64,000 nt of DNA from Persicaria tinctoria. Taxonomy: Eukaryota > Streptophyta > Magnoliopsida > Caryophyllales > Polygonaceae. The stretch covers positions 16,202,688-16,266,687 of the forward strand of contig JBANSL010000013.1 in NCBI GenBank assembly GCA_037127255.1, in the 5' to 3' direction. The position numbers were made by a program, and so were the translations under genes. Shown one piece after another: positions 1-64,000 of this stretch. The notes below the pieces were generated by a model. The model was given only the letters and a program-made list of their open reading frames with translations, had not been told where the DNA came from and did no database searches. Each line of letters begins with the position of its first letter. Position 1 is the stretch's first letter.

Positions 1-2432
1 TCGGATTCTGTAAGTTAAAATCTTCAGGTGGTTTCATATAAACTTCCTCATCTAGGGAACCATGCAAGAAAGCATTATTTACATCCAATTGATGTAATGG
101 TCAGTTCTTTGTTGTTGCAACTGTTAAGAGTATCCTCACTGTACTGAACTTAGCCACTGAAGAGAAAGTGTGTTTGTAGTCTTTCCCTTTGATCTGATTA
201 TACCCCTTGGCAACCAATCTTGCCTTAAATCTCTCTACTGACCCATCAGGTTTATATTTGATCTTATAAACCCACTTACTGCCTATTGCTCTTTTTCCAA
301 GGGGCAATTCAATGAGATCCCATGTCTAGAGCTTCTAACTCATGATTCATAGCATCCACACAGTGATTGTCTTTAACAGCTTGTTTAAAATGTGATGGCT
401 CATGAACCATCACCATGTTGACAAATGATGTGACAAATGGCTTGTCCATCATGTCTGGATTGTCAAAGCAGGTTGCCAGAAAACTTTGTGAAAAAGATTC
501 ATTTCGTCCATGAGCATGACTCACATAATCCTAAAGCCTTCTTGGTTGTACAATCTGTCTGGTGGATCTTCTTAATGGAGGGAATGCTGCTTCATCATTC
601 AAAATCTCATGTGAGATAATGGGTAAGGGCCCTGATCTGTAGGAACTTTCTGAATCAGCAATCACTGATGGCAATACCTCAGGAGACCCAGTTGATCCCT
701 GAGATTCATGGCTTCCTGAAGGTGAATGCAGTTGTTGTGAATTTCGACTGATTAGAGGAGCATGAAGAAACTGATTAGGTGGAGCAAATTCATCTTCTGC
801 TGGATTAACAAGGGGCAAAACATTTGCTGGTGTCACTAGCTTTTCCTCTAATTTATCTGAACCCTCCTTAAAAGGTAACACATTTTCATGGAAGATAACA
901 TCTCTGCTATGAAATATAATTTTGGAATCAAGATCCCAAAGTTTGTAAGCTTTCTGCCCGTGAGGGTAGTTTAAGAGTATGCATTTTCTCCCCCTTTCAT
1001 GCATTTTATCTCTATTTTGATAAACCACGAGAGCATAACACAAGCATCCTATGACCTTTAATTCATCATAATTGGCAGGTTTGCCAAACAACATTTCAAA
1101 TGGTGTCTTCCATTCTAAAATCTCAACAGGCAGTTTGTTAATGATGTGTGTTGCAGACAACACAGATTCTCCCCAGAACTTCAAAGGCAACCCTGCATGA
1201 ACCCTCAATGATATGGCAGTCTCTATGAGATGTCTGTGCTTCCTTTCTACTCTTCCATTCTGCTGGGGTGTGTAGGGAACACTCTTCTAATTCAAGCTGC
1301 CAAGAGTTGCAAAGAACTCATGACACTGGTTTGAGGTAAATTCACCTCCATTATCTGACCTTATGCATTTGATCACACAATCAAACTGTGTTCTCACAGA
1401 GGTTACAAAATCACATACAGTTTTAAAAACCTGTGATCTAGATTTGAGCAAAAAGGTCCAAGTTACCCTGGTGCAATCATCTAACACAGTCAAGAAGTAC
1501 TGAAAACCATTGTAGGTAGGCACACTGTAAGGACCCCAAACATCCATGTGAATTAGATCAAAAGGTTTTGCAGCTCTGGCAATACTCCTTTCAAAAGGTA
1601 GTCAATGATGCTTACACAAAGCACATGTCTCACAATGAAACTGATCAAAATTAAACTGATTAACATGACTAATGTGTCTCATCTTATAAACAGATGTATG
1701 TCCAAGCCTAGCATGACTCAAGTCTAGACTGCTACTAGCTTTATTACAAAAGATATGAGATAGCTTCATAACTTCATCAGTCCCTCTCTTCTCAATCCAG
1801 CCTTTAGCCTAATCAGATGTCCACACCTTGTACAATTCATGTTTCCTCTTTCCTTCCAACAACACTCTTCTAGTTCCAGGGTCCTTGATAAAACAAGATG
1901 ACCGAGTGAAAACTGATATTAGCTCATTATCATCTAGCAGCTTTCCAACTGACAAAAGGCAGTGTTTAAAATCTGGTACTAATATGACATCTTTCAAAGC
2001 CATTTGATCTGTAAGTTGCAGTTATCCCATTTCATTAACAGTTTTTACAGTCCCATCAGGTAATCCAATATGAACCAACTTATTCAACTGCATTTTGTTC
2101 AAAATATAAGAATCGGATGGCATCATATGATCAGTTGCCCCTGTGTCAATTATCCACTCAATGCCATTGCCCACTAATTGATCAGAAATATCTAGAGAGG
2201 ATGAGACTTTACCTGCAAAGTTGGCATAAGAACTTTCATTGCTTCCCTTCTGTGCCATCTTCTTCATGATTTCCTGGTACACTGCATTAACCATGGATGT
2301 ATCTATCTTGCTATCCATCCCTGCCTTTTCTACTTCATTATCAAGAGGACTATTCATCATCCCAGCATTCACTGATCCTACAACATTAGTTGAGCCCCTG
2401 CTAGGCGCATTGTCTTTCTGACTTGCCCTCAA
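1..2432 (-). pseudogene. Copia pol (left element): protease, integrase, start of reverse transcriptase
   Basis: In order on the minus strand: an aspartic protease segment with the motif IIDTGATDHM (within 2022-2432); a Copia pre-integrase region (about 1640-2003); the integrase core with VWGPY and SDNGGEF motifs (1287-1547); the integrase C-terminal part (531-1208, with the typical PFEMLFGKPANY and GRKCILLNYP blocks); and the reverse transcriptase start with [20 protein letters not shown] (about 195-290). At least five stop codons or frame breaks separate these parts. The rest of the reverse transcriptase and the RNase H lie beyond the window edge. Family assignment is secure; function is lost. 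Confidence 0.9.
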
Positions 2433-2441
2433 CTCCTTGTA

Positions 2442-3372
2442 CTAATCAGGGATCCCATGAAGCTTGAAGAAAGTATCAGCTCCATGTCCCTTGTAACCAC
2501 AGTGAGTGCACTTCATCTTAATTTTAAGCCTCTTGATCTCCTTCCAATCCTTTCTAGGTGGAGGATTGGTTCCTGCACTATGCCCCTGGTAGCTAAACTT
2601 GCTCTTGCTTACAACAAAGGCATTAGCATCAGACATAGCAAATTGAGTGGATCATGAGGCAGTTGTACCTCCCTCAACCTGTTGTAATATATAATAAGCT
2701 TTTCCCACTGTAGGTAGAGGGTCCTGTGCAAGAATCTGATTCCTGGCAGCTTCTTAACCATCATTCAAACTAGCAAGTAACTGCATCAACTTGTTCTTAG
2801 AGTCTATCCCATTAAAACTTTTAACCAACTCACACTTGAATTGCTTCATAACCCCACATGTGCACTCAGGCAACCTTTCAAGGACTTGTAACTCATCCTA
2901 GTACCTCTTCAAGGTATTATAAACATCCCCCAGACTCATGCTCCCTTGAGACTTTCAGTTTCTTCTTAAGTTGAAAGATCTGAGGTGCATTGTTCTGACT
3001 CTATCTCTCAATCACTTCATCCCATAACTCCTTTGAGGAATCCACAAACATCAGACCCTCTGCTATCCCTTTACTCATCGAATTCAGCATCCAACATCTT
3101 ACCATAAAATCTGCTCTCACCCATTCCTGATAGTCTACAGATGCTTCCAGTGGTTTCTCACAAGTTCCATTCACAAAACCAAGTTTGCACTTGGCACCTA
3201 GAGCCATGGTTACTCCCCTACTCCAGGTTACAAAGTTTGACCCATCAAAGGGAATAGCCACCAGTTGGGCTCTAGGATGATCAGAATTAGAAAAATAAAG
3301 TGGGTCACTGGGATTACCTAGATTGCTGCCTTCCCCTCCATTGTTGTTGTTGTTGTTGTTGACGTCTGACAT
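2442..3372 (-). pseudogene. Copia gag (left element)
   Basis: The start codon at 3372 opens a protein beginning MSDVNNNNNNNGG, followed by a typical Copia gag start: a segment around PFDGSNFVTWSRGVTMAL and then a region ending SSKELWDEVIER. The frame stops at 3001 and gag-like coding continues in pieces to about 2442. A zinc-knuckle remnant, CTHCGYKGHGADTFF, lies near 2455-2520. It keeps Cys-Cys-His, but the last Cys of the CCHC motif is replaced by Phe. The (AAC)n asparagine run near 3340-3360 is a small trinucleotide repeat. The gene is inactive. Confidence 0.85.
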
Positions 3373-3416
3373 CTTCTTCTTTTAGCCAGAAAATTTCACC
3401 TTTCGCTCTGATACCG

Positions 3417-3809
3417 TGTGAAGAGATCAGAATCAAATTAATGTTGTTGTTGTAAGCAACAAATCAAGACAAACTTAGGCAAAATAGGACTAAAACTTTT
3501 GTGCAATGAATGCACTGTTTCATTGAATCAAAAACCAGAAAGGGAATCTCCCTGACGGCAAAAATGAGGGAAAGTTTATGATCCACAAAACCCTACTGAA
3601 ACCGAGGAGTGAGGTCATCTTATATAGCATGGAATCCTCACTCTGGATTGGACGATCACAAGCAGACAAAAGTGCAAGATGCCTTATTACAGCCAAATTG
3701 AAATGCAGCTCAAATGCAACATAAATGAAAAAGCAGAACAAACTAAAATGAGCTAGCAAAATGAGGTAGGATTAAGTTATGATCTTAGTCATAGATCATA
3801 ATCTTCACA
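3417..3809 (-). repeat. 5' LTR of the left Copia element
   Basis: The 393 bp segment starts TGTGAAGA and ends TCTTCACA on either strand, giving the short terminal inverted repeat and TG...CA ends of an LTR. It lies directly upstream of the tRNA-Met primer site. A TATATAA motif on the minus strand at 3620-3626 is a plausible promoter. The partner LTR is outside the window, so the boundary rests on the inverted ends and the primer site alone. Confidence 0.85.
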
Positions 3810-3814
3810 TGCTC

Positions 3815-4860
3815 TTTTCATAGGTAATAATTACTGTTTTTAGGTATTTCAATCTATAAAATTAAAGTAAATATAGATTTTGTTAATAAGTGTGCACATA
3901 GATAAAATAACAGTATTGCAAGACAGATGGAGTGTTAGTTATGATCGAATAAAGTCAAATGGTAATACTAGGTGCAATTATTGATGAAATAGCTCAATTT
4001 TTTTTGGTCGGAATTGTGAAATAGTACTCTTAGATGCCATCGCATGATTTCAATACTCAATATTTTTCGGGACCTACGACCTTGATGCATATATACTCCC
4101 CCTGATTAAAGATGGAACTGCAGGTTCTTTGATGATCTTGATTCAAGATTTCATCAAAGAGAATGAAATATTGTTTACATTGAGATTTGCATATGGGTAC
4201 GTGGACTGGTCACTAGTCTTCGACAAACAATGGGACCTTAACCTTTCTCTTTGATACTAGCTAGCATCTATCAAAGTCCGAGTCGGATCGATGATTGGGG
4301 GTTGTGTGTACGGGCGTACATGCACTAGTAGTCTAGCATACAAGTCGAGTGAGGTTACATTCTAAAACCAATTGGCAATAGAAGAAGTAGCCCATCGACT
4401 CATATATTAGGGATTGTTATATTCAACTTTTAATCTCATTCACATCTCTCAACAACATCACTATGACCAGACCTTAACCCTAAAATCCTTTCATCTTTCG
4501 CCTATACGTTGTGACCTAGAGTATCGGTAAAGATGAAGAGACCCCCGAGCTTGGATGAAAGAAAAGATGGCTTAAAATGGATTGGACCACAATGCAATAA
4601 AAATATTCTCAACCCTTAAATTATCGAATATTATTATTACTATTACTAGCTATTACTAATTAATTCGACTAATAAGGGAAAGAATTTTTTTTGGCTTTAC
4701 AAGAAAGTACTACGTAATTAGGACTATTATAATATAGGAAGATCGAAAAGAGATTGAACTCGAAGTTGACTCTCATCCTATCTTCCAAATCCATTGTCCA
4801 TAATACGAGAGATTCAATAAAACTTGTCATTTTAGAGTATTAATCAAGCTAATTGAGTTG
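3815..4860. other. Intergenic AT-rich DNA, no gene seen
   Basis: There is no convincing open frame, RNA gene or repeat boundary between the left Copia LTR and the LTR of the next Copia element. It is probably ordinary intergenic sequence or old transposon remains. Confidence 0.5.
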
Positions 4861-4865
4861 AATAT

Positions 4866-5011
4866 TAAAAGATTGTGAAAGTTCTGATGATTCGATCATT
4901 CAGAGGATATGATATTATATAGACAATTAGGGTTACAAAGGATAGAAACAAATCTATACAAATCGTAACATACAAGGAAAATATAAACAAGAGCATATTT
5001 TATCTCTAATA
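4866..5011 (-). repeat. 3' LTR (left side) of the split Copia
   Basis: This copy matches 36069-36214 almost base for base. On the minus strand the LTR starts TATTAGAGATAAAATA and ends CAATCTTTTA, so it does not have the usual TG...CA ends. A purine-rich stretch (ACCGGAGGG on the minus strand) directly upstream is the likely polypurine tract. Confidence 0.88.
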
Positions 5012-5024
5012 CCCTCCGGTAAGC

Positions 5025-6881
5025 TCAAGGCGGAGGGCCGATGTGGAGCTTGGATAGTAGTGGATCAAACCGACAAGAGCCAAGGGGTTTGGTGAAGATA
5101 TCTGCAATCTGATCATGCGTACTGATGTGACGAACAAAGAGCTCACGGGCATCAACCTTCTCGCGAACAAAGTGAAAGTCGATATGAATGTGCTTGGACC
5201 GACTGTTGAGAACAGGATTGCGAATCATGAATGTCGCACTCAAACTGTCACACAACAGCGAAGGGGGACAAACCAGAGACTGTCTCAGGTCAAGAAGCAG
5301 GAGCTGGATCCAACTAAGCTATGCGACGGCTGCTGTAACAACACGATACTCGACCTCGGTGCTCGACCTGGCAACGACACGCTGCTTATGGGAAGTCCAG
5401 CTGACGAGTAAAGAGCCGAAGTAAATGGCATAGCCGAACTGATAACGGCAGTCGTCGACATCTGAGGCCCATCCGGCGTCAGAGAAAGCGGCCACGGCAA
5501 ACTTGGAGGCAGGGCGCAGTATGAACCGATGAGAGATGGTTCCCTTTAAGTAGCGAAGGATGCTCTTAAGGACCGACCAGTGATCATCAGTGGAAGATGC
5601 ATATACTGACACACACGGTTCACCGCATAAGAGATCTCGAGTCGGGTGATAGTAACGTACTGGAGGGCACCAACGTTGCTCCTGTATAGCGATGGATCCT
5701 GCATTGGATCACCCGACAGGGCCAGACGGGAATGTGGCTCGGCAAGAGTGGAGATGGGCTTTGCATCGGCCATTTTAGACCGCGTCAGGAGATCTCGAAT
5801 GTAGCCCTGTTGACACAGATGAAGGCCAGCCGGCGTGCGAGTGACCTCAATGCCAAGGAAGTAATGAAGATCTCCCAGATTCTTCAATGAAAATGAACGG
5901 TTGAGTTGTGCAATAAAGCGATCAATATGGGGGAGAGAGCTTCCTATCACAATCAAATCGTCCACATAGACAAGGACATAGATGGTGCAAGCGGAGCTGG
6001 AGTGGAGAAAGAGCGAGCAATCAGATTGGCATCCCTAAAATCCAGAGGTGAGAAGAAACGCATTCAGCTTACTGAACCATGCCCGCGGAGCCTGTTTCAG
6101 ATCATAAAGAGCTTTTCGCAGGAGGCAGACATGAGAAGGGCGAGCAGGATTGAACCCCTGAGGCTGCTCCATGTAGACCTGTTCCTCTAAGTCCCCATTC
6201 AGAAACGCATTGTTGACATCGAGTTGGCGGATCAGCCACTGACGTGACAGGGAAATGGTGAGGACAAAGTGAATGGTAGTGGGGCGAATGACAGGATTAA
6301 AGGTGTCGAAATAATCAACACCTTCCTCCTGATGATAGCCCTTCGCAACCAGGCGAGCCTTGTACCTGTCAATCGATCCATCCGCTTTCCGCTTGATCTT
6401 GTAGACCCATTTGCACTTAACGATATTGGCCCGAGGAAGGCGGGGCACTAGAGACCATGTACCTGTGCGACAGAGGGCATCAAACTCGGCTTCTATGGTG
6501 ATGACCCTCTGTTGGTGAGGGGTAGCTTGGCGGAATATTTTGGGTTCAAGATCGGGGTTAGGGTTGGGTGGAAGGGGATGGCAAGAGGAAGTGAGGACCT
6601 TAGGTTTGAGCTTTACAGATTGGGCACAAGTTCTCATGGGATGAGTGCTTTGGTCAGCAGGGCGGAGGTGGGGTAGGGTGGTTGGCGGTGGTAGGGGACG
6701 GTCAAGGGAGTTGGCGTCGGGGGTAGGCTGGGGAGTAGGATGTCGGGCTGAGGAGGGTGAGGTTGGGGAAGTGGGCGAGGGCGACGTCACACTCTCGCTA
6801 GGGCTGGTCGGTGAGGCAGGCTCCGTAGCAGTCAGTTCGGGTGAGGAGCGAGGCGAAGGCGCCTGGAGAACAGCCAAAGCC
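5025..6881 (-). pseudogene. Split Copia, 3' half of pol: reverse transcriptase and RNase H
   Basis: On the minus strand a proline/serine-rich linker (from 6881) leads into the Copia reverse transcriptase: KCKWVYKIKRKADGSIDRYK, the RQLDVNNAFLNGDL block, and the YVDDLIVIGSS catalytic motif near 5945-5965. The RNase H domain follows with the usual ADIFTKPLG tail near 5085. Frame changes near 6035 and 5550 and further stops break it. Its missing 5' half lies at 33530-35876 on the other side of the Gypsy insertion. Confidence 0.92.
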
Positions 6882-6886
6882 GCACC

Positions 6887-7667
6887 TGACGAAACCAACA
6901 ATAAAAAACATCTGGATAAGTATAAAAATAAGTCACAACGATAAGCAAAAATAATAAAAAGTCATCACAGAAGTCACCCCAGATAGTTATCAAAATCATC
7001 CGCGGATAAGCATCCAACAGAAAACCATCACTCACATAAGTCATATCATCCGTGGATGGAAGAAAGGGGCACGTGTTGGACATGCCCACATCCCACGAGT
7101 TGGACACATGTCAAACAGCAAACCCCATGTGGCGAATCATCTGAAGATCACCCGTCACCTATAAAAGCGAAAACAAACATACAAAGAAGGGACTTTTGGA
7201 CGGCAAGGGAAGGGAAAAACAAGCGGATCTGGATCGAATATCCTGAAAAGAGTAAAACTGAGAGAGAGAAAAGAGAGAAAATGAGATAAAGATGGATACG
7301 CCCAGAACTCTTTATCAGGAGAAGGAACTGTTCTGCGGACAAAAATCAAATCCATCCGTGGATTGCAATATTGAACCCATCTTTGCCCTTTGAAAGCCCG
7401 AAGTAAGAATCAAGAATTTGTGGTTGTTGAATCCTAAGCTAGCTAACAGTGACAGGTAAGTGATTGATTCCCACTTCGTCTGAGGAAACCTCTATAAGGG
7501 GATAATCTCTTAAAGCCTCTAATAAAATTATTCCCGTGGCATAGGTTGGGCCGTATCGATTATTTCGGTATGGGTCAGTTAAGCCCGTAGGGAATATTGA
7601 AGGCCCCATTGGGTTTATTCCCGGGTCCCACTAAAAATGGAGGCCTTTTTTAGTTCGAGGTTCGTCA
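6887..7667 (+). repeat. 5' LTR of the Gypsy element
   Basis: This is a 781 bp LTR with TG...CA ends and a 9 bp imperfect terminal inverted repeat. A TATA box, TATAAAAG, lies at 7160-7167 about 500 bp before the LTR end. Directly after it, TGGCCCCGTCTGTGAGAACC (7669-7688) is the probable primer binding site. It resembles the TGGCGCCGTCTGTGG type seen in plant Gypsy elements; I do not assign the tRNA. Confidence 0.93.
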
Positions 7668-7786
7668 TTGGCCCCGTCTGTGAGAACCCCCTCACGCTAA
7701 GGGTTTCCTCTGTAAATTTTCATTCTAAAAAATCAAGTAAGGACCCCCAAATCCTGAAAGGGATGGGGGGGTCCGCGTCTAAACAT

Positions 7787-7790
<4 letters not shown>

Positions 7791-7857
<67 letters not shown>
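7791..7857. repeat. (AT)n microsatellite, about 33 units
   Basis: An uninterrupted alternating AT tract lies between the primer binding site and gag of the Gypsy element. It produces long meaningless isoleucine/tyrosine frames on both strands. Being inside the leader, it is likely to vary in length between copies. Confidence 0.98.
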
Positions 7858-7860
<3 letters not shown>

Positions 7861-7896
7861 GAGTCTTTGACTTGACAGAGTTACAACGCTGAAAGA

Positions 7897-9101
7897 ATGA
7901 GAGATAATCAAAACAACGCGACACAAAACATGAGCCAGGGGATCCACCAAGATCAAGAGGCCTCAAGTATGTACGTTCCGTTGACACCTCAACTCGATCC
8001 AGAGGGTGAAATGGGAGATCAGCGCCACGATACCCCTCCGCATCACTATTACAATCAGCACGGAGCAGAAGGAGACTACATTCCTCAGAATTTCTGGTAT
8101 TATGAAGTTCATCATGGGCAGCCTAATCCCCTACAACAAGAACAAACACAGTATTACTATTATGATCACTGGGCCAGAACTCGCGTCAGCAGGGGAATAT
8201 CCACCACAGAGAGCAACGTGAAAATTTTGATAGATATTATACTATGTATGACAACCCAGGAAACATGAACTACGACTTCCAGGGTCAGGCAATGCCGCAC
8301 CAAACATGGCGGGATGATCAGTGGCAGCATGAGAACAAACACTGACGCGGAGAGAGATCCACGGACGTTTCTACCTCCATAAAATCTGACTCAGCAGATA
8401 AAAGAGCAGAAGGGCCGGCGATCCTCCCATCTGTGTTCACCAGAGAAATCTGTTCCGCAACAGTACCAAAAAGATGGAGAGATGTGGGCCTTATGAAGTA
8501 TGATGGAATAACTGATCCCAAAGATCATCTCTGTCATTTTACAACCGTGATGGGGATAAATGAATACAACGATGCTATGTTATGCCGAACTTTCCCCTCA
8601 ACCTTGACAAAAATCGCCCTCACATGGTTCACTAACCTGCCAAAAAACTCCGTGACCAGTTTCGCCCAGCTGTCCCACATCTTCACATCCCATTTTGGAA
8701 GTGCTCGGTCGCGGAAGAAGACCATGCTTGATCTGAACTCGATCAGGCAAGGAGCTGGGGAAACACTGGGACACTTTTTTACTCGATTCACCAGTGTGGT
8801 AGTACAGATCCCCAACTTTAATCATGAATCGGCAATCATCATACTCATGGGAAATTTGGCAGAAGGAGATTTCAAGACATACTTGTTTCGGAAGAAGCCA
8901 GCCAGTTACGATGATTTGAGGGAACGAGTGTCAAGACAAATCGAAGCTGAGGAGGCGGCCCATCCAGCTCAAGAGCAAACACATGCAATCAGGGCTTTTT
9001 TGGGAAGCTCGCCGGAAAAATCAAGAAAGAGAAAGTTAAGCCGCCCAGACACCAGTCAGAAGCGGAAGTTTTTCGTCCCCATCGCGACGAAATACACATG
9101 A
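7897..9101 (+). pseudogene. Gypsy gag
   Basis: An ATG at 7897 opens a Gln/Tyr-rich N-terminal part that stops at 8268. The retrotransposon gag domain follows in another frame from about 8433: GLMKYDGITDPKDHLCHF, a typical TWFTNLPKNSVTSFAQLSHIF block, and GETLGHFFTRFTSVV. It ends at the TGA at 9099-9101, which overlaps the ATG that opens the next frame. Coding then continues in that frame with an Arg/Gly-rich tail (around 9355-9400, RGRGRGRRGRGG), which looks like an RNA-binding segment; I see no CCHC zinc knuckle. At least two frame breaks make the gene inactive. Confidence 0.85.
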
Positions 9102-12100
9102 ACTCTGAAAAGGGCCAAGGGTCTCGTCCAAGGGAAGACTATCCACGGTCTTATCATCCAATGGAAGACCATCCGCGGTCTTATCATCCAAGAGAGAACC
9201 TCTATAGGAATCAAGAGCTGAGGTATCCACCGCGGAGAGAAGATCGGCTCAATCAGAGACCCGATTGGGAAGTCCATGACCCTAGACCCGATGGCCCCCA
9301 CCATCGACAGAACCGTTACCAAGGACAACAAGATCAGCGCAGAGATCCCCCATTTTATAACCGAGGAAGAGGCAGGGGACGGAGAGGGCGCGGAGGTAGA
9401 CACAACCATGCACCCACTATGCAAAGATCTGTTAATCAGGAAGGAGCTCGAAGACCAGGAGAAGGCCACATACCAGAACCCGAGGGTTTCATCAATACCC
9501 TCGCTGAAGGATACTCCATGGCGGGATCAAGTAGACAAGAGAAGAAGAACTACGAGCGAGAGGGAAGGCAGCCGCCGTCCGCGTCAAGCAGAAAAATCTC
9601 TCTGTCACAACATGAAGATATATCTTTTTTGCCGAAAGACGCTGAGGAAGTAAGGATGCCGCACTCAGAGCCTTTGGTCATCCATGCTCAGATAGCTGCC
9701 AAGACAGTCAAAAGAGTCTTTATTGACACTGGTTCGTCCGTTGATATTTTATCATGGGAAGCTTTCTCTCAGATGGGGATCTCCGTGGCATCATTGAAAC
9801 CTTACTCAGACACGTTGATTACGTTCTCAGGAGGAGAAGTGCAGGTGGCAGGAACGATCGAGTTGACAGTGGTTTTAGGAACAACCCCAAAAAGGCGCAT
9901 GGAGAATGTCGTATTCACAGTGGTAAAAGTACCAACCGTGTACAATGCCTTATTGGGACGCGTCTCGCTCTATAAATTTCAAATGATAGTATCGATCTAT
10001 CACTTCGTCGGAAAGTTCCCTTTACCGGGAGGAGGAGTAGGTGAGGTTCGCGACCAACAACCAGAAAGCAGAAGTTGTTTTTTAACTTCTATCAAGAAGA
10101 AGAAAGAGGTAATGTGTATTAGCGAAAAATGTGAATCCATGGTGGGGGACAGTGGTCCGTTGGAGCTTTCGGAGGCAGAGCTTGAAGTTAGATTGACAGA
10201 AACAAAGATACCAACCACGGACGAAAGGATTATCTACACGCCTTTTCCAAACCCCGAAGAGAAAATTTATATGGGGCAAGCGTTAGAGCCAGAAGAAAGA
10301 GATCGGGTCTTGGAAATCATAGCAAGGTCAAGAGATGTTTTTGCATGGACTCTGCGAGACCTTTTAGGAGTCCCGTCCACAACTGCTTTGCATACTTTAA
10401 GGATCCGTCCAGGAACGAAGCCCATAGTGCAAAAGAAGAGAAAAATGGCCCCCGAAAAGGCATTCGCGACAAAAGAAGAAACTGATAAACTGTTAGAAGC
10501 ATGATTCATAGAAGAAGTGGAAGATTCGGATTGGCTCTCAAATGTGGTTCTAGTGAAAAAAGTATAATGGAAAATGGAGAATGTGCATTGATTTCACCGA
10601 TCTTAATAAATCCTACCCCAAAGACAGTTACCCCTTACCATCCATACACGAACTTGTCGACGGAACCGCGAGTAACAAGGTCCTCAGTTTTCTTGATGCT
10701 TATTCTAGGTACAATCAAATAAGTCTGGACCGCGTCATGCCTTTTGGACTTAGAAATGCAGGAGCTACGTTTTAGGGAACCGTTGATCGAATCTTTCGCA
10801 AACAGATTGGGAGGAATGTGTCGATATATGTGGATGATATTGTGGTTAAGAGCAAAAAAGCAGAAGATCATGCGGCAGATCTGCAAGAGACATTTGATTC
10901 CCTTCGCAGAGGACTGAACCTGAACGCGGAAAAATATGTCTTCGGGGTTGATTCTGGAAAGTTCCTTGGTTTCATGGTCAGCCATTGGAGAATTGACGTA
11001 AACCCTGAAAAGGTTGTGGCTATCCAAAATCTCCAACCGCCGCGGACGATCAAAGAATTACAGTCTTTAAACGGAGCAGTAAACTACCTAAGCCGATTTT
11101 TCTCATGTCTGGCGGACAAATCATTACCTTTCTTTGCTTTACTTAAGAAAAAGGGGCCGATACGGTGGACTCCAGAATTACAGAAAGCGTTCGGGGAGTT
11201 AAAAGTTTTCCTATCAACACTCCCCTCTCTGCAGCAACCCGAGAAACAAGAGGCTCTACACCTGTACCTATCAGTTAAAAACATTACCATCAGCGCGGTC
11301 TTGACGCAAGAAGAGAAGTACCCTATATACTACATCAGTCGTGTGCTACAAGATGCCGAGACACTGTATGAACCAGTAGAGAATATGATTTTATGTCTGG
11401 TATTCGCGGCAACAAGGTTGAGACCCTACTTCCAGGATCACGTCATTAGAGTAATGACTGACCTACCTTTGCGACAGATTTTCCACTCCCCGTGCTTGTC
11501 TGGAAGGATGATGAAGTGGGCAGTTGAGTTGATAGAATTTGAGATTGAATACATCCCACGGCGGGCGCTACTGGCTCAGACATTAGCCGATTTCATCAGT
11601 GAAACGAGTTTTGAACTAAGCGCTCAAACAGAAAAAAGCGAGTGGACACTCAAGGTAGATGGTGTGGCCAACAAAGATGGATCCGGAGCTGGGGTTACCC
11701 TAACTGCACCAAATGAGCAACAGTATAACTACGCTTACAAACTGAATTTTCAATCCACGAACAATGAAGCAGAGTATGAGGCCCTGCTCGCGGGCCTAGA
11801 TATAGCTTTGATCAAGGGAGCGAGACAAGTATCAATTTACACCGACTCAAGGGTGATGGCGTGATAGATAACAGAGGAGTATGGGGCCAGAACCGGACTA
11901 ATGCCTGACTATCAAAGAAAACTGCAAGGGTTGTCAAAAGCGTTCTTGAGTTTTTGTTTGACAGTGATTTCTAGAAATGACAACCAGCAGGCAAACGCGT
12001 TGGCTCAAATGGGGGCAGTTATGCCCAAAGAAGTAGGGAAAGAGGTTGTCCTCGAAAGAATAAACAGTCGCAGGCTTATCCAAGAAGTCTATCAAGTCCA

Positions 12101-13340
12101 GGGAATCGAGGAAGGGGACTGGAGGACACCGCTCGCGGACTATCTGGGTAAGGGCATTTTACAAAAAGAAAAAGACTCGGCCAGGAAGGTGATCGCAAAA
12201 TCCTCTCGTTTCACCATCAGAGAGGGGAAAATCTACAAAAGGGGCTACTGCCTCTCGGACTTGCTGTGCATACCAATTGAGGAAGGAGGTCTTGTCATCA
12301 AGGAATTACATGATGGAGTTTGTGCACATCACCAAGGGTGGAGAGCCTTGGTAGCAAAAGCGATCAGACTAGGATACTACTGGCCTACTATGAGGCGGGA
12401 TGTCCAGAATTATATCCAGAAATGTGACGCATGCCAGAGGTTTGGAAATCTGATGCATCGCCCTACAGAACCGATGAAAAGCATATCTGGAGCTTGCCCA
12501 TTTTCTGTTTGGGGAATGGATATCCTTGGTCCATTTCCAACTGCCCCAGGACAATTGAAGTATGTACTTGTCTTAGTAGACTATTTCACGAAATGGGTAG
12601 AAGCCGAAGCAATGGGACTGATCACCGCGGAAAAACTGAGAAGGTTTTTGTGGAAGAACATCATCTGCCGATTTGGGGTGCCTAACTCAATAATCACAGA
12701 CCATGGGCCTCAGTTTGATAGTGAAGCAATCAGAGATTTCTGCGCATGATTGGGCATAAACTTCAAGTTCTCATCCGTGGCCCATCCACAGACAAATGGG
12801 CAGGCGGAAACAACCAATCGGCAGTTGTTGCATGGAATACAGAAAAAACTTGGAAACACGGCAAAAGGACGATGGGCTGAACTTCTACCATTAGTTCTAT
12901 GGTCCTACCGCACATCAGTAAAAACCCCAACCGGAGAAACCCCATTTACACTAGTTTATGGAATGGACGCGGTCATTCCAGTAGAAATGTTGGTCCCCTC
13001 AGCACGAATCCTTGCATACAACCAAGAAACCAATGATGAAGCACCGGAACTCGAACTCCATCTTATAGAAGAACGCAGGATGGCAGCAGCCCTGAAAGAA
13101 CAAGAGTATAAGAGGCGCATGTCCGGATACCGAGATAGACGAGTTCGGCCGCGACACCTCCAGAAAGGAGATTCAGTGCTACGACAAGCTACCACAGGAG
13201 GAAAACTAGACCCAAACTGGGAGGGGTCGTATGTAATCGTGAAGGTGATCCAAGAAGGAGCATACAAGCTTAGCACCCCCGAAGGCACCGTTTTGAATAA
13301 ATCCTGGAATGCAGATAATCTAAAGAAATATTATGTGTAG
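9098..13340 (+). pseudogene. Gypsy pol: protease, reverse transcriptase, two RNase H domains, integrase
   Basis: The parts are: protease with VFIDTGSSVDIL (near 9716-9750); reverse transcriptase with MCIDFTDLNKSYPKDSYPLP (10581) and the YVDDIVV catalytic motif (about 10827); a Gypsy-type RNase H around 11260-11480; a second RNase H-like domain starting WTLKVDGVANKDGSGAG at about 11643; and integrase with an HHCC zinc-binding region (about 12308-12438), DILGPFP, and HPQTNGQAE (about 12784). The frame ends at 13340 with WNADNLKKYYV, a typical Tat ending. It is dead: stops at 10502, 10773, 11862-11867 (two in a row) and 12747, plus a frameshift near 10565. All the stops fit C-to-T or G-to-A changes. 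Confidence 0.93.
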
Positions 13341-13432
13341 TAACCAAGGCTTGTAAAGAACGGAAACCTTAGTCGCCCCCGCAAAAGTTAAATAAAGCGG
13401 TTAGCGGGCGCTTTTATTATTTTCCTTCAGAA

Positions 13433-14180
13433 AAGTTCTTGAATAAGACCCAAGAACGCTGGAGCTTGGCTCCGCGTCGGGCCTCCGATCGAAGCAATTC
13501 TCGGAGATGAGTTCTTGAATAAGACCCAAGAAAACTGGAGCTTGGCTCCGCGTTGCGCCTCCGATCGAAGCAATTCTCAGAGAAAAGTTCTTGAATAAGA
13601 CCCAAGAACGCTGGAGCTTGGCTCCGCGTCGGGCCTCCGATCGAAGAAATTCTCAGAGAAAAGTTCTTGAATAAGACCCAAGAACGTTGGAGCTTGGCTC
13701 CGCGTCGGGCCTCCGATCGAAGCTATTCTCGGAGATGAGTTCTTGAACAAAACCCAAGAACACTGGAGCTTGGTTCCGCGTCGGGCCTCCGATCGAAGCA
13801 ATTCCCTTAGATGAGTTCTTGAATAAGACCCAAGAACGCTAGAGCTTGGCTCCGCGTCAGGCCTCCGATCGAAGCAATTCTCGGAGATGAGTTCTTGAAT
13901 AAGACCCAAGAACGCTGAAGCTTGGCTCCGCGTCGGGCCTCCGATCGAAGCGATTCTTGGAGATGAGTTCTTGAATAAGACCCAAGAACGCTGGAGCTTG
14001 GCTCCGCGTCGGGCCTCCGATCGAAGCAATTTTCGAAGATGAGTTCTTGAATAAGACCCAAGAACGCTGAAGCTTGGCTCCGCGTCGGGCCTCCGATCGA
14101 AGCAATTCTCGGAGATGAGCTCTTGAATGAGACCCAAGAACGCTGGAGTTTGGCTCCGCGTCAGGTCTCTAATCAAATTA
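13433..14180. repeat. Ten-copy 76-bp tandem repeat inside the Gypsy element
   Basis: Units begin GTTCTTG at 13435, 13511, 13587, 13663, 13739, 13815, 13891, 13967 and 14043, and as GCTCTTG at 14119: exactly 76 bp every time, no indels, with scattered single-base differences. Each unit contains the inverted repeat GTTCTTG/CAAGAAC with a 9-base gap, a second short hairpin GGAGC-TTG-GCTCC, and CGATCG. The array starts about 90 bp after the pol stop codon. Because no frame has a stop, it shows long antisense open frames, which I take to be incidental. Confidence 0.97.
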
Positions 14181-14352
14181 TTTCAAAATTTTGAAATTAA
14201 GTTTTCATAAGTCTTTAGAACGCCTAAACCCTTTATTATCTTAAAAGTTGCAAGCCGTGATCTAGCAACTAAACATAAGATAAGCAACAGATGACAAAAG
14301 TACGTCAGCACATTCAAGCAGTCGACCGCTTAAAAAACATACAAACACCAAC

Positions 14353-14857
14353 TCATGCCCACCTGGGTCTAGCCGGGATTAGACGAGTCCTACCTTGACT
14401 CAAGCGAAATCCATTTGAAGGCGGACCCCCTGATTGGGGAGAAGCCCATTCAGCATCCACCTCATCTCCCACAGCATCCAAAACCTGAACCTCAAAACGA
14501 TTACCTCCTCTATGAATAAAATTCACAGAAGAACCAACATTAATGTTGTGCGACTCAGCAAAATCGTTCCAACCGCCTCTCAGAAAAGGGACCCCATAAT
14601 CGTCGCATATAACTTCCACCGAGAAGTCATAAAGGATCCTAGTTGACAAAAGAATGCTCCTAGGGAGATCCGGACCTAGCTCATCCTCAAAGCGTAACGG
14701 CAAAGACTAGCAAAGTACGAAGAAGAGAGAATATTGAGAAAAGATAAATTTAAAAGAAGAGAAACTCAACAAACAAAAAGCTAACCAGGCCGCGGAGTTG
14801 CTCAGGAAAACTAATACGCTCAAAAAATGACCAAGCCGGTTGAATAGGAGAAGGCAT
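14353..14857 (-). CDS. B3 DNA-binding domain protein carried antisense in the Gypsy element (copy 1)
   Basis: Two exons on the minus strand, 14857-14786 and 14706-14353, join at GT-AG sites in phase 0 and give 141 aa with no internal stop. Exon 1 encodes a short leader ending AWSFFERISFPEQLRGL. Exon 2 encodes a B3-type fold: LPLRFEDELGPDLPRSILLS, a DFSVEV strand, GGWNDFAESHNINVGSSVNF and NRFEVQVLD, matching the B3 pattern of GW..F....v..G..v.F.....F.V. B3 domains bind DNA in plant transcription factors (ARF, ABI3, RAV, REM). It is opposite in direction to pol. I infer DNA binding from the fold only; the target and expression are unknown. Of the four copies it looks the best preserved. Confidence 0.75.
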
Positions 14858-15360
14858 GTTGAAAAGGAGAAAATCAAGTTCAACACACCTCCATGCCCTC
14901 TCTTTATACAGAACACTCTGACTATACTAACGTGCAGCACAGGAAGAGACAGAAGCCCAGTGGATTTGAAAGGTCATTCACTAAACCTAACAACTGGCGC
15001 ACCATGCACGAGACGAAAAAAAACACGATTGTTTGAAGATAAATTTGGGGTACCCATGAATAACATATCGTGACAAGATTGTATCGAAAAACTGAACCAC
15101 GTAGCTGACATGCATGATCTTGAAAATCCCCCAAAGTAAAAACCAAAAGTTTGCAGTTAACAGGGGTTATGGCCAGCATCTCGATTACTCCCTCTTGGAA
15201 AATAAAAAACTCGCATCCAAAAAACGACCCAGAAAGTAAACCAGTTTGAGGGCTAAAACATATACTATCAAACACCACCCCAAACACATCCGCTGACTAA
15301 AAAGGTCAATAAACAAGTTCTAAGCTTTGCTTTATTAAACACAGACATAAGAGACCAAGC

Positions 15361-15906
15361 TCAAAAACCATTTGAGGCTAAGCCATGAGAGGAAGGATCG
15401 TTGTGATTAACCTCGCGCTCTCCTCCACGAGAGTCCACCACCTGGACTTCAAAACACACCTCACCCATATGAGTAAAGATCATAGAAGCCCCCCTCTCAA
15501 AACCGTGCGACTCTACAAAATCTTTCCATTCGCGGCCAAAGTAGAGAAGACCACAGTCCTGGCGTTCTATGCAAACCGAGAAATTACGTAATTGATAAGA
15601 AGAAAGTAAGACTCGACCAGGAACAGCGTCCTCATACACTTCTTCACATCTGAGTGGCAGCAGCTAAAAAATAGAAAAAGGTAAAGACAAGGAGAGAATT
15701 CGCGAAGAAGATATGGAAATTAGACGTGAAAATCTTACCAAATGCGAAAATTGCTCAGGATAATCAATTGCCTGGAAGAAAGCCCATTGAGGTCCTCGCT
15801 CAGAGGTCATGTCAACCCTAAATGCTAAAGGAGGGACTATAATGGATCCTCGCATCTCAAGAAAAGCAAGGGGAAAACAATAGTTTTTTCTTTCTTGTCC
15901 CATCAC
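15361..15906 (-). CDS. B3 DNA-binding domain protein carried antisense in the Gypsy element (copy 2)
   Basis: Two exons on the minus strand, 15906-15739 and 15663-15361, join in phase 0 at GT-AG sites and give about 156 aa with no internal stop. The intron lies at the same point as in copy 1. Exon 1 ends QWAFFQAIDYPEQFSHL. Exon 2 begins LLPLRCEEVYEDAVPGRVLL and carries the B3 core REWKDFVESHGFERGASMIF and CFEVQVVD. The start at 15906 is the longest choice; an internal Met at residue 18 or 33 would also fit. It is a paralogue of the neighbouring copies at 14353 and 16788. Confidence 0.7.
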
Positions 15907-16175
15907 TCACGAGGAAATAATCAATTAAATGGAGAAGAGGTGCATGCATGACGCGCAACAAGTAACACAGTAGCACAAAGCACGCGTCCTCTCTTTTCTT
16001 AAATCAAAATTCATTTTATTGACCATCTCGCCGAAACCCAACTAACTTCTCAAAAGAGGCCCTTAAAGCGACCAAGATTGATTCGGGAAAGAAAAACTAA
16101 ATAGATTACCCTTCGACAAAAGGCGATAAAAACGAGGACAAAAAACATCACTCGGCAAGTATAAAACACACAAGA

Positions 16176-16541
16176 ATGACCAAAGTGATAAACACCCTAA
16201 AAAAAATGGATCCAGGGTTACCACCAACGGCTTTCTATAGGGTCATCATGAGAGAGGAACAACTTCAAACACTCCGGCTCCCACTCATGTATGTCCTAAT
16301 CGATGAAGATGCTCACACTCAAGCCAGGCTCTGGTCTCGCACCAACCAGGAACACGAAGTAAAGGTGGAAAGAGATGGAGACGGCCTGTTCTAGTTGACA
16401 CAGGGGTGGCACGACTTCACACAGGCAAATCGAGTCAATGTAGGATCAGCTCTGATTTTCACCTACATGGGAGATTCCATCTTTGAAGTCGACGTCGTCA
16501 GTCCTGATAGCGAGGAAAACGGAGAAGCGGGATGTCCTTAA
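16176..16541 (+). pseudogene. Intronless B3 domain copy on the sense strand of the Gypsy element (copy 4)
   Basis: A single plus-strand frame from 16176 to the TAA at 16539-16541, interrupted only by a TAG at 16392-16394. It aligns with the three antisense copies: AFYRVIMREEQLQTL corresponds to their exon 1 ending, and RLPLMYVLIDEDAHTQARLW runs straight on where they have an intron. After the TAG come GWHDFTQANRVNVGSALIF and SIFEVDVVSPD, the B3 core. So it has no intron at the shared position and lies in the opposite direction. It may be a processed copy or an older intronless form. The TAG could be a single C-to-T change. Confidence 0.7.
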
Positions 16542-16787
16542 GTTTCTATTTCATGTATCGCGTTACCGTCCCTAGTATTGTGTATTAGGTTTAAAAGGAT
16601 CGAACCTCTTAAAAGTTTCTGCATGTTACCTTTTATTATGAATAATAAGAGATCCCTCTTTAAGCCTATTAAAAAATCGCAAAATATGATAGATAGCGAA
16701 AGAAAGTCATGGTCCCCCTCCAAGTCACTCGCGGAAGTGTAATCCATAAACAAATTACAATCTCTCAAAATATATCATCAGAAAGGC

Positions 16788-17256
16788 TTAGTTTGAACCA
16801 CACGAAGAGGAAACAGAGCTAAGGTTAGCCTCATTATCATTCCCAATCTCGCGACGCGGGCAAACTTTAAAAGAAACATTGCCCCTATGAAAAAACATCA
16901 TGGCACTTCCTATCCCAAGATGATGAAGGGCGAGAAACTCGTCCCATCCGCTGTCGATCTGAAAAAGGTCGTTCTCGCTCCAAGACACAGCCACTGGGAA
17001 GTCGCAAACCAGATAAGATGAAAGAAAAGCCCATCTAAGGGGTAGTGGCCCATATTCAGCCTCAAATTGAGGAGGCAAAACCTGCGCACCAACAAAAAAT
17101 ATAATTCGGAAAAGCTAGCCTAAATTTTCTAAAAGCAAGGGGAAAACTCACCAGTCGAGAAAGTTGATCCTCATTTTCGATCTTTTGAAAAAAGGCCCAA
17201 GGATTAAAACCTCCCGAAGAGATGACGCGTATGAAAACGTAATTAATCGTCAACAC
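16788..17256 (-). CDS. B3 DNA-binding domain protein carried antisense in the Gypsy element (copy 3)
   Basis: Two exons on the minus strand, 17256-17152 and 17081-16788, give about 132 aa with a GT-AG intron at the same phase-0 site as copies 1 and 2. Exon 1 ends PWAFFQKIENEDQLSRL. Exon 2 starts VLPPQFEAEYGPLPLRWAFL and contains DFPVAVSW, GWDEFLALHHLGIGSAMMFF and VSFKVCP, a more diverged B3 pattern than copies 1 and 2. The exact start is uncertain. Confidence 0.62.
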
Positions 17257-17560
17257 ATGAGAAGCAGTGAATATTACAGGAGGATTGGATCCTTAAAAAG
17301 AAAAAATCCCATCTTACGAGCTAAGGACAAGTGGAAAAAGTTTTTTACATTCGGACTAACCTACTCAACACTTGGAGAAAGATCAAAGGATTAACAGGCA
17401 AAAATATACAGAAATACGAAACTTCATCCAAAGAGGTCTCAAACCCAACTTCACAAAAAACGAATATCACATAAAAGCGCCAAAAAGGAACCAACACAGG
17501 TTCTCAAGTCCAGAAAGGTTTCATTTCCAAGTTACCAACCAAAGCTAAAAACATCGAAGA

Positions 17561-20283
17561 TCAAATTGCTGTGGTCATCATTTCAATTTCATCGCCAGCA
17601 TCCTCGGCATCTTCATCCTTAGAATATGACTCTTCCGCGACCATCTCCTCCTTTGAAAGCCCCCATTCGACACTGGACATGCTTGGCTCAAATTTCTCTA
17701 AGGATACTCCAGGTTGAGCTGCCGAACGTACCACACTTTGGTTAATCCCCGCGACCATCTCCTTCCGAAAGTAGCTAAAACACTTTTCCTTTAAAATACT
17801 AGCGCCTTTTGGAGTCTGGCGACAAGCTTTGGCTACAGAAGATAGAAATGATCCACCAGCTTCAGTTTTAACCCACTTGGAAGACAAATAAGCTAAACTC
17901 TCTGGACATCGAAGCCATTGAAGAGCCACATCTTAGTCTGAACGCGCTTTAATATTGTCAAGCTCCTGTTTGGTAATAGATTGCTCTTCACGAAGAATTG
18001 AAAAATCTTCCTCTAACTTGTCAATACTGGCCTGCTTTGCTTGAAGAAGCTCCCGCGAACACCCTTCTGCAACCTCAAGTTCTTTGACACGGGAGTTGAC
18101 AACGTCTAATGAAGTTTTCAGTTCGTCGCGTTCTTTCTTCAAAACCTCCATGGCCTCTTTTTGTATCTTAAATTCTTCATGAAGTTCCGCGGATCTCTTT
18201 TTAAACTTCTCAACCGAAGCTGGGTCACCAACGGTGTTCCCAAGGATCAGCAGCTGGTGAGACAGTCTCTTAATCTCCTCATCCTTCTTAGCAAGGCTCT
18301 CTTCGCCACACACCAAACGTCTTTCGACGTCATGTTGAATCACCCTCAACTGAAACCAAAAACAAATCGAACAAGATAAAGAAATGAGAAGCCAGAGTCA
18401 AACCGTGTTGGATTTTTTCTAAAAGATAACAATATAAAAGATAACGCAAAAAATATAAATAACTTACCCACTGGTTAAGACGGTCGAAGTTAGTTGAAAT
18501 ATTAACAACATCCAATCGCTTAATATACCCCTGCTCGGGAAAGCAACGCTTCTTGATGGAAAAGGCAAGAACTCTCAGATCAACCATCCCAAACCTGGAA
18601 TGGGAAGCTTGCGAAGAGTCGCTTCACCCTCAATAAAGAGCCCCGTTTCATCCGCGGCAGACGGCTCAACAATCATGTTAACTTTCCTCTTCTTTTTGGA
18701 GGTTTCAGGAGCAGATTGGCGAACACGTTTTTCCCGAGATACAAGAGCCAATGAAGAAGACTCTACAAGAACGCCATTTTCTCCTGCTATGGTCATATCA
18801 ATGATCAAAGCCGCCTCAGGGACTGAAGGAGGAACATAAGGGTCACGGATGTCTGAACTTTTCTTCTTCTTCTTTTCAGATCTCGCCTTATGACGCTTCA
18901 AAAGGGAGTCCAGATCCATTGTATCTGAATACAAGAACACCCAAAGATAATTAAACTATCAAAACTAACCAAATATAGAACACAAATGCTAAAACTCTCA
19001 AAGAAATGATGAAAACAAAGGAGACACCTAGTCGCGGATGAGGAAGACTCAAACCAGCCATCTCAAGACGCAATGCAGAAAGCATCTCAGACCAAGGAAA
19101 CCTAGGTTTATGGGAGAGTGATTGTTTAAATTCGGAAAGATCAGGAACAATTGGTTTTTTCACAGGGCAAAAATACCCTGGAACGGTCCGACAATTAAAA
19201 CCTTCCCCAGACTTGTCGCGGACCAAGAACCACTTGTGCTTCCAATTCGGTTTGCTAGAAAGTCTCTCCATATAACCACAGCTGGAATTACACTGATAAA
19301 ACCTTGAGTCTTGAGTCCCCTTTTTCAAGGAAAAAATACTGAACATCAACTTCAAGGTAGGAGTAACCCCGCTCCTTGCACCTTATAATAAAACTAGTAA
19401 AAAACATCCAACCATTAGGGACGATTTGGGCAGGGCTTAAGTTGTACTCATTCAGAAAATCCGCGAAAAAGGGGTGCAAAGGAAGCCGAAAACCCTGAGA
19501 TAGGCTGGCCGCGTAGACAACTAGACAATCTTCGTAAGCATCCAAACAACCTCCACCCATCTCAGGATGGAAAAACTCCAGATTGGCAGGCCATGGAAAA
19601 ACTCGAGAAATAGCATCAAGATCGGCCAACCCGAGCAAAGTTGTGCATCCCCTGATTTCTTCAACAGGAGATCACCACGGATGAACTCTTTCAGCTACTA
19701 CAGGTGGACGGTCAGAGGGAGGCGGATGAGGACAAAAATCTCCACGGAAAAGACAAGTATCCAAATCTTTTAGGACAAATAATGGGGTATCCAAATCAGA
19801 CAAATTTTCTTTAGAACGAATCTTTTTCGATTTTTCCGCCACACCTACAAGAGGAGCCTCATAAGGAATCCAAACTTTTTCCACTTCTTGACCAGCGTCT
19901 ACCTGATTGGAAGTAGAAGAAAGGTCCGCGTCTTCAGGAGAATGGACTTCAGACTCACCTACGTCTTCAGAATTTTCATCTCTCGAGCAATCCTTCGAAG
20001 AAGAAGAAACTGTGTAAGGAGAAGAATAGTAATCTGGGTCAGTACGCTTCCTACGCCTTCTCACCTTAATAGGGTTGCATGTAGGACCAACCCAATTTGG
20101 AGTCGACGTAGACTTGGAAGAGGATGACTCTGACGAAGTACTGCAGGAACCAGTAGTAGAACTCTTGGGAGAAAGAGTCTCCTGAGGTTGACGCGGATGA
20201 GAAGATGAAGCGACATCACCTCTCCACCCTTCTCCTCTTTCAAAATCATCCAACGCATTGTGCACTCCGCTGAGGTTAGCCAT
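17561..20283 (-). pseudogene. Antisense multi-exon gene resembling the 'putative gypsy type transposon' (PF04195) family
   Basis: Minus-strand exons 20283-19028, 18924-18468 and 18349-17561 join at GT-AG sites in matching phases, about 830 codons in all. Order: an acidic, Ser-rich N-terminus with a basic RRRRKRT patch; a domain with LPLHPFFADFLNEYNLSPAQ, NGWMFFTSFIIRC and NWKHKWFLVRDK, which resembles PF04195 as I remember it; Lys-rich patches (KKKKKSSD, SKKKRKV) that look like nuclear signals; a long coiled coil (18349-17940, heptad-rich KKDEEIKRLSHQLL); and an acidic tail. Breaks: TGA at 19674-19672, a one-base frameshift near 19330, one near 18590, and TAA at 17935-17933. Molecular function is unknown. 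Confidence 0.65.
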
Positions 20284-20817
20284 TCCCAAAGAACTAAAGA
20301 AAATCATATGAAGATTTACATACGCGGAACAAAATTTCGACCAAAGGAAAAAACAAATGCATAAACAAAATTCCAACCTAATTCTCGATCTACCCATCAG
20401 GAAAATCGAGGAATTGAAAAGAAAAAAAAACCTAGAAAACAACTCAAAGCAAGAAGAAATACCTTGAATTTCTGAAGAACTTCGCCGGAAACTTCAACCG
20501 AATAGCTATCGGAAACCTAAGACCACCACCGGAAAACCAAGCTGTAGATAAGAACAAAAATCTTTGGAAAATCAGAAGAAGATAAATGTGAAGTGAAAAA
20601 GAACGGAACGGGGTAACTTATAGAAAACTTACCGACTGTTGAACTTCCAAATAGAAATGGGCCTAATGGGCCCTAAATGGGCCAACACAAGGAAACAAAA
20701 AGACCATTATCGACAGGATAACACAAAATTGAAACGACCACAGAGAATCAGATGTTTTATAAAAAATTTATCGGCCCGCGCCAATCCCGGAGGGAATCAA
20801 CCCAGCCCGAGGAGCTG

Positions 20818-21030
20818 TGACGAAACCAACAATAAAAAACATCTGGATAAGTATAAAAATAAGTCACAACGATAAGCAAAAATAATAAAAAGTCATCACA
20901 GAAGTCACCCCGGATAGTTATCAAAATCATCCGCGGATAAGCATCCAACAGAAAACCATCACTCACATAAGTCATATCATCCGCGGATGGAAGAAAGGGG
21001 CACGTGTCGGACATGCCCACATCCCACGAG
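20818..21030 (+). repeat. 3' LTR of the Gypsy element, first part
   Basis: The first 213 bp of the 3' LTR match 6887-7099 with three differences, all places where this copy has CpG and the 5' LTR has TpG or CpA. The LTR stops abruptly after CCCACGAG, where the terminal-inverted-repeat element begins, and resumes at 32957. Confidence 0.95.
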
Positions 21031-21185
21031 GGACCCTGATTCTCTTACCCAAAATTTGGGTTACCCAAGGGTATTTTTTGGTCATTTTGAAAATATACTA
21101 AAAAATAAAAAAAAAATAAAAAAAGATAAATCAGCTTTTTCTTTTTCTCCTATAAAAAGGCTACACCCTAGGGCTAGACTCCCCC

Positions 21186-21472
21186 TTCTAATTTATTTAT
21201 TATTTTCTTTTCATGTAAGACCAAGTTATAATTCAACTTATTTTTTTTTATAATTCTTTATTTTTTAACTTGGTGTAATTAATGAACACAAGTATATTCA
21301 CGTTTTTTTTATAATTATGTTTATTTCACTTATATTATAAAAGTCGGCAATATAATTCGCGTTTTTTAACACTGTGTAAGTTATTTATTTGACCTTTATT
21401 TAAACGGGATCGAATTATCGTACAATTTTGAGTTCGCCTAAAAATAATAATTTAAACTGTCGTTAATGGTCC
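21186..21472 (+). repeat. Subterminal repeat, copy A
   Basis: This stretch (TTATTTTCTTTTCATGTAAG ... AATAATAATTTAAACTGTCG) recurs at 26302-26582 and in part at 25964-26137, all in the same direction. Shared marks are the 'GGTGTAATTAATGAACA' block, 'ATTTCACTTATATTATAAAA' and the TTTAACAC-GTGTAAGTTA block. It is a dispersed repeat within the inserted element. Confidence 0.75.
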
Positions 21473-21660
21473 GCTTTTTTATAATAACTAAACTTACTAA
21501 AAAGCTTTTTCCACAAATGTATAATATATATTTTTAGTTTTAATACGAAAACATTTAAAAATAATAATAATAACAGGCATCGGCTTATATATTTCTTTCA
21601 AATAAGAAAACATTTAAGAAACAAACTTGTATTTCTATTTAAAAGATTTTTTTATATGTC

Positions 21661-21840
21661 TGGAAGCGGCTTACCGATAGGCCTGCGGGTATTGTTCCGA
21701 AGCCATAACAATAGAATTTGAAAATAAAAAACTGAAGAATAAAGCAATAGCACTATCTGGCCCATTGGTATTATTCCCATCCACACTACTCTCAGGTCAT
21801 GTGTTCAACTTTCAGTTTCGTGAAAAAGAAATTATTTTAA
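21661..21840 (+). repeat. Subterminal repeat pair with 31975-32100
   Basis: GCGGCTTACCGATAGGCCTG and the following 'AAGCCATAACAATAGAATTTG...ACACTATC-like' stretch reappear in the same direction at 31975-32100 near the other end of the element. Fragments of the same motif (GCCTGCGGGCAATTATAATG) occur at 21842 and 21938. Confidence 0.6.
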
Positions 21841-22269
21841 GCCTGCGGGCAATTATAATGACAGAAAGACATTATTTTCTGAACAAATGTATATTATATA
21901 TTTATTTTTAATACGAAAATAATAGACAGCGGCCTGCCGATAAGCCTGCGGGCAATTATAATGACGGGCAGTGGTTATAATATGCGGTGGCAATATGACA
22001 GTAGCTGAAATATGAGATAACATGTAACGGAAGCAATCTGAAACACAAACAATCTACTGAAGCAACAATACCTCAGAACGTGAGAAACAAACAATCAGAA
22101 GCAACAATATGAAGCAAACAGACTCAAAAAGGTCTTGAAACTAAAATGATAGTTGAGAAGAAAAAAAAAGTCATTTGAGGTATATATTCATTATTGATCT
22201 ATATGACAAAATTATCTATGCTAATCTATCATTTCTCCATGAAAAAACATAAAGTTTAAAATTAGAGAA

Positions 22270-22343
22270 AGCCTATATGGGATTCGAACCCACATCACGT
22301 GTATAATAATGTACACATTGCTCTTTCATTGAGCTAATAGACT
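22270..22343 (-). other. tRNA-like cloverleaf sequence, probably a decayed tRNA or SINE head
   Basis: The 74-base minus-strand stretch folds as a tRNA. The 7-bp acceptor stem (AGTCTAT with ATAGGCT) pairs fully, the D stem GCTC/GAGC is intact, and the T arm has the internal promoter B-box form GTGGGTTCGAATCCCAT. The anticodon arm has an enlarged loop, so no anticodon can be read with confidence. I take it as a pseudo-tRNA or tRNA-derived repeat rather than a working gene. Confidence 0.5.
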
Positions 22344-22527
22344 TTAAAAGATATTCATAAACCCATAACTCTTCCATTGAAATAAAAGTTGTCATTGTGA
22401 ACATGTTCCTTTGCTGTCAGAATTGTACCTCTCAATTTTACTTCCCAGTTTCAGTTCTCAATAGCTTCACTTCTCAATGTCTTCAAAGAGCAAAGTTGTT
22501 GTACCAATCCACCACCACTTGCAGGGT

Positions 22528-22957
22528 TTTTTTATGAACACATCCTCCATATAAGGGAAAAGAAAAAAAAACTCAACGAAATTCTAATGCCACTAGTTAC
22601 AGCACACAAAAGGTGGCTCTAAACAAATGCAAGACCATGTTAATCAAACAAGAACACAAATCCTACAAGGCTGGAAAGCCTAAAAGCTAACTCATGAGGA
22701 TGGACCAAGTTAGTCAATCTGGAATTCCTAACTAATGCTAGCCTTAGTCCTGCAACACATCTCTTGGATGTATTATTGATACTTAGTGTGTCTAAACTAA
22801 GAAAACTATATACAACTCTTGTACAGATCCACACTCCACATGATTAAGACTTTAATAGTGCTTCTTGCACTTACTCATTTCTCATCTCACATGATGACGA
22901 GTCAGGACTCATGGAATAAAAATAGCCATTGGTGAAGAAACATATTGAATCCCTGTA
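22528..22957 (+). repeat. Direct duplication, copy 1 (with 23364-23833)
   Basis: About 430 bp, starting ATGAACACATCCTCCATATA and ending near GAAACATATTGAATCC, is repeated at 23364-23833 with small indels. The copies sit about 840 bp apart inside the inserted transposon. No coding function is seen. Confidence 0.88.
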
Positions 22958-23363
22958 TTATTGATGTTTTAATCACCGAGAATCCACTACATGCATTTTC
23001 ATTTAACACTTCTATACTGGTAGATGGGCTTGAGCCAAGCAACTATAAGGTTTCTAAGTTTACATAAAATATGTCAATACACACCCAAGTAACCGACTAA
23101 CCAAGTCCCAGGTTAAACAGGTTTTGGTCCCATCCATCGTTCTAGCAGTAATCAAACACAATGTGAAAGCATAAAAAGGATACTACAAATCCCCATGAAA
23201 CTGACAGTTCTCAGTTTAACAAGCAAACTGAGTTAATATAATGAGTTGTGTTGGACAACCACCAATTTGCAAATCAGTATACGGTAGCAAACTTAGAATA
23301 CTAAGATAAAAACATACATGATCACAGACTAGGATTTGGAATTTAGTTGATAGGGAACTCATG

Positions 23364-23833
23364 TTTTTTTATGAACACATCCTCCATATAAGGGAAAAGA
23401 AAAAATAAACTCAACAAAAATCCAATGCCACTGGTTACAGCACACAAAAGGTGGCTCTAAATACATGCAAGACCATTTTCCTGTAAACTGAATCGAACAA
23501 GCACACAAATCCTACAAGGCTGAAAAGCCCAGAAGCTAACTAATGAGGATGGACCCAGTTAGTCAATGTGGGATTCCTAACTAATGCTAGCCTTAGTCCT
23601 GCAACACATCCCTAGCTTGGATGTATTATTGATACTTAGTGTGTCTAAACTAAGAAAACTATATACAGCTATCCACACTCCACAAGATTAAGACTTTAAT
23701 AGTGCTTCTTGCACTCACTCATTTCTCATTTCACATGTGCTCAAAAAAAAATCTCATCTCACATGATGACGAGTTGGGACTCGTTAAAAACAAAAATAGT
23801 CATTGGCGAAGAAACATATTGAATCCTATCATT
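23364..23833 (+). repeat. Direct duplication, copy 2 (with 22528-22957)
   Basis: Second copy of the block described at 22528. It carries a short extra CTAGCTTGGATG-type insertion and a duplicated CTCATCTCACATG segment near 23750. Confidence 0.88.
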
Positions 23834-24108
23834 TTCTTTTTAGTTAGCTCTTGTTGTGTGCATTTTGTTTAGACATTTTTCATAGCAATCCTCGGATTCT
23901 TGTGAAATATTAACAAAGCACACTGCCTCTTAAGCATTACCACTTACCAAGAGTCCTAACCTATGTAAGATATAAAATTCACAACCCTAACCTACATAAG
24001 AATACTGCATAAATGAAAAGATTTAAACAATCAGACATCTGAATCATCTAGTGCAGCTTAACACTCATCAAGTCAAATTGAACACTTAATCTGAGTAAAA
24101 GCACTTAC

Positions 24109-24259
24109 TTCTGCACCCCTATACGGTATATTTTCTCAGCCTCCTCGAACTTCTTCATCTTTTCATAGTAAATGCTTGGTAAAACAAATATCGTTTGACA
24201 CCAATGCGCTTCGCCTACATAGCTCGCAAAATCGCCTTAGGGTCGTCCACGTAGTCCAT
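24109..24259 (-). pseudogene. Captured exon of a BUB1/BUBR1 (Mad3-BUB1 homology) gene
   Basis: On the minus strand, between AG at 24260 and a GTAAGT donor at 24108, the exon reads DYVDDPKAILRAM, then a TAG, then AKRIGVKRYLFYQAF. After a frame loss it continues YEKMKKFEEAEKIYRIGVQK. This resembles the Mad3/BUB1 homology region 1 of plant spindle-checkpoint kinases, a helical repeat domain that binds kinetochore proteins. The splice sites are kept, so genomic DNA rather than mRNA was captured. The stop and the frame loss make it non-coding. The family call is from memory of the motif pattern. Confidence 0.6.
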
Positions 24260-24469
24260 CTAGTATAACCAAAGCCAGCGGAGTCTCCAAAGTAGAAAAG
24301 CAATTGCAATCAGGAAACGATAATTAAATCCATCGAGTTCGGAATAAGGCAGGCTGAGAAACCCCAAATTAGAAACATGGAACTGAAAAGGAGGGCTGGA
24401 GGGGGCTTACGAGTTCCAACCAGATGCGAATGAACCTCAGATCGTTTCGCTCAGTCAAAACCTCGTATA

Positions 24470-24960
24470 CTCACCCGTTCGAGGTTAAGCGACGGAGTGA
24501 GTCTGAGGTGGCTAGCTAGGGCTTCGGATTTGGGATTGAGAGGCTATGGAAGAAGGGGCGACTGGGCGAGGGCTTTGGATTTGGGAAGGATATGTGAGAT
24601 CGAGAAAGTTTAAGATCGGGGAGGAAGATGAGGCAAGGAGAAGGCGAGATGCGAATTAGAGAGGAAGATATGGCCGTTTGAGATCGGGCGAAGAGGGAGA
24701 GAGGTGAAACTCGAGCGACTTGACGTCGGCCAGTGAAGAAGAGAAGCAGATCTGTGATTATTACATCGCATTCAAGGCCACACGAGTGAGAGTGAGAGAG
24801 CAGGGAGACGGCAGGGAGAACGGGAACAGAGGGAGTGAGAGGCGCAAAGAGGTGATCTAGAGAATGAACAGCGAGATGGAGGCGCAAGGAGGGAGATCTG
24901 TGTGCTACTGTGGTCGTTGAAATTAAAGTCTCAACCGTTAGATTAAAGTTAATCAACGGT
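24470..24960 (-). other. GC-richer gene-leader-like stretch upstream of the BUB1-like fragment
   Basis: This stretch is markedly richer in G and C than its AT-rich surroundings. It lies upstream (minus strand) of the captured BUB1-like exon and looks like the 5' end or first exon of a plant gene. An open frame over 24516-24956 exists but resembles nothing I know. It could be the captured 5' region of the same or another gene. Confidence 0.35.
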
Positions 24961-25439
24961 TCTCTGGCTGGTATGGAAGATATTTATTGGTTGATAAGAA
25001 GAGCACATGGATCACCCTTTTCTACCGTTAGATACGGGAAAATGGTTGGTACAGATCGATTCTAATTTATATCATTTTTATATTTAAAATAGTGTATATA
25101 TAGCAATATAAATTTTAAATATATTATTATAATTCATTTAAAAAAATAATAATTCGATTTAATAAATTATAAATTTATTATTATAGCTCATGGAGTAATA
25201 AATATTAATAAATAGAAACCTAATATTTAGAATAGTTTTATATGTGTAGGAACTTGTATAGATTAGTTCAACCGGAAACTATGAGTTTATACAATATAGA
25301 TCTTATTACTATTAATATGGGTTTAGTTAGTTGTATGTGAACTTATATTAGTATAGTTTTATATATGTGGGAACTTATATAAATTAGTTCAACCGAAAAC
25401 TATGAGTTTATACGATATAGATCTTATTAGTATAAACTT

Positions 25440-25800
25440 ATAAGTCTTGATCTCAATCTCAAATCTCGATCTCAACCATTAACTTGACTTCAAATATCAA
25501 ATCTTACTCAAAATTCTAAAATATAAAATCTCAATATTAAAGTTCGATCTTGATCTTAATATTGATTTCAAATTTCAACGACAAATCTCAAATCTCGATC
25601 TCATACTTAATCTCAATCTCAAATACCAACTCTCACTCTGAATTCACAAATATAACATATCATTATCAAAAGTCAATCTTGATCGTAATATTGATTTCAA
25701 ATCTCAATAGAAATTTCTTAAATTGCGATCTCAATCTCAAATCTCGATCTCAAACTTAATCTCAATCTCAAATATCAAATCTCACTCTCAATTCTCGAAT
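25440..25800 (+). repeat. Irregular TCAATCTCAAATC/TCGATCTC tandem array, copy 1
   Basis: The block is built from short variants of 'CTCAATCTCAAAT' and 'CTCGATCTCAA'. A second such array lies at 29580-29900 and starts with the same 'CTCAATCTCAAATCTCGATC' sequence. Both are followed by a telomere-like CCCTAAA stretch within a few hundred bases. Confidence 0.8.
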
Positions 25801-25906
25801 ATAAAACTATGTTAATCAAATTAAACTTCCTCGTGATGAATCGAGAAAAATATATTTAATAAACATTGCATTATAGTTTAAATATTTGATCAAACTAAAC
25901 TAAAAT

Positions 25907-25938
25907 GCCCTAAACCCTAAACCATAAACCCTAAACCC
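25907..25938 (+). repeat. Telomere-like (CCCTAAA)n remnant
   Basis: Three to four degenerate copies of the plant telomere unit CCCTAAA lie in a row, with CCATAAA as a variant. A weaker one is at 30282-30330 after the second TCAATCTC array. Confidence 0.7.
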
Positions 25939-25963
25939 ACGCTCTAGAGCCTTTCAGCTAAGA

Positions 25964-26582
25964 CCTAAGTTATCATTCAACTTTATTTTTTTTAATAATT
26001 CTTTATTTTTAACTCGGTGTAATTAATGAACATAGTTTATAATTCACGTTTTTTTTATAATTCACATTTTTTATAATTCTGTTTATTTCACTTATATTAT
26101 AAAAGCCAGTCTTATATTCATGTTTTTTAACACAGTGTAAGTTACTTACAAAATATTAAATTTGTGTGGGCAGTATAATTATTTTGGGTTTAAATTTACA
26201 TGCAAAATTATTTTACAAAACATTTTTAGGTGTTATACCTCTATTTTGATATGTTTATAAATTTATATCTTAAAGAACCACATTTTAGACCCAAAAAATC
26301 ACTCTCAATTTATTTATTTATTTTCTTTTCGGCTAAGACCTAAGTTAATTCAACACTTTTTTTTCATAATTCTTTAATTTTAACTCAGTGTAATTAATGA
26401 ACATAATTTATAATTCGCGTTTTTTTATAATTCTATTTATTTCTCTTATATTATAAAAGTTGGTCATATATTCACTTTTTTTAACATAGTGTAAGTTATT
26501 TGACCTTTATTTAAACAGGGTCAAATTATCGTAAAATCCCGAGTTCGCCCAAAAATAATAATTTAAACTCTCGTTAATGGGT
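25964..26582 (+). repeat. Subterminal repeat, copies B (25964-26137) and C (26302-26582)
   Basis: Both copies match the element's left subterminal region at 21186-21472 in the same direction (CTAAGACCTAAGTTA ... GTGTAATTAATGAACATA). Copy C runs the full length to TCGTTAATGG; copy B is shorter. Confidence 0.75.
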
Positions 26583-26908
26583 ATCGAGTTACCATAAAAT
26601 CACAAAGTCGATCAAATATACCGAGAATCCTTTATGTTAAATTTCTTATTTTATAAAATAGTCAAATTTATGTTGAGTAAGTTTTAATTAAAAATTATAT
26701 ATAATTACAATGGTTTTGTCTACCACCTGTTTTTTTCATAATAAATAGAACCCACATACAAAACACGTCACAAGCACAGCATGGACATTGTCACGTTGCA
26801 CAAACAAAACTCACATATATACTAAACAACCTACACAAAAAATGTGGAAGGCAATGAGCCTGGGTGTTGATACGAAGACCATGGGTCTAATACGCAGTGA
26901 GTTACCAC

Positions 26909-27725
26909 CTGATGCATAGAGCTAATACTAAGAGCATGTGTGTTATTTCTTTTAGGAAGTGGAGCAACGCCAAGAGTGTGTAAATGCTGAAAAAAGAGGA
27001 TAACCATAATTAGTTCAAAGTGAATGCCCGGGATGACTAATGCAAAAATGTGGGAAGGCAAGAATGACAGTTTACCTTAACAAAGAAGTGGTATTTTCTA
27101 TCACTCAACGGGTCCAACATAGAGCCACAGGTAAGTGGATCTACACACAACTCGTACATGAGCTGCATGTTTTCAACACTCAAAATTCAGGATAGAAAAC
27201 TAATTGTGCAATCCTCTTAAACAAAATGGACACAATGCTAAGTACTAACTTGGAAGCCAAATTCATGGAGCAAACCATTGATTTCAGGCCTCAAAAGTTT
27301 GTTCAGGATTTCAAGAATAACCTTCAAGCAAATGCAAGTTCAAATAACCTACATAAATTTCACGACAAAAATGCAGGAACAAACAAGATAAAGCATTTGT
27401 ACCTGTAATTAAATTTTGGATGCAGAACTGTAAGCTCAATAGATCATGGTTTGTACCTGTAATTAAAATTTGGCTGATCCCTTTTGGCTGCACAAAATAG
27501 ATCATGGTTAAAAATTGTGTTTATCAAGGGATCAACCAATATAAACAATATGCTGATTTTAAATTGCACCTGCGGTATAAGAAGTAAGAACCCCTGGATC
27601 ATCACTACTATTCTCTACTGTTTGGCTCTCTTCTGCTCTTGACTCTAGACAGGCAGCATAATCCTCAACCAAAGAGTTTGCAGCATTGGACTTAAACAGA
27701 AACTGTACAAGCCCAACCATCCTAG
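26909..27725 (-). pseudogene. NUP205: Captured NUP205 gene fragment (four exons with introns)
   Basis: Minus-strand exons appear in the order of the plant nucleoporin NUP205: about 27725-27590 (VQFLFKSNAANSLVEDYAAC ... SSDDPGVL), 27322-27250 (VILEILNKLLRPEINGLLHE), 27162-27076 (LMYELCVDPLTCG ... KYHFFVK) and 26986-26909 (HLHTLGVAPLPKRNNTHALS ... SSMHQ). The last two are flanked by clean AG and GT splice sites. NUP205 is a scaffold nucleoporin of the nuclear pore inner ring. Between exons 1 and 2 much of the expected coding is deleted or scrambled (only an ISQ remnant near 27470). So this is a genomic, intron-containing capture inside a transposon, not a working gene. Confidence 0.82.
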
Positions 27726-28619
27726 AGCTATAAAAAGATAAGATGTGAGTTAACTTTTTCCAATTCCATATAACATGACTGAGAGAATTTAAAAAATATA
27801 TAATCAAAGTTATGAAGGGATACTCTAGATACACGGAAACAAAGTATGTCCTGATTTACAAATTTAACTAATCACAAAAATATTTGAAAAAAGATAATCA
27901 AATACCTCACTGCTCATGAGTTTGATAGAGCAATCTTAATAAGTGGCTCAAAATCAGACTGAACATACTCCAACAAAGCAACTACAAATTTTGAAACTTA
28001 AAATATGTTAAAGAGTTAAATATGAGAGACAACTATAATGGGATATAAGATAATTCCAATAATTCACAAATTGCCTATCTTGGCTATAGCATATCATTTT
28101 TAACACCTCCCTGAATTGATTTGTGAGAACTATCTAATCTTAAATGAATACAATGCATAAGTCTGCAAATAGACTGAACAAAGGCCCCTCCCCTCACAAC
28201 AATTGCAAGGTTTTCGGGTTTCTCTGGCAATCTGGCATGTCAACAGAGTTTCAGGAAGGTCCTAATGTCCTATATCCAGCCACAAATTCATACAATTACT
28301 AGCACAGACCTTGAGAGTAAATTTACTCATACCTTTTCAACTCTTATTTCAAATTCTATGCTATTAAAATGCAAAGCAAGATTATAGTAATTGAAAGCTA
28401 GCGGGTAAATTTACTCAGGAAATTTTCAAGAACAAAAACACTAGAAAGCCATCAACCAATACTAGAAAGCCATCAACCAACAACACAAACGCGAGAAACA
28501 AATTCGAAATCGAAAACCCTAACCACTTCGACCTGTGCAAGAGCAGATTTTACCAAAATTGAAACTTCAGATCGAAAATTCTTTACCAAAATTGAAAACC
28601 TAGATCTGAACCAAAGGAC

Positions 28620-28830
28620 CCTAAATCAGATTTGAAGCGTCAATGGAGGAGAACTAACCATCCTTGGCTCTTGGTAGCGTTCATGGGCTAGATTGAGTAG
28701 TCGTCTCTGCTGGGTATAGCCTCCGACGTCGGGTGGAGGAGGAGAGGGAGAGTGTTGTTGGAAGCGACGTCTGGGCAGTGTCAAAGTCGGGAGGCGGCCA
28801 TGGCAGTCGAGAGAGAGAAAGTGGTGGTTG

Positions 28831-28872
<42 letters not shown>

Positions 28873-29215
28873 TGAATCTCAAAAAACGCCATGGCAGTTT
28901 CGGCTAAAGATCTAGAGCTCCTGGCGGAGGGAGTTTACAGGGAGGGAGGCACGAGATCGGGGACGAGGAGATCGGGAGGAAGACGGACGGCTTAGCAGGA
29001 GCAACATCGGGGGCATCAGCGACTTCAAGAGGAGAGGCGGCTTCAGACGGATGGCCGAGAAGGATGAGCAGCGGCTGGCTGGACCGGGGCTGCTCGGAGG
29101 AAAGCATCGAAGACGGTGCTCGGGAGGTGGCCGGAATGGGGGGTTTGAGAGAGGGAGATCTGGGTTTGAGAGGAAGAGAGGCGGTGGATTAGGGTTAGTG
29201 TGAATGCCCAACAAA
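28620..29215 (-). other. GC-rich leader-like stretch with a (GA)n microsatellite (28831-28869)
   Basis: This is a GC-rich island in AT-rich surroundings, upstream (minus strand) of the NUP205 fragment. It includes a perfect GA repeat of about 20 units. It parallels the arrangement at 24470-24960: gene fragment, GC-rich stretch, AT-rich stretch, TCAATCTC array, telomere-like remnant. I recognise no protein. Confidence 0.4.
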
Positions 29216-29579
29216 ATTAACCAGCGGGAATTTTACCGCCCAATTTTTACAATGAATCCTCATTATCAATTTTAGCACCCAATTCTTTTTTTTTTGTGAG
29301 AATATAAATTATACCGCCTAATGAATTAATTTCACTTACACTGAGATTGATTATTACAGCTTACTAAAAAGATTGATTATTACACCAAATTATAATTAAC
29401 TAGTATTCACAGGTCAATAAATTTTAAAAATATATAAATAACATAGTTTCAAGATTGTATGATCTTTTTTTTTAATACCACTTATATATTTAAATATATA
29501 AATTTGTTATTTTGTTAAATCGATTATCTAGGAAATTATAACCATATATTCTATAAAATTAGAACCAATATATATTGGT

Positions 29580-29900
29580 ATAAATCTCAATCTCAAATCT
29601 CGATCTCAACCTTTAACTCAATCTCAAATCTCAATCGCAAACATCAATCCTAATCTCAATATCAATCTCAATCTTGATCTCAAATCACAAATCTGAAATC
29701 TCGATTTCAATCTCAAATCTCATATATCAAATGTCCATATTGGTCTCAATCTCAAATATCAAATTTAAATCTCAAATATTGTTCTTGATCTTAATCTTGA
29801 TTTCAATCTCAAACACAAATGGGAAATTCACACTAAACTTATATCACACAAAATCTATACATAACAACAAACATCTAAATCTCAAACAATTTCATAATAA
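29580..29900 (+). repeat. Irregular TCAATCTC tandem array, copy 2
   Basis: Same short-unit array as at 25440-25800, beginning CTCAATCTCAAATCTCGATC and grading into ATCTCAAATATC variants. Confidence 0.8.
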
Positions 29901-30744
29901 TATCAAACGAAAATTGTTGGTCGGCTCCGGTCAAATTTTCATGTAGAAACTTTGTTCGGATCAGGACGTATTTAGAATTGTTGCAAAGAGAATTCAAAGA
30001 CCTACAACTTTCGTGTTTATGACTTTTCCAAATTCGGTCACTAGCATGACGAAATCGGGACTTCAATGTGGTAGCTAACAACCAATCATATATTTATAAT
30101 TATAACTTTATGATCATATTTATATCATATTCATATTCACACAGCATAATACTCATATGTTCATATTCATGTAATGTAATATTTGTATGAATATATATGA
30201 TATAAAGTTTCATTGAGATAAATATATACAATTACCCAAGAATCAAATTTACCACAAAAACCTAGTTGATCAAATGATAAGCACCCTAAAACCTAAACCC
30301 TTGACCTTAAACCCCAAACCCTTAACACTATCTACATCGTTGAAAACGACGCGTTTTAAAGATGTTCTTTACAAATTATTTACCTTTTTAAAATAAATTA
30401 ATAACTACACAAATAGGTTACTAGCTAAACAAATAGGTTACTAAAAGCTTTTTTTCACAAAAATAATTCTACCTTCTTGTCTTTTTTATTAATTTGAGTT
30501 TATATAATAAAAATACATATATAATATCAAAATTATTAATTTGAGTTTATAAGTACCAATTGTACAGTTTTGATTCCTTCTTGCTAATAAATGTATTACG
30601 TGTAGGGTGCTGATTTGGAATAAAAAGAAAAGTATGGACAAATAGTAAATACTTAGGGTGCTGATTTTAACAAAAACAATAAAGGATGGGTGACTACATA
30701 GCAATCAGAAGAGTCATTTTTTTATATAAAAACTATGAAGTACG

Positions 30745-31120
30745 TTGTCCAGAAACTTTCCGACGTCATTCCGCGCGATGCTTCGGCGAGGCGTAGCGGC
30801 TTCGTTAGTACTCGGAATGACACACGACCGGTGGCTACAACTTCGTGGCAATGAGATGCATCTCCCGATGGTAGATCGTAGCTTCGACCACGACTAACGG
30901 TGGCAGACGCGGGCGGCTCCGACGAGGTTGAATTGGAAATTGGGGGGTTTTGAGTTCGGAATGTTTTTGGGAAATTTTTGGGAAGAGGATTATTTCTGGA
31001 GGTACTTGGAACGTAATGGGATAGTCTAGATGCTTGGTTTTGTTCTCTAATGGATGGATTTTGACGAACACCGAATCCCTATATTTATAGTCGACGTCAA
31101 CCGGGGGCGGATTGGATTGA
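30745..31120 (-). other. Promoter/leader-like GC-richer stretch with a TATA motif
   Basis: On the minus strand a CTATAAATATAGG motif (about 31078-31090) precedes a GC-richer, leader-like sequence running to about 30745. It may be a captured promoter with 5' UTR, or part of another LTR. No protein is recognised. Confidence 0.3.
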
Positions 31121-31650
31121 ATCGAATCCATATCGATAACTACAAATATTTCGAGAAGCTATCTAGTTGCTTAATTGGATAAAATCTATCCCGAAATGGC
31201 CGGTTTTGATAGAACTTTGAAATTGAGGATAAACCCGTTTGACTTCGTTTGGATTCGAAATCACAAATTGGTTGAAGATGTAGATATAATAAAACGTGGG
31301 TATCATTTCAGAAACAACAACGTTAAGATTTGAGCGAGATTTAATGAGGTGAAATTTTCACTTGTTCAACCGTATTTTACAGTGCAAAGGAAGAAGATGA
31401 CAGGTCCAACCCATCCTAGTTCAACATTTTACTTGTTTTTGATGGGTCTAGTTCAGGTGAACCGAAAAGAATTAAAGTCATTGGTTCAATCCCTTTTTCT
31501 ACTTTAAATATATACTTTTATATACGTGGAAAAAAAATACCGCCAAAACTTCCTTGGAAGTTAAAGACAAAAAGAATGAATATAGAAGAATGTAGAAAAA
31601 AATAAAATGAATGAAAGAAAGAAAATTAGAGAAAAAAGGGGGATTTATAC

Positions 31651-31731
31651 CGCTACCGGGATTCGAAATCAGGTTGATGGGGTGCATAGGAGATGTTGTG
31701 ACCATTGGGGTATGTGCATCCCGTGGTTACT
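31651..31731 (-). repeat. tRNA-related repeat fragment (SINE-like)
   Basis: On the minus strand, TGGTCACAACATC and TGATTTCGAATCCCGG are spaced like the A and B boxes of an RNA polymerase III promoter. I see no full cloverleaf and no poly(A) tail. It is a weak call. Confidence 0.3.
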
Positions 31732-32956
31732 CACCCAACTAAATTTGATGTGTGTGGAGTATCCTTAAATGTGAAAAGATCTTGATCGCCCGTTTACATT
31801 GATCTAACGGTCCACATTCGGAATCCACGTGACTACTCTCCACCAATACCAATTTTTGTAGTTTTTTTTTATAAAAAAAAAACATTTTTCAAATTCCAAT
31901 CTAAGGCTGGCTGATAGTCGGGCGGCCTGCTACTCCCTTTAATATATACTCCGTACATCCCAATTGGATAGAATAATTGGCAGCGGCTTGCCGATCGGCA
32001 TGCGGGCATTGGTCCAAAGCCATAGTAATAGCATTTGAAAAAAAAACTGAAAAATAAGACAATGACACTATCCGGCTTGCGGTCATTGGTTCGACTCTCA
32101 GTTTTTAGAAGATTTAAAAAATAAAAATAAACTAATAAATCTAAAATTAAGCTCTAATTTAAAACGGTTACTATTCAGGAAAAAAAAAACTCACTATTCA
32201 TTATTTTTAATAACGGTATTTTTTTTATTTCAAATTTTAACAACTTTACCAAAATATGCTTTATAAAATAAATTATACAAAATGTTTATTGATTTAATTG
32301 ATCCCCAATAAATATACTTAATGATGTAGTAAATAAATCCGTTTCCCATATACATTCCCAACTTTATATTATATGCATGTAAGTTGGACATAAAGTATAT
32401 TTTCTTTTGTGTTTTTAAAATTTTAATTTGTTATATTATTAAAATTTTATTTTTAATAACACTAATCGATATTACAATTGTTGATGTAAAATCCAACCTG
32501 ACATGTTCCATATAAAATTTACGTTAAACATCGAGTTCACATAGTTTGATTTAAGACGTGGTTCATAACATTATTTTATGATATTTAATCTATCATATAA
32601 AAGGAAGCATGTATTATTTGTATTATAGGGAATTTCAGATACAGTTAGATTGAATCAAAATTTTCAACTTCGTACAAGTAAATGAGATATACGCATATGA
32701 TAACGTAAAAAATATATAGTAAAAGTAAAAGTAACTTGTGAATTAGATTGAATAAAATGTAAATTTGTAATTCAAACCCTTTATAAGAGAAATAAAAGTA
32801 AAAACATAATCATTAACCTAGGCTAGAAGTAGGGTACTCATTACTTGCTTTATAGATTTCATTTTCTTTTTCTTCATTTCATTTTTTTTGTGGAATTTAC
32901 ATAACTATCCCTTGGTAACCCAAAATTTGGGTAAGCCAAGTATTTTCCCCCACAAG

Positions 32957-33524
32957 TTGGACACATGTCAAACAACAAACCCCACGTGGCGAATCATCCG
33001 AAGATCACCCGGCACCTATAAAAGCATAAAAAAACATACAAAGAAGGGACTATTAGACGGCAAGGGAAGGGAAAAACAAGCGGACCTGGATCGAATATCC
33101 TAAAAAGAGTAAAACTGAGAGAGATAAAAGAGAGAAAAAGAGAGAAAGCTGGATACGCCCAGAACTCTTTATCAGGAGAAGGAACTGTTTCGCGGACAAA
33201 AATCAAATCCATCCGCGGATTGCAATATTGAACCCATCTTTGCCCTTTGAAAGCCCGAAGTAAGAATCAAGAATTTATGGCTGTCGAATCCTAAGCTAGC
33301 TAACGGTGACAGGTAAGTGATTGATTCCCACTTCGTCTGAGGAAACCTCGATAAGGGGATAATCTCTCAAAGCCTCTAATAAAATTATTCCCGCGGCACA
33401 GGTTGGGCCGTATCGATTATTTCGGTACGGGTCAGGTAAGTCCGTAGGGAATATTGAGGGCCCCACTGGGTTTATTCCCGTGTCCCACTAAAAATGGAGG
33501 CCTTTTTTAGTTCAAGGTTCGTCA
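32957..33524 (+). repeat. 3' LTR of the Gypsy element, second part
   Basis: It continues the LTR from TTGGACACATG, matching 7100-7667 with about 5 percent differences, and ends GGTTCGTCA followed by the duplicated target GCACC. The TATA box TATAAAAG is at 33017-33024. Confidence 0.95.
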
Positions 33525-33529
33525 GCACC

Positions 33530-36068
33530 AAGGAGATCCGGTGACACTGACATCTGCGTAGAGACAGACTGATCGGACATAGAAGGGGAGGAGGAGGGTG
33601 ACGAGCCAATAGATGGGAACCCGGACTCATGGAAAATGACATGATGACTTATATAGGTACGATGTGTGGCGGCATGGAAGCAAAGGTCGCCACGGTGGGA
33701 GGAACTGTATCCAAGGAAGACACAGGGCAAGGTTTTGAATTCCAATTTATTGGATCTGTAAGGTTCTAGATATGGGAAACAAAGGCAACCAAAGGACCGA
33801 AGAGCCTTATAGTCAGAGAGACGCTTGTACAGACGGAGATAGGGGGAGTCAAGCTGTAAGACTGGGGTAGGTGTTCGATTGTGAAGATAAATAGCAGTGT
33901 GAAACGCATGCTCCCAAAACTGGGGTGGGAGTCGAGACTGAGCAAGCAAGGTAAGGCCTTTTTCTTGGATCGTACAGTTGCAACGTTCAACCATACCATT
34001 CTAAGATGGTGTGTGGGGGCAGGATATGCGATGAAGAATACCCTGTTACTGGAGCATAGAGGTGAGGGACTGAAATTCACCCCCCCCCCCCCCCCCAATC
34101 GGTTTGAAGCTCTTTGATAGTGGCATTGAATTGTGATTTGATCATTGTTTAAAAGAGACGGAAATAGTCCAAGACATGGGATTTGTGGGTCAAGAAATAG
34201 ATCCAGGTAAAGCGAGTGCAATCATCAACAAACAACACAAAGTAGCGAGAATCATTTAACGATAAAGTGGAGGCAGGACCCCAAACATCTGAATAAACAA
34301 AATCAAAAGGAGCTGTTTTGGGAACATGAGTTGACACAATGGGAAGACGCTTGCTTTTACCTAACAAACATGACTGACATGGGCCAATGGCCTTATTTGA
34401 CACAATAGGTAAATGAAACTGACGCAACAAATACTATAGAATTGCAGGACTCGGATGACCGAAACGATTATGCTAGTGTGCCGGAATTGCAGGACTCGGA
34501 TGACCCACCAGAACTTGCTTGGAGACCGCAGAAACTGACGGAGGCACTTTGTATAAGCCAACCCTGACCAGGCCTTTGAGAAGAGGTTGCCCCTGCATGT
34601 CCTTAATCAGGCAAAATGTAGGATGAAATTCAAGGAAAACATTATTATCTCGAGTTAATTTGGAAATGCTAACAAGGTTTTTATGCATGGAAGGCATAAT
34701 AAGGACATGTGATGGGGAAATAGAGCGAGAGGATGTGGAAAAGAAGGTGTTACCAATATGTGAAATAGGTAGGGTAGAACCGTTACCTAGGGCCAGTTGA
34801 TCACCGCCATTATAGTCGGAGTTGATGGAGACCTTGTTGAAGTCATCGGTAATGTGGTCAGTAGCACCGGTGTCAAAGTACCAAGCTGGGTCATGGAGAG
34901 ATGACGAGGAGGCGACATAGGCAGAGGGGCCGGCGGGCTGCTGCTGGGTGAGACGATCAGCGGAGTGGCGAGACGGAATGGCTTGGAGGTTCAAACGGCT
35001 GAAGCAATCCTTGGCAAGGTGACCTATACGGTCACAGAGCTGACACTACAGACGGTTGCGAGAGTGACCAGCAGGGTCATCGATGTCGGTCGAGCCATTG
35101 CCGGCAGAGAGAGAAGAGGAGCGCTCCGGAGGAGGGCCGCACTGTTGAGACGGGGACTGACCAGAGCGGGAGGACGGGCGATCAGGGCGGCGAGGGCGGG
35201 ACTGACCGTAGTTGGCCGCCGGTTGATGGTTCTGGAGGTAGCGACCAACCTCAAGGAGACGTTCTTCTTCCCGGAGTAGAGAACCAAGAAGATTTTCGGA
35301 CGTCAGGTTGTCGATGCGCACGTTGATGGCGGCGCATAAAGAACCATACGATGGGTCAAGGCCATGGAGAACAGAGGCGGTGAAATCATCCTCGGAGACC
35401 GGCTGAAGACAATCAGCAAGGGCATCAGCGATGTCTCGCTTCTTCTCATAGTATTCAAGAATCGAGAGATTGCCTTTCAGAAGGGGGTGTAATTGGGACT
35501 TGAGGTGCATAGATCTAGCACGGGATTGGGCTTGGAACATGTGTTCGAGGGTGAGCCATGCCTCACGCGTAGTGGTGGCGCGAGTAACATAGCCGAGGAG
35601 ATTGGAGAAGATGGTGGTTCAGATCCACACAAGGACAAACTTGTCCCTGCGTTTCTAAGTAATAAAGTGAGGGTTAGGATTGGTTTGAGAGGAGGATGAG
35701 TTGTCGGATGTGACAGTAATGGTTTTGGGTGGAGAGGTGTCGATGAGGACATGGTCCTGAAGTTCATAGGCATCAAGGGTATCGATGAGATTGGCTCGCC
35801 ATATCGTGTAGTTGGAATGATCGAGCTTGACGGAAAAGGTAGGCAATTGGAGATTGGAATTGCCAGACAGGTTCAAGGCGGAAGCCAGGAGAAACGCACC
35901 AGAGGAACGGGACGAGGAGCCGTCATTGGTGGGAGGGGGTGGGTCGTTGGGCGGTGTTTGGTTGTCGGTACTGCTACCGGAGATGTTGTTGCCGGAGACG
36001 GTGGTGGGGTGTAAGCGGCCGAACAGAGGAGGAGATTAGGGTTTTGAAAAAACCGGCTCTTGATATCA
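33530..36068 (-). pseudogene. Split Copia, 5' half: gag, protease, integrase
   Basis: On the minus strand, from right to left: a primer site TGATATCAAGAGC next to the LTR, resembling the tRNA-Met site with a mismatch; gag from about 35876 (LDHSNYTIWRANLIDTLDAY, then LLGSLLREEERLLEV); a zinc knuckle CQLCDRIGHLAKDC near 35000-35050; protease WYFDTGATDHI near 34890; pre-integrase; integrase with YSDVWGP (about 34290); and the integrase C-terminal part with KLEFKTLPCVFLGYS (about 33730). Frame changes and stops break it. A run of 17 C's (34080-34096) lies in the integrase catalytic DNGGEF region. The gene resumes at 6886 beyond the Gypsy element. Confidence 0.92.
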
Positions 36069-36214
36069 TAAAAGATTGTGAAAGATCTGATGATTCGATC
36101 ATTCAGAGGATATGATATTATATAGACAATTAGGGTTACAAAGGATAGAAACAAACCTATACAAATCGTAACATACAAGGAAAATATAAACAAGAGTATA
36201 TTTTATCTCTAATA
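36069..36214 (-). repeat. 5' LTR (right side) of the split Copia
   Basis: Partner of 4866-5011, the same 146 bp length with about three differences. The flanking AATAT (36215-36219) matches 4861-4865. Confidence 0.9.
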
Positions 36215-36769
36215 AATATTAATTAATTATATTCAACTCGTTTAGAACCGAACCAAGTTTGATGGAGCTTTAATTTGCATTGAGTTTTAAAATGTGTTTA
36301 TATATATTCAACTCAGTCAGTAATGAATGAGTTCAAATCAAGCTTTTTAGAGCTATACTTTCTTATAACATATAAATAAAGAAATTTTTATAAATTTCAG
36401 AATTTTTGAGCTAAATTCAATCCAAACCTCATTTTAAACCACAAACGAGCGATTTTTTCGAGTCGAGCTCAAACTAATCGCCTAACTGATATAATAACCA
36501 TATATTATGATGAAATGCTTTTGTAGTTTTCGAGAAAGATTAAAAAATGTAATAAATGATAATATATTAACACATTTGTTAATTTCCTTAAAAAGTTATA
36601 CAAAGGTTAAAATGTCTATTAATGTTTCCTTTCTTATTAGCAACTTTCCAATATTTAAAGTCGCACAACCACTCTATGTCTTGATTAGGTACTACATGAC
36701 TTAAATAACTGTTGATTCTCTCACTCAAACCATTCTATGTCTTGATCAGGTAATACAAAACTCATTTAA

Positions 36770-37016
36770 GGCCCCGTTTAGTATGAATATGGGAATCGGA
36801 ATGAGAATCGGAATCGGAATAAAAAATTGGAATAAGTCATTACTCAAAAGTGTTGTTTGGTATAATCTCGGAATAAGAAATTTACAAACACCCAAAACCT
36901 AAAAATACACAAAAAAAATATTTTAAAAATCAATAAAGAGGGAGGGCTATAGGCACGGTGTTGAACAAGGAGGGAGGGTTGGGTGGCACCGGCGGCGATG
37001 CCACCGTCCCAGGTGG

Positions 37017-37069
<53 letters not shown>

Positions 37070-37445
37070 TGTGGGTGACGATGGGGATGACACAAGCGAT
37101 GGATGATGGCGGCGACTACAGATGGTGGCAGCAGCGGCGACAATCCCAGGTGGTCAAAGAGAGAGAAGCGGATTACAACGGCGAGAACAGGGGCGGAAAT
37201 CCCAAATCTGGACGATGGGGTTACACCGGTGTCGGACGATGGCAGTGGCAACCGGTGGTGGTGGCGGCAGCAGTGTATACATTCGGAGAAAGATGGACGT
37301 ACTGTTGAGTTGGAGTTGGAGAGGGTGGAACATTGGGAATGACTCATCCCCCACCTAAACTTGAGGAATGAAAAGTGCCTGAAATTAGAGATGCTGAGAT
37401 TATCCAATAATCAATGGCCTTGACCCATCGATACCAAACAAGGTC
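36770..37445. mobile_element. PIF/Harbinger-like MITE, 676 bp
   Basis: The ends GGCCCCGTTTAGTAT and, read inward from the right, GACCTTGTTTGGTAT form a 15 bp imperfect inverted repeat. Each is flanked by the trinucleotide TAA (36767-36769 and 37446-37448), the target size preferred by PIF/Harbinger elements. The inside holds a (GA)n tract (37019-37066) and GC-rich sequence; no transposase is present. It sits within one unit of an older tandem duplication of about 65 bp (GTTGATTCTCTCACTCA at 36711 and 37450). Confidence 0.75.
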
Positions 37446-37577
37446 TAAGTGTTGATTCTCTCACTCAAGAGTCACAACTTACAAACTCTATGTTTCACGG
37501 GATTCGAATGACAAATTTTTTCGACATAAATTGTAAACTCAAAACAATTATTGATTGACGGAAGTCATTATATATAA

Positions 37578-37840
37578 CTAGTACGATCCCCGCGCCATGG
37601 CGCGTTTTTTTAAAACTAAAATATTATATATACAAATATTATAAATTTTTAGTAAATGTTAAGATAAAAATCATAAAAAAAAACTTTATAACAAATGTAT
37701 CTTATAATTATCTCAGAAAATTATTTTTAAAAAATCTTGTGTAAAGTATAATATATAAATATAGATATTTTAAATTACTCAGTAATAATAAAATCAATAT
37801 CATTATAACATTGTTTAAATGTGATGTGTCATAATCTATA
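37578..37840 (-). mobile_element. Helitron-like 3' end and adjoining repeat
   Basis: On the minus strand the sequence ends in a hairpin GCGCCATGGCGC, then GGGGATCGTA, then CTAG next to T. That is the hairpin-plus-CTRR ending inserted between A and T that marks Helitrons. The adjoining AT-rich 220 bp recurs at 52497-52720. The other end could not be placed, so only the recognisable part is given. Confidence 0.6.
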
Positions 37841-38582
37841 GTTATATTCAATGTTTTGAATTAAGCCCAATAGTTAGTAAATAAATTTGTGTTAAACCCA
37901 ATAGTTATATTAGATTGAATTCAATGTTTTGAATTAAGCCCAATTGTTAGTAAAATTAAAGAAAAAAAAGAATTAAAAGAAAAAGAAGAAAAAAAGAGAA
38001 TTGAAGAAAATAAAAAAAAGGCAAAAAAATATGATTGGTTAAGACTTATAAAATGCCTTTAAGATTGACACATTATCTAAACTCTTTTAAATGAAGAGTT
38101 TATATGGATTGCTCTTCTTTTATTTTTTCACCTCAATCTTGTTTGATTTTTTTATATATTTTTTAACAGCTAAAAAACATAAAATATTACTGGGTAATTT
38201 TTTAAAATTATCTTTATTAATAATAATTAGTATAAAATTATCTTCAAATATTTTAAAAAAAAATTAGACATTTTGTATATACTGTAAAAAATACGGAGTA
38301 ACTTTTAAAAAAATAAAAAAAAATTGACCTAACAGAGGGAGTATGTTGAAAAACTCCACTCCGTAGCAGATTTGTCTCTCTCCCCCCGTCTTCATCGATC
38401 ATCATATGGTCCTTTACTCTTTTTTAAATAAATCCACTCTCAGTTTTAGAGATCCCATGTAGCTCCTTTTTGTCCTCCTCTACTCCTCCTCTTACCTGTC
38501 TCAGATCCGCTCCCCTTTTTCCATCGTCTTCACCGCCACCTTTCCATCCTCCTCCCCCCCTCCCTAAAACGACGCCCTAACA
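37841..38582. other. Intergenic DNA upstream of the WAV3-like gene
   Basis: AT-rich. A fragment with TACGGAGTA and AGAGGGAGTA (about 38290-38345) looks like the remains of a Stowaway-type MITE. The pyrimidine-rich stretch 38370-38580 is probably the promoter and 5' UTR of the following gene. Confidence 0.4.
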
Positions 38583-40958
38583 ATGGGTACTGGATGGAGA
38601 AAGGCCTTTTCTAGAACAACCCCCAAAAACAAACACCCTCCCCCTGAAGAATCTCAGATTTCACACAGTTCAAGCGCTCCCCCAATCAAAACCGGAGGAA
38701 GGCTCCGGATTTTCTCTAGCATCAGCACCCCTTCCACTCCGCGTTTAATTTCACAGCCTCCGGAGACCACCACCCCAACTCTCCGGTGTCGCACCTCCGC
38801 CGTTGCGCCGCCGCAGTCGGCAGACAACACGCCCAGGCTCCATTGCCGAACCTCTGAGAAGAAATCGCAGAGCCCTAGGCCGAAGTTCGCTTCCAATCCT
38901 TCCTCCCCTCGCTCCCCTTTCTCCATCCTGAAGAACACCCTCCGACTCTCCAAGGTAACTGATACACCGATCCTCATTATCAATTTATCATCACCGATTT
39001 CATTTGTTCCAATTTGATTTTGATTTTGATTTTCGGTTTGGCAGAGCGGATGTGGAGTGTGTTTGCAGAGTGCGAAGACAGGGAAAGGGATGGCGATTTA
39101 CACGGCGGAGTGTTCACACACATTCCACTACCCCTGCATCGCTCAGCAGGTACGGAAACAGGGGAGCTTGGTTTGTCCTGTTTGCAATGTCACTTGGAAG
39201 GACGTTCCTCTCCTCTCCGTTCACACAACGAGCCGCTCGTTTTCCGATCAAGACGAAGTCGTGGAGAAGACAATCACCACAACCAGCACCACAACTCCAA
39301 CTAGCAAACCGAGAATCCATGTAGAGGTGAAAAAGGCCAATCAATCCGATCTGGCGGATGATAGCCACCAGCCTTTCAACGACGACGAGCCTCTCGTTGC
39401 AACATCCGGCGGCGCCAGGTTCAGGCCGATCCCGGAGGCGGAGAACGAGGACAATGAGGAAAACGAGGAGGTCGAGGAGTTCAAGGGGTTTTTCGTGAAC
39501 TCCACTCCATCGACGCCGACGAAGAAGGTAAACGCCGGGAAATTCTTCCATGAGCGGCGAACTCAGCGGAACGTGGAGTTCAAGCTTCTTCCGGAAGCTG
39601 CTGTGGTCTCCGTCGGACGATCTCATGAGACTTTTGCGGTTGCGCTCAGAGTCAAAGCTCCTCCTCCTCCGCCAATCTCCGCCGACGGCGGTGATCCGAC
39701 CTTGCCGGTTAATCGTGCGCCGGTCGACCTCGTCACTGTCCTAGACATCGGCGGGAGCATGACCGGCGCGAAGCTCCACATGCTCAAGCGCGCCATGAAA
39801 TTGGTGATTTCATCACTCGGATCCACCGATCGGCTCTCCATCGTCGCATTCTCAGACAGTCCACAGCGCGTCCTCCCGCTCCGCCGTATGACTCCCCAAG
39901 GCCAACGTCTCGCCCGCCGCATCGTCGATCAGCTCTCCGTCGGTCAAGGAAAATCTGTCGGCTCCGCCATGAGAATCGCTGCCAAGGTCCTCGAAGATCG
40001 AAGGGAGAAAAACCCCGTCGCAAGCATCATCCTCCTATCCGACGGCCAAGACGAATCCTCCCAAAACAACAACGGATCAAATCAACGGCAATCAACAAGC
40101 CACGTGTCATCCACTCGTTTTGGCCACATTGAGATCCCCGTCCAGGCCTACGGGTTCGGCGGAGGAATAAGCGGCGGTTACAACCACCACTCGATCGCCG
40201 ACGCGCTCGCGAAGCGCGTGGGTGGACTACTGAGCGTGGTGGTCCAGGATCTCAAAGTCCAGCTCGGCTTCTCCTCGGGCTCCGCCCACGGCGAGATAAC
40301 GGCCGTCTATTCCTGCAACGGACGACCGAGCTCGCTCAGCTCTGACGCAATCCGGCTAGGCGAGCTCTACGCGGAGGAGGAGCGTGAGCTGCTCGTCGAG
40401 ATCCGGGTCCCGACGTCAGCGATCGGGTTCCACCACGTGTTGTCTGTTCGTTGCAGTTACAGGGACCCAGCGAGCGGGGAGGTTATGTATGGGCGGGAGC
40501 GGGCCCTACTAGTGCCACGTCCGCACGCCGTCCGATCCTCCGATCCGATCGAACGGCTGCGGAACGTGTTCGTGGCGACGAGGGCGGTGGCGGAGACGCG
40601 CCGGCTGGTGGAGCACGGGGAGTTCGGGAGCGCCCAGCGGCTGTTGGTGTCGGCTCGGGCTCTGGTGGCGCAGTTCGGCTCGGCTTCGGCGGAGGAGTAC
40701 GTTAAATGGCTGGAAGGGGAGCTGGCGGAGCTGCATTGCCGGAGGCAGTATCAGGTGCAGATGCGGGAGCAGGAGCTTATGGTGCTCCAGCAGCAAAGGC
40801 GGAGAGCCGCTGACGTCGCGTTTGTTGACGAGAACGGTGAGCCGCTGACGCCTACGTCGGCTTGGGGCGCGGCTGAGCGGCTCGCGAAGGTGGCTTTGAT
40901 GAAGAAGTCGATCAACAGTGGCGGCGACTTACATGGCTTCGAAAATGCTAGATTTTAA
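38583..40958 (+). CDS. WAV3-like RING/VWA-domain E3 ubiquitin ligase
   Basis: Two exons, 38583-38954 and 39045-40958, join in phase 0 (AAG|GTAACT ... GGCAG|AGC) and encode 761 aa. After a Ser/Pro-rich N-terminus, a RING-type zinc finger (about residues 127-175) shows CGVCLQ, CSHTFHYPC and CPVC. A von Willebrand factor A domain follows (about 350-520; PVDLVTVLDIGGSMTGAKL), then the C-terminal region typical of the WAVY GROWTH 3 family. Those proteins are ubiquitin ligases affecting root growth and gravitropism. The metal-binding DxSxS motif reads D358-I-G-G-S, with Gly in place of the first Ser. I assign the family, not the exact orthologue. Confidence 0.92.
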
Positions 40959-43219
40959 TTAAAAAATTTTTTGTTATTTTAAAATCTATTTTTAGTTAGG
41001 GCCCCAAAAAATAAATAAATAAAAAAAGAAGAGGATTTATATGATGAGGGAAGGCCCATGGAGTCTCAGCTGGGCCTGCGGAGAGCGACTAAAGGAACTA
41101 CCCGACGGCGCGGCGTATACGAAAGGAGTACCGCGCAGCCCCACCCACCGGCGCCACCATTAATGATATAATTAGAGGGGCTTCATTTGTAAAAATAAAA
41201 AAGGTTATAAAGATTGTAATTGTTGTAATTGGCAATTTGAATTTGGAATGGAAAATTAACAATTTCATAAGTTTCACAATCTAGTAAATAAACTTATCGA
41301 TATGAATGATCTTATTCAGATCGACAAGTTTCTTTACAAGTCTACATTGTACACCACTTGATCGCGGATTCGCGATGAAGAGATCGACGTTGGTGTCTAA
41401 TTTTGGATCACATTTTAGGCATGTAAGGACCATTTTCTATTTATTATGTTGAGCCTTTTGGTACGCAAGAAAGCGACTCGATAGGAGAATATAGAGCGGT
41501 TGCGGTTGCGCATAAGAATGTAATGCAGTGGGTACGACACGAACAGTAGGAATGTGAGTCGAGGCCACACCTGGCATGTGCGAGTAACACCAACTGGAAT
41601 TATTGAGACACTTGTAGGTAAGGTTAATGCTTACATTTTTGGCTTGGTTCAATGGGACATAAGATGTACATTCATTTGGCCCATGATTACTGATAGCGGT
41701 GTTGGATGTTACACGTTACCACAATCAGAATGACCAGATTTTGTGTAACAGACTGAACAGTAAGTGACCCCCCGGCCCTCCCATCTGCAACTGCTTCTGA
41801 TCAGATTCCTTTAGTTTTCAATAATCAATTTTTTCTCGTACGTCTTGATGAGGTAAATCGCAGGATATGCTCAGTTGGAGTTGGCCTATCGGTTCAACTC
41901 TAAAGCAGGATGTATGTGCATTTGCACCATGAAAGGCGTATGCTTTTGATACACGAAAAGAATAAGGGAAAAGAAAATTCCAGTTGTGGTAAGATTGATA
42001 GATCAGTCTATTAATTGCAGCAAGAAAGAGTTTGGATGGGCGAGATGGATGATCATGTGTAACTAAATCGTGATCGAAACTGCTGGATGACTGCTTATGG
42101 ATGGGGATGTAGACATCTAAAGATCTCACTATCAGTGTTAGATGAAATGTTAATATCACTAATGAATGAATTGATGATCCCACAGCAAAGGATGCAAGCT
42201 GTTTTTTTAGCAGCTAGAAGATGTACATAATGATACAATGCACCCTACCTCAGATTGTCAATTTTGAAACTGTTTGAAAAGAAAGTGTAAAACTGATTTC
42301 TATCCAGCTCACTGAAAGACATGCTTATTCGTTTTGTCGATAAATTTTAAGGTGAGGGGAGGGTGTCCTAATCCAACACAGGGAAAGCTTCTGGGCTCAA
42401 AAGAACGCTTACAGACCTCATTGCATATCCAGTGTCACACGTTGCAAGACCAACTCCTTAGGTATGAAAACATGCCATGTTCAGTATCTTACAGTCACAA
42501 GCATCCATCAGTATCAGCAGTAGTAGTAAAACTGTCTCCATTCTCAATAAATACGATGCAGATATGAAGGCAGCAGTGTCAAGCAACTAAACTAAGCAAA
42601 TTGGATATTTTCTGAAGTTCACAATGAGCTGAACCATGAAATTGTGCTGCTTAGACTTACAGCAAAGCGGATGCAGCCAGTGAATGCACATCTCTGAATC
42701 AAATTCTACTCACCTGCAAATCAAAGGAAAAACTACATCATTCATCGAGAGAAAGGAGAGGCGTAAAGGTAGAACTCACAAACGACACGAAGCCCTGCAA
42801 GCACATGCTAAAAGCAGGCAACAATGTTGAGACTTGAGATCCAACTGTACGAGGATGACAGTCTCCATACAAGCAGAAAACAATACAGGAGGCTTTTTTT
42901 TTTAAAGAACAAATTATGAAATTGTATTAATCAGTACATTAATTACAAAATCCAACAGTATGGAATGAACTGCCACTGGCTAGAGATTGATACTGGTTGG
43001 GATATAAGGTTCGACCTCATCCTCAAACTTATCTTACAGGAACCGGATGACAACAACGAACGATATTGTAGGCATCCAAAATCTTGCTAGAGATACGTTT
43101 AGAGCAGTAAATAAATCATCAGAAGTATGGAGGTCGCTCTACAATAATTCACACAATCAATATGGAAGGTTTCCTCCTTATTTGAATTTGAGGGAGAAAA
43201 AAAGATGTCTGCACAAGAT
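40959..43219. other. Intergenic region between the WAV3-like gene and HEMA
   Basis: The two genes are convergent, so this holds both 3' ends. I see no protein-coding gene, transposon end or RNA gene. A T-rich tract near 42893-42905 may mark an old insertion or the HEMA 3' UTR. Confidence 0.45.
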
Positions 43220-45924
43220 TTACTTCTGGCTTTGCTCCACTTTAGCTCGAATCTTCTGCTCCAAAACTGCGATCTCAGTCTCAAGGCTGAACATTCTGTT
43301 CAGAGCATGCATGTTCTCTAGCGTCTCATTTAGAGTTCGGCTGTCACTCCCATCACATCTCAGATGCTGCATTGGGCCGTGGAGGAGTTTATTGACTATG
43401 CCCCGGCTGAGGTCATCAATTGCTCTCATTTGCTTTTTAGGAAGATCATCAGCAAACTTTGACAAGCATTTTTCCAGCTCTGCTGTCCTGAGTCTCTCGG
43501 CATATGCCCTCAGTTTCTTGATGGTGGGAACTGTCTCTAGTGAATCCCTCCAAGCTTCGAATTGTTTTGTTTCTTCGTCAATAATAGTCTTTGCCTCCAT
43601 CGCTTTCCTGAGGCGATCCTCCTTGTTAGCCTCCACAACTTCCTTAAGATCATCCACATTGTACACTCTTGCTGTCGAAAGGCTAGTTACACAAGAATCC
43701 ACATTCCTAGGAACAGAAATATCAATGAATAATCTTACACCTCCAACTTCAGCACCAACAGGTGGAAGACTTTCCACATTTTCCTTGAAAAACAACGGGC
43801 TATCTGAGGCTGTACCAGTGAAGACGACATCTGCTGCTGCGGCACAATTGTGCATTTCATCAAGGGGCTTGTAGATTATCTCCATATCCTTCATTTCCTC
43901 GCGTATGGCTGCAACTCTCTCTTCACTTCGATTAACAACCACCACTTTCCTACACCCTTTAGCTAACAGGTGTTTTATCACCAACTTTCCCATCTTTCCT
44001 GCTCCAACGACTAACATTCTGGCCGCGGCATGGGATGACTCGGGAAGTTTCATGAGGGCCAACTCAACCGCAGCTGAGCTCACAGAGACAGCTCCAGCAG
44101 CAATGCTTGTCTCAGTTCTAACCCGCTTGCCAACTGAAATTGCGTGCTTAAATAGCCCACTGATGTTCCTCCCAAATCCAACAACTCCCTGTCCAACTTT
44201 AACAACTTGCTTGACTTGTGCAAGGATTTGACCTTCACCCAAGACCAAAGAGTCCAGTCCTGATGATACTTCAAAGAGATGCTCTGTAGCATCCCCATTG
44301 TATAGCAAAAACCGATGCTTGCAAAGCTCTGAAACCGGAACTCCACTTATCTGTACATCAAAAAGAAAAACATCAAAAGTAAGTACCTTCGCAAGAGTGA
44401 GATGAAACAAATAAGGCATGAATGTATGATGGCAGTCAGTTGTGTATACAAAATGAACCTAAACATGGAGAATATGTCCACAAGAATATAGAGGATAAAG
44501 AAGGAAAAAAGGATCATAGGAGAGACAAGGAAACAACGCACAGCGTTTAGCAACATGAACAGAATGTTTTTTCTCTTGATAAAATCAAAGACCAAAGACA
44601 CTAGTAACCTAAGCTGTAGAAGCTCATACAGGAGGTGACTGACACCGGGTTCTATTAAGTAACAAAACTGATAAATCATATTTAAATAGGCGATAGGCTA
44701 AGGTAAGTAAATTGAGCGTGTATACACAAACATACATCATTTCTAGCACAAAATGAACTTCAGCACATATACTGATTGTAAAAACTGAAGTTGAAATCTT
44801 GTTTACTTTTGTCAAAATGAACTTCAGCACATATACTGATTGTAAAAACTGACAATGAATGCTTTAAATTGACCACTGAAACTTTAAAGAAATGGAGTTT
44901 TGTAGCAAATAGACTTGCTTCAGGGAACTTCATTGATGGAAGAGTTGCTAGTCACCACAGAAGTTAATAGCACAAAAACACAAAATGCTATACCTTTGAC
45001 ATCCAATCCGTCACTTCTTTTACTCCGCGGTGTTGAGAAAGAGCTACAACATATATCTCCATTCTATTACAGGTGCTTAAAACAGCAGCTTCCTCTATAT
45101 GATTCAAATTGCACAGCTCTTCAATCGCTCTAGGCCATTCTGCTTCAGGGATTGCAAGCTTTTCACGTATTTCTACCGGCGTAGAATGGATACTTAGACC
45201 GATTGCAACAATACTACTCCTTTCTTTTGTGTATCCTGAAATATCCCAGTAAGGACAGTCAGTTACTCTTTACACACACAGGCATAGTAAACACAAACAG
45301 TTCCAAAATACTGAAAATGAAGGTAAGTTGTTTAATCCTTATCCATCAATCTTAACTTATCCATCAAGTTTGAGTGGTCAATTTAAAGCATAGCTAGAAA
45401 TGAGGCATATCAGCATATGCACTGAAGTTCATTTAGACAAAAGTAAGCAAGATTTCAACTTCAATTGTCCTAATATGTTTCAAAGAAGTCTTAACAGCAG
45501 GAGGAACCGATCAAATAAGAAGTACAGAAACCGAGCTCAAGTGATTGACAATCGAATGTAAGCAGCTATACATTGAGCTCAATTAGCCTCCAATTACAAA
45601 ATTTTTAAAGAAATTGAACTTACGATCAGCCGCGGAGGTCTTGAGCTGCTCAAGAGCGGAGACGCTCGACGATCGAACGGAATCGAGCGAGACAGCATCG
45701 TCCGAACCAACCTCGCATCTAGGGCTAATCAGTGACACGCCAATCCGCTTCTGGATAAGACATCTCCGGCTAACTTTCCCGGCCGACTTCCCGCCGAGCA
45801 TTCCAACCAAGGAGGGAGACGAGACGGCCGCCACAGACCTCGGCGCGGGTGATGACGCCGCGCCGCCGCCATGGACGAGTGTGTCCAGAGCGAAAGTAGT
45901 GGCGAAACCACTCGATGCCGCCAT
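43220..45924 (-). CDS. HEMA: Glutamyl-tRNA reductase, plastid (HEMA)
   Basis: Exons on the minus strand are 45924-45624, 45235-44994 and 44350-43220. The GT-AG introns are phase 1 and phase 0, and the protein is 557 aa. The enzyme reduces glutamyl-tRNA(Glu) to glutamate-1-semialdehyde using NADPH, the first committed step of chlorophyll and heme synthesis in plastids. The N-terminal about 90 residues (Ala/Ser-rich, few acidic) look like a transit peptide. The catalytic domain has STCNRMEIY with the nucleophile at about Cys156. The NADPH domain has [10 protein letters not shown], and a C-terminal helical dimerisation region closes the protein. The start at 45924 (MAASSGF) fits other HEMA proteins better than the in-frame Met at 45975. 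Inverted repeats flank exon 2. Confidence 0.95.
44787..44884 (+). repeat. Intronic inverted repeat arm in HEMA intron 2
   Basis: GAAGTTGAAATCTTGTTTAC ... TTAAATTGACCACTGAAACT is the reverse complement of 45366-45462 in intron 1, with a handful of mismatches and one unpaired bubble. The same stretch overlaps a direct duplication (AAAATGAACTTCAGCACATA at 44751 and 44815). Confidence 0.9.
45366..45462 (-). repeat. Intronic inverted repeat arm in HEMA intron 1
   Basis: Partner of 44787-44884. The two arms enclose exon 2 (44994-45235) and its splice sites, so the pre-mRNA could fold back around that exon. Confidence 0.9.
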
Positions 45925-45975
45925 TGAAGACCGGGATTTCACGCCGAGATATGCCTCAATCCCTTCGAAGCTCAA

Positions 45976-48100
45976 AGAGAGAAACTGGAAGGAGTGTTTG
46001 GAATTTTGACCTTCTATGGAGGGATTGTGTGGTTTTGGATGGGTATGGTTTGAAAGGGTGGAAATGGGAGTGTGGAAGTGGGGCCCTCAGGAAACGGCTT
46101 TCCGATTTCTGTGAGTTTTGATTGGTTGGGAATTCCACGTTTTATCCACACGCCGGCCACCTCACCGTATTATCATTCGGGGACACAAATTAAGATTGAG
46201 TTGATTAGTAACTTTACTTTTTTTTAATACTTTCTTTTTAATCTATAAAATTTTATTTAATTTTATAAAATAATCTTATATTCATTACTAATAATAATTA
46301 TAAATTTATTAGAACAAAATTTTAATTTCTTAAATAGCGTGTAAAAAGTAAAACGACGAAATATATTCGAGTTGAATGAGTGAGAATTGGTAGTTCAAGT
46401 CGAGTCTGAATTTCAACTCGAGTTTGAAATTGCGCTCGCACTTGGCTTACTTAGTAAATTAACAAGATCTAGTTGAGCCCTTTTTAGTATAGAGTAGCCC
46501 TACTTAGATTTTTTTGTAAATTGCACAAATTTTAAATTATTCAAACTTTAATCAAACCGTTTAACCAACCTTTAAAATTTGCTCATAACTACTTGACGAT
46601 ATTATAACGAGTTCGAGTCTATCTTTTGACTAGTGCAAAATTAAGAAGTAACGAGGCATATACGAATTTTGGTGTATATATTCGTTTTCAAGTGATGTAT
46701 CTCAAATATCTAATCACCAACGACTACCATATTTAAAAGATGAAGAAATAAGATTTTGATGACAGCAATATCTTAAAGGGATTCTAACGGAGAAAAACGA
46801 TTGGCTGAAAATCAGAATTGATAGAGGCTTTCGATAGATGCAAAAAATATGTAAGAGAGGGATAAGGTGAGAAGAGGAAACTTGTGATGGAGATTGGGTC
46901 TCTTGGATTTCCCCTCTCCCACCGCCACATTTCGCTCACCATCAGATTTTCTTTAAATTTCACCTCATACCCCTAACTTTTTACTAATTTCGGTTAAAGG
47001 CCCTCTAAGTTTTAAAGGCTCACATAGTATTCGATTATGGCTTCAATTATTCCTAACGTTTTGTTAAATTAGTCGGAGTCACATGATAACATTCTTGTTA
47101 GGTTTAACATAAAAACTTAAGCCAATATGAGAGTTAAAATCTTAACCTCATGCATGGATCACTTCTCTTTTTTTCAAGTAGCTGCGGAGGCAAAGAGTAA
47201 AGAGTGAGTCCTATATGAAAACATTGAAGAACAATGTTGAAACACAGCGATATTTTGATGAGCCAAGATTTGCAACCGTTCAAATGGCAATGGACTAACT
47301 TGAACCATGAACTTCGGCCCATTGTTATGGCCCAACGACTGCTTTAGACTTGAACCATCAACTTTGGCCCAATCAGTGCTTTAGACAACGCCCTAAAACA
47401 ATGGGAGATGTTAATTTAGTTTTAGGAAAAAGGACTAAAAATAGTACCATGTATTGATATTGAATTAAAAAAATATAACAACTTTAAAATTGACAATATA
47501 AGGTACAAACTATCGCTCTATTAATAAAAAAATAATATAAAGGTGTTTTCCGATGAAATTTTCGATCAAATTTGTCACGTGTACGTCGGAACTACATGTG
47601 GCTTAGTTTTTTTTTTTTTTCCTCAACTTACCACATGTCGGAAATAATATAGACTTTATGGAGTGGTAAATATGATCGGAAATTTCACTAGAAAACACAC
47701 ACACATATTATTTTTTGTTAATATGACGATAGCTTGTATGTGAAATTATCAATTTTTAAGTTCGTATTATTTTTTATTCAAGAAAAATCGAACTAAATCA
47801 AATTTGATGAGAAGAAAAAGGATATTTATTTATTAGTACTATTAAACCTAAAGTATTTTTATCTCGTGCACTATCATCAAAAACATCCATTTCCCATGAC
47901 TGAGTTTGAAACATATCATGTCAACCGTCTACTTTTCAGTTACTAAACGAACTAATAAAAAAATGTCAACCACTTACTTTCCATTTATTAAGTGAACCAA
48001 TAAAGAAATACCTATATTGTAAGTTAATCCATGTCATCTTGCCACATCACTCACTCCCTTTTTGGCCTTTTCCACAACCATATCTATCCTATTAACTAAT
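45976..48100. other. Intergenic DNA upstream of HEMA
   Basis: It holds the HEMA promoter side, then AT-rich DNA. A stretch near 46370-46480 (AACTCGAGTTTGAAATTGCG) belongs to a dispersed 'ACTCGA' type repeat also seen near 36230-36490 and 50165-50290. A 50 bp imperfect tandem duplication is at 47915-48010. No gene is seen. Confidence 0.4.
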
Positions 48101-48114
48101 AATCACCTCATTAT

Positions 48115-48828
48115 AGGAAAAAACTCACTCTTCTGGAGAGAGCCCAACCCCCTTAATGGGATTTCAACTCCGCCCGTCGGGTGCATATCATCGCCTCCGC
48201 TCTCCTTCGGCGACGTCGTTCGGGCTCCGGAGATTACCATAACCCCCTCTCTATTGAGAGAGCTCGCCAAAACCCTCCGCCGGGAGTAGGGATGGAAATG
48301 GGGCGGGGACTCCCCGTTCCCCGCAAGGAATCTCCTTGACGGGGACGAGGATGGAGATTTTAAACGGGGATGGGGACGGGGATGAGGGGCAAAGTGATTC
48401 CCCGCGACGGGGATGAGGGGCAAAGTGATTCCCCGCGCGGGGAATCACTTTTCCATGGATTTGGTTTCTCGCTGTCGGAGTCGGGATAGGTTGGGGTCGT
48501 GGCAGTGCGTATCGTGACGTCTTCACTACTCGGGTTGACTGCTTCCTTGAAGTTTTGTCCTCATTGTCCACATGATAATTGAGACCTGATGTATCGCTGA
48601 CCTACGGTTCTGCTTCAGGGTGGGGCTTGACTTCGTTCGTCATCTTCGGCCATGTCTTGTTTGGTTTTGGGCTGCTTGGTTTCGTTTTTTTGTAGAGTGT
48701 GTTTGCCTGAATTAGCACCGTTTTATTTTGTTGTATGTTCAGTTTTTAGACGGTTCTCCCATCTGGCGGCTTAGTCGGCCCTCGAGTTACAGATATATTT
48801 GAACTCGAATTCTTACCTAATAAAAAAA
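48115..48828 (+). mobile_element. 714 bp poly(A) retroposon (short LINE copy or SINE)
   Basis: It is flanked by a perfect 14 bp duplication AATCACCTCATTAT (48101-48114 and 48829-48842). The right end is TAATAAAAAAAAA directly before the duplication. Target duplication plus A-tail marks L1-type insertion. The inside includes a GGGGATGAGGGGCAAAGTGA tandem duplication (about 48380-48440), a perfect GC-rich palindrome, and no convincing gene. It may be a 5'-truncated or internally deleted LINE. Confidence 0.8.
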
Positions 48829-49204
48829 AATCACCTCATTATTTTAACTGGTACTTTATTGTTGTAATCGCCACACCCCAACTAACCACCCCACTAACCC
48901 TACTACTCAAGTATAAATCAGATGTAAATACTATGTTTTAAAATCATAGTTATGTTTATTCATTATTCATCTCTTTATTTTATTATTTTAATTATTTCAA
49001 ATCATTTTTATATTTCCTATTTATAATATGCAATATGTAGTTAAAATTATAACTAATTAATCTATACTATCAAATTTAAATTGATAAATTTCAACCACCT
49101 TTCCCTAAAGATGCGAGCCCCATACTATTTGTTATATATATATATATACACCAAAGTTCTTTATCATTGATTATTTTAATATATCAATTATCTCGGGATC
49201 ATTT

Positions 49205-50165
49205 AAGATTGTTATATAAATCGAGTAGCTAGTGGAGGGAGGTGCTTGAGTCCAAGGGTTTCCGTTTGAGTAGGACAAAGACCGAGTACGTGCAGTTTCG
49301 TTTTGGAGAGTCCAGAGATTAAGAGGATTTAGTTTTGCTGGGGGAAGATTTTTCCCCATAAAAGAGTATTTTAAGTATTTGGGCTCGTTTGTTCAAAGCG
49401 ACGGGGGCGTTGATAGGGATATCGAGTATCGGATACAGGCGGGGTGGGTGCGATGGCGAAGAGCGTCAAGTGTACTTTGCGATTAGAAAGTTTCGGCAAA
49501 GCTAAAAGGGAAATTCTACATGGTGGTAGTTTGACCAACGTTATTGTACGGCTCTGAGTGTTGGCCTATTACCAAAGTTCAAGAGCAGAGGATGTCAGTG
49601 GATGAGATGAGGATGTTGCGTTGGATGAGTGGACACACGAGAATGGACAAAATCAGAAATGTCGACATTAGGAGCAAGCTTGGAGTTACTAGTATCGTGA
49701 ATAAGGTGCGGGAGACTAGGTTGCGTTGGTTTGGCCACGTTCAGAGAAAGACCAACACCGGTTCGAAGGAGCGAGAGTTTGGATCTGGGAGTATTCCGGA
49801 GAGGGAGAGGTAGACCGAGAAAGAGTTTGATGGGGGTTTATCAATCATGACCTCAATATTCTGTATTCGTCGGAAGATTTGACTCTGGATAGAGACCACT
49901 GACGGAGGTGCATCCGGGCGACAGATGTTTAGTTGTGTGAGGTCTAGTTATTCTTACCTTCTATGCTTCTTTTCTAAACCTTACCTGCTCTCTTTTTGCT
50001 AATTTGTTCTATTAGTTTTGGGTCCATCAGAAATACTTTCTCTCTTTTTGCTAATTTGTTCTATTAGTTTTGGCTCTCTTTTTGCTAATTTGTTCGAAAG
50101 AGTGCGTACATTCTAACCCTCAGACTCCGCTTAATCACGGGATATAATGGGACATTGTTGTTGTA
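49205..50165 (+). mobile_element. RTE-type LINE fragment (3' end of reverse transcriptase)
   Basis: Plus-strand pieces read LESKGFRLSRTKTEYVQFRF (about 49235) and, after stops, [20 protein letters not shown] and [18 protein letters not shown], then [11 protein letters not shown] (49544-49760). These are the conserved C-terminal blocks of RTE-clade plant LINEs. The 3' part ends CCTCAGACTCCGCTTAATCA ... TTGTTGTTG, like the family's 3' tail. A 32 bp unit (CTCTTTTTGCTAATTTGTTC) is repeated three times at 49991-50095. It is a broken, 5'-truncated copy. Confidence 0.85.
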
Positions 50166-50788
50166 TATTAATCGAGGAGCTCGAACTCAACTCGAATAGT
50201 TTATCAACTAAACGAGTTGATTATAAATATATTTTTAGTTTCGATTTAAATTGAGCCTTTGCTCAATTCAAGCTATATTAGCTGACTTTTTTGAAATTTG
50301 CAAATTTCCCCTAAATTATTGTGAACAAGTAGGCTATCAGCTATCTTATGCTAAAAGCTCAAAAATATCTCGGCAGGATAAACACATTTTTAAACTTTCA
50401 AGCTAAACATGAGCAGCACAGCAGCCAATGCTCGGCCCAAGGGGTTCCAACTGGAATGATGAGATAACAGATTTCAGCATCTTGTTGTATCAGCTGAACC
50501 ATCAAAGATTCAAGTTTCCCTTCCTGTCATTTACGTTTATTTCTTGTTTACCCGATTCAAGTCCGTACAAATCAAGATCAATCAGCAAGCATCAACCAAA
50601 CATCTAATTATGTCAGTCTGAGGGTAATATATAAGCTATTAAGCTCCAGTGTGAACAATACAACTGCTCGGACCTCAGGGGTGAAAATCCCAAATCTAAA
50701 CGTACCAATTGCTTGCATTGTCGTCTTTTACAACAAATGAGGCGAGTTTATTCTGTGAATGTCGTCATGGCCCCTCACGAGAAGGTGA

Positions 50789-52296
50789 CTATGAGTCACT
50801 CGAGGAAGCAACATCATCTTTGTGCTTGATCATACCAGAGTCCACAAGAATGGGAATTTCTGCTGCCATCCATGGTGCAAGACCTAAACATAGAGCATGC
50901 GCTATCCCAAACCGAGGGCTGCAGAAAAGGAAGAAAAACCCAAATATCAAAACCAACGAAAGGAAGAATCACTCGACTGAGTTGATTCACTAACTAGATT
51001 AGATCAGCTGCTCTACTGAAATAACTTTCACTAGTTCAGATGAGCACAAACGCTAAGAAAAAACACAGTTTGCTTTGTTTTTTGGCCATTACACGAATGT
51101 TATGCAACACCCGAAAAGTTCACTCAATCTTGTGTAGCCAATGACTATCAGAATCAGTATTGAATAATGTTGCTTTAGATTTCAGATTCCTGGATCTTTT
51201 TCGAAATGCAGGATTGGATGGTGCCTAGCAATCCTCGATGTTATATACTGTAAAAAAGATGGTGCTTTGCAGCAATCTCGCATCTATGTTGTCAAACTCA
51301 ACTCAAACACATAAAAAATGACACAATCCTTTAAATAACACCAACTTTGAAAGCTCAACATGCTCTAGCGGTCACACATCACACCTTAGACATTCCCATT
51401 TCCCAAGTGGTGCAAGCAATATCCTATAACACAGCATTTGCATAACTCGAGCTTAGACGTGCATTTATGGGATTATCAAACATCACAGCTAGTTCCATGA
51501 ATGAGGAAAGAACAGATTCTCTGGAACTGTATTTGCTAGAAAGCAAGCCCTAGTACAACAAAGTGACAGCTAGTAGCACCTTCCTCTAACTCGAAACGAT
51601 TTCAAAGGCTAAAAAGGTTAGACCTTTATCTCAAGGAACAAGATACACAATGCCAGTTGACACTCTTGATCTCAAACATATGTAAAGTGATAAGCCTGAT
51701 TTTGAAGATCTAGGGCAAAAGCGCAAGCAAAACTATTTGAAACCACAGTATAACAGCAAATAGGGGAGAAAAAACCTACCAATTTTTGGCCCAGAGCGGC
51801 TTGAAATGCACGGTCAAGCAAATCTTCCCTCCTCTATACATCTGAAATCCCAAAATTTCCACATAAAAGCAGAGAACACAAATTCAATTACAAACCCTAG
51901 GCAATAACAATGACAAAATTGAGCAAATTGAAAACCAAAATCGACGGAAAACAACAACCAGACCTTGTGCGTCTTGCCATCGAGCTCGGGGAGTTCGATC
52001 TCGGGGGCGGTGGAGGGATAAGTAACAGGGATATCGAATTGCAGATCGAACTCGTACTTGAGGAGATTATGAACGTACCAGCACTTGCCAGTCCACCTGG
52101 TGCCTTCCGGATTGGCCGCCGAGATGCGGAACCAGTCGTTGTCGTTGGACTTGTTCATGGTGGTGTAGGCGATCAGCGCCTTGTACTCCTCCTTGAGCCG
52201 TTGCTTCCAGGCTTCGCCGTCGCGTGGGCCGGCCTTGACTGAAAGCAGAGGGATCTTCGTTAGAGTTGATTTGGTCGACGTGTCCCATCCCTCCAT
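50789..52296 (-). CDS. UFC1: UFM1-conjugating enzyme E2 (UFC1)
   Basis: Exons on the minus strand are 52296-51964, 51841-51780 and 50918-50789. They join at GT-AG sites in phases 0 and 2 and give 174 aa, close to the family size. The protein begins [20 protein letters not shown] and contains the invariant [34 protein letters not shown] and [23 protein letters not shown]1 accepts activated UFM1 from UBA5 on a catalytic cysteine and passes it to UFL1-dependent targets at the endoplasmic reticulum. That cysteine is in [14 protein letters not shown], Cys119 here. The start at 52296 is preferred to an in-frame ATG 17 codons upstream because other plant UFC1 proteins begin MEGW. Its head-to-head neighbour was DBR1 before the LINE insertion. 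Confidence 0.95.
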
Positions 52297-52496
52297 TGTC
52301 GCTTGCTCTACCGCCTTCGCTCTTCCCGGTGCCGCCAAAGGGAGCAACGGGGCGTTGTTCGTTTCGTTTCCGGTTTTCTAAGACTGCGTCGATCAAACGG
52401 CACCGACTTGATGAATGGGCCATAAGGCCCAATTTCCATGGGCCGTAGGTCAGAAAATTGGTACTCCAACAATAAAAACTACTACAATTCCCGGTT

Positions 52497-52720
52497 TTTT
52501 AAGACTTGAATATTAATAATGTATATAAAAAATATTATAAAATATTAATTAAAGTTAATGTAAAAATCATAAAAACCTTTATCATAAATTTATCTTATAA
52601 TTTTGTCAGATTTTTTTTATTCTCATGTATAATATATAAATATATATATTTCAAATTATTCATTAATAATAATATCAATATCATTATATCTTTTTTATTA
52701 TATATTTGTTTATCACTTAT
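52497..52720. repeat. AT-rich repeat related to the Helitron-like end at 37578
   Basis: The sequence from GGTTTTTTAAGACTT through AATATAAAT...ATTCATTAATAATAATATCA matches 37600-37815 over about 200 bp (shared blocks AAAAATCATAAAAA, ATCTTATAATT, GTATAATATATAAATATA). The hairpin and CTAG end are not preserved here. It lies in what was the short promoter region between UFC1 and DBR1. Confidence 0.55.
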
Positions 52721-52815
52721 TAATAATAATAATATCAATATCATATCTTTGTTTTCTAAATTAAGGGTATATCACAGATGCACATACAAGAGGAGTGAAA
52801 CGCTCTCTGTGACTC

Positions 52816-55675
52816 GTGGTCCTGGTTCCTTTGGCTGTGTCGGGAGGATCTCCACCGGAATGCCAGCCGGAGGATCCCCGGGGTGGCTTGCAAATGTGGA
52901 AAAATAAGTTGTTGGGAGACTCGAATCGGATAGGCGGGCCGGTTGAGGTTCACTATTGTGATGATATAGCGTCAAGGTCTCCTTCCTCAAGGAGTCGAAA
53001 GTGATCTGGTGATTGATATTCCTGGGGAGGTCATGTCCAAACTGGAATCAGTGTGGCAAACTTCTCTGATCATCAAGGTTTTGGGGGGCTTTGTCCCCTA
53101 TGAGATGATGGAGAGGAAACTTAGGGAGCTCTAGAGGCCGGTGGGGAAGTCTCTGCTTGCCGATCTGCCGAAAGGGTACTATGTTGCTAGGTTTCACACA
53201 GAGCATGATTACTTGAAGGCTTTGACGGGTGGCCCGTGGTCCGTGTTTGGGCATTACATGATAATTAAGGCGTGGACTTCTTGTTTCGATCCGCTCACGG
53301 ACACAATCTCAACATCACCAGCGTGGGTTCGGGTGGCAAACCTGCCTATCGTCCTATACGAGGAAGGAATACTGAGGAAGATAGCTATGGGGATTGGGAA
53401 GCCGTTGAAGGTTGACAACAGGATGTTGTTCACGAATCGGGGGAGGTATGCGCGAGTATGCATTGAGGTTGATATCTCAAGGCCCCTCAAAGGCATTGTG
53501 ACGATTAATGGATGCACGTACTTCCTTGAGTATGAAGGGCTACATTGGATCTACTTCAACTGTGGCAGATTCGAACACCTTGTGATGTAGTGCCAAGTAG
53601 GTACAATGGGAAGGAATGAGGAAGCGGCTAAGGAGAAGCCAGGGGGAAGGGTTGTTGCCAACACTAGCCAAGAAAAGGTGAAGGAGAATAAGGGCAAAAG
53701 AGTGGTTAACATGGAAACAAACGGTGTGCCGAAGAGTGCGGCGTCGAGTCACTAGTACAAAAATGTGAATTTATCACGGATATTTTATAGCTAATATCAC
53801 GGATATGTTCAATTTTACGCCCGGGCTTCACGTAAGTGTGATAAAAAAGAGGGCAACTCTAATATCACGGACATCAAAACACAAGCCCGTGATATTAGGT
53901 CCGTAAGGTTTTTTAAAAAATAATTATGTTAGAGCCCGGGTATCCAAGACCCGGGCTATAAAGTCCTGTTTTCTTTTAAAAAAAATAATGCGCCCAGATC
54001 TGATTTCATCATCCAGATCTAGGTTGCTCCGATCGGTATACACCATTCATTTCCTTAGAAATCATAGGTGAATGTCGCAATACACCACCATTCCAGTTAG
54101 TTTTCAATTTCACAATCACTCAAATTTAGATTTACCTAAAAAAATGAATCAATTAACAAAATCAACTCTAATAAAAAAATCAATCTATCAGATAAAATTG
54201 CAAATAAGAAAGTGATTAAGTCTGCCTCTATGGCTCCATATCAGAGTCGCAAATTCAAGTACAAGAAATTGAAGTTCAACATAAATAAATCAAAAGGGAA
54301 GGAAAAAATTGAAACAAAATTAAAACTGAACAGATCTAACCAAATACCATTCTTCGTCTCAATTTGAGAGGGTGACAGGAAAAAGCGTTCTTCGCCTCAG
54401 ATCCAATCGAATATCATACAACTGTCCATGCTACAGATCTAATTGAGAGGTGCTTTTGTTGTCAAATCTAGCGGAAGAAGATGTAGAATCGGCGCCATCA
54501 AAGCTCTCGTTAATCGGAAACTCGGAACCATCGAGACATCGCTTTCCATTGAAACGGTTCTCTCTCGCTCGCTTTCTCCCTGTGATCTGGAAAATTGCAA
54601 AGACAAAGAACTGGTTAAGAAATAGAGAATAGAAATGGTTGATAGAAAGCCATGAGAGGAGACATATGGAGTCTTAGTTTAACAAAGTAGAGATGAAGTA
54701 GAGAGGAGATAGAGCGACGTATGAAGAAAAGCAAAAACCCTAAGTAATCTTCCTGCTTGCATTGGACTAATTGGGTCGGGTCGGGCCTTATGGACTTTTG
54801 AAAAAAGAAAGATAAAAGAGAGCCTAATATCACGGTGTGACCCTCGGTAATATTCCGAGCGTGTGGCATATTCAAGCCGGTGAGTTATTTGCAAGTGCAA
54901 TGCTTATACCTCACTTCGTAATAGTCCTAATATCCCGGTTATCTTCTCATATATTCGGTATATTATTCTATTAATGAGTTAAAGAAAAAAAGGAATTATA
55001 TTTTGGTACCTTTTACACACATTTTACCACGTAAATTAAGTATCCGGGATATTAGCTAGTGTGATAAAAGGTGATTTTTGTACTAGTGAGTAGCCACCAT
55101 GGACCCTGGATGGAGGTGAATCCCCGCCGCCGGAATTCCAAGAAGAAAGGGGAAGTCGCTGGGAATGCAACGAGCAAAGGGAAGTCGGGGAGCCCACCTA
55201 ATTCTTCGGTTACCGAGAAGAATAACATTAATGAGGCCATGAATGAGGCGGCTAACAATGATGAGGGATTGAAGGATTCCGAGGTGGCGCCTAGGGAAGT
55301 CGACATCAACGAGAAGAACATTGATGATGGGAAGAGAGAAGGGGGGTCTCAAACCCACGCCGAGGTGAACAATCAGGGCAAGGGTATTGAAGAGAAAGCC
55401 TTTGAGATTGGATGCTCTTCCAAGGTTGGGCTGGTAAAAAAGAATAAGAGTAAGCCCAAATGGCCCAAAGTTGGGAAAACTATCAGTAGAAGGCAGACTG
55501 GCCCACAGAAAAGGCCCAGAATAGATATGGAAGTTCATCTAAGATTAAGAGAAGGACAAGGAACGGTGGTGACGCCAGGTAAGAGTGTGTTTGGTTGGCG
55601 ATGGCAGACGGAGAGGAGGACAGTAACAGCCGGATGGAAGACAAGGGGCACCCGGGAGAGGCGAATATGTTGACG
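52816..55675 (+). pseudogene. LINE ORF1 (gag-like, DUF4283 type), interrupted by a CACTA element
   Basis: Pieces in order: a start region with MWKNKLLG (about 52895); a DUF4283-like domain over 53040-53590 (WQTSLIIKVLGGFVPYEMME, KGYYVARFHTEHDYLKALTG, AWVRVANLPIVLYEEGILRK); and a damaged zinc knuckle, NCGRFEHLVM followed by a stop, where CCHC is expected. The CACTA element begins at 53750. Coding resumes at 55093 with HHGPWMEVNPRRRNSKKKGE and a Lys/Glu-rich tail to 55673. One stop (53131-53133, in LRELxRPVG) fits TGG to TAG. The ORF1 product would bind LINE RNA; this copy cannot make it. Confidence 0.85.
53750..55088. mobile_element. Non-autonomous CACTA transposon, 1339 bp
   Basis: The ends are CACTAGTACAAAAAT and its perfect 15 bp inverted copy. 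The target duplication is the trinucleotide AGT (53747-53749 and 55089-55091), as expected for the CACTA superfamily. Subterminal sequence repeats 'TAATATCACGG' in both directions several times, typical of transposase-binding arrays. AGCCCGGGTATCCAAGACCC (53933-53962 region) forms a hairpin with GGGCT. There is no transposase; the middle is AT-rich with no gene I recognise. Confidence 0.93.
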
Positions 55676-55840
55676 GAGGGATTAGGGTTAATTGGCGCCC
55701 CCTGGTCAATTATCAACCGAAAGGGAGTGTTGGTGAGGCGAATATAGGCCCTGTTCCTATGGAAGAATCAATGAGCATCGGAGCCCTCCGACCGCTGATG
55801 TGATGTAATGTGGATCGACTAGTTCCCCCTTTTTTCGTTT

Positions 55841-58800
55841 ATGATGAGTTGCTTGTTGTGGAACTGTTGCAGAGCCGGTAGCGACGGGTTTCATAGATCG
55901 ATTCGTTACTTGCTTAAGAAAAATAAGATCGATTTGCTTGCCATCTTTGAGCCTAAGATTGCAGGGCAACGTGCTAAAGATGTCGGTGACCGGATGGACT
56001 TCAATGGTAGATTCATTGTCGAGGCGAATGGTTTCAAGGGTGGAGTGTGGCTCCTCTAGAATGACGAGAATGCCAACGTGGTGATCAAGAAATCTTATGA
56101 GAGATTTATCTTGGCAGAGATCAAGTGCAAAGACAAAAAATTTCACCTGATGGTGGTGTATGGTCACCCCTGTGCTGCTGATAGAAGGGATTTCTGGAAG
56201 GAGTTAACGGTGGCCTCAGATGATGTCTCGGGGCCGCTCTTTGTTGGCAGAGACTTCAATTGTGCCATAAACCACTGAGAACAGCATGAAGGGGCAAACG
56301 ATTTGTCCCCGAATGCTGACAGGTTCAGGGATTGGATCGACAGGGCTGGCATGGTTGATCTTGGTTTCGTGGGACCAACGTTTACTTGGTCTCGTGGTAA
56401 GAAGATGGATACCTATAAGGCTAGAAGACTTGACCGGGTGGTTGGCAATACGAAAGCTCGCCTCGACTGGCCCGAGGCGTTCGTGAGGCACTTACCGAAG
56501 TTTGGGTATGATCACTTACCGCTCCTCTTTACCCTCGACCCTCCGTTACGGGTTAATAGGAATCGGAGACTGTTTCGGTTCTTGGCCGCTTGGATGACGC
56601 ACCCGGACATCAAGGACTTGATCATGAATTCTTGGAGAAGGGATGAAGGGGCGCTAGAGGCCCTCAACTCCCTTAAGGATTGCCTTCTGAAATGGAACCG
56701 AGAAGTTTTTGGAAATGTCTTTGAAAGGAAAGGCAATCTGCTTAAAGACTTAAAGAGAGTCCATATGAAGTTGGCCACTTCCCCCAACGATCTGTTGATC
56801 TGTGAAGAGGCGAAGACTCGGAAGAAATTAGAGCTTGCGCTTGAGAAAGAGGAAATGATTTGGCTTCAAAAGTCGAGGGAGAATTGGTTGCGGGAAGGAG
56901 ACCGTAATACGTCATACTTCCACGTATCTACCATTGTCCGCAGACATAGAAATAGGATTCATGTGCTTATGGACGATAATGGAGAGGATGTTTTGGACAG
57001 CAAGGCCATTGAAGAGAACGTGGTTAACTTTTTCAAAGAGTTGTACATTGGTGATGTTGAGAATGTTTCGCACTCAGTGATGGATGGTGGGGACTTCCCG
57101 TTGCTGCCGGCGTTTGAGTGGGAGCAGCTCCGCAGACCTCTTGCCGATGAAGAAATTATTCAAGCTGTCAAGGAAATAGGGGCTTTGAAGGCTTCTGGAT
57201 TAGATGGATTCTAGTCCGGATTTTTCCAACGGTGTTGGGAGACAGTAGGCAACATTGTTATTGATTTTGTGAGATTGTTCTTTGCCACTTCCAAGTTACT
57301 GCCGGGGGTTAATGAGACCCTTATTGTGCTCTTTGCTAAAGTTGCGAGATCGGAAACGATTTCACAATTCCGTCCGATTAGCTTATGCAATGTCTTATAC
57401 AAGACCATTACAAGGGTGATGACGAATAGGATGCGGCCACTGTTGAATCAGCTCATTGGTCCTATGCAAGAGAGTTTTGTGCCCGGAAGGCATATCATGG
57501 ACAACATCGTTGTGATGCAGGAATTGATTCATTCTATGAGAAGGAAGAAAGGTGCCAAGGGTTGGATGGTTTTTTAAATTGACCTTGAAAAAACTTATGA
57601 CAGACTTCGTTGGGACTTTATTTGCAACACCTTGTAGGAGGTCAGCTTCCCATCTGATTGGGTGGGTTGGATTGAGGAATGCATCTGCTCAGTGACCACG
57701 CGAGTGTTGGTGAATGGAGAGATGACGGCTGATTTCAGACCTTCGAGGGGCATCAAATAGGGCGACCCCATCTCCCCCTATCTCTTTGTCCTTTGTGTTG
57801 AAAGACTGAGTCAATGGATTACCAGATCGGTGGAGAATGGGGATTGGAAGCCGGTGAAGCTGACGCGGAGAGGGCCTGTGATCTCTCATGTGTTGTTCGC
57901 CAATGACATCATCCTTATAGCGGAAGCTTTGGTCCAACAACTCCGGGTAGTGATGGGGATTATGGATATATCTTTTGCAAGGCATCCTGGCAAAGGATTA
58001 ATGTCGGGAAATCTAAATTGTTTGTTTGTCTCCGAACGTTGGTGAGAGGATGGTTAGAAGACTGTAGGAGAATTGTGGTTTTGAAGTCACGAAGAACTTG
58101 GGTAGTTACCTCGGCATGTCTGTGCTTCATTCAAGGATCGACAAGGACACCTTCAAGCCGCTGCTAGACAAGGTGAACAATCACTTGGCCAGGTGGAAGG
58201 GGCGACATCTGAGCCTGGTCGGGCGCATTACCTTGGCGAAATCAGTGTTGAACTCCATCCCGATTTACTTTATGGCGACGATTACTATCCCAAAGTTTGT
58301 GTGTGATGCCATCGACAGAGCCACCTGAAGCTTTATTTGGGGAGATGATGGGAACCAGAGGAAGATACACTTGGTTGCTTGGGACGACATTTGCAAACCG
58401 AAGAGGATGGGCGGCTTGGGCATCCGATCCATGAACGAGCTCAATGTCATTATCTCTGGTAAGCTTGCTTGGAGATTCATTAATAATAAGAAGAATAACA
58501 TATGGTGTGAGATATTGCAGGCAAAGTATATGGGCGGTGCGAATTCGGGGGCTTCCGGAGGCTCGGCGATTTGGAAATGCTATGAAGAAGAGCATGCGGC
58601 TGGTGGTGGAGGATGGCATGAAATGGCTGATCGGCGATGGAGATTCAGTGAACTTTTGGCAAGATAAATGGTTGCTCGATGAAAGTTTGGAAGAGGCTGC
58701 TTTGGTTGAGCTTTCTGAAGAGGACAAAGACAGGAAGGTGAACTCGTATTGGAAGGAAGGCGAGGGCTGGAACTGGGAGCTGTTGTCCGAGTTGATGCCC

Positions 58801-59890
58801 ACCAGGCTGCTGCTTGTGTTGGCATCTTCAGGAGTGGTGTCGAGTGGAGAGGTGCCGGACAGGATGTGTTGGATGGACAGCCCCGACGGAGACTACTCGG
58901 TTAAGTCGGCTTACAACAGGCTTACGAAGGCCAACTCGGGAGCTAGTGCGGATGGGGTGCTCTACAACACTATATGGACCTTGCAAGTGACGGAGAGAGT
59001 CCTGGTTTTCCTCTGGCTTGTCACTCGGGGGGTTGTGCTTACCAACAAGGAGCGTTGCAGGCGCCACTTTGCGATGAACCCGGACTGTTCGGAGTGCGGT
59101 GGACAGACAAAATATTTGATCCACCTTTTCAGGGACTGCCCACTCATTTCTTGTGTTTGGAATTCTCTAATCTGTCCAAGTATATACACTAAATTCTTCT
59201 CCATGTCATTTGCAGAATGGTGGAGGACCAACTTGACTTCTGGGAGAAGAACAACCGATGGAAGGCGTTGGGCTTGTGTGTTTGCAAACACAGCTTGGTG
59301 GGCTTGGAAATGGAGGAATGTCCGCGTCTTCAATCACGAAGAAAAGACCACGGACAAACCACGCTGGATCAAGGACTACACAAGGCAATACGACGAAGCT
59401 TGGAGTATGAGACAGGGCGTCCACAGGAAACCGGAGAGAGCTATTAAGTTGATTCAATGGGAGAAACCGAGCATTGGTTGGTTTAAGGCCAATGTCGATG
59501 GCTTGGTAGGAGAAGATGGTATTGCTGCAGTCAGAGGCGTGCTAAGAAATGCTGAAAGGAGCTGGGTTGGGGGCTTCATGGAAAAAATCGAGATAGGTCC
59601 GGTGGTGCTGGCAGAGCTAAGGGGAGTCCTGGGTGCCTCACCTTAGCTTGGGGAAGGGGGATCCGGAGATTGGTGGTTGAAACTGATTCCTTGTTCGTCT
59701 ACTCGATGGTGTGCAAAGGTGTCGCTGAATGCCATCCGATGTATAGCCTGGTCTTTTGTTACCAAGGCTTCTTGAGTAGGAGTTGGGAGGTCCGACTCCG
59801 ACTTGTCTTTAGGAAAGCGAATAATGTCGCCGGTCGTTGGACTTGCCCAAATGTCTCCCAAAGGGTTTCACGTGATTGCAGAGCCCCTCG
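55841..59890 (+). pseudogene. LINE ORF2: endonuclease, reverse transcriptase, RNase H
   Basis: Starts MMSCLLWNCCRAGSDGFHRS, the usual plant L1 ORF2 opening. The apurinic endonuclease domain runs to about 56530 (MVVYGHPC, FVGRDFNC, YDHLPLLF). Two motif changes are seen: an extra Arg in the GDFN block and Tyr for Ser in SDH. Reverse transcriptase: FRPISLCNVLYKTITRVMTN (about 57370), SFVPGRHIMDN, and FANDIIL at 57896-57916, where the catalytic FADD has become FAND. Then a zf-RVT region (about 58960-59160) and an RNase H start, NVDGLVGEDG (about 59490). Stops at 56058, 56276, 57212 and others, plus frameshifts, inactivate it. Confidence 0.92.
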
Positions 59891-60022
59891 ATAAGGTCGC
59901 GCAAGTTGTGGAAGAAGATTGTAGGAGAAGGGCTACTTCCCGACTTCTGGTTGTGTAGCCTGTTTTGTTTCTTCGAGGCTTGTCCTCCTTTGTTCACCCA
60001 AAAAAAAATAAAAAATTAAGGG

Positions 60023-60030
60023 TATATATA
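60023..60030 (+). promoter_or_regulatory. TATA box of DBR1, rebuilt by the LINE target duplication
   Basis: TATATATA lies 86 bp before the DBR1 start codon, a normal place for a plant core promoter. Its left part (GGTATAT) is the right copy of the LINE target duplication; its right part (ATAGAC) is original flank. Joined to the left copy at 52757-52771, the pre-insertion sequence would have had the same TATA box. Confidence 0.65.
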
Positions 60031-60115
60031 GACGGCGGCTTTCTTTCGGCGATAACGGGAAACGAATTGCGCCGGCGAAGGATCGGAGAACAGTTGTGAG
60101 GGAGAGGAGATAAAG

Positions 60116-63100
60116 ATGAAGATTGCCATCGAAGGTTGTATGCACGGCGAACTGGACATTGTCTATGCCGCAATCGCCCAGTTGGAAAGAGTAGAAAACA
60201 CTAAAATCGATCTCCTTATCTGCTGCGGTGACTTCCAGGTGTGTGAATTTCCTACCTTTATCGCACTGCAAATCAAAATTTCTCATTCAGCTCTATTTCC
60301 CAGCGCAATTGATGTTGCTAGGGTCTGGTTCGGTGTGATTGTTTCAATGTTTACGTTAGTCACTTCCTACCGTGTTCATGCCTAGGGTTTTGTTTTAGCG
60401 AAATAGTCATCCTAAACTCCTAATTGACATGTCGCATGATTCCTTTCGGTTTAACGCTTCATAGCTTCTGCAATCGCTAGGGTTTCACTCCCAATTTTAA
60501 GTTTGTTTTGTGCAAAGTGCCTCAAATTAGGGCTGAGATGGTTTTGTGTAGTTGAAGTAAGAATGTTAGTAACATTTATACAGTAATGGGATAGGTTTTA
60601 GCGGTGGAAGGAGATTGAAAGAGCAATATAATATTGTAATCCATTGTTTGTGATTTTTGCACATGATGCTGTTCTCTGGTACTGAATTTGTTGCGACGAG
60701 TCCATGCCGTGGTTTGAACTGTGCATTTTGTTCCATTGTAAGTTCTTTGCTTTGATTACCCTTTGCAGGCTGTTCGAAACGAAAAAGATCTGGAAAGCTT
60801 AAATGTTCCTCCTAAATACAAACAGATGAATACATTTTGGAAATACTACTCAGGAAAAGCAGTAGCTCCGGTGCCAACGATCTTCATTGGTGGGAACCAT
60901 GAAGCCTCAAATTATCTGTGGGAACTGTGAGTAGTCTTGTTTATTTTGAGTTAAATTTGTATCTTCATAAAAATGTTCAGTTCTGTTTCCAATAAGTGCA
61001 CCCCTGTATGCAATTGAGGATGGCTTTTATGTTTGCAAGTGTTTATTTCGCACTTTCACAAGTTGCTTCATGCATCTTTTCATCCTTCTGCTAAATGAAA
61101 ATGCTACCATTGGGCGTAGAAAGCATGTATATAACATGTGTCATGTGTGTTTGTTTGTGCCTTATATTACTCCTGATGGCCCTTGTAGGTATTATGGTGG
61201 ATGGGCTGCCCCAAACATATACTTCCTTGGGTTTGCTGGAGTGATAAAGTTTGGCAGTGTTCGAATTGGTGGACTGTCTGGAATTTACAAAGCCAAGGAT
61301 TATCATTTAGGTTGGTCAGTTGTCATACATGCGTGATTCTGCAAGGCTTGCTATTGATTAGTGTTATTGTCATATTCTGTCTGTGTGGTCATGAATCATA
61401 TTTGTTTACACTACAGAGATGTTCATTTGCAGGGCACTTTGAGAGGCCTCCATATAATGATAGTGAAGTACGATCTGTGTATCATGTTCGTGAGTATGAT
61501 GTTCACAAGCTGATGCAAGTTGCTGAACCCTTGGATATTTTCATTTCTCATGATTGGCCTGTCGGTATTACTGATTGTGGAAATTGGCAGAAACTAGTCA
61601 AACAGAAACCATTTTTCAAGCAAGAAGTAATGAACTTCTAGCCAAAATATCACTTGTGCTTTTAGTTGTAGCAATCTTGTATCATAAACCTTTTTTCAGT
61701 AATTGTTCATCTAACAAATATTTATATTGATCATTTTTCATTGCCCTTCTGAATCTTTCTAGGTCGAGCAAAAAGCTTTGGGCAGTAAAGCTGCTGCCCA
61801 GTTGCTGGAAAGATTAAAACCTTCATATTGGTTTTCGGCTCACCTACACTGCAAATTTGCAGCTGTGGTTGAACATGATGTTGGTGGCCCTGTAACAAAA
61901 TTTCTTGCACTTGATAAGTGCGTCCCTAATCGAGAATTTTTACAGGTACCAATTACTTGTGCAGTTAGTTTTAAGCACTTGCCCTTTACGTAGTCTCTCT
62001 GAAGTAATTTTTGTTGCACTATATTAGGTTGTTGAAATTCAGTCTGAGCCTGGGCCTCATGAGATCTCTTATGATGAAGAATGGTTAGCAATAACACGGA
62101 GGTTCAACTCAGTCTTTCCTTTGACGAGAAGGGGTGCTAATTTTGGGTATCCACTGCTCATTCACTCTTGTTTCGTCTTACCTCATCTCACTTAATAGTA
62201 AAGTGTAATGTTCTATTCTTTATTGCAGCAATGTAGAATTTGATGAAGCTGAATGTCGCCAATGGGTCAACAGGAAGCTGCAGGCGAGAGGGGCTAATCC
62301 TTTTGAATTTACTCCCACTGCCAGTTTTTACGATCCCGCACGTTCTGCTACCAGGGGACAAAATCTTGGTAATAATTTTTCGTTTGAATCAACATTCTTT
62401 TTCCAACAGCCTAACTGTGAGCTGGTCTTTTTTCATTCTTGAAGGGGAAAAAAAATTGATACCACTTGAAATTTACAGCTTGATACCACTTGAAATTTAC
62501 AGCATGAAGTATCTTGTTTATGTTACCTTGTACTAATCCTCTTTAACATGATACATTGTCCAATATTGTTGTTATTTTATACAACTTCTGATCATCTGGT
62601 ATTGTTGCCATTTGCATGGGAAGAAAGCGCTTTAGTACAAACTAATATAATATAATTCGTCTTTGTCATCACGGTTCTTGACATGCTTTCTAATATGTTT
62701 TCATACTAGCATCTAAATTCGAAATGCGGAGTAGATCTGAACTTACCTAATAAATTTTCATTGCAGAACATTACAGGAATCCCCAAACAGAGGCATTCTT
62801 GGAGTTTCTTGAGCTGCCTTACCTTCTAGACAACGCAGGAAATGTACAGCAGTCGAATTACACATCACCTGCAGTGGTATCTCAAGGTAAATACTTCACA
62901 GGCACTTAATTGTATGTTGAGTAAATTAAAACTCCATTTCAACTTTGCAATTTTGTCTATTCTATGTCTATGATTTAATGTCATTTCATCTTCCTGTTAT
63001 CTATAATATTCATAACCTGTTCACCTGTGACAGATTTTGAGTGCGTCCTGAGTCCTGCATATCCATTTCCCTAGAAAAAATAAAATAAAACTCCATATCC

Positions 63101-63263
63101 ACTTCACATCATGTTTTATCATTTCTAGCAACTGCATATTTGAGATATCTAATGGCGTGTTCTTGCCTATTCAAATGTAGGTGCAACTGCTGGGAATAGT
63201 GAAGACATTCCCATTGATGATGAGGATGAGTTAGAAAATTTGAGTGCGCATAGTGATGAATGA
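60116..63263 (+). CDS. DBR1: RNA lariat debranching enzyme (DBR1)
   Basis: Nine exons: 60116-60238, 60769-60926, 61189-61310, 61433-61626, 61763-61945, 62028-62146, 62229-62368, 62767-62886 and 63181-63263. All joins use GT-AG with matching phases and give 413 aa. The enzyme cuts the 2'-5' bond of excised intron lariats in the nucleus so that they can be degraded. The metallophosphoesterase motifs are intact: EGCMHGELD (residues 6-14), CGDFQ (37-41), GGNHE, ISHDWP and SAHLHCKF. The C-terminal DBR1 domain follows (about 240-350; [18 protein letters not shown]). The tail is acidic. The start has only a 5' UTR of about 60 bases between TATA region and ATG, next to a LINE insertion. Confidence 0.96.
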
Positions 63264-64000
63264 TTAACTCGGTTCTTGCTGCCAATTCAGGCTATGGGTA
63301 TTCTTCTCAGAGTTCAGTAGCTCAAGGTTTTTCCGCAGTACAGCAACATCCAGATATTGTGGATTAGACCATTGTACTTGTACCTGCCTTAACCGGAACT
63401 TGGAACTCGGAAGGCTCTGTACCCAATCTAATCTGCCAATCATGACCATAACCCGGTGACTTATGGATCCATCTGAAATTTCGTAGTCTGCAATATTTTT
63501 GTATCAGTTTAGAGACTGATGTTCTATTATTTAAGATACCAAGCTTATAACTAGCACAGCCCAAATTTTCAATTTTCCGAAACCCACTTTTACTGCTATA
63601 TATCAAGTATAGCTAAAGCCCTTGTGAATGTAGCAGAACTAGTTCTTTAACACATTAACGTCCGAGTGTAAAGCTTTGATCTTTTGGAAGATGATTGTCT
63701 TTGTTGAATGGGTGTTGTTTCTGATTTGGATCAAGACAGTTTGGGTTCTATCAAGGTAGCTCAATGATGCACTCGAATAGACGGCCTCAAGAGTGGTCTT
63801 TCGACGTGTCCTTCAGCAGGCTCTTTCCATGTTTTCTGTTCGAGGAATGGTTAACTTGTAGTCTTGTAGATGACATTGCCATGGCAAACTAGCACAGAAC
63901 CAGACATACCAAATAATATACACATTTGGTATATATTCCGTTGTGCCAATTAATGGCCATTTCTTTTTTCTTTTTCTTTTTTAATCTTTCCTTTGAGGCT
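63264..64000. other. DBR1 3' UTR and downstream sequence
   Basis: The first few hundred bases are presumably the DBR1 3' UTR. No further gene, RNA or transposon end is visible before the window ends. Confidence 0.45.

Follow-up and report, generated by a model that had tools for sequence, protein, structure and literature searches.

Why would an LTR retrotransposon carry a group of small plant B3 genes, where did they come from, and what could they do for the element? This question is raised by a 64,000-nucleotide stretch of Persicaria tinctoria DNA (the window), in which an earlier note had described three two-exon genes for B3-type proteins on the minus strand (14857-14353, 15906-15361 and 17256-16788), placed between pol and the 3' LTR of a Tat-type element. 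These frames are present, and we call them B3a, B3b and B3c. B3a (exon 1, 14857-14786; exon 2, 14706-14353; 79-nt intron) has TATAAA nearby, at 14903 on the minus strand. B3b (exon 1, 15855-15739; exon 2, 15663-15361; 75-nt intron) could also begin at an alternative in-frame ATG at 15903, and both genes are open throughout. For B3c (16788-17259; exon 1 to 17152, exon 2 17081-16788, 70-nt intron), we looked for an in-frame ATG at the locus and found none. All three introns are GT..AG, 70-79 nt long and phase 0, and they fall in the same alignment column, as the note had proposed. Its tandem antisense family holds for these three genes, but it had overlooked a fourth, B3s, on the plus strand at 16206-16541, with TATAAA at 16160. 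B3s is intronless, contains one in-frame stop and aligns to the other three with no gap at the intron position.

B3b and B3s lie head-to-head about 350 bp apart (15859-16205), with a weak inverted repeat (27 nt, 70%) between them, which may point to a shared promoter or to an earlier inverted duplication. This pair was the only inverted repeat of at least 18 nt in our search, which reported none around the whole B3 block, where they would be a sign of a nested transposon.

The earlier note had suggested a profile search and structure prediction to check the B3 assignment. The spliced products of B3a (28.2 bits, E = 1.8e-6), B3b (27.2, 3.7e-6) and B3c (19.7, 8.4e-4) all match the Pfam B3 profile (PF02362), yet stay under its curated cut-off of 30.1 bits. 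B3s exceeds the cut-off when its stop is read as X (32.9), as do two relatives from a public protein collection, P0001 (36.1) and P0003 (32.9). By tblastn within the window, the four frames match one another with E values from 2e-20 to 6e-5, and the best match elsewhere has an E value of 0.055. The paralogues are 25-42% identical, and B3 similarity is kept in all of them. AlphaFold predicted a B3 domain fold for P0001, an intact relative of B3s, with a pLDDT of 71 and one of five models clearly best, and the top PDB matches of this model in Foldseek are VRN1 and At1g16640. When B3a exon 2 was modelled alone, At1g16640 came first, at a weaker 1.7e-3. These predictions, made for P0001 and less strongly for B3a exon 2, point with the Pfam matches to a REM-type B3 fold for the four genes.

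The element that carries them is a 14.7-kb Retand-type (Tat, Ty3/gypsy) element spanning 6887-33524 of the window. The Tat assignment and the 3' LTR were already in the earlier note; we add the exact ends, the target-site duplication and the splitting of the 3' LTR. The 781-bp 5' LTR (6887-7667, plus strand) runs from TGACGAA to TTCGTCA and carries TATAAA at LTR position 274. The 3' LTR, also on the plus strand, lies in two parts, 20818-21030 (LTR 1-213) and 32949-33524 (LTR 206-781; 94% identity with the 5' LTR). They are separated by a younger 11.9-kb insertion (21031-32948) flanked by an 8-bp duplication of LTR 206-213. The ends of this insertion have inverted sequence in common, like TTACCCAAAATTTGGGTTACC, and among the frames listed for it there are only short ones. 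A 5-bp target-site duplication, GCACC, flanks both ends of the whole element (6882-6886 and 33525-33529), which inserted into a minus-strand Copia frame that runs on across the empty site. Of 781 LTR sites, 36 differ between the two copies, giving an age of about 1.8 million years if, as we assume, the rate is 1.3e-8. These differences are unevenly spread, with 3 in the first 213 bp versus 33 in the remaining 568 (Fisher p = 0.007), perhaps through conversion.

Between the LTRs, a gag region (7876-9101, plus strand; Retrotrans_gag 3e-13 in 8346-9101) is followed by a pol region (8951-13340, plus strand) with the order protease-like domain, RT, RT_RNaseH, RVT_3/RNase_H and integrase. Pol is broken into several open pieces, with in-frame stops and an unreadable stretch between them. 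The region between pol and the 3' LTR (13341-20817; 7,477 bp) begins with a tandem array of 9.7 copies of a 76-bp unit (13434-14169, plus strand) that includes 10 CGCGGA sites. None of 200 shuffles of one 76-nt unit folds as well as the unit itself when taken as single-stranded DNA (z = -2.9). Beyond the array and the four B3 genes lies an antisense Transposase_28 gene, TRP28 (17561-20493, minus strand), in several frame pieces; its PF04195 domain (9.5e-11 in 19288-19671) is absent from the earlier note. TRP28 encodes the basic clusters RRRRKR and KKKRK(V), which, as RRRRKR and KKKRKV, we take to be nuclear signals.

This layout contains the features given for Retand in PMC6317226 and PMC11963269, namely a second RNase H, an antisense Transposase_28 gene and an array after pol. 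The second RNase H lies between RNase H and integrase, a position that PMC6317226 uses as a criterion and that Ogre has too. By domain order, antisense Transposase_28 gene, array after pol and paired LTRs with a 5-bp duplication, we classify the element as Retand-type, with an RT that is broken in this copy.

We then asked where the B3 genes originated. A B3 search of the 1.68-Gb genome of the plant itself scored 150 matches of 6136 candidates, many of which start at profile position 16-18. Five such host loci were picked by hand, and in all five the match starts directly after a splice acceptor, in phase 0, at x-[IV]-P; the element introns precede S-L-P, L-L-P and V-L-P. The REM intron inside the B3 domain therefore has the same position and phase in three of three antisense genes and five of five host loci. 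REM B3 domains have a conserved splice site (PMC2688026). Because the antisense introns sit at the host REM position, the B3 genes derive, judged by intron position, from a host REM-type gene that was taken up with its intron. We take it that a Retand-type element picked up this gene at the DNA level, antisense and conserved intron included, and that it then multiplied to at least four genes. The antisense copies would retain the intron, since the spliceosome leaves it in place in the sense genomic RNA, and the inverted copy B3s would have lost it precisely in an RNA cycle. An intron kept in antisense and lost in sense is what passage through spliced genomic RNA would be expected to leave, though intronless REM genes are also known from Arabidopsis (PMC2688026).

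Are the captured genes under constraint? The earlier note had seen a hint of it in the missing stops of its first two copies. We give this no weight, because at an LTR divergence of 36/781 the four genes together should by our estimate have gathered about one stop, which is the number present. From a 5.8-billion-protein collection, two profile searches drew five proteins, encoded on contigs of 531-798 bp; three are relatives of B3s, one is a relative of B3c and one of B3a. A profile search of the same collection with B3b exon 2 found none, and the viral, prokaryote-genome and plasmid collections searched held no usable relative. All five are open frames, of which P0002 and P0004 match exon 2 and P0005 is a 61-aa piece. 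Their identity to the window copies is 88% (P0001), 86% (P0002), 67% (P0003) and 78% (P0004), and P0005 has a single difference over 59 positions. Their link to Retand is inferred, as such short contigs show no surroundings. Two of the five comparisons show replacements that are more conservative than expected by chance (P0002, p = 0.038; P0004, p = 0.018), and the other three are not significant (P0003, 0.14; P0005, 0.33; P0001, 0.52). An apparent signal of purifying selection at the codon positions of the four paralogues was rejected, since codon-shuffled controls gave the same result: across the six pairs, 14-44 of 60 controls were at least as high as the real alignment. Together, the open relatives and the two comparisons with conservative replacements lend modest support to constraint.

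A property that sets these proteins apart is their charge. The B3 domains of B3a, B3b, B3c and of P0001 and P0003, both relatives of B3s, have a pI of 4.7-4.8 and a net charge of -6 to -8, and by this proxy the basic domain expected of a REM B3 protein is absent from these element genes and relatives. In the exon-2 parts of the same five sequences, the charge is -4.0 to -7.0 (pI 4.6-5.0), compared with +2.0 to +8.0 (pI 8.6-10.3) for host REM exon 2 in five of five loci; in the At1g16640 segment, 13 K/R stand against 12 D/E. As predicted from composition, this acidity argues against ordinary DNA binding. The earlier note had called the products small DNA-binding proteins; their B3 identity stands, and their DNA binding is uncertain because the domains are acidic where host REM exon 2 is basic.

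The element does have a candidate target sequence. In the internal region, leaving out LTRs and array, CGCGGA ranks first for over-representation among 2020 hexamers, with 23 occurrences versus 2.4 expected at order 1 and 4.2 at order 2 (p = 1.5e-10). Since the motif was picked after scanning all hexamers, its statistics are post hoc; correcting for the 2020 hexamers brings the order-2 p value to about 3e-7. At order 3 with the LTRs included, the excess is weaker (29 versus 13.9). In the remainder of the window, CGCGGA ranks 244th and 284th of 2079. The coding pieces (7,143 nt) contain 18 copies versus 3.4 on average when synonymous codons are shuffled, none of 2000 shuffles reaching 18, and the excess holds for gag-pol and for TRP28 when each is taken by itself, with copies on both strands and in several reading frames. 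CCGCGG, ACGCGG and CGCGAC also exceed their shuffles, less strongly, and the other CGCG hexamers counted occur 1-12 times versus 29 for CGCGGA. Each LTR has three ATCCGCGGAT-type palindrome sites, at 112 (exact), 162 and 468 (one change each) in the 5' LTR and all exact in the 3' LTR. The element combines a short motif enriched over its length with tandem repeats that contain it, as described for the targets of VANC proteins. The B3 block is poor in CGCGGA (2 of 22; p = 0.03).

Two further post hoc observations concern other sites. CATGCATG, which we take to be an RY-type B3 target, occurs upstream of B3a (15109-15116) and of B3b (15943-15950), and 12 RY elements (CATGCA) lie in the element.

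What could the B3 genes do? We tentatively favor, at somewhat less than an even chance, a history in which a REM-type B3 gene was captured with its intron, multiplied, and took on an accessory role with TRP28 directed at the element itself. The B3 and Transposase_28 proteins would work in the nucleus on the DNA of the element itself, with CGCGGA over body and array and the LTR palindromes as the target. TRP28 would most simply be the protein that reads CGCGGA. Because their domains have turned acidic, the B3 proteins would instead act through protein contacts, either with TRP28 or by engaging or decoying host B3 or chromatin silencing factors. The outcome would be an LTR kept active or unsilenced, as with the VANC proteins of VANDAL transposons, for which element-encoded binders with targets that form tandem repeats have been described (PMC5735166; also PMC10398659). 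The antisense genes have also been proposed to act as regulators in the nucleus (PMC7264820, PMC11963269). A more specific version, in which charge-inverted B3 proteins mimic or decoy host B3 silencers as TRP28 reads CGCGGA, a two-part system of self-recognition and anti-silencing, is in our judgment unlikely. The scarcity of CGCGGA in the B3 block, the lack of a B3b relative in the collection searched and the codon control that was not exceeded count against our favored explanation. So do the three comparisons of replacements without significance, the short contigs of the relatives, the choice of the motif after a scan and the excess of further CGCG hexamers.

Another possibility is that the genes are passengers, a host REM array carried without function whose acidity and divergence reflect drift. 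The estimated stop number in this copy fits neutral decay, the codon-position control is non-significant, B3c has no ATG and B3s has a stop; in addition, a B3 exon fragment is carried by a MULE family of this plant, which shows that transposons do capture B3 sequence in its genome. Neutral decay sits less easily with four paralogues that keep B3 similarity at such low identity, with five public relatives that are open (two of them exon-2 frames and one a 61-aa piece), or with a charge reversal common to the five sequences compared. We regard the passenger reading as possible without being probable.

If the genes do function, the B3 proteins might themselves bind CGCGGA and ATCCGCGGAT in the array and the LTR and in this way switch the element on or lift its silencing, a direct analogue of VANC. 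The B3 fold, the palindromes in both LTRs, the 10 motifs in the array and the VANC precedent (PMC5735166) speak for this, but the acidic exon 2, compared with the basic host REM exon 2, and the motif-poor B3 block make it unlikely. The motif might also have nothing to do with element proteins. CGCG-box binders are host factors, and CGCGGA could reflect such a factor or a mutational or compositional bias, with B3 acting elsewhere, for example in integration site choice. This would fit the spread of the motif over the coding parts of gag, pol and TRP28 on both strands and the raised counts of other CGCG hexamers in the element, but neither the lack of enrichment in the remainder of the window nor the lead of CGCGGA over the other CGCG hexamers counted, and we consider it very unlikely. 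With a traceable host origin, an intron record that depends on orientation, a charge reversal and a candidate target motif, one can ask directly which protein of the element recognizes which DNA, and whether anti-silencing factors are encoded by plant LTR elements themselves.

The MULE family came to light among short B3 frames repeated in the plant genome. As candidates for Retand-borne relatives these were rejected, since 13 of 13 hand-picked loci had no match to the window element. One locus (L009) has a MULE transposase domain (PF10551, 5.3e-16), and 12 of the 12 others share a 0.8-5.1 kb block with it at 92-98% identity. The 13 loci (L009-L021) have a short B3 exon fragment, with an 85-aa open frame in most of those picked. 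Judged from these sequences, this family is a second, independent capture of B3 by a transposon in the same genome.

In the open-licence literature without preprints, PMC9289625 was the only report of a B3 domain inside LTR elements among the matches examined. In PMC7602945 and PMC13175896, which contain both B3 and retrotransposon words, the matching text concerns a VAL2 host gene and a reference title, and the available text of PMC13317346 and PMC10949715 does not name a B3 gene in a retrotransposon. PMC9289625 mentions, for Aegilops tauschii, LTR-retrotransposon consensuses that contain a B3 domain. The location is the same as here, but the mention is one line, without lineage, orientation, intron or copy number. 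The same paper describes Ty3/gypsy elements of orchids that, like the window element, are Tat-related and acquired a host-like regulatory domain, the RNA demethylase AlkB instead of B3.

Among the closest known systems is Retand as portrayed in PMC11963269 and PMC6317226, with its second RNase H, antisense Transposase_28 gene, array beside pol and long region between pol and the 3' LTR, and with an LTR size range that includes ours. The window element differs in having B3 genes, four in all with B3s in sense, and its region of 7,477 bp is longer than the 2,933-6,566 bp of the 2025 survey (PMC11963269). The available text of that survey, which covered ORFs of at least 600 bp, names no B3 gene; surveys with such a cut-off would overlook small spliced genes like B3a, B3b and B3c. 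With the host REM family (VRN1, At1g16640), the window genes share the fold and the conserved intron position, but they lie inside a retrotransposon and encode very short proteins with acidic domains. The VANC proteins of VANDAL MULEs (PMC5735166, PMC10398659) are different proteins from a different element class, and in the window element, known here from its sequence, CGCGGA also occurs in coding parts. What the two have in common is a short motif over the element and its tandem repeats and, as we propose for the window element, nuclear proteins encoded by the element itself.
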